35,714 bases of DNA from a virus, in the IMG/VR virus record IMGVR_UViG_3300017752_000064, positions 1 through 35,714 of that record. One strand, 5' to 3'. A program made the translations under genes and the position numbers. Positions within the stretch are counted from its first letter, which is position 1. Each line of letters opens with the position of its first letter. The notes under the pieces were generated by a model. The model was not told the origin of the DNA, did not search any database, and worked only from the letters and a program-made list of their open reading frames with translations. Shown piece after piece: positions 1 through 35,714 of the stretch.

Positions 1-814
1 AAGAGTTTGCAATTAATCCTTTATTATCGTCTACAATTTTAATTGCTAAGTCGTTTGTGTTACCTACAGTAAGTCCTAAATCTGAAAATTCAACTAGTGT
101 AGTAAATTCTGTTGCTGATCCTGGAGTAGATACTACATAATTACTTGCATCAATGCCATTTAGTTTTAAAGCATTGGAAGCTGTACCCCAGAACCTGTGT
201 CCTGTCGATGTAACACCACCTGTTGAGTTTATAGTATTCTTAAGAGTTAAACCTTGTCTAACAACATCAAATCCTGGATAGGAAGATGCATCTTCTGTAC
301 CGATTGTAAATTCTTGGGCACTAATAATATGTATGACTTCATCGTTAATTATTGACTTAATAACTGGTCTAGATGTGCCACCTGTATCTCTAATATTAGC
401 ACTCTGGAACTGTGTTACTGTATCACCAACACCTTGTGGTCCTACTAGTACAAAAGAAGTGCCGTTGTATGCATATAACTGTTCGTTGCCTGTATCCCAC
501 CAAAAGTCACCTAAAGCAAGGCCAGCAGGGGTATCTGCGCTTACTTCGGCTCCTCCAGTAGTTCTCCATTTTGTTCCATCATAAAATTTTAGTTTACTAT
601 TACTAGTATCGAACCAAATTTGACCACTTAGTGCTTTAGGTGGTTGATTTCCACCTGCAAAATTTTCAAGTAAAAATACAAAGTTTTCGTTTTGTATTTC
701 TCCATATCCAGCATAGTTTTTACCTACTAGTTTTAAGTCTGTAGTTTGGTCTATAGTACCATCTTCTACAACTGTTAGCTGAACATTGTTATATCTGTTA
801 ATTGTATATGACAT
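1..814 (-). CDS. Fibre-like virion structural protein, 3' end cut by window edge
   Basis: Open reading frame entering from the left edge; the ATG at 814 begins MSYTINRYNN and the frame stays open to base 1 (about 271 codons visible). The first 125 residues align by eye with those of the two upstream minus-strand neighbours: a GKNYAGYGE block, a NENFVFLLENFA block, then two repeats of the type GQIWFDTSNSKLKFYDGTKW and GDFWWDTGNEQLYAYNG. It is therefore a third paralogue of a tail-fibre/appendage family. A late-type promoter (833-840) and a GGGG ribosome-binding stretch precede it, so it probably starts its own transcript. The structural role is inferred from position in the late tail block and from homologues of this kind in marine T4-like phages. 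The C-terminal receptor-binding end, if any, lies outside the window. Confidence 0.8.
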   Translation of the reverse strand, partial: MSYTINRYNNVQLTVVEDGTIDQTTDLKLVGKNYAGYGEIQNENFVFLLENFAGGNQPPKALSGQIWFDTSNSKLKFYDGTKWRTTGGAEVSADTPAGLALGDFWWDTGNEQLYAYNGTSFVLVGPQGVGDTVTQFQSANIRDTGGTSRPVIKSIINDEVIHIISAQEFTIGTEDASSYPGFDVVRQGLTLKNTINSTGGVTSTGHRFWGTASNALKLNGIDASNYVVSTPGSATEFTTLVEFSDLGLTVGNTNDLAIKIVDDNKGLIANS

Positions 815-832
815 GTATTACCCCTATATGTT

Positions 833-840
833 TATTTATC
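833..840 (-). promoter_or_regulatory. T4-like late promoter (GATAAATA)
   Basis: On the minus strand this reads GATAAATA, a one-base variant of the T4 late promoter TATAAATA. It lies 18 nt upstream of the ATG at 814, with a GGGG Shine-Dalgarno stretch in between. The same motif at the same distance recurs before other minus-strand units here. It would be read by RNA polymerase carrying the gp55 sigma factor encoded at 30438. Confidence 0.6.
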
Positions 841-850
841 GCTTTTGTCA

Positions 851-2782
851 TTATGTTACTGTCTGTAGCGTTCTACGTACAAATGTCCATGTAGCTCCAG
901 ATACTGTATATTCGTAAAGATATCTTATAGCTGTTAATGTAGCGACACCGCTTGCATCGTTACTTTGGCTAATATCTTGAATTACTGTTTCAGCACTGCT
1001 TACATTGTCTTTATCTACTGCAATACTAGACTTGGTAAGTACCCCAGATGTATCCGGACTAGTTGTAATATCAACAGTAATACCAGAAACTGTTGATCCT
1101 GTATATGAAGTTGCCATTACGTATGCTGACGTTCCTGTTTGATAGTTGCTTGCAGACTGCATATTTTCTAACAATGTAGCAATACTATTTTTTGGACCGT
1201 CACCTGAACCAACAACAGCAGGATCCGATAATCCTGTTATATCAAAGGATATAATTACATCTTTACTATATAATTCTACATCAACGTAGTTTTTTGTTGC
1301 TGCATCTGTTGTTGCAGAAGGTTCAGCTAGTCCTGTAATATTTTGACTATCAATAGTAATATCGCCGCCTGCTACAATATTAAGTCCAGTACCATTTAAT
1401 CTTGTAATTGTTGCAGAGTTTAAACTTATATCATCAACAGTAAGTTCTGATAGTGTACCTACCCTTGTAAGTCCTAATGCATTATTAACTGTGCTACCAA
1501 GTGTAGTCTTAGTTAAAATACTTGTACCACCTATATTATAAGACGGATCTGCATTTCCTATATTTTCTTCTAGATCAATATCAACATTAGAAGTAAAACT
1601 ATTGGTTGCTTGCTCCCATGTCCAATCTTTACTACCGTTGGAGCTCCTTAAAATAATTCCTCCACCGTCTATAGTTGTATCATCACCTTCGGTACTGTCA
1701 TCTAATAGTCCTAATTCAATATTTTTGTCTTCAACCCTTAGCGTACTTGTATTCAAATACGTTGTGTCACCTTCAACTAGTAAGTTGCCACCAATTGTAA
1801 GATTACTTGTAAATCTACCATCTCCTGTTACATCTAAACTGTACGCTGGATTAGATTTCCAAATGCCTACATATTTTTCACTAGTATCTACATAAACAGC
1901 AGGCAAGAAACTACTTCCGGATCTAACCTTAAGTGCAAGATCTTCATTACTAGCCTGTGTTTCTAATGTTGTTGTGGTTCCAGCAATTTTTAAAATTGCA
2001 TATTCAGTTTCACCGACCCCAACACTAAGTCCTGCACTGTTTTTAATTTTTAAACTACCTGTAGTTGCACCATTTGCATCTGTGGGTATAAAGTTTTCAG
2101 CAGCTCTAACAATACCTGCATCATCAACAAGTCCTTTAGCACTAGTTGCTGTTCCTCTATAGAAAAATCCGCTGTTGACTACATTAAAACCTTTTTCTAA
2201 TAATTGTCTATTTTGTGAATCACCAACAACTTGTGGATATCCTGCTATAGAATATTCAGGTAAAATATAAAATGTTTCAGGTGAAAATATACCAACAAGT
2301 GTGCCGCCTAAAAATAATTTTAATATAGTGCGTTGTACATCAGTTGCATCTAATTGACTTGTTACTTCAAATCCTGTTTTTCCTTGTCCGGCACTATATT
2401 CAGGTCCTATAAGGGTAAGTTCAGATCCGTCCCAAATGTATAATTTATTATTTTCATTATCAATCCAAATATCGCCTTTATTAAGGTTACTAGGTTGAGT
2501 ACTACTTACAACACTTCCTGTAGCAGGTCTAAAGACTGTACCATCATAAATTTTTAACCTTGCATCTTGTTTATCATACCATAATTGTCCTACCATAGGA
2601 TTTGTAGGTTGAGATGTTGATGCAAAATTTTCTAAAAGGGCAATGAAATTTTCGTTTAAGAATTCGCCAAAGCCTTTGTAATTTTTTCCAATTAAAGTTA
2701 AGTCAGTAGTAGTTAAATCAAGTATACCATCAGTTAGGTCTACTAGTAATTCACCATCTGTTCTGTTTAGTCTATAACTCAC
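851..2782 (-). CDS. Fibre-like virion structural protein (643 aa), paralogue B
   Basis: Starts at a GTG (2782) with GGAGGG 11 nt upstream; that sequence also encodes the last codons of the preceding gene, which ends at 2788, so the two are translationally coupled. The N-terminal 130 residues carry the family module: GKNYKGFGE, then NENFIALLENFA, then two repeats resembling GQLWYDKQDARLKIYDG and GDIWIDNENNKLYIWDG. The middle is Thr/Ser/Gly-rich and beta-rich with a fibre-like character (GDGRFTSNLTIGGNLLVEG, then a TDAATKNYVD segment typical of phage tail-fibre shafts). No collar domain or catalytic motif is visible at the C terminus. Likely a tail-fibre or baseplate appendage; the exact location in the virion is unknown. 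Confidence 0.8.
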   Translation of the reverse strand: MSYRLNRTDGELLVDLTDGILDLTTTDLTLIGKNYKGFGEFLNENFIALLENFASTSQPTNPMVGQLWYDKQDARLKIYDGTVFRPATGSVVSSTQPSNLNKGDIWIDNENNKLYIWDGSELTLIGPEYSAGQGKTGFEVTSQLDATDVQRTILKLFLGGTLVGIFSPETFYILPEYSIAGYPQVVGDSQNRQLLEKGFNVVNSGFFYRGTATSAKGLVDDAGIVRAAENFIPTDANGATTGSLKIKNSAGLSVGVGETEYAILKIAGTTTTLETQASNEDLALKVRSGSSFLPAVYVDTSEKYVGIWKSNPAYSLDVTGDGRFTSNLTIGGNLLVEGDTTYLNTSTLRVEDKNIELGLLDDSTEGDDTTIDGGGIILRSSNGSKDWTWEQATNSFTSNVDIDLEENIGNADPSYNIGGTSILTKTTLGSTVNNALGLTRVGTLSELTVDDISLNSATITRLNGTGLNIVAGGDITIDSQNITGLAEPSATTDAATKNYVDVELYSKDVIISFDITGLSDPAVVGSGDGPKNSIATLLENMQSASNYQTGTSAYVMATSYTGSTVSGITVDITTSPDTSGVLTKSSIAVDKDNVSSAETVIQDISQSNDASGVATLTAIRYLYEYTVSGATWTFVRRTLQTVT

Positions 2783-2787
2783 TACTC

Positions 2788-4803
2788 TTACCCTCCAGTA
2801 TAAATTATGAAATTCATTGTCATAAATGGATTCATAACACTTATTGCTTGCCCTACGCTCTCTTCTGTCAATATGCCACCGCTTGCAGGATAGGCTTGAC
2901 CAGCACCTGTTCCTGTTGGTGCATCATAAATGATTGCGTCATTATCATTGGGCGTACCGCTTACATCTCTAATTGCATAGTATTGATCGCCGCTATCACC
3001 TCTAAGATCGTGTTCGTGTTCAGGCAAGTTTTCTGTTGTTATTGTAACTTGTTCTGCACCATCTTTTGACCCTATAACATCTGCAGAAGTTGATGTAACA
3101 ATATCAGCACTTGTCCCGCCCATATTATCAGCACCTAATATAAATCTACCACGTAAATCAGGAAGTGCAAAATATCCTGAAGTAGGTGATGCTTTGTATG
3201 TAGTACCAATTACATTATGTAACTGTCCGTAGGCACTTATCAAAACTTCTGTACCATCACATATTAACCAACCTACAGGTGCGGCACCTCCTGCAAAAGG
3301 AACTACAGTTCCTACTGGTGTTAATCCTTGTATTGCACTGAACAAATTAATTCTGTTAATCTTTTTAAGTCCAGTATCGCCCGATGTTCTGTTAATTAGT
3401 AGTTCGTCATCTGCTTGAGAAGACAGAACATTTGTTTTACCAGCAACAATATCGTTACTAATACTTGTGTTAAACACTTTTAATGTTCCGCCTGTTTGTC
3501 CGTCGAAAACTGTATCAGCAGCTGTTATATCTCCTGCAAACCTAAAAGTTGTTGCACTAGTTAATCTATCTGAACTTCCTGCTCTACCTGAAACTGTACC
3601 GCTTACGTTACCTGTAACATTACCAATAAAAGTTGTTGCATACATCCTTGCATATTTTGCAGTTGTACTACCAATATCTTTTGTGTTATTTTCGTTTGGC
3701 ACTATATTTCTTGTGGTTGTTATACCAGTTACATTTAGTTTGCCTCCAATATTAGTATCCAGTGCTACACCCAAACCGCCTGTTGTTCTAATACTGCCAT
3801 TAGCAAATGTTGAACTATTTACAGTCGAAGTAGTGTTTATAAGTCCGCTTGCTTGTATGTTACCTGTCACATCTAATTCTTGATCAGGAGCAACATTGTT
3901 AATGCCGATTTTCAAGTCACTATCTAATCTAAGAACATTTTTAAGTACGCCATCATTCTTTACTTTGAAGTCCATAGATGAACCAGCAATGTTATGTTGG
4001 AATATTCCTGCATTTCCTTCAACGCCAATATTCATTTCAGCATTTATACCATAGTTAATTCCTGTATTGTTTTGTACATTAATAGGAAATGCTGTTGTAC
4101 TTGTAACATCTCCCCTTAGAAAGTTTCCAGCTGCAATAGTATTTCCGCTTACAATTAATCCTTCAGCCTTTTCAGCTGTTCCATAAAATTTCGGAACACC
4201 ATCTCCTGTAATATTATTTGCACTTAAATTAAATCCTGGATTAAGTGTACTGAATCCTGGAATAACAACTTTCGGTGTAAAACTTTGTGTTGTTATAAGC
4301 GCCACTGGTTTAGCATCTACTTCAATTTGTAAAACATTGTATGTTACATCGTCTGTGCCTGTTATAGTTACAGGTGTTGCACCTGTTACTAAACCGTCAC
4401 TAAAATTAGGACCTACTAATACCCATCCTGAACCACTAAACAAATATAATTGTTGATTATCTGTATCTACCCAAAGATCTCCGATTAAACTTTGTCCTGC
4501 TTGAGGTGCTGTAGTTGCCTTTTTAAGTCCGCCACTTGCTACCCAATTTGTCCCGTCATATACCTTTAATTGTTCTACGCCAGGAGTTGTATCATACCAT
4601 AACTGTCCTTCTACTGGAGTTGCTGGTTCAGTTGCACTTGCAAAATTTTCTAATAAATGTAAAAAGTTTGTAGCAATAGTTGTACCATATGCAGTGGTAT
4701 TTCTACCAGGTAATCCTAAAGAAGTTATTGTGTTGACAGTATTATCTTCAACTGTAATTGTTCCTTTGTTTGCTTGGTCTGTATATGCTATTGTATATGC
4801 CAT
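2788..4803 (-). CDS. Tail fibre protein with C-terminal tail-collar domain (671 aa)
   Basis: Paralogue A of the three fibre-like proteins. Residues 1-130 hold the shared module (NFLHLLENFA, GQLWYDT, GDLWVDTDNQQLYLFSG). The shaft includes LDVTGNIQASGLINTTS and TKDIGSTTAKYARMYATTF, typical of trimeric beta-rich fibres. Residues about 494-671 form a phage tail-collar domain as in T4 gp12 and related fibres: PVGTVVPFAGG, PVGWLICDG, then LPDLRGRFILGADN, then ENLPEHEHD, ending in a hydrophobic MNFIIYTGG. This end probably contributes to host binding or to short-tail-fibre-like attachment. It begins 3 nt after the 204-residue gene stops (TAA TAG ATG), so it is co-translated with it. Position after gp6 and the giant gene matches where T4 keeps gp10-gp12. 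Confidence 0.85.
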   Translation of the reverse strand: MAYTIAYTDQANKGTITVEDNTVNTITSLGLPGRNTTAYGTTIATNFLHLLENFASATEPATPVEGQLWYDTTPGVEQLKVYDGTNWVASGGLKKATTAPQAGQSLIGDLWVDTDNQQLYLFSGSGWVLVGPNFSDGLVTGATPVTITGTDDVTYNVLQIEVDAKPVALITTQSFTPKVVIPGFSTLNPGFNLSANNITGDGVPKFYGTAEKAEGLIVSGNTIAAGNFLRGDVTSTTAFPINVQNNTGINYGINAEMNIGVEGNAGIFQHNIAGSSMDFKVKNDGVLKNVLRLDSDLKIGINNVAPDQELDVTGNIQASGLINTTSTVNSSTFANGSIRTTGGLGVALDTNIGGKLNVTGITTTRNIVPNENNTKDIGSTTAKYARMYATTFIGNVTGNVSGTVSGRAGSSDRLTSATTFRFAGDITAADTVFDGQTGGTLKVFNTSISNDIVAGKTNVLSSQADDELLINRTSGDTGLKKINRINLFSAIQGLTPVGTVVPFAGGAAPVGWLICDGTEVLISAYGQLHNVIGTTYKASPTSGYFALPDLRGRFILGADNMGGTSADIVTSTSADVIGSKDGAEQVTITTENLPEHEHDLRGDSGDQYYAIRDVSGTPNDNDAIIYDAPTGTGAGQAYPASGGILTEESVGQAISVMNPFMTMNFIIYTGG

Positions 4804-4806
4804 CTA

Positions 4807-5421
4807 TTATTCCCCAACCGTACCAGCAAGACTTTGGATTCTAACAGTGTAATCGATTTGAATTAATCTATTCAAACTTTTTTGGACAGGATGGAATACA
4901 ACATGTGTTAGTAAATTTCCTGTACCGCTTGCATTATAACCCTTTAGTCCTAGTTCATCAAATACATATAAACTGTTCTGATCAGTTGCTGTATCAAATG
5001 CATCCTGCCCGCTAGGTTCACCGTAATCTAACAAACAAGTTATGAGAACATCAGTATAATTCGTACCACTTACGTGACGTGTTTCAATTTTATTTCTTAC
5101 TGGATCAGTGTTGTTTACGCTGTTATCATCTACAATCTTAGTATAAGTTTGGTTGTATAAACTTGCATTTGTTCCTGTAGAATTAGGCGTCAAGTAAGTA
5201 ATAATACCAGTAGGATCCACACTTGTACCGCCATTACCAAAACTCATTTCGTAAATCCAGCCATTACCTCTATTTCCGACACTGTCGGCTAACGCTATAC
5301 TCATATTTTCGTAATGAATAGCATTATTTTTATCAATGTATACTTCTTTAGTCTCAGGATCAAATATCTTTATGTGACCCTTTATTAGTATACCATTTTT
5401 TTCTTTTAGATTATCATTCAT
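4807..5421 (-). CDS. Virion structural protein, unknown role (204 aa)
   Basis: ATG at 5421 with AGGAC upstream and a late-type promoter at 5440-5447, making this the first gene of a unit with the two fibre genes below it. The protein is short, beta-rich and acidic, with a GNGGTSVDPTG loop near residues 62-72 and a C-terminal LNRLIQIDYTVRIQSL stretch. I recognise no catalytic motif. Similar-sized proteins sit in the same place in marine T4-like phage tail clusters as uncharacterised virion proteins. It could be a connector or adaptor between baseplate and fibre; this is inference from position only. Confidence 0.7.
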   Translation of the reverse strand: MNDNLKEKNGILIKGHIKIFDPETKEVYIDKNNAIHYENMSIALADSVGNRGNGWIYEMSFGNGGTSVDPTGIITYLTPNSTGTNASLYNQTYTKIVDDNSVNNTDPVRNKIETRHVSGTNYTDVLITCLLDYGEPSGQDAFDTATDQNSLYVFDELGLKGYNASGTGNLLTHVVFHPVQKSLNRLIQIDYTVRIQSLAGTVGE

Positions 5422-5439
5422 TTTTATGTCCTACTGTGT

Positions 5440-5447
5440 TATTTATC
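5440..5447 (-). promoter_or_regulatory. T4-like late promoter (GATAAATA) overlapping the giant gene's stop
   Basis: Minus strand reads GATAAATA; the stop codon TGA of the giant gene overlaps its first bases. It lies 18 nt from the ATG at 5421, exactly the spacing seen at 833-840. It would start a transcript for the 204-residue protein and the fibre paralogues independently of the 15.7-kb gene upstream. Confidence 0.6.
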
Positions 5448-8400
5448 AGGGTAAGTCAACTGTTGTGGATCTCAAGAATCTACTAATATCGCTATCAGCA
5501 TTACTTAACGCTATTCCTGTATCATTCCAAAGTCTACCTTGTTTACGCACTATTATTACTTTCTGATTCTCTCCGGGTGTCTCAAGCAATACCAAATTAC
5601 TGCCTGTAATACTAAATTCTGCCGGTAATGTAATATCACCTTCAGGACTATCTTGACTTATTACCTCAGTTGATGTTGCATATGTTGTTCTTAAATTTGT
5701 ATCTAGCTGGTATGATTCTAGTGTTGTTTTTCTAAGTCTGCGGCCAGCTACAAAAACTTCAAACTCATTTACACTAGCAGGTGTAAAATCAAGTTCATAT
5801 GTACTACTAGTGCCATCAGCAGTAAATGTAGATGTAATTATTTCATCTTTATACGGCATCGAAGCAGTTCTACTCTGATCATAAAATTCTGTTCCTTCAG
5901 GATATGTAGATTTTACTCCAGTCCCTAATGTTCCTCTTCTAAGTTGTGTAAGAATATTTCCACTTTTTCTAAAATATTCTATACGTTCATTGTCTATAAA
6001 TAAGACCCCAGGGTATCTCGATCCTGGTACCGGGTCTGGTAAATTAGTACTATTTTCTACAACAATTACCTTATCATTGTAATTCAGAGGTTCGGCCAAT
6101 TTGTAATTTTGTGCTCCGTCTAGCCTTTTATAGATATCTCTATTTAAAATATCTTTAAACTGGCGCCACCCAAATTTATTTTTTAAACTTTCTTTAGCAA
6201 AATGAAATGTTTCTATAGTATCATTTTCGCTAAGAGTGTCTGTTAATTTAATACGCATTTTGTTTGGTGTTATAACATAATCAACAGAAGGATCTAATAA
6301 CTTACCATTTTTGACTACCCAAACGTACTGGTCATCAACTGCCGGGCTTTGTAAGTTAACATATCCTGCCCTAAGCTGTCTTAATTCGTACCAATCAGAT
6401 GTACCGTCGTCTGGTGTTATAGAAGCACCAAGTTCGACTATTTCAATTACATCATCTGTTACTGTTGCAACTCCTAGCACTTGTAAATCTAAAACTGTTT
6501 GTTCTGCACCAAATATTGTCTGTATTATTGCATTATTATTAACCTGTTGTGGTGTATTGTAATTAGGATCATCAATTCTAACATTATTCAAATATACAGC
6601 ATAATTTTTTCTTGTTGTTAGTGCCGGATTTAGATTTAAATTTGCAGTGCTGCCATCAAGGACAAAAACTTGTCTGCCTGCGTTTACACCTGGTGATAGT
6701 AATGTACGCTCAACAACATCTAAGTTCTGTCTTTCTATGCCTTGGCTATCGTGATTACTAAATTGGTACACTTTAATTTTATCATTGTCATTCAATGTTG
6801 AATAAATGTATAACTTACTAGTATCTTCTACAAAATTGTTATCGTTATCATAATATCCATATCTATAATCGCCTCCACTGGCTGTGCTATCTTCTAGTCC
6901 AACAACATAGACTCTTAAAATGTCTCCTGGAGAACCTACGTTTGCATTTAATAATATTGCACTACCCGATTGTTCATCAGCATCTAATGCAAGATTAAAC
7001 TGTCCTGAGCTTGTGAATGACCAATCCTGTATGTAAGTAAGTTCTTGGCCGTTAAGATAAATTCTTAATTGTCCTGCTCGTAGGCTTCCGGTAGGAACTT
7101 GCCATAATTTAAGTTGATATTCCTTACTATCAGTCATAGTATATTTTTGTGAATATCCAGCATTTAATATAGTATCATTTACTTGTACAATAGTAAACCA
7201 TTCATAGGGTTTTTGTGTGAAAGGAGTTTGCGTTAAATCAAACACAGGTTGAGTGCTTCCGTCTGCTGTAAATTCATCTATAGTAACTGCACTAAAGTTT
7301 TGTATTTCACCTTCAAATATTGCATACTTAACTACTGCGTCTGCAACTGGTGGTTCGGAGAATCTAATAACAATTCTATTTTCCGCAGCATATGTTGAGT
7401 TGCTTTTTGTAAGTACATGCTCTACACGCTTTCCGTCTATTGTAACTAAACTGCTTAAATTATTTGTATATGTAACGTTAGTTAGGAAATCAGCACTACT
7501 TCCATCAGACACAAACTCGTCTAAGTCTAGAATATTTGTTCCACTATAGTCAAGTGTCACAATGTTTATGTTTGAATTTGCAGGAGGTGCAGTTGTAAAT
7601 TTTACTTTGTCTGTTGTATTATCTATAGTGTATGCTGTTTGTATGACGTTGTTAATTTTTACAAATACATTCTTATCTAAAATAGGATCTGTTCCTATTC
7701 CAAATTCTGTAGTAACACCGTCTCCTATATAATTACGACTGTGTATTTGGCTTGACCCACTAGTTGGTCTTTCATAAACCTTTATATCTACTGTGTCAAA
7801 AACTCTACCAGGTAGTTGTTCATCAGGGCCTCCACTATTAGCAACAGTCGCAAACCCGTCTCCGTCAATGTTAATTTCTTCTGCTAGAATACCTTGTGCA
7901 GAAGTATAATCTAATTGTCCACCTTCGATTAGTGTATCATAGCTGCCTGGTACTGGAAGGAAGCTACCGTCACTCGTTGACTTTCGTATAACAATCTTAT
8001 CATCAGCTGCTGTCGGAATACCTAATTCATCTAATTCAATTATTGTTTGTACGCCATCGCCTGTTATAGAACGCATTATTGCGTTTGGATTTGCAAATGT
8101 TGAACTGTCATTTACCCAATCCGGATCATCTAATCTAACTCCATTTTTATATAAATTATAAACAACTCCGCTTTCTAAAGGACTAGTAAGTGTAATGCTA
8201 ATTGTACTACCATCTAACTCAAAAACTTCATCTTCGTAAGTAAGGTCATAAGTATCATATTCACTTGTAAACCAAGGTCCAGTATCCCAACCGGTTGGTC
8301 CGCCAAAGTCAAAGCTCTTAACTTGAACGCCACCATAGTCAACACCATCCATAAGTTGTGATAAATCTTTTGCAAACTGTCCTGTTGCAGGATCATATGC

Positions 8401-11400
8401 AATGTTTATTCTATCTTGTGCAGTTAATAAGTTTACTGCTTTTTTATATGCAATTACAATATTTGTATTCACAGGTACAGGCTCAGATAAAATAATTTGT
8501 CCGTGATATCTAGTATAACTTTTTGCTGTATTTGCTAAATTTTTATATGTATATTCACTTCTTAAAAGTTCTATGTTGTTTACAGTTACAGTAACATTTG
8601 TATTTTTTAGATCCATAGGCCATTTTAATTCATATACGTATTTGGATCCTGTGCCAGTAAATGTTTCTGTTTCGTTGATTGTAGTAATAGAATAATCTCC
8701 GCTTACTCTATCAAATTTTACTACATTTTTTATTCCACGTGTTAATCCGTCTCCTAATATAGTACTAAGTTTTGCATTTTTGCCTGTTTCTGATATGCCA
8801 CCTGTAAGTGTTAACGTAGGTGCTGTTATGTATCCGCTTCCCTTATTTGTAACTTCTACACTCGATACTCGTCCATTTGCTCCTAGTTTTGCTATTGCTT
8901 TAGCACCTGACCCGCCGCCACCGGTAAGTTTTATAACAGGTGCCTGAGTATACCCAGATCCGCCATCAGCAATTTGTATATCTACAACTTTAAATCCTAC
9001 ATTATCTGTCCAGTTCTTAAAAGGATATGTTGCTAAATCGTCATCTATACCTATTAACGTATCACCTACTACTTTAACATTTTGTGGTTCTATATTTTTT
9101 GTAATTGAATTAAAGCCGGGTTGTAAGTCAAAATCAGTAATTCTACTTTGGCTATTTTCTATCTTTTCATAAGCACTTAAATATTCACGTAATTTAGTTT
9201 TAAATGGTTTTACTTCCTCAAGATATCTTTGATAGCTAGGAAGACTGTCATTGTTAAATGTTAAGTCCTCGCGTAGTTGTCCAACATTATGTTTTGCTTT
9301 TACAAAGCTAGTCTTAAATGCCCAATCGACATTATTTTGCTCACTAAACACATAGCGTAAACTTGCAAAGAATAATTTATTATATTCGATAGCTAATTCT
9401 TCTGTATAAAGACTTTGTTTTATAAAGTTTAAAACTGCTCTACTTTCAATGCTAGGAACACTATCAAAGAATTGTGAATCAAAACTTATAATATCAAAAC
9501 CGGTTGCACTTAATCTTGTATCATAAAGAGTAGGTTTAAATGAAATAGTACCGTTTTGTCTACCTATAGTTTCATAGTTTACTGTGTAATCAACGTTAGA
9601 TTGGTTTGCTATTTTTCTTAATATAAGCCAACCACCTGTGCCTACATTGTTAATTTTTACAATATCTCCGATATTATCATCTATACTTTGTAATTGATAA
9701 GCTCCGTCAATAACATTTTTTACTTCTGTAAACTGATTATATCCTGTTGCATACCAATCTATATAATCCCAAAACAAACTAACATCATATGACTGACTTG
9801 CTATTCGTTGCCAAGTCCTAGCTACACTATCTCTTTCGTATAATGCCCATTTTCCTAAAATGGTTTCATCGTTGCTTACAAGAGCAGTATATTTTCTAAT
9901 TGTTATAGTATCAGTATCTAAATAATTTTTTCCGCCATTTATTATTTCTACATTAGTAATAACACCTAAATTGTTTATAGTAAATTTTAAGTCTGCACCC
10001 GACCCTGTGCCTGATATTTTGTATGTCGGTGCAACAAGATATCCGCGTCCAGGATTAACTACATCTACTCTAGTAATAACACCATCAGTAACAACCAAAG
10101 ACATTGTTGCTTGTGTTGCTTTTGCAACTCCTATAAATTCTAAATCCGCTACAGTATCAACTGTTGTATCAAACGTTCTGCCAACTGCACTAGGCTTAGG
10201 ATCTGCCGCTTTTATTAAAGTAAGATCTTTGTTGTCTATAATTAAGTTTTCTTTTAATACACTGTTTACTCTTTCAATAACCTGTTTGAGTGCTTCTGCA
10301 CTGTTTACAAACCAACTTTGTCTAGGCGAATTAAGTATTCCGTATTTTTGTTTTGGAGATAAATCGGGTGCAGGAACTTGTTTGCTTTGTTCGTCGTATC
10401 CTACTAAACTATCAAACCATTTTCTTTCAATATCTCTGTTAGGAACACTAGATGCTAATCCATCTGTAACGATTTGATATTGATTATGTATATTGATATT
10501 TTGATTATCTATTGTCCAATATTGTAAACTAAATGCAATGTCTTTATTTTCTAGTAGACTTTCACAATTATATATTGTAAAGCTGTCTGGTGAAATTAAA
10601 GCTGCAAATTTGTATCCTTGACCTTTAGGATCTCTAATTAAATTTGCAACATCAAAAGAAGATATTGTTCTAAATTCTACGTCAGGTGTTGTACGTTTAT
10701 TTTTTACCCAGAAATAATATTTTGTTGTTGTACTACCACTTATGCTATCATAGGTCTGTCTTGTAGAATAAACTGTATCATCATACAAACTTACACCGTC
10801 TATTCCTTGTTCTTGAGCTTCTTCAGTATCACTTAGACTATTCCAGGCGCTAGGTAGCACTGTAGATTCTACCCATTCATATACATCTATTGTGTTGCTT
10901 TCAAACAAACTATTCCAGTTGTTTGCCGAGAAAATTACATCTGATTGGTAGGCGTTTAAATATTTTGCATTAGTTAAATTCCACCACAATTCTCCGACTT
11001 GTTCTTTACCCCAACTAGCACTTGGCATTACTGTAACATTACTTCCCCCTACAGAATAATAGGCAGGATCATAATAAGTTTTATATGTCAAGTTTTGTTC
11101 TGCAGGACCTGCCACTTTTCCTTGTACAGGATCTAAATAATCTAGATATGTTACTAATTTATTTGTTTTTGTGTTATATAAAATTGCACGTTTGATCTTA
11201 CTAATATCAACAGTATCTTTTGGTTGTCTTAAATACTCCCATATATTTTTATTATCAGGAATTCTAAAATCAACTACTGCTCCAGTATAAACTGAATTTA
11301 CACTTGTTTTAGGTAAGCCAACATAAACATGATTATTTTTAAGTTTAAAATTATTTCCAAAATCGCTTAAACTGCTGTCATCTGTTTGATATTGTAATTG

Positions 11401-14400
11401 TTGGGCATATAACAAACCGTCATTTATTATTTCATAAACGTATACCGAACCTTGCTGTTCATAATATTTTTTATATGTTGTAAATTCGTTATCAAAAGTT
11501 GTAGACACCAGGTTCTTCTGACTAGTTTTATCTAGTATATAACTATCATCAATAGGAGTAGAAAATGTATCAAATGTTGTGTCAGTCCAATTGTCACCAT
11601 TTTTTGCATTTACAATTAACCTTGATCCATCAAAGTCTATTTTATTACCAAAAAATTGAGAAGTTGTATTGCTAGGACTCATTAATGTTTGTAAATAAGT
11701 AAATTCTCCATCTACCTGTTTATATATATAAACTTTTCCTTGATTATTTTTATTACTATCATCTGATGGTGTTGCTATTGCAATTAATTTGCCGTCTGTG
11801 CTTATTGCAATATCGTCGCCGAAACTTTCTGTCCCACTAGGAGCAGCAATTTGTTGTGAACGTCTATATTGTCCGTTAAGTATTCTGTATACAACTACTA
11901 AGTTTGGTTTATCATTACCGTACTTGGCATTGACAATTAGTACTTCGCCATCAGGTGTCAAATCAAAGCTATTTGCATAATCATACATAGATCCTTGATC
12001 TAATACTGTGCTAATATCATCACTACTGTCTGAAATTATTGTTACACCAGTATCGTTTGGAACATAACCTACATAGTCAATTAGGTCATCTGTACTATCC
12101 CATTGTAAATTATTAAATGTTCCTGCTATAATATTTGTAGTAGCATTGTACAAGGTATTTCCAATAGAAACAATATCACCAACAAAATAATTTGTTGATT
12201 CGCTGAATACTCCTTTGTAATTTTTATTTTTTGAATATTCCCAGTTATAGAAAATATTATTTTCAGTTCCATATTTTACGAAATATATTCTTCCTGGATC
12301 ATTTACTGTGTTCGATGCTGGCGCACTTATAAAACCTCTGTATACATCATTAGAATTTTTGCTAATTTCTACTCGAGAACCTAAATAATTATTATCTTGT
12401 CTTTCAGATCCTACATAACTGCCTAAACTGACATAGTTACCGGCATTATTCTGTTGGTATATATAATATATTCCTTCATTTGTAAATGGAGTTCCTACAC
12501 TTCCTCCTGACGCTGTTGGAATTTTATATACCTCTGTCCAATCAAGATTATCGCTGGCAGGTGTATTTGCTGTTCTTGGTATTCCGTTTATTACTGTTTG
12601 TTTATAAATCCAATATTCAAAGTTGTTATCAGGACTTAAAAATGCAAAGTCTCCAGTCAGTGCATTATTTGTTACAGTTGCACCCAATTGCGAAACTGTT
12701 CTAAAATCTCCATTTGGAGGTGTTATATTTGCGCCTGTGTCTACAACAAATAGTTTACCTATACCTGCTGTAGCGTTTCCTAAACTAACACGTTGTATTT
12801 GTCCCATAATACGCGGAATAGTATAAATTCCTACTCTACCATAATTATCTGGATTTGGGCCAGGGGCATAAGGTAAAAATTCTATTTCTGCATTATTTCC
12901 AAACTGATTACCTTTACTCCAATTACCAACAACATCTTTTACAAAAATTGTTACATCGTTAAGACTTCTTTGATAAAAAGCAACCTCAGCAGTTGCATTA
13001 GTAGAAACATCACGCACTCTTTGACCTATAATAGGTTCAAAAGGTAAACCATCTAAACCTTTAGTGTTTTCATAACTGATATATCCGTCCCATATATCAT
13101 CAATTGTATGCTCTTGGTTTGTTACAGCAAAACTCAATCCTATAGTGCTTGGATCTTTTAGCGCATCAATTACCGGAAGTACATTAATTTTTACACCTAA
13201 TGCACCCGAAGCACTAAACGTAAGTAAATTTACAGCATCAAAAGATCCTGTAATAGTATCTATAGTAATTACTGTACCATTCGTTACACTTTCTTTTATA
13301 ACTGCTGTTGCACCTGTAACCTGCTGTGTTATTATTTCACCTGCACCTACTGTAATTGCATTATCTAATGTAATTGTAGTAACAATATCATTCAAGTTAT
13401 TAAGGTATAAATTAAAATCATCGCCTACTTGTGCAGTATCTGATAACTCTTTAGGTGCTCTTATAACAAATTTAGTACTAATTATTGGATCTGAAGTTCC
13501 TAACGGGCCTGGGGTTCCTGTAAAACTTAATGTCTGTATATAACTATTAATTACACTTTCACTGTCTTGTACGTTTGTACTGTAATCTAAACTTTGGTAA
13601 TAATATCCGTCTAAAGTGCTATCAGTTGCTAAGTCATTCACTGATACAAAATCTGTGTATACCAAGCCGTTGCCAGTGTCAAAATTTGTATCAGTTATTG
13701 CATAAGGATTACTAGATTGTACAAACCAATATCCGCCCCAAGAATCTGCTGTGGTTATTTCTTCACTCGGTCCTATTCTTTCGTATTCACCTACAAAATC
13801 GTTACCGTCAATAAACAGACTGTTTCCTAAAGGAAATTCTCCGTTTATATCATTTACATAAATCGTCAACTGAGCAGATTCGTTGTGTGTATAGACTACT
13901 GTTCCAGTTGCTCCTTGTGTAGTAACTGTGTCGCCTATATTAGGAATGTTATTAGATGCGTCAACATATAATATGGCATCTATTTTCTTACTAATAGTAT
14001 GCTCTGACTCTAAATATTCTTTTGAAAGATATGGCACTGAACCATCAAATGGTGATCTCTCTACTAAATTAATTTGTGCTTGGTTTGCATTTGCCAAACT
14101 ATTCCATCTTAGATATATTTGATCACCTACTCCTGATCCATCATACATACTTTTTGGTGCCCTAAGTAAAAAGTGATCAGTTGTAATATTTTTAAACGGA
14201 TAATCACCTGTAAGTATTATAGGTATATCTTCTGCATCTTGCGAATAATTGTTTAAAGTGTAGTTGATCTGTGCAACACTATCAAAACTATTAAAGGTAA
14301 TGTTATCTACTGCACCAAGAATTGCGTTATCTGCCTGCCATAGGCTATCATTTAAACTTACTATGTCGCCAGCAGCATAATCAGTGTTTGTAGCAAATCC

Positions 14401-17400
14401 GTTTTTAAAATTAGTTTTTACACTAGAAGCATTTGGTGCACCTACAATAATGTATTTTGCATCATCGCTCATTGCTACACTATATCCAAATTTTTGTCCT
14501 GCGCTTGCAATATTTTCGTCAGGCTCTAAAACCTGATACAAATTGTAATTCAAGGCATTACTTGCTCTATTGTAAATGTATACCTTTCCATCGTCGAAGT
14601 CAGGTGAGCCTACAGCAATTTTAACATTTCTACTATCAACTGCTATTGCACTACCAAACTTATGTCCGTCTCCAAGTTCAGTATTAGATAATTCTTGCTG
14701 TACTGTAAATTTATTTGTATTTTGTAAAACAGCCCATTTTCCGTTTCCGGCATCGTCAATCCAAAGTTTTTCATCTTGACTTATTTCTTGTTCTGCTAAA
14801 GTATTTGCTTCTAATAAATTAGATGTTCTAACACTTATAAATTTACTTAATTTACCTTCACACTCTTCTACATCTTCAACACTGTCCGAAGACTCTAGTA
14901 CAATTTTATTAAGAGAAACTGATTTAACTTTAAAAAATCCTTCAATAGGAGCAAGTGTTTGTGTCAATGTTTGAGTGCTATCAAATGCCCCCGGAGCATA
15001 TGTTTTAATTAATACATTGTATATTCCTAGCACATCTCCTGTATTAATATCTAAAGGAGTAGCATTTACTACTAATGTAAATTCATTAGTACCAGATTCT
15101 ACTTTTTCTATTACGTAGTCAGTCTGCACATGCTGGAACACTGACCAATCTTGTTTGTAGTTTCCTACCCATATATAATCTTGATTATCAATATCACTAA
15201 AGGATTTGTTTACAATTTCGTCATATTTTGAAATTACAACATTAACATCTTGTGGATTTACATAGCCTGCATCCTTTGTATAACCCTTATTAATATATTT
15301 TGCAGGGAATGGTGAATGATCATAATTATTTGTTTTTAAATAAGTTTCATAACCTTGAATTCTATAAACTAAATCTGTTTCTAAACCTGTAACGTTATTT
15401 GTAAGCAAAATTGGTTGCGGATCGCTTACAAATTTCTTTTCGTCTAATAGGTATTCAACTTCATCAAAACTTTCGGAAGCACCATACTGACCATCTTTGA
15501 TTGCCCATTCTTCAAAGAAGTCTAAACTTTCTTGGTCTGCACTTGCTAGTGCATCAAATAATTTAGTTAAGGAATTTTTGGATCCTTTATCTAAAATAAA
15601 TCCTTGATAAAATTTGTATTGACTGACGTCGTCATTGATAATGTTTTCTAAATATTGACGCTTTTGGTATCCAATTAAGTGTTGTGCTAATTTTTGCTGT
15701 TCAACATCAAAATTGTCGCTGTCTAAATCATAAAAATCACTAAATTGATTAATTTTGTAATCAAAGTTTGTTAATAACCCCGGTGTTGGTTTGTTATTAA
15801 GTCTGTTCCAACTGTTTGCTTCAAACAGTTGTGTTCCTGCGATTTTTTTGTCCGAACTATAATAAAATTCTTTGTGTTTTACTAAGTCGCCTATTGTATA
15901 ATCTTTCCAGGCTTCCCATTCTGTTGCAACTGCATTGTCGTAAATGAATCCTGGTATGTTAAGACTTCCGTTCCAATTGTCTGTTCTATAACCTAATACT
16001 TTAATTCTTTCCTGCCTATATCCTGCAGCAGGGTCATATATTACATCATTAAATACAGTCTTGTTATCTATAATTAAAACATGTTCTTTTTGTACTAAAG
16101 GAAATCTTGCTGCAAATATACCGTCTGCCGAATTTACAACAGTGACAGTACATTGGTTTTCAACACCTTTTGAAATACGTATAAATTCACTATTTAATTT
16201 TTTACCATCACCTTTAAGTAAACTATAACCATAAAACGTATCATATATATTATCAACGATGCTGTAACTAGACTGTAGAGTTAATCTATTTGCACCTGGA
16301 CTTATTGTAATTAATGTACCTGCAGCCCAATTTTGTGTGGTCCAGAACATGAATTGTTTTGTGCTAGTAGCCCAATCTGATACTTCGTTTGAATTAGGAA
16401 TCCTATCTTCAAATACAAATCCTAACTCATTAAGATACTTTCCGTAGCCATATAAGAAATCAACAACATCTTGTAACGTGTATAGCTTATCACCATAATT
16501 TAAAGTACTTGCAGTAATTTCAAATATACGTGGCATAGTAGCCACCGCACCGCCAACTAGCGGTAATTCAGGTATACCAGCAAATTTACTAATGTCAAAA
16601 TTATTTTCGCTAGTATGAGCCTCAGTTACCCTAAAGAAACTATTATTTTGTTTTACAATTTGTCCAACTGTATATGAACTACCACTTGAATAATTTACAA
16701 ATGATTCTGATATTCCTCCTACGTTAATTACAGGATCATTTTGTTGTACAATCCTTCTATAATACGTAAAGCTAGGCTGAAAATTATCATAGCCTCTGAT
16801 TATATATCCATCTGCTTGTTTTTCAATTATTACACCACTATAACTAATTGTTTTTATAGGACTACTAGTATTCAAGATTAGATTATAATTTTCGTCTGGT
16901 ACAAAAACGTTACCTTCATTAGTTGGCGATCTAGAATCTAATATTAATCTAAACTTTTTCTTATCTGAATAGCCTGCAATTTTACTACCCATTTGGTTTT
17001 TAATATTAACTAATCTTGTTTTGTAGTCTGTGTAAGATTGGACTGTGTTGCTTGTCATATAGTTTGCAATATAATTAACAAGTCCACTTGTAAACACCTG
17101 TGTTGTATCAGATATAGTATTTGGGAATACAACGTTTTCTAATTTAATAGGTATAGCAGAATCACCGTAAACAATCTGATTTGCTAAATTTCTTTTTTGC
17201 CTAGCTCTGTCAAAACCAGTAGCAAATATATTATTTGGCTGATTTTGTACCCAAGCAGTAATTAAACTAAAAGGATATTCTGAACTTCGTCTCCAAGCTG
17301 ATTCTACGGGGCCACCATCACCAAACACCCAATTATTTGTAATTACGCTTGAATCAAGGTTTGTTAACAATCCACAAGCATTTGGGTCAAGTAGATTACC

Positions 17401-20400
17401 GCCAGCATCAACTGGTATATGTCCTGTAAGACCCGGTCGCTTATAATTGTTTAAAACTTTAAATTTTTTGTTTGGTTCTCTTACAACTCCGTCTTCTAAA
17501 TCTTGCCATAGTAGTTTGTTATTTCTAGTATAAGGTGCAGGACCATACTGTGTTTCCCACCAAGTTGGTTTGACACTAAAACCTAGCATTTCCCAAGGAT
17601 CTGTGTGCGGTCTATCAGTATCAAATGCATACATATATGCTTGACGCCAATGACCGGGTAGTTTTTCTGAGCCTGTTACATATCTAGTATTTGAATAGTT
17701 AAATGTGAATGCATTATTTCTATCGAAAGAACTATTAGTTACGTAATCTCCATCTACTAATTCATTCCATTGTATAAAATCAGCTGTCATAGAATAATTT
17801 AATTCTTGTCTTGTAAATGTAGTATCTCTATGCTGTCCAGGAACAAAACTATGAATATCTAATATAGAAGTATCATAATTTATTTTTATGTTATTATAAA
17901 TTCGTAATTCTAATTCTAATAATAAATTGTCTCTAAAATCATCGTATCCTACAAACTTGCTACCGTCGTGTCCTTGAATAACAGTGACTGGGTTTATAGC
18001 TGTATTATCAGTATATATTTTTGGTTCAAATGATGGATAAAGTCCTAACTTACTAGGAGTAGGTGGCATAAAACTAGCATTAGTGCTATCATATTCATAC
18101 GTATCTATTACATCGTCTACTGCTTTAGTAGCAGTAACGTCTACAAATCCTTCAGTGTTAAAAATGTAATCCTTACCATGTGTCAACTGACTTCCATTTA
18201 AATATACCTGTACAGCCTTCCGGCTTAACGTAGACATTGAAAATGCACTACTTAACGGAAAATATCTTTCATCTGTGTCTAAAACTGTGTGACTGGTTTT
18301 TACTGCGCCACCTTGCGGAACCATATCACTAAAATAAAACGGCATATTAGATGTTTTATCTTTATTCATTTGATTTAAAATATTATCTACATGCTGTTTT
18401 ACTGGGCCTTCATATCCTAGGGTATCAGCTGTTTGTAAAAACTGTCTTTTAAACTTTCCGTATTCTTTTCTAGAATATCGCAGTGCTTGAATAATATTAG
18501 CATCTTTGTCAACTAAATGGTAAGTTGATAAATTTATAGGTCCGCTGTGTTTTAAAAACTTTTTGCCGTATGTGCTTAATGATCCTATGTCTCGTAAATT
18601 ACTTGGTCCAGGAAATATACCATCAAAGTTATTAATTTCTTCTACTATTGTAGAAACATGATCATTTACTTCACCTAGAGTAAACTCTGTGACGTTTTCG
18701 TTTAACGGATTTCTTTCAATATTTTTTGCTATTTCATAATAACCGTTATTGTTTTTTGGATACTTACTTTTTGTTTTAATTACAATAACATCATCTAATG
18801 ATAAAGAATTTGTAAATGTAATATACAGTAATCCGTTTACATCTGTAGCAGTAGTATAATCTTTGTTAATAAATTGTAGTTTATTGTTGAGATATACTCT
18901 GAGCCAAAGATTGTTTACATAATCAGTATTATCATAAACATCAATATAAAAATTATCAGTTGTATTATCATAAATGTATTGTTGTATTACTGGCTGATTG
19001 CTTAGTTTATTTGTTTTTAACCAACCATTGACGTAACTAAATTTATCAATTGTTGTATATGATCTTAAAAAACCTGTATCTGTTTTTTTATTAAATAATT
19101 CCGTACCTATTTGATATGTGAATGATTGATCTGTTAAATCAAAGTTAAAAGTTATATCTCCGGTATTTGTTATGTTTCTATAAGATATAGGAAATCCTAA
19201 TTCTGCATCATTTACGCCTGTACCTTGTTTATAAGAAAATATTTTATTTCCTGCAAACGTTGTAGAATTATAATTTGTTGTATCACCAAATGCATTTCCG
19301 TTATTATCAAATAAATCGAATAAAGGTTGTTGGTTGACCGCAGACTTTTGCTGACTTAGTTTCCAATTTTTACCATCATAGGTAAAAAACTTTCCGCCGT
19401 TAGTAGATCCAAACTTTACAAACACATTTTCATTAGCAACTGGGGTTGTGTCAGTTTCTTCTACCAAAGATATTTGTGTATTATTTTTAAACTTTATAAA
19501 ACTAATCTTGTAAATTTTTCCGTTAACTAGGTTATCTGTGTCTGCACTAAACAACACACGCATACCATTTGTTAGATTTATGCCGTCGACATTATAACCT
19601 GCACTTCCTTCTATAGTTGAAAATGCATCTTTAGTAAAAGTATCGATTAAATCTACATCTATTTTTGATTTTGTACCAAAGTTAAATAATTTTATACCTT
19701 TGTTAAATTCTATAATAGGTCGCTTTGCTCTAGAATTTTCTAACAGTGTAGATGGATTATCACTAAAATTATTACTTGCTTCTATTACAGATTTATGAAA
19801 CCACCTGTTATACCTACTCCAAAGATTTCCATCTTTGCTTGCACGGTTGATTACAATATAATCTTTTTTGCTTGGATAGCCTAATGCATCACTAAACGGA
19901 AAAAAATCAAATCCCTGAGCATCAAATTGTACTTCGATATTATCTGTAAATGTTCCGCTTACTGTCAAGTCATCTTGTTGAATTAATTGTATACGATCGC
20001 CCACACCTTCAACATACCATTGGCCTGAAGTATATTTCTCTGGAGTAACTTCACCGGCAAATTCTACTTTCATACCATTAGATAAATCATATCCGCTACT
20101 TGTAGTATAAGTTTTTTTGCCTAGTATTTCTGCTTCAACATCAATTGCTGTGTTTTCTTCTATATCAAAAATTTGCATATATCCAGAGGTATTAGGATCA
20201 TTTTTTGAAATATAATATAATGAGTCTGGAGCAGTATCAGGAATAGTAAATTCGATTATACCCTTTTCAATGTATACAGTAGAAACAGTATTGCCGTCAT
20301 CATCTACTTTTGATACTCCAGTATCATAAATTAACGAGGAATTAGAAGCTGTACCGATTCTAAAACTTGCTTGTGCTTCAGCTTGTGTAATAGGATCTAC

Positions 20401-21189
20401 AATAAATCCGCCAGCATCGTATGCTGTGCCTTCTTGGTCATACAATACAACATCGAAAACACCTGCACTTCTTACACCATCTGTAGATTCAACAATGACT
20501 GCTTCACCGGGTGTAAAACTTTTCTTAGTTGCAAATGCCATAGGATGATTTGGAGTGTCAATTTCGAACCTATATTTTTGTCCTCTATATAACTTTATTG
20601 TTGGATTATTTGTCAATCCATCTGGTGAAAATACGTAGGTAACATTATCTACGTTCTCTCCTAGTCCAACAGTATATGTGCTAACAATTTCTTTTGTTTG
20701 ACCTACAACTGTTAACAAACTAGGTCCATTAGGTAACCAATAATATTCTCTGTAATTTGTTAATTTGTCCCAGTCGACATGGGGATTCCAAGCATACTCT
20801 TCTTGAGCGTTTAATCTACTGTGGTTAACAGTAGATCCGCCTAAATTACCTACAGTATTAATATAGTCGTTATAATCTTTGTAATACGTAACATTACCTA
20901 AATCATCTTTAATTACTGCTGCAGGTTCAAATTGATAATTTTCTCTGTCATTTGTTACGCCGCCGATGTAGTTGTCAGTAGGTATAAATGCCTTGCTTAC
21001 TTTGCGTCCAAGGTAACCATTTAGTTTTTCAGCAACGCCGGGTTGTATAAGTTGATCTAATGTACTTGATAAAAATTTTGTATTATACGGTGTTCTAAAA
21101 TACCTAGGTAAATGGTCTTGGCTTTTTCTACGTATACTGTCGTTGCCAGCTGGAAGCGGTGATTCATTTTGATTATTATCGTATGCCAT
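5446..21189 (-). CDS. Giant multidomain virion structural protein (5247 aa)
   Basis: A single uninterrupted 15.7-kb frame starting at an ATG that shares one base with the gp6 stop (TAATG) and has GGAGG 6 nt upstream. The N-terminal 150 residues (YNTKFLSSTLDQLIQPGVAE, NHSRLNAQEEYAWNP, YYWLPNGP) match my memory of large structural proteins in marine T4-like phages. Further on come four carbohydrate-binding-like modules of the Y..GD/Q.V...N..Y type (about 1497-1540, 1753-1796, 2260-2300, 2990-3032). FG-GAP-like propeller repeats occur between about 2170 and 3313. Two Gly-rich GSGY modules lie near 3697-3763 and 4063-4130. A C-terminal series of DGS/GDGVT-type beta repeats runs from about 4200 to 5210. 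It sits where T4 has gp7-gp11, so it may form peripheral baseplate or long fibre parts. No protease or hydrolase motif was recognised. Confidence 0.85.
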   Translation of the reverse strand: MAYDNNQNESPLPAGNDSIRRKSQDHLPRYFRTPYNTKFLSSTLDQLIQPGVAEKLNGYLGRKVSKAFIPTDNYIGGVTNDRENYQFEPAAVIKDDLGNVTYYKDYNDYINTVGNLGGSTVNHSRLNAQEEYAWNPHVDWDKLTNYREYYWLPNGPSLLTVVGQTKEIVSTYTVGLGENVDNVTYVFSPDGLTNNPTIKLYRGQKYRFEIDTPNHPMAFATKKSFTPGEAVIVESTDGVRSAGVFDVVLYDQEGTAYDAGGFIVDPITQAEAQASFRIGTASNSSLIYDTGVSKVDDDGNTVSTVYIEKGIIEFTIPDTAPDSLYYISKNDPNTSGYMQIFDIEENTAIDVEAEILGKKTYTTSSGYDLSNGMKVEFAGEVTPEKYTSGQWYVEGVGDRIQLIQQDDLTVSGTFTDNIEVQFDAQGFDFFPFSDALGYPSKKDYIVINRASKDGNLWSRYNRWFHKSVIEASNNFSDNPSTLLENSRAKRPIIEFNKGIKLFNFGTKSKIDVDLIDTFTKDAFSTIEGSAGYNVDGINLTNGMRVLFSADTDNLVNGKIYKISFIKFKNNTQISLVEETDTTPVANENVFVKFGSTNGGKFFTYDGKNWKLSQQKSAVNQQPLFDLFDNNGNAFGDTTNYNSTTFAGNKIFSYKQGTGVNDAELGFPISYRNITNTGDITFNFDLTDQSFTYQIGTELFNKKTDTGFLRSYTTIDKFSYVNGWLKTNKLSNQPVIQQYIYDNTTDNFYIDVYDNTDYVNNLWLRVYLNNKLQFINKDYTTATDVNGLLYITFTNSLSLDDVIVIKTKSKYPKNNNGYYEIAKNIERNPLNENVTEFTLGEVNDHVSTIVEEINNFDGIFPGPSNLRDIGSLSTYGKKFLKHSGPINLSTYHLVDKDANIIQALRYSRKEYGKFKRQFLQTADTLGYEGPVKQHVDNILNQMNKDKTSNMPFYFSDMVPQGGAVKTSHTVLDTDERYFPLSSAFSMSTLSRKAVQVYLNGSQLTHGKDYIFNTEGFVDVTATKAVDDVIDTYEYDSTNASFMPPTPSKLGLYPSFEPKIYTDNTAINPVTVIQGHDGSKFVGYDDFRDNLLLELELRIYNNIKINYDTSILDIHSFVPGQHRDTTFTRQELNYSMTADFIQWNELVDGDYVTNSSFDRNNAFTFNYSNTRYVTGSEKLPGHWRQAYMYAFDTDRPHTDPWEMLGFSVKPTWWETQYGPAPYTRNNKLLWQDLEDGVVREPNKKFKVLNNYKRPGLTGHIPVDAGGNLLDPNACGLLTNLDSSVITNNWVFGDGGPVESAWRRSSEYPFSLITAWVQNQPNNIFATGFDRARQKRNLANQIVYGDSAIPIKLENVVFPNTISDTTQVFTSGLVNYIANYMTSNTVQSYTDYKTRLVNIKNQMGSKIAGYSDKKKFRLILDSRSPTNEGNVFVPDENYNLILNTSSPIKTISYSGVIIEKQADGYIIRGYDNFQPSFTYYRRIVQQNDPVINVGGISESFVNYSSGSSYTVGQIVKQNNSFFRVTEAHTSENNFDISKFAGIPELPLVGGAVATMPRIFEITASTLNYGDKLYTLQDVVDFLYGYGKYLNELGFVFEDRIPNSNEVSDWATSTKQFMFWTTQNWAAGTLITISPGANRLTLQSSYSIVDNIYDTFYGYSLLKGDGKKLNSEFIRISKGVENQCTVTVVNSADGIFAARFPLVQKEHVLIIDNKTVFNDVIYDPAAGYRQERIKVLGYRTDNWNGSLNIPGFIYDNAVATEWEAWKDYTIGDLVKHKEFYYSSDKKIAGTQLFEANSWNRLNNKPTPGLLTNFDYKINQFSDFYDLDSDNFDVEQQKLAQHLIGYQKRQYLENIINDDVSQYKFYQGFILDKGSKNSLTKLFDALASADQESLDFFEEWAIKDGQYGASESFDEVEYLLDEKKFVSDPQPILLTNNVTGLETDLVYRIQGYETYLKTNNYDHSPFPAKYINKGYTKDAGYVNPQDVNVVISKYDEIVNKSFSDIDNQDYIWVGNYKQDWSVFQHVQTDYVIEKVESGTNEFTLVVNATPLDINTGDVLGIYNVLIKTYAPGAFDSTQTLTQTLAPIEGFFKVKSVSLNKIVLESSDSVEDVEECEGKLSKFISVRTSNLLEANTLAEQEISQDEKLWIDDAGNGKWAVLQNTNKFTVQQELSNTELGDGHKFGSAIAVDSRNVKIAVGSPDFDDGKVYIYNRASNALNYNLYQVLEPDENIASAGQKFGYSVAMSDDAKYIIVGAPNASSVKTNFKNGFATNTDYAAGDIVSLNDSLWQADNAILGAVDNITFNSFDSVAQINYTLNNYSQDAEDIPIILTGDYPFKNITTDHFLLRAPKSMYDGSGVGDQIYLRWNSLANANQAQINLVERSPFDGSVPYLSKEYLESEHTISKKIDAILYVDASNNIPNIGDTVTTQGATGTVVYTHNESAQLTIYVNDINGEFPLGNSLFIDGNDFVGEYERIGPSEEITTADSWGGYWFVQSSNPYAITDTNFDTGNGLVYTDFVSVNDLATDSTLDGYYYQSLDYSTNVQDSESVINSYIQTLSFTGTPGPLGTSDPIISTKFVIRAPKELSDTAQVGDDFNLYLNNLNDIVTTITLDNAITVGAGEIITQQVTGATAVIKESVTNGTVITIDTITGSFDAVNLLTFSASGALGVKINVLPVIDALKDPSTIGLSFAVTNQEHTIDDIWDGYISYENTKGLDGLPFEPIIGQRVRDVSTNATAEVAFYQRSLNDVTIFVKDVVGNWSKGNQFGNNAEIEFLPYAPGPNPDNYGRVGIYTIPRIMGQIQRVSLGNATAGIGKLFVVDTGANITPPNGDFRTVSQLGATVTNNALTGDFAFLSPDNNFEYWIYKQTVINGIPRTANTPASDNLDWTEVYKIPTASGGSVGTPFTNEGIYYIYQQNNAGNYVSLGSYVGSERQDNNYLGSRVEISKNSNDVYRGFISAPASNTVNDPGRIYFVKYGTENNIFYNWEYSKNKNYKGVFSESTNYFVGDIVSIGNTLYNATTNIIAGTFNNLQWDSTDDLIDYVGYVPNDTGVTIISDSSDDISTVLDQGSMYDYANSFDLTPDGEVLIVNAKYGNDKPNLVVVYRILNGQYRRSQQIAAPSGTESFGDDIAISTDGKLIAIATPSDDSNKNNQGKVYIYKQVDGEFTYLQTLMSPSNTTSQFFGNKIDFDGSRLIVNAKNGDNWTDTTFDTFSTPIDDSYILDKTSQKNLVSTTFDNEFTTYKKYYEQQGSVYVYEIINDGLLYAQQLQYQTDDSSLSDFGNNFKLKNNHVYVGLPKTSVNSVYTGAVVDFRIPDNKNIWEYLRQPKDTVDISKIKRAILYNTKTNKLVTYLDYLDPVQGKVAGPAEQNLTYKTYYDPAYYSVGGSNVTVMPSASWGKEQVGELWWNLTNAKYLNAYQSDVIFSANNWNSLFESNTIDVYEWVESTVLPSAWNSLSDTEEAQEQGIDGVSLYDDTVYSTRQTYDSISGSTTTKYYFWVKNKRTTPDVEFRTISSFDVANLIRDPKGQGYKFAALISPDSFTIYNCESLLENKDIAFSLQYWTIDNQNINIHNQYQIVTDGLASSVPNRDIERKWFDSLVGYDEQSKQVPAPDLSPKQKYGILNSPRQSWFVNSAEALKQVIERVNSVLKENLIIDNKDLTLIKAADPKPSAVGRTFDTTVDTVADLEFIGVAKATQATMSLVVTDGVITRVDVVNPGRGYLVAPTYKISGTGSGADLKFTINNLGVITNVEIINGGKNYLDTDTITIRKYTALVSNDETILGKWALYERDSVARTWQRIASQSYDVSLFWDYIDWYATGYNQFTEVKNVIDGAYQLQSIDDNIGDIVKINNVGTGGWLILRKIANQSNVDYTVNYETIGRQNGTISFKPTLYDTRLSATGFDIISFDSQFFDSVPSIESRAVLNFIKQSLYTEELAIEYNKLFFASLRYVFSEQNNVDWAFKTSFVKAKHNVGQLREDLTFNNDSLPSYQRYLEEVKPFKTKLREYLSAYEKIENSQSRITDFDLQPGFNSITKNIEPQNVKVVGDTLIGIDDDLATYPFKNWTDNVGFKVVDIQIADGGSGYTQAPVIKLTGGGGSGAKAIAKLGANGRVSSVEVTNKGSGYITAPTLTLTGGISETGKNAKLSTILGDGLTRGIKNVVKFDRVSGDYSITTINETETFTGTGSKYVYELKWPMDLKNTNVTVTVNNIELLRSEYTYKNLANTAKSYTRYHGQIILSEPVPVNTNIVIAYKKAVNLLTAQDRINIAYDPATGQFAKDLSQLMDGVDYGGVQVKSFDFGGPTGWDTGPWFTSEYDTYDLTYEDEVFELDGSTISITLTSPLESGVVYNLYKNGVRLDDPDWVNDSSTFANPNAIMRSITGDGVQTIIELDELGIPTAADDKIVIRKSTSDGSFLPVPGSYDTLIEGGQLDYTSAQGILAEEINIDGDGFATVANSGGPDEQLPGRVFDTVDIKVYERPTSGSSQIHSRNYIGDGVTTEFGIGTDPILDKNVFVKINNVIQTAYTIDNTTDKVKFTTAPPANSNINIVTLDYSGTNILDLDEFVSDGSSADFLTNVTYTNNLSSLVTIDGKRVEHVLTKSNSTYAAENRIVIRFSEPPVADAVVKYAIFEGEIQNFSAVTIDEFTADGSTQPVFDLTQTPFTQKPYEWFTIVQVNDTILNAGYSQKYTMTDSKEYQLKLWQVPTGSLRAGQLRIYLNGQELTYIQDWSFTSSGQFNLALDADEQSGSAILLNANVGSPGDILRVYVVGLEDSTASGGDYRYGYYDNDNNFVEDTSKLYIYSTLNDNDKIKVYQFSNHDSQGIERQNLDVVERTLLSPGVNAGRQVFVLDGSTANLNLNPALTTRKNYAVYLNNVRIDDPNYNTPQQVNNNAIIQTIFGAEQTVLDLQVLGVATVTDDVIEIVELGASITPDDGTSDWYELRQLRAGYVNLQSPAVDDQYVWVVKNGKLLDPSVDYVITPNKMRIKLTDTLSENDTIETFHFAKESLKNKFGWRQFKDILNRDIYKRLDGAQNYKLAEPLNYNDKVIVVENSTNLPDPVPGSRYPGVLFIDNERIEYFRKSGNILTQLRRGTLGTGVKSTYPEGTEFYDQSRTASMPYKDEIITSTFTADGTSSTYELDFTPASVNEFEVFVAGRRLRKTTLESYQLDTNLRTTYATSTEVISQDSPEGDITLPAEFSITGSNLVLLETPGENQKVIIVRKQGRLWNDTGIALSNADSDISRFLRSTTVDLP

Positions 21190-24100
21190 TAGTAGCCTCC
21201 TCCGCCACTGCCTGAACTACTTGAACTACTTGAACTACTTGAACTACTTGAACTACTTGAACTACTTGAACTGCTTGTGCTTGTTGATGTATCTGTGCTA
21301 TTTGTTGCTATATAGTTAGAACTTTGAATACCAGTATTTGTATTTCCGCCGTTTGTTTCTATTGTGCCTGTCGCGCTAATTTTTGTTGCTGTCACAGCAT
21401 CAATAATTTCTAAATTATCTACTGTTGCTGCACTAATAAACACTTCGTCAACTTCAGATTTAATTTCGTATAATGCGCCAAAAGATTGTGACACCTGTGC
21501 AGGCACAATTAAAAATGTAACTATATCAGGCGACAATTCATTCATTACATAAGTTGATAATTCTGAGAAGTAAAATGTTTCTCCGAACTCCCAGTTCTCT
21601 AGTGCAAAGAATTGATTAATTGCACTAATTACTCTACTTTTTATATCATTATCGTTTAAAACTAGATCAGGATTTTTTACAATTTTAAAAGATGCTTGTA
21701 AATCTAAACTAGCTTTATTACCAAATAGTATTTTATATTTTACCGGATGATATATAACTTCGTCACTCAATGATTTGATTTTATTAATTTCAGTTCCGTA
21801 AGATTGGAATAGGCTATCGCTTGAAGGTGACAGCGGCTTAGATGTAATAGTTCCATCAATATATTGTCTAAATTTAGTATCATATGATCTTGTTAACAAA
21901 TATGTATCTATTATATTACTTGAACTAGGATCTATACGTGTGTTATCATCAGCTGCATGTATATACTGGAATTTTATTTTATCTCTTCCAATATAAGCTC
22001 TATAATTTGTTACAAGTTCTAAACGTCCTAGAGTTGAATTATATCTGTTAAACACTTCGCTATCTATAAAATAAAATACTTGATTATCAGTATAAGCACT
22101 TAATGCTCCTACTTCATCGACATTCTGTTTGGTAATAATTTTTTCTATATTGTTATCAACATAATTATAATCATCAACACCGTCAGTAGTTTGTATTTTT
22201 TTCTGGAATATATATTTGGTTGTAGGATTAGTGTCTTCGTCTACTATTACATCAAATATTTCTGGATCGTCAACTACTCCATCATCGTCATCATCAAAAA
22301 ATGTTACTTCAACTTTTTTACTATTCACATAGCCTTCTGCATCTCTATATTCTTGTGTTATTTCCCAATCCATGTCTACTGTAAAACTGTTTACGCTATC
22401 AGGTTTATTATTGTTATTTAAAACTGTAATCTTATCCTTAACAATTTTACCGGTAAGACTATTGTAAATTTTGTCGCTACTATCAAAGTAAAATCTTATT
22501 TCTTGGTCGCTTTCAAAAACATATCTACTTCCTTTTGATTCAATAGTATATGTCTCGCCATCATTTGTAAATTTAAGCAACCAACTAGCATCTAATTGTT
22601 GATTAGTATTGTCGCCGGTTTTACCAGTGTTAAATGCTCCATTTGCATTAAGATTATTTTCTGTTATTACACGCCATTGTCCTAGATTAGTATCAAATCT
22701 TAGTCCAAAAGTTTTGTATGCAAATATTTGGTCAATAATTTGTACTTTAACATCTGCTTCTAAGTTCTGAGCAAGGAATGGTTTTATTTCAACTAGTTGA
22801 GCTGTGCTAGGTATGACATCATTGAATACTATAGGACCTGCGCCTGTATCTGAAACTAATGTCCCATTGCCGTCTACACTTACAACTTTAACCCATTTAT
22901 AAGTTCTTGAATTTAGATGATCAGCAGGACCATCCATTAAAGTTCCATCTGGCATGAAATGCTTGCCTGTTGGTGCAACAAATTTTAAACTTGTGCCAGG
23001 ACGTATTAATTTAAGTATACTTGTTGTAAATGTTCCTAATAATTGTTTTATACCATTTACGTTTTGTAAATAACCTGTGCTTATATTTGTATCAGAAGTT
23101 GATTGAACCCAAGTTATATTCAAATCGTTTGTATCAACTTTGGGGAATTTTACAAAATAATAATTTCTCATTGCTTTACTAGATAGTATAGGTTCTATAT
23201 TATTCAGTATTACACCAGACACATCCGTTTGAGTTAAAAATGTAAATTTATTTTTGTTTGTAATAATTTCTTTATAAATTATTCCATCAATACCAAATAA
23301 ATTAGTTTTACTATATTTTCCTGTTGCATCTAATAAGTCAAAATATCTACTTATTCCGCTTGCAATTCTGTTCACGGATTTGGTTTTTATTACTTCTTGA
23401 CTAATGCTTAATGGACCAATTTGATAGTCTTCGCCTGTGACTAATCTATTTTGTGTGTAATAAGTTGCAGGAGCACGTTGTCGTATATTAGCATTAGTTT
23501 CAGAAACTGTTGCATTGTCTACTGTACTTTGTAGGCTATATGTAATGCTAATTGTTTCTACTTTTCCTACCTTTGAGGCATAATTAATATCAATACTAAT
23601 GCCACGCATATCTTTAGGGTCAACTACAAGTCTTGCATTTTTACTTGTTCTATAGTAAACTCTGAAATTTCCTTGCGGTAAATTTCCAAAGACACCGTCT
23701 GAAAATATTAAACTTACTCTATCATCAATACGAGTTAAAACACTAAAAATATTTCTAATATTTTTAGACAGGCTGTTATAGATAACATTGTTACCTTCTG
23801 TCGCTTCAACCTTTGTCCATTGTTCTATTTCTTTTCCGAAACTATCTAATTTGTAAAGCCATAAATCAGTGTTATTAACATTTGTTGCATCTACTGCAAC
23901 TGTCTGATTAGTGCTTGGATTACTTACATTAAATGTTCCTTGGTCCAAAGTACCTTGTCTAAAATGACAGAAAAATCCTGTGTTACTACTTGCTGGTCCG
24001 CGACCGTCATCTCTATATAAGAATGCAAAGTTGTTTCCTGGGAATGGAGCTTCTTCTAAAATAGTGCCATCAGATATATCAGTAGAAACTACTTCAAATC

Positions 24101-24731
24101 TTGTGGTTGATCCGTCTACCGATTTTGAAAAACTAAAAGCAGGCACATCTGAGTTTGTACTATTAAATCTATACTGTTGAGTTGGTATTCCGTTAACATT
24201 ATCTTTTTTAATAGGTCTGCCAAAAGTTCCGTTAACCGGAAGTGCAGCATTAAGCACCTTTGTAAACTGCTCGTTCCAATCTGGATTGGAAGGATCATTC
24301 CATAAAATTGTTTGTCCTTCTAAGTTAGTGTTGTTACTGTCAAAAAGTGTTTCAGTTGTACTTACACTTTCAATTTTTAGTAAGCCATTTGCAGCAATAT
24401 TTCTTTTTGGATTATATGATAACAGCCTTGCAAGACGTAAAACACTTTCTCTGCGTTCTGCTGTTTCTAGAAAATTTTCTCTAGCATTTAAATCAACTCT
24501 AAATGCTAAATTTTGTCCTAAAAATGCAATAAGATCTATAATAGCAAGGTACTCAGAACTTTCAATATAATCATTAAAGTCTTCTGGGTAATTTTCTCTA
24601 AGATAAGAGATCATTGTCCGACGTAAATTGTCGAAATCATAGCTTTGGAAATCAGCATTTTTATACGACTGATAAATGCGTTTCCAATCTTCTGCTACTA
24701 ATAATCTATTTTGTCTATCTGTTGACGACAT
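21189..24731 (-). CDS. gp6: Baseplate wedge subunit gp6 homologue (1180 aa)
   Basis: Residues about 55-120 align by eye with T4 gp6 (SSEYLAIIDLIAFLGQNLAF, then LNARENFLETAERRESVLRLA, then YNPKRN). A second conserved block near the middle, NRLVTGEDYQIG, corresponds to T4 VTATDYDTF, and LIFSDGVFGNLPQGNFRVYY to the FYFGEGEI region, consistent with a baseplate-J-like fold. gp6 dimers form the inner ring of the baseplate wedge. At 1180 residues it is nearly twice T4 gp6 (about 660), with an acidic insert DDDDDGVVDDPEIFD. The C terminus is a long polyserine run ending GSGGGGY, encoded by a 9-bp tandem repeat. ATG at 24731 follows AGGAAG and a CTAAATA promoter; it is followed, with one base of overlap, by the giant gene. 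Confidence 0.88.
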   Translation of the reverse strand: MSSTDRQNRLLVAEDWKRIYQSYKNADFQSYDFDNLRRTMISYLRENYPEDFNDYIESSEYLAIIDLIAFLGQNLAFRVDLNARENFLETAERRESVLRLARLLSYNPKRNIAANGLLKIESVSTTETLFDSNNTNLEGQTILWNDPSNPDWNEQFTKVLNAALPVNGTFGRPIKKDNVNGIPTQQYRFNSTNSDVPAFSFSKSVDGSTTRFEVVSTDISDGTILEEAPFPGNNFAFLYRDDGRGPASSNTGFFCHFRQGTLDQGTFNVSNPSTNQTVAVDATNVNNTDLWLYKLDSFGKEIEQWTKVEATEGNNVIYNSLSKNIRNIFSVLTRIDDRVSLIFSDGVFGNLPQGNFRVYYRTSKNARLVVDPKDMRGISIDINYASKVGKVETISITYSLQSTVDNATVSETNANIRQRAPATYYTQNRLVTGEDYQIGPLSISQEVIKTKSVNRIASGISRYFDLLDATGKYSKTNLFGIDGIIYKEIITNKNKFTFLTQTDVSGVILNNIEPILSSKAMRNYYFVKFPKVDTNDLNITWVQSTSDTNISTGYLQNVNGIKQLLGTFTTSILKLIRPGTSLKFVAPTGKHFMPDGTLMDGPADHLNSRTYKWVKVVSVDGNGTLVSDTGAGPIVFNDVIPSTAQLVEIKPFLAQNLEADVKVQIIDQIFAYKTFGLRFDTNLGQWRVITENNLNANGAFNTGKTGDNTNQQLDASWLLKFTNDGETYTIESKGSRYVFESDQEIRFYFDSSDKIYNSLTGKIVKDKITVLNNNNKPDSVNSFTVDMDWEITQEYRDAEGYVNSKKVEVTFFDDDDDGVVDDPEIFDVIVDEDTNPTTKYIFQKKIQTTDGVDDYNYVDNNIEKIITKQNVDEVGALSAYTDNQVFYFIDSEVFNRYNSTLGRLELVTNYRAYIGRDKIKFQYIHAADDNTRIDPSSSNIIDTYLLTRSYDTKFRQYIDGTITSKPLSPSSDSLFQSYGTEINKIKSLSDEVIYHPVKYKILFGNKASLDLQASFKIVKNPDLVLNDNDIKSRVISAINQFFALENWEFGETFYFSELSTYVMNELSPDIVTFLIVPAQVSQSFGALYEIKSEVDEVFISAATVDNLEIIDAVTATKISATGTIETNGGNTNTGIQSSNYIATNSTDTSTSTSSSSSSSSSSSSSSSSSSSSSGSGGGGY
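21213..21275 (-). repeat. 9-bp tandem repeat encoding polyserine in the gp6 C terminus
   Basis: Six perfect copies of TGAACTACT (plus strand) followed by one variant TGAACTGCT. Read on the minus strand each unit is AGT AGT TCA, giving 21 of the serines in the gp6 tail. Unit length is a multiple of three, so gain or loss of copies changes linker length without a frameshift. Confidence 0.95.
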
Positions 24732-24750
24732 GGCTCTTCCTTCTATACAG

Positions 24751-24757
24751 TATTTAG
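24751..24757 (-). promoter_or_regulatory. Late promoter (CTAAATA) before gp6
   Basis: Minus strand reads CTAAATA 19 nt upstream of the gp6 ATG, followed by the ribosome-binding AGGAAG. It lies in the 51-bp gap between gp25 and gp6, the largest gap in the tail block, which supports a new transcript start for gp6 and the giant gene. Confidence 0.65.
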
Positions 24758-24782
24758 CTTATTGAGTAATGTGCGTATATTA

Positions 24783-25235
24783 TTATGTATTCAAAAAGCC
24801 GTTATTTTGGTCAAATGTTAATTTCATGTTTTCTGAAATATTATAAGGAAGATACGTAAGACTTACTTCTATTTGCAGTCCACTTTCGTACTGGTCAACT
24901 GTTATATTGTTTACTTTTACTCTTGGATCATAATTAACAATGTTTGACACATTTTCAATAATAGCATTTTTCATATCGCCAGTAAAAGGTTCAAAAAGTG
25001 CGTCCCATATAATAGTTCCAAATTCTGGATCACTTAATTTTTCGCCTTGTCTTATATGAAAATGATTTAGAATATCCTGTTTTATCAATGAAAGATCGTA
25101 TAACACCTTAGATGAATTACCCTCATTAACTGTACTAATACCTCTATAAGTACGCGATCCTGGGGCAGATGTGCTTTTACTCTTTTTTCCTGGCACACTA
25201 ATTTGTTTATAAAGTTGTTTTTCTAAATTGCTCAT
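24783..25235 (-). CDS. gp25: Baseplate wedge subunit gp25 (150 aa)
   Basis: Clear GPW/gp25 family protein: RQGEKLSDPEFGTIIWDALFE (about residues 70-90), then a helix and DPRVKVNNITVD, then beta strands ending LTFDQNNGF. In T4 and related contractile systems gp25 sits in the inner wedge core and is linked to sheath nucleation. Length is close to T4 gp25 (132). The N-terminal 45 residues are basic and low-complexity (KKSKSTSAPGSR), probably an extension. The ATG at 25235 has no Shine-Dalgarno at ideal distance; an AAGGAAGG inside the last codons of the gp5 gene lies about 15 nt upstream, so coupling with gp5 translation is likely. Confidence 0.93.
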   Translation of the reverse strand: MSNLEKQLYKQISVPGKKSKSTSAPGSRTYRGISTVNEGNSSKVLYDLSLIKQDILNHFHIRQGEKLSDPEFGTIIWDALFEPFTGDMKNAIIENVSNIVNYDPRVKVNNITVDQYESGLQIEVSLTYLPYNISENMKLTFDQNNGFLNT

Positions 25236-25247
25236 AACGTATTTATA

Positions 25248-26624
25248 TTACCTTCCTTTACGGAATGTATCCGCTACTTTTTTATATTCTGCTTTAAAAT
25301 TATTTCCTGTTTCGTCTGCTGTATTTGCTGCTTCGGGATCAGCATCTGTTTTACTTGGTACAAATTCACCTGGATTTAAATTTTCATGTGACATCCACGG
25401 TTCGTGCTGTGGAGTACGCAAAGGTGTATCTGCTGTTTTTGCTGCCGGTCCGTTCATGTTTATGCCATCAGGTGCAGTTTCGGTGTGTGTTTTAGCACTA
25501 ATATGTGTGCCTTCACCTGCTGTGATTCTTCCATCTTTTCCAGCTGTCAAACTTATATTTCTTCCAGCTTTCATAATAATATCTCTACTTGCTGTAATGT
25601 TAAGATCATTTTTTGTATGTACACTTACACTATCGTTAGCAAAAATATCAATTTTACCTTGGGCAGTCATTTCTATCCAAGTAGACCCTTTAGCATTACC
25701 AATATAAATTAAATCTTCAGTGTTATGCATCAATATCTGATGCCCGGTTCTAGTACGCCATCTTGTTAGCTCATTGTGTGGTAAAGTAACATCTCCTACT
25801 TCATTCTTTTCTACACTAGAATATTCTGGTGGACCTGCTTTTGGACCGCTTGAAGGTGTTTTTCTTAGTAACATAGGATCGCCGTCATCCATTACAAAAG
25901 TAGTTCCTCCTAACCTATTAAAAGGAACTTGACTTCTACCAAAATTTTCTCCGTAATTTGCTGTTGGTTTTCCTTGTCGTCTATCAGCAGGTCCTGGAGT
26001 ACTCCAGCCAAAAACCATACTAGGAACTTCTCGTCTAGCACTAGTAGTAGTTGTACCGCGTGTAGTATCACCTGCTAAACCTTGATTATCTAATACATCA
26101 CAAGTATCCATGTCACAAGGTTTTATATATTTGGTAGGATCTCTGCCAGTTGCAGTTTCTAATGCTTTGTTGTATTCTCCTACCGGTTTTGGCGTAGTGT
26201 TATCTTCGCTGTTAAATGAAGTAGATGCTCTTCCGGGCACCATAAAATTCATATATTTGTCCTGTACACAACCAATCCAATATCCAAATCCATAACTTCC
26301 TTCCATAGCAAGGACAACTACCTTAGTTCCTACGTCCGGTGGTATAGCCCACATTCCGTAACTTTTTTGTGTGTTGTCAAAACCTGGATTAGGTTTCACT
26401 CCTTCTCTTGGCGTAACACCGTAAAAAGGACTTACATAATAACATGGAAGAAGATATCCGCTTCCGCCTTCAGGATTACCAGCATCGTTTAATTTTAATA
26501 TTTCTACTTCGATAGCTCCCATATATTCGCTATCTAAATGGTTTACAATCTTACCTATATAAGGTCCCGAGCCTTCCATCCAGTCGGGACGGTTTTGCCT
26601 TGTAAATTGATTCCTACTACTCAT
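25248..26624 (-). CDS. gp5: Baseplate hub/central spike gp5-like protein, no lysozyme domain seen (458 aa)
   Basis: Residues 1-140 look like the gp5/VgrG OB-fold: GPYIGKIVNHLDSEYMGAIEVEI, then a region with MWAIPPDVGTKVVVLAMEGS and YWIGCVQD. Residues about 305-390 have the alternating pattern of the triple-stranded beta-helix spike (WIEMTAQGKIDIFANDSVSV, NDLNITASRDIIMKAG). A HEPW motif near residue 407 precedes a disordered acidic tail. In T4, gp5 forms the membrane-piercing spike and contains an inserted lysozyme; here the segment between OB-fold and helix (about 140-300) shows no recognisable lysozyme catalytic pattern. ATG at 26624 follows AGGAT and starts 9 nt after the upstream stop. Confidence 0.85.
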   Translation of the reverse strand: MSSRNQFTRQNRPDWMEGSGPYIGKIVNHLDSEYMGAIEVEILKLNDAGNPEGGSGYLLPCYYVSPFYGVTPREGVKPNPGFDNTQKSYGMWAIPPDVGTKVVVLAMEGSYGFGYWIGCVQDKYMNFMVPGRASTSFNSEDNTTPKPVGEYNKALETATGRDPTKYIKPCDMDTCDVLDNQGLAGDTTRGTTTTSARREVPSMVFGWSTPGPADRRQGKPTANYGENFGRSQVPFNRLGGTTFVMDDGDPMLLRKTPSSGPKAGPPEYSSVEKNEVGDVTLPHNELTRWRTRTGHQILMHNTEDLIYIGNAKGSTWIEMTAQGKIDIFANDSVSVHTKNDLNITASRDIIMKAGRNISLTAGKDGRITAGEGTHISAKTHTETAPDGINMNGPAAKTADTPLRTPQHEPWMSHENLNPGEFVPSKTDADPEAANTADETGNNFKAEYKKVADTFRKGR

Positions 26625-26633
26625 TTAATAATC

Positions 26634-29171
26634 CTATATTTGGTCATTGCCGCCGAATTGATCTGAAGTGCCTGCGCCTTGTCCGGTGTTGGCATCTGCA
26701 GCATCATCGGCGTACTCAGTATAAATTTTGTTATCTTGTGTAGTAGGTTCACTATTAGTATCCCTACCTTCTTGATTACGCCGTCTAATTAATTTTAATT
26801 GTTGGTTAAATACTCCTCCGGATAACGTAGACATACAGAAAATAACCTGATATAATCCGCTAAATGCACCAACTGGCTTTGTTCCGTTTCCGGGAAATTC
26901 CATACTACCATCTTCGTTGTAATCTAACGGAGTTCTAAAATTTAAAATTAAGTCAACTTCACTACTTTGATAATCCATAGTACCATCTTTGGTCATGTTT
27001 ATTATCGGTGTTTCAGCAGCATTATAATTTCCCATACCACTATCTGTAATAAAATAAGGGTCTCCCCATATAGTCATATTTGCTGTGACTAAATCTACAT
27101 TACTGTTTACAATAGCATCATTAAAATCTCTAGCAATCGATTCTTTTGTGCGTTCTGGTAGGCCACCTTTTCCAGTGCCTCCTGGTTTAGAAACTTCTTT
27201 AGTTGTGCTGTTGCCACTGTTACTTAGATTGTTTGTATCTCCCGGTACAGGTTTATATGCAGGATGGCCTGGCGATATTCCAGGGCTTTGACTTTTCTCT
27301 TCTTTTGTTCCTGCTTTATTTTCGCCGCCAAATGGCATAATCGCTGTAAAAAATGCTTTGTCAAATTCAAGATTAAATTCTAACACATCATCGTTTTTGC
27401 CAGTGTATATGTAATCATATTGTTTACAAGCCTGTTTTTCTAGCTCTTTTATTCCCGGACTTGCTTTTGTAGGAGGCATGTATCTATTAATGTGAACTTT
27501 ATAGGGTACAACTCTAAATACATATAATTTTGGAAATTGTCCAGTTAAATCCATTTGTTCATAATTAGTAATATCGTATACATCAGTTTCTATCTTAAAC
27601 CAATTTACTAATCCATTACCATCCGGTTCAGCTTCTGCTACTTTTCTACCATAGTCACTCAGTATTATTATTTCTTCAATTATATCTTGTATTTTTGTAC
27701 CGCTTTTAAATGTTAAATCTCTACCTTTGTTGCTGATAGTTATGTTACCTCTTTTAAATACTCCTGTACCTATAGTTTTGTTTTGATTAGGCGGACCGCC
27801 TGTCTGTTTGGTCTCTTCAACAAACTTTGGTCTTCCAAACGGTTGCTTTCCTCCGTCAAGATACGATTCTATTAAATCAGATTTTCCTATGTCGTTTATA
27901 TTATCTGGATTCTGTGCATTTTCTCTTACTGCTTCGCCTATACCAGAACGTTTTACAACTATTCCTGCTAGTTTACTTAATTCTGCATCAAAATCTGCAG
28001 GAACATTACTATCTTCGTTACCAGTGATGCTTTGATATAATTTTAATTTTTCTGCATCAGTAATTTCTCGCTTCTCTCCCTCGCCTGCATTTAACTCTGG
28101 GTTGGTTGTAGCTTTACCAACTTCTGTGTCCTGTCCTAAAAGTTCTTCTTGAGCTGTGGCTCTTTGTGTAGGAAAAGTAATAATGTATTCATCTACTGCT
28201 TTGACTTGTTCTTTTTCTAATTTTTTCTGTTCATACTCGTTAAATGTAGACATCAAACTTTTAGCGCCACTCTGCAACAATTCTTCTACTGTTCTTCCAG
28301 TAATAGTAATATCTGTTTTTGTGCTTTGTACTTGATCTGCTAATCCTTGTTCGTGCCAAGGTATGGCCCTTACGTTGTAAACACTTCCTCCTTCGGTAAC
28401 ATTAAAATCTATATTGACCAGTTTAATAGGAAATATCCTACGGAGATTAGGTTTAGAAATATAATTTCCGTTATTGTCCCATCCTTTAAATTCTAATGTA
28501 AGGACATATGGTGCTTCAAGATAATTTTTGTATTCTGCTTGCACAGCTGCAACCTGAAGTGTTTGTAGAAACATCCCCATTGATAATGGTTCTGTAACCT
28601 TAAAGTCTATAGACACTGCATTAGTCTGTTTGGTTTTTGTATTATTACCGATAATTGCATTAGTTTCAAAATCATCAATATAATATTCTATACGTCCTTT
28701 TTTCTCAAAAATAGTTGTTGCTTTACCGGGTAAACCACCACCTGATCTAGTAATCATTATTTCAGGATCTCTTAGCCTATATGTTTTGTCTGGAAAATTA
28801 ACTTCATAGGTGTTTAAAACTCCTAGACCAAGCACATAATTATAACTAGCGAAATCACGTAATTCATTAGGAAAAGGAGGTCCAGCTGTGCTTGTTATTC
28901 CTATTAGATCTTGGAACTTTGCTAATTCAGCATTTTCGTATTGCAGTTGTGTTCTGTAATCTAAAGGTATGTTTAACTTAGGATCTACTGCGGCAGATAG
29001 TTTTTCTGATAGTGCGCCGTCAATCGAATCTGGAATAGCATTAACATTTATATTAGGCGAAGTAGCAAAAGCCTTAGCAACATTTCCGGCTGTAGTTTCA
29101 GCAAAATCTTGTACAGACTTGCCAGCTTTTGTAGCTCTATCAATTAAATTCTGAGGAGTTAATCTAGCCAT
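26634..29171 (-). CDS. Large virion/baseplate protein, probable hub component (845 aa)
   Basis: The ATG directly abuts the gp53 stop (TAA ATG), and it lies between gp53 and gp5. The N-terminal 90 residues are helical. Residues about 110-300 are beta-rich (YNYVLGLGVLNTYEVNFPD, then YVLTLEFKGWDNNGNYI, then FNVTEGGSVYNVRAIPWHEQ). Low-complexity Pro/Gly/Asn linkers follow. The last 170 residues contain MTIWGDPYFITDSGMGNYN, VDLILNFRTPLDYN and LYQVIFCMSTLSGGVFNQQL, then LIRRRNQ, a layout reminiscent of tail-hub proteins that end in a beta domain with a GxFxQxLxLxR strand. Neighbouring gp5 and the absence of another gp27 candidate in the window make a gp27-like hub role the best guess. I cannot prove homology from sequence alone. 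Confidence 0.65.
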   Translation of the reverse strand: MARLTPQNLIDRATKAGKSVQDFAETTAGNVAKAFATSPNINVNAIPDSIDGALSEKLSAAVDPKLNIPLDYRTQLQYENAELAKFQDLIGITSTAGPPFPNELRDFASYNYVLGLGVLNTYEVNFPDKTYRLRDPEIMITRSGGGLPGKATTIFEKKGRIEYYIDDFETNAIIGNNTKTKQTNAVSIDFKVTEPLSMGMFLQTLQVAAVQAEYKNYLEAPYVLTLEFKGWDNNGNYISKPNLRRIFPIKLVNIDFNVTEGGSVYNVRAIPWHEQGLADQVQSTKTDITITGRTVEELLQSGAKSLMSTFNEYEQKKLEKEQVKAVDEYIITFPTQRATAQEELLGQDTEVGKATTNPELNAGEGEKREITDAEKLKLYQSITGNEDSNVPADFDAELSKLAGIVVKRSGIGEAVRENAQNPDNINDIGKSDLIESYLDGGKQPFGRPKFVEETKQTGGPPNQNKTIGTGVFKRGNITISNKGRDLTFKSGTKIQDIIEEIIILSDYGRKVAEAEPDGNGLVNWFKIETDVYDITNYEQMDLTGQFPKLYVFRVVPYKVHINRYMPPTKASPGIKELEKQACKQYDYIYTGKNDDVLEFNLEFDKAFFTAIMPFGGENKAGTKEEKSQSPGISPGHPAYKPVPGDTNNLSNSGNSTTKEVSKPGGTGKGGLPERTKESIARDFNDAIVNSNVDLVTANMTIWGDPYFITDSGMGNYNAAETPIINMTKDGTMDYQSSEVDLILNFRTPLDYNEDGSMEFPGNGTKPVGAFSGLYQVIFCMSTLSGGVFNQQLKLIRRRNQEGRDTNSEPTTQDNKIYTEYADDAADANTGQGAGTSDQFGGNDQI

Positions 29172-29474
29172 TTAGATTCCTAGCAATCTTTTTAAATTGC
29201 CTCCTTTGGGTAAGAATATTTCAGTGCCAGCTTCAAAATCGTAAATAGGATCTTTTATTGTATTGATATTTCTTTGTGCAAAGACCCACCATAATTTATG
29301 ATCGCCGTATAAATCATAGGCAAGCAAATCTGGCCTATGTGTGTATTGCACTTGTATCACATACGGAATGTCATCTGACTCTGCAGGAATCGGACGTATT
29401 TTTAGTATATCAAGATACTGTCCATTTTTAGTGTTAGTATCTTTCCACGGACTGTTTGCTGTATATTTTGCCAT
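29172..29474 (-). CDS. gp53: Baseplate wedge subunit gp53 (100 aa)
   Basis: The central part, RPDLLAYDLYGDHKLWWVFA, aligns with T4 gp53 (RPEELANAIYGNPQLYWVLL), the family's hallmark LysM-like element; the C terminus, DFEAGTEIFLPKGGNLKRLL, resembles a second LysM-like strand. gp53 clamps the gp6-gp7-gp25 inner wedge in T4. T4 gp53 is about twice as long, so this is a compact form. The ATG overlaps the gp48-like stop by one base (TAATG), implying translational coupling. Confidence 0.9.
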   Translation of the reverse strand: MAKYTANSPWKDTNTKNGQYLDILKIRPIPAESDDIPYVIQVQYTHRPDLLAYDLYGDHKLWWVFAQRNINTIKDPIYDFEAGTEIFLPKGGNLKRLLGI

Positions 29475-30355
29475 TAAATAAATCCACCTCTACCAACATA
29501 TCCACCTTTAACAAACTGATCTAAACTAAATGACTCAACTGCACGTCTACTGTATATAGGCTGTACTGTTGCTTGAATGTTACTACGTGTAGGAACCCAA
29601 GCACCATTCGGTCCATAGCCTGGTACTTTTATATAATCTACATCAGCTCCGAGTTCGATAGCAAAACTTTGCACTATGACCGGAACATCCTTAAAAACAT
29701 AATCTCCATAACCGTTAAGTTTTACAACAGGTGGTGGAGCACCTACATTACTAGTTCTACCATAAGCCATTTTAGTTATACTTCTAAGATAATGAACAGC
29801 AGCTAACCAGTATTGTCCTTCGTAATTGTTTTCAACATAAAAGTCTCCTACAATACTAAATGCATCCACTTTAGAATTTTGATATGCAAAAAATGGATAA
29901 TTACTATGTACTGGCTGTATCTGACTGTAATTAGCCGAATGTGTAATATAAACTTGCGGAGTATAAGGCCATACTAAACCATCTGTATCGCCAAGCGGTC
30001 CTAACATAGATCCTCCAGCAAAGTTTTTAGGTAAGGATAACTTGACTCGCCAATCTGGATTTGCATCACCACTTGTAGCACTAACAAAATCAAACGCTTC
30101 TGGTTCAGCATCTGGTAAAAGTCCGAAAGACCTAAGTGCTTTGCCAAACCCTGTTGACTGTACAAAGTCTTCAACACGCTGTTTTGCACCAGAGGCTAAT
30201 CCTTTGATGTTTTCAGAACCAGCAAACGCTTCAATTGATGCTGCAGGATCTAAAGAACTACGTGCATTAGCGGCTCTTTGTGCTATTTGTGCAGGATTTG
30301 GAGGTGTTCCTCTGCCGCTATTGATTGGTCTACCATTGCTATCAGTTATTGCCAT
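29474..30355 (-). CDS. gp48: gp48-like baseplate tail-tube cap protein (293 aa)
   Basis: First gene of the leftward late block, with AAGGAAG 6 nt upstream of the ATG and a CTAAATA late promoter at 30379-30385. The N-terminal 80 residues are Ala/Gly/Pro-rich and probably flexible. The rest is a beta-rich domain (DWRVKLSLPKNFAGG, then PYTPQVYITHSANYS, then DAFSIVGDFYVENNYEGQYWLAAVHYLRSITKMAYG) ending in SFSLDQFVKGGYVGRGGFI. That ending resembles the closing helix-loop of T4 gp48 and gp54, which cap the baseplate and start the tail tube. Immediate linkage to gp53 matches the marine T4-like order. It could be gp54-like instead. Confidence 0.7.
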   Translation of the reverse strand: MAITDSNGRPINSGRGTPPNPAQIAQRAANARSSLDPAASIEAFAGSENIKGLASGAKQRVEDFVQSTGFGKALRSFGLLPDAEPEAFDFVSATSGDANPDWRVKLSLPKNFAGGSMLGPLGDTDGLVWPYTPQVYITHSANYSQIQPVHSNYPFFAYQNSKVDAFSIVGDFYVENNYEGQYWLAAVHYLRSITKMAYGRTSNVGAPPPVVKLNGYGDYVFKDVPVIVQSFAIELGADVDYIKVPGYGPNGAWVPTRSNIQATVQPIYSRRAVESFSLDQFVKGGYVGRGGFI

Positions 30356-30378
30356 AAAAAACTTCCTTTATTATAAAG

Positions 30379-30385
30379 TATTTAG
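30379..30385 (-). promoter_or_regulatory. Late promoter (CTAAATA) for the gp48-gp25 unit
   Basis: Minus strand reads CTAAATA, 23 nt before the gp48-like ATG, with AAGGAAG in between. It directly abuts the -35 box of the opposite-strand sigma-70-type promoter, so early and late transcription leave the same 82-bp region in opposite directions. Confidence 0.65.
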
Positions 30386-30414
30386 TTGACTTTATTAACA
30401 TAGTAGTTTATAAT
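30386..30414 (+). promoter_or_regulatory. Sigma-70-type promoter for gp55
   Basis: TTGACT (30386-30391), a 17-bp spacer, then a consensus TATAAT (30409-30414). The gp55 ATG is 24 nt past the -10 box, with GGAGA at 30429-30433. The near-consensus form suggests direct early reading by host RNA polymerase. Confidence 0.75.
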
Positions 30415-30437
30415 AAGTATAATTAATCGGAGAACCT

Positions 30438-31262
30438 ATGAGAAAAGTTAATTACTTAAACAACAAAGATATCTTAAAAGAGATACATAAATCAAAAGCT
30501 ACTTTTTGTAGTTATGTAGATACAGACTATAATCAATATGATGTGATTTTACCTAGTGTAGATAAAATAAACATTAGAACTATTGCAGAAGCAAAACGTA
30601 ACAAAGCAAAAAGACTTAGTCAAAAAGCATTTGAAGAGGCAAAATTAGCTGGTAAAAAAGTTAAACAAGCTGAATGTGAAGTAGACTACAAAAAGATAAC
30701 AAAAGAAGAACTTATCTTTAGAATTATGTCATATGATCATATTCCTGAAGAACCTGGACGTAAAAAAAATCCTAAAACAGTAGCAGACACAAAGGTTAAA
30801 TTAAATTTTCCACCTTTCCAACATTATAAGTTCAATGAAAATGAAGAATTAGTTTGTGTAGGCAAAAGTCATTGGGAAGGCGGAATGGAAAATGGTACGT
30901 TTAATTTACAAAACGGCAAGGCTACTAATAAACTTGCAAATATGTGGCTAAAATTAGTAGATCGTTATGCAACAAGAGGTAATGTTAGAGGGTATACGTA
31001 TAACGACGAGATGAAAGGACAAGCAATCTTACAACTTTCACAAATTGGCTTACAATTTGATGAATCTAAGTCAGATAATCCGTTTGCATACTATACAGCC
31101 GCAGTTACAAACAGTTTTGTGCGTGTTATTAATATAGAAAAGCGAAATCAAAACATTAGAGACGATATTTTAGAAATAAATCACCTAAATCCTAGTTACA
31201 CTAGACAACATCAAGGAGAATGGGAAGCTGCTCAAAAGCGTGAAGCAGAAGCTAAAAAGTAG
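30438..31262 (+). CDS. gp55: RNA polymerase sigma factor for late transcription, gp55 homologue (274 aa)
   Basis: The N terminus, NYLNNKDILKEIHKSK, matches T4 gp55 (NYVNNKELLQAIIDWK). Residues about 184-238 (RGYTYNDEMKGQAILQLSQI, then FDESKSDNPFAYYTAAVTNS, then FVRVINIEKRN) match the T4 region GYTQSWKQEMIADGIE through [22 protein letters not shown], the sigma-region-2-like core that reads TATAAATA. It is longer than T4 gp55 (185) because of a basic segment of about 130 residues between these blocks. The C terminus is charged (EWEAAQKREAEAKK) and lacks a recognisable counterpart of the T4 clamp-binding tail (SLDFLYE). Expressed from its own sigma-70-type promoter; its targets are probably the TAAATA sites on the opposite strand. 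Confidence 0.92.
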   Translation: MRKVNYLNNKDILKEIHKSKATFCSYVDTDYNQYDVILPSVDKINIRTIAEAKRNKAKRLSQKAFEEAKLAGKKVKQAECEVDYKKITKEELIFRIMSYDHIPEEPGRKKNPKTVADTKVKLNFPPFQHYKFNENEELVCVGKSHWEGGMENGTFNLQNGKATNKLANMWLKLVDRYATRGNVRGYTYNDEMKGQAILQLSQIGLQFDESKSDNPFAYYTAAVTNSFVRVINIEKRNQNIRDDILEINHLNPSYTRQHQGEWEAAQKREAEAKK

Positions 31263-31291
31263 TTGACTTCTACATTGTAATATTGTATAAT
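31263..31291 (+). promoter_or_regulatory. Sigma-70-type promoter for the gp47-gp46-hemC unit
   Basis: TTGACT (31263-31268), 17-bp spacer, TATAAT (31286-31291): the same hexamers and spacing as the gp55 promoter. The -35 box begins immediately after the gp55 stop codon. It is followed by AAGGA (31308-31312) and the gp47 start. Confidence 0.75.
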
Positions 31292-31319
31292 AAATTGAAG
31301 ACTTATAAAGGATTATAAT

Positions 31320-32330
31320 TTGTTTAAAAAAGCAGCAGTGTTTACCGACATCCATTTAGGATTAAAAGGTAACAGTAAGATTCATAATGAAGATTGTGAA
31401 GAATTTATAGATTGGTATATTGAACAAGCACAAGCTAACGGTTGCGAAACTGGCATTTTCTGTGGTGATTGGCATCATAATAGAAACAGTCTCAATCTTA
31501 CAACCATGGACTCTACTATACGTTGTATGGAAAAACTAGGTAAATCGTTTGAGAAATTTTATTTCTTTGATGGTAACCACGACTTATACTATAAAGATAA
31601 ACGTGATGTTAATTCTACTGCATTTGCAAAACATATCCCTGGAATAACATTTATTGATAAAATTTATCAAGAAGATGATGTTGCACTTGTTCCGTGGCTG
31701 GTAGGCGACGAATGGAAGAAGATAAAAAACATTAAAACAAAATATTTGTTCGGACATTTTGAATTACCCAGTTTTTATATGAATGCTATGGTACAAATGC
31801 CTGATACAGGTGAGCTACAAGCATCACACTTTGAACATCAAGAGTATGTTTTTAGTGGTCATTTTCATAAACGGCAAAAACAAGGCAAAGTACATTACCT
31901 AGGTAATGCTTTTCCACACAACTATGCTGATGCATGGGATGACGATCGTGGAATGATGATACTTGATAAGGAAAATAATAAAGAACCACAGTATATCAAT
32001 TGGGATAATTGTCCTAAGTATAGAACTATTGGATTAAAAAGACTATTAGAAGACACTGATGCTGTTATTAAGCCTAAGATGTATTTGCGTGTTACTATAG
32101 ATGTTCCAATTTCTTTTGAAGAGGCAACGTTTATCAAGGAAACATTTGTTACACAATATAAATGTAGAGAGCTATCACTTATTCCGCAAAAACAGATGGA
32201 AGAAATTACTACAGATGTAGATATACAACAGTTTGAAAGTGTAGATCAAATTGTTAGCGGTGAAATTGCCGCAATTGACTCAGATAACTTTAACAAAAAA
32301 ATGCTATTGGACATTTATAACGAATTATGA
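31320..32330 (+). CDS. gp47: Recombination endonuclease subunit gp47 (Mre11/SbcD-like, 336 aa)
   Basis: Calcineurin-like metallophosphoesterase with all main metal motifs visible: DIH (residues 10-12), GDWHH (49-53), GNHD (85-88), GHFE (145-148) and GHFH (180-183). With gp46 it forms the nuclease complex that makes and processes DNA ends for recombination-dependent replication and, in T4, helps degrade host DNA. The start is a TTG at 31320, chosen because it has AAGGA 7 nt upstream and leads directly into the FKKAAVFTDIH beta strand; no upstream ATG is available in frame close by. Length equals T4 gp47 (about 339). The stop overlaps the gp46 start by 4 nt (ATGA), so the two subunits are translationally coupled. 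Confidence 0.97.
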   Translation: MFKKAAVFTDIHLGLKGNSKIHNEDCEEFIDWYIEQAQANGCETGIFCGDWHHNRNSLNLTTMDSTIRCMEKLGKSFEKFYFFDGNHDLYYKDKRDVNSTAFAKHIPGITFIDKIYQEDDVALVPWLVGDEWKKIKNIKTKYLFGHFELPSFYMNAMVQMPDTGELQASHFEHQEYVFSGHFHKRQKQGKVHYLGNAFPHNYADAWDDDRGMMILDKENNKEPQYINWDNCPKYRTIGLKRLLEDTDAVIKPKMYLRVTIDVPISFEEATFIKETFVTQYKCRELSLIPQKQMEEITTDVDIQQFESVDQIVSGEIAAIDSDNFNKKMLLDIYNEL

Positions 32331-34099
32331 TACGTATTAAAGACTTAACCGTAAAAAACTTTATGAGTGTGGGCAATCAGACTCAGGCTGTTGACTTTAA
32401 CAAAGAACAACTAACACTTGTGCTAGGCGAGAACTTAGATCAAGGTGGCGATGATGCAGGATCACGTAACGGCACTGGTAAAACTACTATAATCAATGCT
32501 CTAAGTTATGCCTTGTATGGTATAGCACTAACAAATATTAAACGCAACAACCTAATTAATAAAACTAATAGCAAGAGTATGCTAGTAACTTTACATTTTG
32601 AAAAAGATGGTATTGATTACAGGATTGAGAGAGGCCGATCACCTAACGTACTAAAGTTTTATATCAACAATCAAGAACAAGAAATGACCGATGAGTCACA
32701 AGGCGACAGTAGAAAGACACAAGAATCAATTAACACACTGCTAGGCATGACCCATGATATGTTTAAGCATATCGTAGCACTGAACACTTATACTGAACCT
32801 TTTTTGAGTATGAGGCAAAATGATCAACGTGCTATAATTGAGCAGTTATTAGGTATTACTATATTAAGTGAAAAAGCAGAGTCTTTAAAAGAACAAACAA
32901 AACAAACTAAAGAAGCAATCACCCAAGAAACATTAAAAATTGAAGCAATGCAAACAGCAAATAGTAAAATTGAAAGTACTATTGAAAGTCTGCAAGGAAC
33001 TCAACGTGCTTGGAAGGCAAAACAGCAAAAAGATGTTGAAAAACTGTCAACAGGCATTGACGAATTAGAACATTTGGACATTGATAAAGAATTAGATAGC
33101 CACGAAAAACTATCTAATTGGTCTGAACACAATAATGCTATTATGGCTCTTAAAAAAGAATTAAGCACACTAGAGCCAGCACTACAACGTGCTACTAAAA
33201 GTGTTGAAAAAGCACAAAAAGACATCGCAAATCTTGAAGATGCTGTATGTTATACATGCGGTCAAGAACTTCATGCAGATAAAAAAGCAGAAATTGCAGA
33301 TAGAAAAGCTAAAGAACTTGATGATGCATTATTATATGCTAGTGAAATTGATACAAAACGTTCTGAAGTTTTAAATGGATTAAAAGAAATTGGTGAGATA
33401 AATGGTAAGCCTGATACATTCTACGAAACTGCTAAAGAAGCATATGAGCATAGACAAAATGTTGATAGATTAAAACAATCTCTTACTGCAAAACAACAAG
33501 AGTCTGATCCATATCAAGCACAGATTGACGAACTTAATCAAACAGCTATACAAGAAATTAGTTGGGTTACTGTTAATGAGCTTACAAACTTTAAAGAACA
33601 TCAAGACTTTTTATTAAAACTCCTTACAAATAAAGATAGTTTTATACGTAAGAAAATTATTGAACAAAACTTGGCATACTTAAACAACAGACTTACATAT
33701 TATATTGTAAAATTAGGATTACCTCATCAAGTCGTATTCCAAAATGACCTAGCTGTTGAAATTACACAATTAGGACAGGATCTAGACTTTGATAATTTAA
33801 GTAGAGGTGAGCGTAATAGACTTATACTCGGTATGAGCTTTGCATTCCGTGACGTTTGGGAAAGTCTATATCAAAATATTAACTTATTGTTTATTGACGA
33901 GTTAATTGATAGCGGTATGGACACAGCAGGTGTCGAAGGTGCATTAGGCGTTCTAAAGAAAATGGGACGAGAAAGAGATAAAAATGTTTATCTTATATCA
34001 CACAAAGACGAACTTGTAGGTCGTGTAAATCATGTAATGAGAGTTGTTAAAGAAAACGGATTTACAAGTTATGCAAATGACATTGAGATTGTAGAATGA
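32327..34099 (+). CDS. gp46: Recombination endonuclease subunit gp46 (Rad50/SbcC-like ATPase, 590 aa)
   Basis: SMC/Rad50-type ABC ATPase: Walker A GSRNGTGKTT at residues 45-54, long coiled coils (about 180-300 and 315-400) flanking a zinc hook CYTCG with Cys308 and Cys311, ABC signature LSRGE at 491-495, Walker B LLFIDE ending at Asp524-Glu525, and switch His559. It pairs with gp47 to form the end-resecting complex used in phage recombination and replication. Length is close to T4 gp46 (560). The ATG at 32327 overlaps the gp47 stop by 4 nt, and its own stop overlaps the hemC ATG by 4 nt, so expression of hemC is tied to this gene. Confidence 0.97.
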   Translation: MIRIKDLTVKNFMSVGNQTQAVDFNKEQLTLVLGENLDQGGDDAGSRNGTGKTTIINALSYALYGIALTNIKRNNLINKTNSKSMLVTLHFEKDGIDYRIERGRSPNVLKFYINNQEQEMTDESQGDSRKTQESINTLLGMTHDMFKHIVALNTYTEPFLSMRQNDQRAIIEQLLGITILSEKAESLKEQTKQTKEAITQETLKIEAMQTANSKIESTIESLQGTQRAWKAKQQKDVEKLSTGIDELEHLDIDKELDSHEKLSNWSEHNNAIMALKKELSTLEPALQRATKSVEKAQKDIANLEDAVCYTCGQELHADKKAEIADRKAKELDDALLYASEIDTKRSEVLNGLKEIGEINGKPDTFYETAKEAYEHRQNVDRLKQSLTAKQQESDPYQAQIDELNQTAIQEISWVTVNELTNFKEHQDFLLKLLTNKDSFIRKKIIEQNLAYLNNRLTYYIVKLGLPHQVVFQNDLAVEITQLGQDLDFDNLSRGERNRLILGMSFAFRDVWESLYQNINLLFIDELIDSGMDTAGVEGALGVLKKMGRERDKNVYLISHKDELVGRVNHVMRVVKENGFTSYANDIEIVE

Positions 34100-34839
34100 A
34101 ATTAAAAATTGGTACTAGAGGTAGTGATTTAGCACTTGCATACGCAAATCGTGTATGCAATGAATTACCTTGTGATACCGAAATTGTTGTGATTAAAACA
34201 CAGGGTGATCTTAATCCAGATACTCCTATTCATGAAATCGGAGGTAAAGGTGTCTTTTGTAGTGCAATTGAAACTAGTTTACTTAAAGGTGATATAGATG
34301 TTGCAGTGCATAGCTTAAAGGATATGCCGGGCGAAGAACATCCTGACTTAGTTATATCAGCAACACTAAAAAGAAATAGCCCACATGACGTTTTGATAGG
34401 AAAAGTAAGTTATGGATTTACAGTTGGCACAAGTAGTCCAAGAAGAGCCGCACAATTAAAACAACTCTATAGTAACATTGGTGTGCAAATTAAACCTATT
34501 AGAGGTAATATTGATACTAGATTAGAAAAACTTGACAACAAAGAATATGATGCTATCATACTAGCTGAAGCTGGTTTACAAACACTAGATATCAGACGTA
34601 CATGGATCAGAGTACCTATTATACCGGCAGTAGGACAAGGAATAATTGCATTGCAAACTAGAAAAAATGATTCTAGTACTATTGATATAGTAAAAAAAGC
34701 CAACCATGAAAAAACTTTTGCACAAGCAAGAATTGAAAGAGCATTTTTAAAAGGCATCGAAGGTGATTGTCATACAAAAGTAGCCGCACATGCAACAGGT
34801 TTTAATCCAATTACACTAAAGGCAATGTATTATGATTGA
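34096..34839 (+). CDS. hemC: Porphobilinogen deaminase / hydroxymethylbilane synthase (247 aa), viral
   Basis: Polymerises four porphobilinogen molecules into hydroxymethylbilane, the linear precursor of haem, sirohaem, corrinoids and chlorophylls. Family motifs are all visible: TRGSDLAL (Arg8, Ser10), GGKGVF (Lys51), AVHSLKDMP with catalytic Asp76, GTSSPRR (Arg116, Arg117), RGNIDTRL (Arg136, Arg142), YDAIILAEAGL, PAVGQG, and EGDCHTKVAAH with Cys225, the attachment site of the dipyrromethane cofactor. Bacterial enzymes are about 310 residues; this one ends 22 residues after the cysteine, so domain 3 is about 60 residues short. The ATG overlaps the gp46 stop (ATGA) and the gene's end overlaps the next start by 8 nt, so it is an integral operon member. 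A retained enzyme with a minimal C-terminal domain is likelier than a decaying gene because the frame and active site are intact. Confidence 0.96.
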   Translation: MKLKIGTRGSDLALAYANRVCNELPCDTEIVVIKTQGDLNPDTPIHEIGGKGVFCSAIETSLLKGDIDVAVHSLKDMPGEEHPDLVISATLKRNSPHDVLIGKVSYGFTVGTSSPRRAAQLKQLYSNIGVQIKPIRGNIDTRLEKLDNKEYDAIILAEAGLQTLDIRRTWIRVPIIPAVGQGIIALQTRKNDSSTIDIVKKANHEKTFAQARIERAFLKGIEGDCHTKVAAHATGFNPITLKAMYYD

Positions 34840-35044
34840 TGATGTACATGATCAACTGACAAAAGCCTACATGGAATATTTTAAAGAAAACGACAAATTT
34901 GAAGATCGTAATAGTGTTAGAACACATACTAGTGCTAGAAGATGGCTACGTGAAATACGTAGATTAGCAAAATTACGCATGGAAGAAATACACGAAAAAC
35001 ACGTAACAACCAGAAAAACCAAGACCAAAGGCGACAACAACTAG
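34832..35044 (+). CDS. Small basic conserved phage protein (70 aa)
   Basis: Starts 8 nt inside the hemC end. The acidic N-terminal helix (about 1-25) is followed by a strongly basic helix, ARRWLREIRRLAKLRMEEI (about 35-53), and a Lys/Thr-rich tail. This resembles a class of small phage proteins with an RKAL-I-LAK-RRKEI-like helix that I recall as uncharacterised and common in T4-like and other phage genomes. DNA or RNA binding is plausible from charge but not shown. The packed overlap supports a real gene. Confidence 0.75.
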   Translation: MIDDVHDQLTKAYMEYFKENDKFEDRNSVRTHTSARRWLREIRRLAKLRMEEIHEKHVTTRKTKTKGDNN

Positions 35045-35062
35045 GTACACATATATAAGTTC

Positions 35063-35512
35063 ATGCAGTGGACTTATCAAGGTAAAGAAGTAGAATCTAT
35101 ATCCGACGAATACGAAGGATTTGTTTATCTAATTACAAATAAGATCACAGGCCAAAAGTACATAGGCAAAAAACTAGCAAAGTTTAAGACTACTAAGCCA
35201 CCACTCAAAGGCAAAAAAAACAAAAGGCGAGGATATAAAGAAAGCGACTGGCGTGAATATTGGGGAAGTTCTGATAGACTAAACGCAGATGTTGCTGAAT
35301 TAGGTCCAAGCAAGTTTACAAGAGAAATACTATACCTATGTAAAGGTAGGGGCGAAATGTCCTACATAGAGGCAAGAGAACAGTTTGATAGGCGTGTGCT
35401 TGAAACTGATGAATACTATAATGGTATCATTAATGTTAGAGTAGGCGGATCAGACAAACTCAAACAGGCGTTGCTAGAACAAAACATCAAGGCAAAACAA
35501 TCTAACACATAA
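35063..35512 (+). CDS. GIY-YIG-type endonuclease (149 aa)
   Basis: The N-terminal fold shows the GIY-YIG pattern as GFVYLI (residues 19-24) and KYIGKK (32-37) ten residues apart. A Lys/Arg-rich loop and DWREYWGSS follow, then EAREQFDRRVL, which supplies the usual Glu (about 103), and NGIINVRVGG, which supplies the Asn. The domain fills the whole protein, with no separate DNA-binding module as in long homing enzymes. Similar stand-alone nucleases occur in marine T4-like phages. It could act in host DNA breakdown, in DNA processing alongside gp46/gp47, or be homing-endonuclease-derived. The ATG at 35063 has only a weak upstream purine stretch (TAAG), 18 nt past the previous stop. Confidence 0.8.
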   Translation: MQWTYQGKEVESISDEYEGFVYLITNKITGQKYIGKKLAKFKTTKPPLKGKKNKRRGYKESDWREYWGSSDRLNADVAELGPSKFTREILYLCKGRGEMSYIEAREQFDRRVLETDEYYNGIINVRVGGSDKLKQALLEQNIKAKQSNT

Positions 35513-35690
35513 GGTTGGCGGGCCAGTTTGCAAATACCGCTGAGTAAAAGGCATCCGAGAGGAGCACTCGTACACGTTGAGCCGCGTCCGGTAGTAGGGC
35601 GGCAGGATTGACGTAGGTTGACTGTTAGCAATCGAAAAACACAACACAGTTCATAAAAACTCTTTAGCAATAGGAACGAAGCGAGAGGTA
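35513..35690 (+). ncRNA. Candidate structured non-coding RNA or 5' leader (GC-rich intergenic stretch)
   Basis: 178 nt with no convincing reading frame. The first 98 nt are about 59% G+C by hand count, far above the surroundings. Four consecutive possible hairpins can be drawn: GCGG/CCGC (35518-35521 with 35537-35540), CGAG/CTCG (35556-35559 with 35567-35570), GCCGC/GCGGC (35581-35585 with 35599-35603) and GATTG/CAATC (35606-35610 with 35629-35633). No tRNA T-loop, tmRNA or known riboswitch core was recognised. Strand is assigned because it follows plus-strand genes; orientation is not proven. It may be a phage RNA, the leader of the next gene, or a terminator/processing region. Confidence 0.4.
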
Positions 35691-35714
35691 ATGTACTACA
35701 CAGAATGCATAAAC
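35691..35714 (+). CDS. Possible start of a further gene, cut by window edge
   Basis: An ATG at 35691 preceded closely by GAGAGGT opens a frame (MYYTECIN) that remains open to the last base. Only eight codons are visible, so it is reported because of the ribosome-binding-like sequence and the tight gene packing elsewhere. The spacing to the purine tract is short, and chance cannot be excluded. Confidence 0.25.

Follow-up and report, generated by a model that had tools for sequence, protein, structure and literature searches.

A minimal gp7 equivalent at the baseplate wedge is gp17 of XM1, a 242-aa protein whose helices pack with two gp6-type chains (PMC10457771), and the gp7-like part of Alg12 in AlgoCIS has been described as a re-engineering hotspot with a role in tail-fibre binding (PMC8894135). 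Cyanophages carry giant proteins in the same slot: those of P-SSM2 (5195 aa) and S-SSM7 (3007 and 3001 aa) are annotated 'gp7, baseplate wedge initiator', that of S-RIM2 (6378 aa) is annotated 'similar to gp7', and ACG-2014b (6422 aa) and S-CAM1 (3032 aa) have further examples. Giants at the gp7 position rank with the largest proteins that phages encode and in most cases bear the label 'hypothetical' or 'head and packaging'; our literature search found no description of the structure of any giant gp7. In phAPEC6, a 'hypothetical protein' of 381.88 kDa, gp245, was detected in virions by 17 unique peptides (7.6% coverage) and adjoins the wedge protein gp244 (PMC7247149).

Here we describe a protein of 5247 aa at the same position in a 35.7-kb virus record (35,714 bases), the whole of which we call the window and which is a fragment with no larger genome behind it. 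A protein of about 5000 residues at the gp7 slot is already in public records, two of them longer than the one in the window, so the giant is not unique. New here are the predicted integrin-like propeller with an insert of ~570 aa and four CBM5/12-like modules.

A giant gene in a contractile-tail cluster

The window comes from a marine phage, and the giant gene is part of a contractile-tail cluster on the minus strand, with the following genes:

30438-31262, orientation opposite to the tail cluster, which adjoins: late sigma factor
29474-30355, minus: virion structural protein, cluster member beside the sigma factor
29172-29474, minus: gp53-like wedge protein
26634-29171, minus: second virion structural protein of the cluster
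25248-26624, minus: gp5-like hub or spike protein (phrog_13211; Phage_base_V weak)
24783-25235, minus: gp25-like wedge protein or sheath initiator (phrog_261, phrog_43)
21189-24731, minus: gp6-like baseplate wedge protein of 1180 aa whose tail is variable and rich in Ser and Gly (phrog_10646, 2e-301; phrog_219, T4 gp6, 3.5e-19)
5446-21189, minus: the giant, 5247 aa, assigned to the virion structural proteins (its N-terminal piece matches phrog_10938 at E 5e-163)
4807-5421, minus: 204-aa protein downstream of the giant (phrog_11259)
2788-4803, minus: separate tail-collar/gp10-C-terminal-domain fibre protein (Collar 3.9e-18, Gp10_C 6e-4)

The order gp53-like, gp5, gp25, gp6, giant matches the order 53-5-6-7 of T4. 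PA5oct has a similar-sized, MS-annotated gene, gp357, in place of the 204-aa protein, and the 204-aa gene is followed by three fibre-like genes. The tail of the gp6-like protein (21192-21310, minus) is a low-complexity stretch rich in Ser and Gly, its coding sequence built from a 9-bp repeat, (aagtagttc)n; among relatives the tail varies in length and sequence and often has a GG..Y-type aromatic end right before the start of the giant.

Two genes on the plus strand were also observed in the window. One is hemC (34096-34839), encoding porphobilinogen deaminase/hydroxymethylbilane synthase (Pfam PF01379, 4e-64) whose C-terminal domain is shortened. Its matches among phage records are few and all lie in bacterial-looking or unannotated records, so hemC within a myovirus late region seems rare. 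The other (35063-35512) encodes a GIY-YIG endonuclease of the SegE type (Pfam, 6e-34), a family that PHROGs names 'NAD synthetase', which is probably a mislabel.

The first-pass annotation had reported a single 5247-residue frame filling 44% of the window and overlapping the preceding gp6 gene by one base, and both observations were borne out. The frame lies on the minus strand, starts with ATG, has zero internal stops and takes up 15,744 of the 35,714 bases; its product would have a mass of 586 kDa, a pI of 4.6 and four cysteines. The first base of the giant (21189) is shared with the stop codon of the gp6-like gene (TAATG), an overlap that recurs in 59 of the 80 relatives with a readable junction. 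A scan of viral contigs with the first 1400 aa returned 122 relatives, 80 of which were fetched and, together with four phage records, made up a set of 84 loci. In 83 of these the frame has a defined start and is unbroken; in the exception, L071, it is carried by two overlapping ORFs (9634-12900 and 12866-15922). Complete close relatives on independent contigs measure 5049, 5250 and 5583 aa when contig coordinates are joined for locus pairs on one contig, and more distant complete relatives range from 3333 to 4699 aa. Against five relatives, dN/dS was 0.04-0.12 in every 750-aa block. A chance open frame is ruled out by the single frames, the full-length relatives on other contigs and the low dN/dS.

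Conservation peaks at aa 1801-1900 (72% identity). Relatives most often lack aa 2301-2900 and the C-terminal region past aa 4600, the figure for the latter being partly depressed by truncated loci. A separate scan found that the C-terminus of the giant also has relatives, with length changes.

Most of the giant is covered by the family phrog_10938, 'virion structural protein', in three pieces (E 5e-163, 1e-87 and 7e-79). Syntenic giants were found by tblastn in PA5oct (gp355, 3857 aa), Atu_ph07 (gp180, 4449 aa), Phosso (4555 aa) and PBECO4 (gp538, 3333 aa), all four of which also have the order gp6 then giant, and further matches came from SCTP-2, a Vibrio phage and other RaK2/PBECO4-like phages. 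The record of PA5oct gp355 carries an ESI-MS/MS annotation, and the size and position of phAPEC6 gp245 suggest that it belongs to the same family. Judging by these relatives, the giant itself is very probably a virion protein, as had been claimed at the outset.

Domain content and the predicted integrin-like propeller

The domain map of the giant consists of two conserved cores, a predicted propeller between them and several smaller modules:

15160-21189, minus: N-terminal core conserved among relatives, aa 1-2010, identity mostly 40-72%
16567-16707, minus: CBM5/12-like module 1, aa 1495-1541
15784-15942, minus: CBM5/12-like module 2, around aa 1750-1802
14836-15129, minus: small beta-barrel, aa 2021-2118, like ubiquitin E1 FCCH and phage endosialidase barrels
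11230-14715, minus: seven-bladed beta-propeller of the FG-GAP (integrin-alpha) type, predicted by Pfam and AF2, aa 2159-3320
14284-14418, minus: CBM5/12-like module 3, aa 2258-2302, following blade 2 of the propeller
12535-14232, minus: insert of ~570 aa that separates blades 2 and 3, about aa 2320-2885, partly duplicated within itself
12100-12228, minus: CBM5/12-like module 4, aa 2988-3030, between blades 3 and 4
9004-11232, minus: second conserved core, aa 3320-4062, common to PA5oct and PBECO4
9892-10122, minus: first copy of a Gly-rich GSGY-type module, aa 3690-3766; relatives in tailspike Dpo31 and cyanophage gp7
8797-8991, minus: Gly-rich GSGY-type module, copy 2, aa 4067-4131
5449-8592, minus: tandem modules of the variable C-terminus, aa 4200-5247, probably repeats with a beta-sandwich fold

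The N-terminal core is also recognisable in PA5oct, Atu_ph07, Phosso, PBECO4 and RAS14. Within it, aa 183-342 (about 20164-20643, minus) looked by eye like what we take to be a cupredoxin-type pattern without the usual metal ligands; this segment is partly missing in relatives. Pfam found CBM_5_12 (PF02839) in the giant at 8e-12 (45.4 bits against a cut-off of 26.2), and CBM-like motifs occur four times, at aa 1506, 1764, 2271 and 3001. The model of module 1 superposed on phage Milano 8fqc_P1 (Z 7.0, 1.5 A, 45 residues) and on the CBM of a chitin deacetylase (Z 6.8, 1.2 A). The small barrel at aa 2021-2118 reached Z 7-8.4, close to the level reached by unrelated models; P-SSM2 gp7 also has a weak Pfam E1_FCCH match. 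Internal duplications were sought by phmmer of windows of the giant, and the duplicated C-terminal pair is 4321-4403/4840-4919 (E 1e-13).

The propeller was recognised by Pfam FG-GAP_2 at 2e-7 and 4.5e-5 (31.5 and 24 bits, cut-off 23), and the AF2 model of aa 2150-3345 had a mean pLDDT of 83.7. Integrin alphaM (7usm_A: Z 29.5, 350 residues, 3.1 A) and other integrin alpha subunits were its best structural neighbours; WD40 propellers with seven blades reached Z about 28 and so tied with the integrin matches to within about 1-2 Z. Seven blade motifs were located, at aa 2176, 2232, 2934, 3069, 3121, 3178 and 3275. The insert between blades 2 and 3 is, the C-terminus aside, the part most often absent in relatives.

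In integrin alpha chains the I domain (alphaI) is placed between blades 2 and 3. The giant and integrin alpha are thus alike in propeller fold and in having a large blade 2-3 insert, at about 15% identity, and a Pfam search of the insert of the giant gave no I domain match. We take the common insert position as parallel rather than as a sign of shared descent. Because FG-GAP was not detected by Pfam in the six jumbo phage and cyanophage proteins searched (PA5oct, Atu_ph07, Phosso, PBECO4, P-SSM2 and S-SSM7), where weak divergent copies are possible, the propeller may be an addition of the lineage of the giant.

Traces of gp7

The sequence link from T4 gp7 to the cyanophage giants is good, and these are true gp7 relatives. 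Residues 729-758 of T4 gp7 match 192-221 of S-SSM7 with 50% identity and 92% probability, and a second motif (motif B; T4 859-893, IKS..W..VHP.GF) recurs in the five cyanophage giants examined. The baseplate wedge family PF23786 matches S-RIM2 in three colinear pieces (~aa 1-50, 676-729 and 3458-3499), all under the curated cut-off. Evidently a small gp7 core in the cyanophages is split by very large inserts. S-SSM7 has two adjacent proteins of ~3000 aa annotated gp7 (L152:3562-12585 and 13651-22656), the second of which looks mislabelled because only the first carries the gp7 motifs.

The same searches gave much less for the giant. Whole-profile hhalign of a 40-sequence giant alignment against the T4 gp7 family profile returned a probability below 1%, and Pfam and PHROG scans of the giant detected none of the gp7 families (phrog_964; Gp7_helical, Gp7_5th, Gp7_6th). 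PF23786 had no match in the giant at E 10, which is weak evidence because T4 gp7 itself is unmatched by PF23786. A scan for motif B along the giant stayed at background, and PDB sequence searches with aa 1-1000 and single sequences gave no useful match. Two segments stood out in profile scans:

15529-15669, minus: gp7-like motif KG[T/S]...LF..L, aa 1841-1887 (motif A profile; monomer pLDDT about 30)
18355-18480, minus: candidate helix, aa 904-945, likest to the N-terminal helix of cyanophage gp7, suggestive

Motif A corresponds to T4 gp7 729-758 (DFY..KG...S...LFK.LY), and its profile was slid over the giant in 146 windows. Only one peak emerged, at aa 1841-1887, with a score of 29.2 (P 2.4e-4) where the next unrelated window reached 17.0; a broader profile scored 26.9 there, against 19.2 for the next unrelated window and 16.3 for the reversed giant, with P up to 8e-4. 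The motif is short, and P is roughly 0.01-0.05 once the number of windows is allowed for. This motif is the strongest gp7 trace in the giant, whose sequence link to gp7 is weak. The N-terminal helix profile ranked aa 904-945 top of 146 windows, hardly over background (20.1 vs 18.7).

Structure prediction, which the first-pass annotation had proposed, was applied to two segments: that of aa 2150-3345 gave the propeller, and a fold search with the model of aa 1000-2170 recovered small modules only and no gp7-like chain, the motif region being unfolded in the monomer. The AF2 monomer leaves aa 1801-1908 unfolded (pLDDT about 30) although this is the best-conserved stretch, a combination of high conservation and no monomer fold that suggests an obligate partner interface. 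Since full gp7 homology was looked for and not found, we say that the giant works like gp7 and not that it is gp7.

A probable wedge scaffold and its alternatives

We consider it likely that the giant is the third wedge protein, a gp7-type scaffold inflated by inserted modules as in cyanophages. Several observations underlie this reading. The giant follows gp6, as gp7 does in T4 and as do the proteins annotated gp7 in cyanophages. Further, searches of four complete related genomes (PA5oct, Atu_ph07, Phosso and PBECO4) recovered no member of the gp7, P2 gpI (PF09684), gp8, gp9 or gp11 families, with T4 as positive control for gp7 and positive each time for gp8, gp9 and gp11. The motif A peak in a well-conserved stretch that AF2 leaves unfolded, the virion data for PA5oct and phAPEC6, and the published accounts of XM1 and AlgoCIS also speak for it. 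Against it stand the negative whole-profile comparison, the missing motif B and PF23786 match, the weak significance of motif A, the lack of a gp7-like hit in the fold search and the PHROGs category of the family.

As a gp7-type scaffold, the giant would do the job of T4 gp7 and of gpI/TssG-type partners, one giant chain packing with two gp6-like copies under gp25 to form a wedge. Six copies, one per wedge, would be seated on the gp6-like pairs via aa about 800-1910, and the propeller, CBM-like modules, GSGY modules and C-terminal repeats would project from the baseplate rim. There they could hold the fibre proteins of neighbouring genes or touch polymers of the host surface, and movement of the modules on docking could be passed through gp6 and gp25 to trigger sheath contraction. 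The partnership with (gp6)2, the copy number, the surface exposure, the binding and the signalling are what we infer from this arrangement; the wedge partnership is the supported and likely core of the proposal, and an adhesive role is suggested by domain type alone. It is conceivable, if doubtful, that the wedge scaffold is itself the receptor sensor, so that a single 586-kDa chain, present six times in the virion, would combine host recognition with the contraction trigger across a widespread group of marine phages.

Another reading is that the giant is a fibre or whisker-like adhesin on the baseplate and that an unrecognised small protein fills the job of gp7. An integrin-type propeller, CBM5/12-like modules, Gly-rich modules shared with tailspikes and a variable C-terminus would all fit an adhesin, as would the failure to find full gp7 homology. 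However, the N-terminal core of 2000 aa and aa 3320-4062 are kept across jumbo phages, unlike fast-changing adhesins, and in most relatives the gene sits behind gp6 and overlaps it by one base. The cluster also has its own fibre genes after the giant, and the four complete relatives yielded no further candidate for gp7 or gpI, making this reading unlikely.

It is improbable that the giant is a precursor cut into several virion proteins at assembly, a proposal compatible with the scaffold reading. Very large size, separable conserved cores and the low peptide coverage of the phAPEC6 relative (PMC7247149) could be explained in this way, but we found no cleavage evidence in the literature and full length is conserved among close relatives.

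The first-pass annotation had also suggested that this modular protein following gp6 might fuse or replace several T4 baseplate components; its modularity and its place in the gp7 slot are confirmed, and no similarity to gp8-gp11 supports the rest. A fusion replacing gp7 together with gp8-gp11 could account for the missing gp8, gp9 and gp11 families in the four relatives, although these may be lost or diverged and absence does not show fusion. Against it, hhalign of the 40-sequence alignment with T4 gp53, gp6 and gp8-gp12 gave nothing (probabilities for gp8-gp11 <1%), so that profile similarity to gp8, gp9, gp10 or gp11 appears nowhere in the giant, and the gp10-C/collar domain sits in a gene of its own (2788-4803). 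Likewise, the main match of the gp10 family in PA5oct is the collar-type C-terminus of a separate gene, with a second short match elsewhere. Giant size needs no fusion because P-SSM2 and S-CAM1 keep a separate gp8 beside their giant gp7, and we regard a fusion as very improbable. The PHROGs category of phrog_10938 ('head and packaging') would make the giant a head protein or an internal one that is ejected. This is scarcely credible, since PHROGs gives the same category to a number of generic 'virion structural protein' families, every relative examined has the gene within its baseplate cluster and the domains are of surface types.

These data tie a jumbo-phage family to the gp7 slot and pick out one segment that may touch gp6. 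The integrin-like propeller and the CBM modules raise the question of whether the baseplate scaffold of these phages is also an adhesin, which cultured relatives (PA5oct, phAPEC6 and PBECO4-like coliphages) can answer.

Compared with T4 gp7 (1032 aa), the giant is alike in its position after gp6 and in its presumed wedge role, whereas it is five times larger and has no detected overall sequence relation. The jumbo phage phrog_10938 proteins occupy the same place after gp6, and their N-terminal and aa 3320-4062 cores can be aligned with those of the giant at 23-38% identity. They are shorter, however, with no FG-GAP and at most weak CBM5/12 matches in Pfam, and PBECO4 and PA5oct have only about 210-320 aa between the two cores, where the giant has its propeller region. 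The cyanophage giant gp7 proteins resemble the giant in slot, size class, the KG[T/S]...LF..L motif and the GSGY and E1_FCCH-like modules, but they carry motif B and some also a weak PF23786 match, both of which the giant of the window lacks, and the gp7 proteins of P-SSM2 and S-SSM7 have YHYH domains and no FG-GAP match. With XM1 gp17 and the gp7-like part of AlgoCIS Alg12, the giant shares the position after gp6 and the presumed wedge role.

Follow-up and report, generated by a model that had tools for sequence, protein, structure and literature searches.

A C-terminally shortened phage hydroxymethylbilane synthase gene overlapping gp46, and its probable place in heme synthesis during infection

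In a stretch of DNA of 35,714 nucleotides from a large marine phage (IMG/VR record IMGVR_UViG_3300017752_000064, positions 1 to 35,714; hereafter the window), positions 34096-34839 were confirmed to encode a protein of the HemC family with conserved active-site residues, and the gene is well supported as an auxiliary metabolic gene of the tetrapyrrole pathway whose start overlaps the end of gp46. Based on family membership, active-site residues, predicted fold, selection, conserved linkage and the co-location of hemE, hemF and hemB in relatives, all read from sequence, we consider it likely that hemC specifies an active, shortened hydroxymethylbilane synthase of a phage-only lineage, which would be made together with gp47 and gp46 and would support heme flux. 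The features of the window on which this reading rests are the following:

30438..31262, + strand: gp55-like late sigma factor, with which the conserved block opens (PHROG 12791, 269 bits; closest to PA5oct-group jumbo phages)
31320..32330, + strand: gp47-like SbcD-type nuclease subunit (PHROG 100, 224 bits)
32327..34099, + strand: gp46-like SbcC-type recombination nuclease subunit (PHROG 77, 332 bits)
34096..34839, + strand: hemC, hydroxymethylbilane synthase (porphobilinogen deaminase), 247 aa, C-terminally shortened phage form (TIGR00212, PF01379, alignment, model)
34321..34323, + strand: codon of Asp76, equivalent to the catalytic Asp84 of E. coli (D in 89/89 phage-set and 13/13 cellular HemCs)
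34582..34584, + strand: codon of Thr163, which aligns with E. coli Arg176 (R in 13/13 cellular and 1/89 phage-set HemCs)
34768..34770, + strand: codon of Cys225, equivalent to E. coli Cys242, dipyrromethane cofactor attachment (C in 89/89 phage-set and 13/13 cellular HemCs)
34832..35044, + strand: orf70, a 70-aa ORF with no function assigned (shares 8 nt with hemC; recurs at almost every gp46-hemC locus)
35063..35512, + strand: SegE-like GIY-YIG endonuclease, conserved neighbour (PF19835, 117 bits)

The order gp55-gp47-gp46-hemC-orf70-segE is retained in nearly every close relative whose sequence reaches far enough, and the window also has baseplate and virion genes, so that hemC lies among phage genes. 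The initial annotation had placed hemC in a replication/recombination operon; the genes upstream are gp47 and gp46, and a late sigma factor gene, gp55, precedes them. The overlaps of 4 and 8 nt that it had described both match the coordinates, the first being the ATGA shared by the end of gp46 (34099) and the start of hemC. There was no match to orf70 in Pfam or PHROG. The idea that orf70 is a split-off tail of HemC was discarded, given that it precedes hemC in loci L134 and L135 and has a homologue in L148, where no hemC was found.

The hemC frame, earlier called intact, is open from ATG to TGA, but its product is short and half of domain 3 is missing. With NCBIfam TIGR00212 the window protein scored 258.7 bits (E 5e-77), exceeding the curated equivalog cut-off of 164, and with Pfam PF01379 it scored 216 bits; the top match in a PDB search was the porphobilinogen deaminase (PBGD) of B. 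megaterium (E 4.5e-44). Residues were compared across a phage set of 89 distinct HemCs from outside the cellular panel, except that one of the 89 is L057, a non-phage Bacteroidia locus that is also in the panel. The Asp76 and Cys225 recognized in the initial annotation align with E. coli Asp84 and Cys242 and are invariant throughout this set, while its claim of substrate arginines is upheld for Arg8, Arg116, Arg117, Arg136 and Arg142 (E. coli Arg11, Arg131, Arg132, Arg149 and Arg155) but not for E. coli Arg176, which is replaced by Thr163. All 89 sequences keep Arg11, Ser13, Lys59, Ser81, Lys83, Asp84, Arg131, Arg132, Arg149, Arg155 and Cys242 (E. coli numbering), and the Arg/Lys cluster R11, K83, R131, R132, R149 and R155 is complete in every one of them; the positions of Lys55 and Ser128 were variable among the HemCs checked. 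As a separate observation, hemC is broken into two frames in a single contig (L012:2104-2847, as read from L083, which is a copy of that contig), which reflects either a sequencing error or a broken copy.

An AlphaFold2 model of the window HemC, built with 42 homologues, had a pLDDT of 92.2 and a pTM of 0.88, and was predicted to have the fold of domains 1 and 2 plus the cofactor helix-turn of domain 3. Comparison of the model with solved PBGDs gave Z scores of 26-30 overall, including 30.5 for 4htg and 29.9 for E. coli 1pda (rmsd 1.6 A over 236 residues). The phage protein shares with cellular HemC/PBGD (1pda, 4mlq and human HMBS) the equivalog family, the fold, the catalytic Asp, the cofactor Cys and most substrate arginines. 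In contrast to the cellular enzymes, which are of ~310 aa, the phage form is 247 aa long, is missing Arg176 and the final strand and helix of domain 3, and belongs to a separate clade on a long stem. The model stops where the E. coli enzyme has residue 265 of its 313, with ~48 C-terminal residues missing; in domain 3 it retains the helix, the cofactor turn and two strands, and has lost the third strand and last helix. Accordingly, only positions 3-38 of the 74 in PF03900 (domain 3) were matched, below the cut-off, and there are 23 residues from the Cys onwards in the window protein versus 55-105 in the cellular panel. Thus, neither the complete domain 3 nor the Arg176 of a canonical three-domain HemC is present in the window protein. 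The shortening and the loss of Arg176 are common to most phage copies: in 78 of the 89 phage-set HemCs the chain stops 22-28 residues from the cofactor Cys, in ten longer phage forms this distance is 50-54 residues, and position 176 is Ala, Thr or another residue in 88 of 89, the single sequence with Arg possibly being the Bacteroidia locus L057 itself.

Phage hemC is kept under strong purifying selection as judged by dN/dS values of 0.04-0.16 against relatives, which in most comparisons are somewhat above those of gp46 and gp47 and of the same order. Together with the recurring gp46-hemC junction in tens of contigs, these values bear out the earlier designation of hemC as an auxiliary metabolic gene.

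A HemC phylogeny had been suggested with the initial annotation. In the tree that we obtained, 41 phage HemCs form one clade with a long stem, apart from the cellular panel (support 100/100), and the shortening maps as a single change; the panel comprised 13 cellular sequences, without SAR11 or cyanobacteria, and the tree names no donor. A genome scan for a SAR11 or alphaproteobacterial source, limited to near-exact peptides, gave one weak match, to Bacteroidia (39%). The best public relatives of the window gp46 are the jumbo phages Phosso, PA5oct and Atu_ph07, and gp55 likewise matches these best, being closest to the PA5oct-group jumbo phages; a pelagimyophage origin was rejected on these matches. 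The DUF1127 genes in L111 and G016 give a hint of a host among the Alphaproteobacteria.

Additional genes of the same pathway were identified in relatives. Between gp46 and hemC there is hemE in L050-L055, L113-L115, L119 and L132, and hemE followed by hemF in L120, L126 and L139-L141, while cassettes located away from gp46 have the orders hemE-hemF-hemC, hemF-hemC-hemE and hemF-hemC-hemE-hemB. Phage HemF scored above its equivalog cut-off, HemE was clear by Pfam (210 bits) yet fell below the hemE equivalog cut-off, and HemB matched PF00490 with 180 bits. The earlier remark that hemC is linked to nucleases rather than to metabolic genes is accordingly true of the window's own lineage but not of the relatives that carry hemE or hemF in the operon. 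As observations on the same slot, L031 has a 92-aa TMEM65-like membrane protein (5723-6001) between gp46 and hemC, where hemE is situated in relatives, and L032-L034 have a gap of similar size there.

Among large contigs, hemF and hemE were each identified in 17/33, heme oxygenase and bilin reductase each in 8/33, and alaS (5-aminolevulinate synthase) above cut-off in 12/33 (G031, G025, G032, G018, G033, G035, G016, G028, G027, G039, G030 and G036); since these contigs were chosen for carrying hemC, hemE or hemF, the fractions are not frequencies among phages. Ferrochelatase was detected in 1/33, as a fragment at the end of G033, and hemB in 2/29, and none of the 29 contigs searched for hemD, including G016, had a match over the cut-off. 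Related hemC phages thus carry alaS, hemO or bilin reductase (e.g., G016, G025 and G035), and one contig of 107 kb, G016, has alaS, hemB, hemC, hemE, hemF, heme oxygenase and bilin reductase. In G016 (L214:14964-15506, - strand) and in L230-L233 the heme oxygenase gene adjoins that of the bilin reductase, the hemO-pcyX pair known from phages. In the window-lineage contigs G001-G006, which are fragments of up to 106 kb (another is of 77 kb), hemC was found and no hemE, hemF, alaS, heme oxygenase or bilin reductase. On the HemC tree the presence of hemE changes at least 9 times and that of hemF at least 7 times, counts in which contig ends could hide some genes, and the cassettes therefore appear to gain and lose parts while hemC persists.

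We propose that hemC, from its overlapping genes, would be made together with the gp47/gp46 resection nuclease, and that the phage HemC, even without Arg176 and the domain 3 tail, would join four porphobilinogens into hydroxymethylbilane. Ring closure to uroporphyrinogen III would then fall to host HemD, and the later steps to protoporphyrinogen IX and heme would be taken by the host's enzymes or, in relatives, by phage HemE and HemF. The infected cell would thereby keep or raise its heme flux, for respiration and to the possible benefit of the phage; in relatives with both heme oxygenase and a bilin reductase, some of this heme may be turned into bilin. HemE and HemF serve protoheme and have no role in siroheme or cobalamin, and HemC acts upstream of the point at which heme and siroheme/cobalamin branch. 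The initial annotation had left haem, sirohaem and corrinoid supply side by side; heme is now favoured over siroheme or cobalamin as the product of the phage pathway because relatives place hemE and hemF in the same operon. It is important to note that, as these genes were unseen in the fragments of the window lineage, the heme assignment there rests on the relatives. The gene content suggests that these phages may run much of the heme pathway themselves during infection. We give even chances to a broader proposal, in which marine myophages related by this HemC would themselves encode most of the steps that lead from glycine and succinyl-CoA up to protoporphyrinogen IX, and on from heme to bilin, so that HemD and the final two heme steps would be left to the host; their phage-evolved HemC would work in the absence of Arg176 and, within the window's clade, with half of domain 3 gone.

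In view of the fact that the window and many relatives are fragments, several of which end soon after hemC, we considered whether hemC could be a cellular contaminant or have been joined to the phage operon by mis-assembly, a check that had been proposed earlier. This was rejected, and we regard it as scarcely conceivable, since the gp46-hemC junction recurs with an identical overlap in tens of IMG/VR contigs from many samples; in addition, contig G017 (110 kb) has gp55-gp47-gp46-hemE-hemC in its middle, and the phage HemCs are separated from the cellular panel with 100/100 support.

Two further alternatives accept the gene as a phage gene and concern what its product does. In hemC-only phages an active shortened HemC could feed uroporphyrinogen III to siroheme or cobalamin instead of heme, as would fit the position of HemC above the branch point, the absence of hemE and hemF from the window-lineage fragments seen, and the cobS and cobT genes known in marine myophages (PMC7029224). 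We consider this unlikely given that sister lineages hold hemE or hemE-hemF, which act past the protoheme branch, in the very slot between gp46 and hemC, and that the changes counted on the tree are of cassettes that vary around a hemC that stays. Alternatively, the protein could be a non-productive modified synthase, acting as a decoy that lowers host tetrapyrrole flux by binding porphobilinogen or by stalling while the pyrrole chain is still short, or one that makes another pyrrole product. The E. coli variant R176H is slowed in the elongation steps from ES to ES2 and from ES2 to ES3 (PMC3945110), and the loss in nearly all phage HemCs of this residue, needed from ES to ES3 and kept in 13/13 cellular sequences, would agree with such a role, as would the truncated domain 3 of one whole clade. 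Conversely, strong purifying selection has left the remaining catalytic residues without variation, and the longer phage HemCs (50-54 residues from the Cys) of hemF-hemC-hemE(-hemB) operons fall in the same phage clade, nearly all of which has lost R176; the change at R176 therefore goes with biosynthetic operons, and we view a decoy or an altered product as quite improbable. An active, shortened HemC supporting heme synthesis is the reading that we retain.

Tetrapyrrole genes of phages are of an established kind, with hemO, pcyX/pcyA, pebS and valaS described in PMC11480375, which also reports that phage AlaS and HemO are active enzymes and that the conversion of heme to bilin was shown for enzymes of other phages. 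Those phages (PMC11480375; pelagiphage Mosig, MT647606) resemble the ones studied here in carrying aquatic auxiliary metabolic genes of the same pathway, and some relatives here share their alaS, heme oxygenase and bilin reductase families, the heme oxygenase of G035 being 50% identical to that of Mosig. The main text of PMC11480375 names no hemC or hemF, and no hemE gene was found named in the parts covered; Mosig gave zero matches to HemC, HemE and HemF queries. Viral hemC is not wholly unreported, since porphobilinogen deaminase and coproporphyrinogen oxidase are mentioned, in one sentence, in a putative pelagimyophage 'deep ecotype' (PMC7029224), marine myophages that thereby resemble the phages here. 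However, no sequence, structure, operon or truncation analysis was found in the main text of that report, and the window phage groups by gp46 and gp55 with jumbo phages. In the open-access literature searched, we found no description of hemE-hemF-hemC cassettes or of a shortened phage HemC. The public phage collection contained no close phage HemC, HemE or HemF; ten records matched HemC, all at <60% identity, and those with an annotation resemble bacterial sequence that was entered as phage. PHROGs had no family for the window HemC, and a BFVD structure search gave no HemC-like match, the best (TM 0.54) being a binding-protein fold.

The established phage tetrapyrrole genes represent the two ends of the pathway, ALA synthase at one and heme oxygenase and bilin reductases at the other. 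If the reading that we retain is true, the conserved middle-step cassettes in tens of viral contigs would imply that marine bacteria under infection meet a general bottleneck in their supply of heme. The shortened HemC would also serve as a natural test of how much of domain 3 a four-step polymerase requires, which parts these are, and whether it requires Arg176. HemC residues have been studied because of acute intermittent porphyria.

Several other observations were made in these contigs. A search for the c-type cytochrome motif (CXXCH) as a heme sink gave one match in five large contigs, apparently of radical-SAM type by its start. G001 (~41-60 kb) and G002 (~18-34 kb) have clusters of Cys-rich proteins with N-termini that are radical-SAM/SPASM-like by eye, as judged from the sequence starts. 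L111 encodes a phage pseudoazurin (1743-2171, - strand; TIGR02375, 112.8 bits against a cut-off of 109.85), and genes for DoxX and DUF1127 proteins lie nearby. A single ORF of 5247 aa occupies 5446-21189 (- strand) of the window, with counterparts of 4960-5082 aa in G001, G002 and G017. Lastly, segE is followed by a conserved non-coding region of ~500 nt, which runs off the end of the window (35513-35714) and is full in L018:7406-7906, L012:3521-4035 and L048:7388-7865. An Rfam search of this region gave no credible match; its consensus structure comprises 70 pairs, with compensatory double changes at 18 of these, and is closed by a long-range stem, and the region looks like an undescribed large structured RNA.
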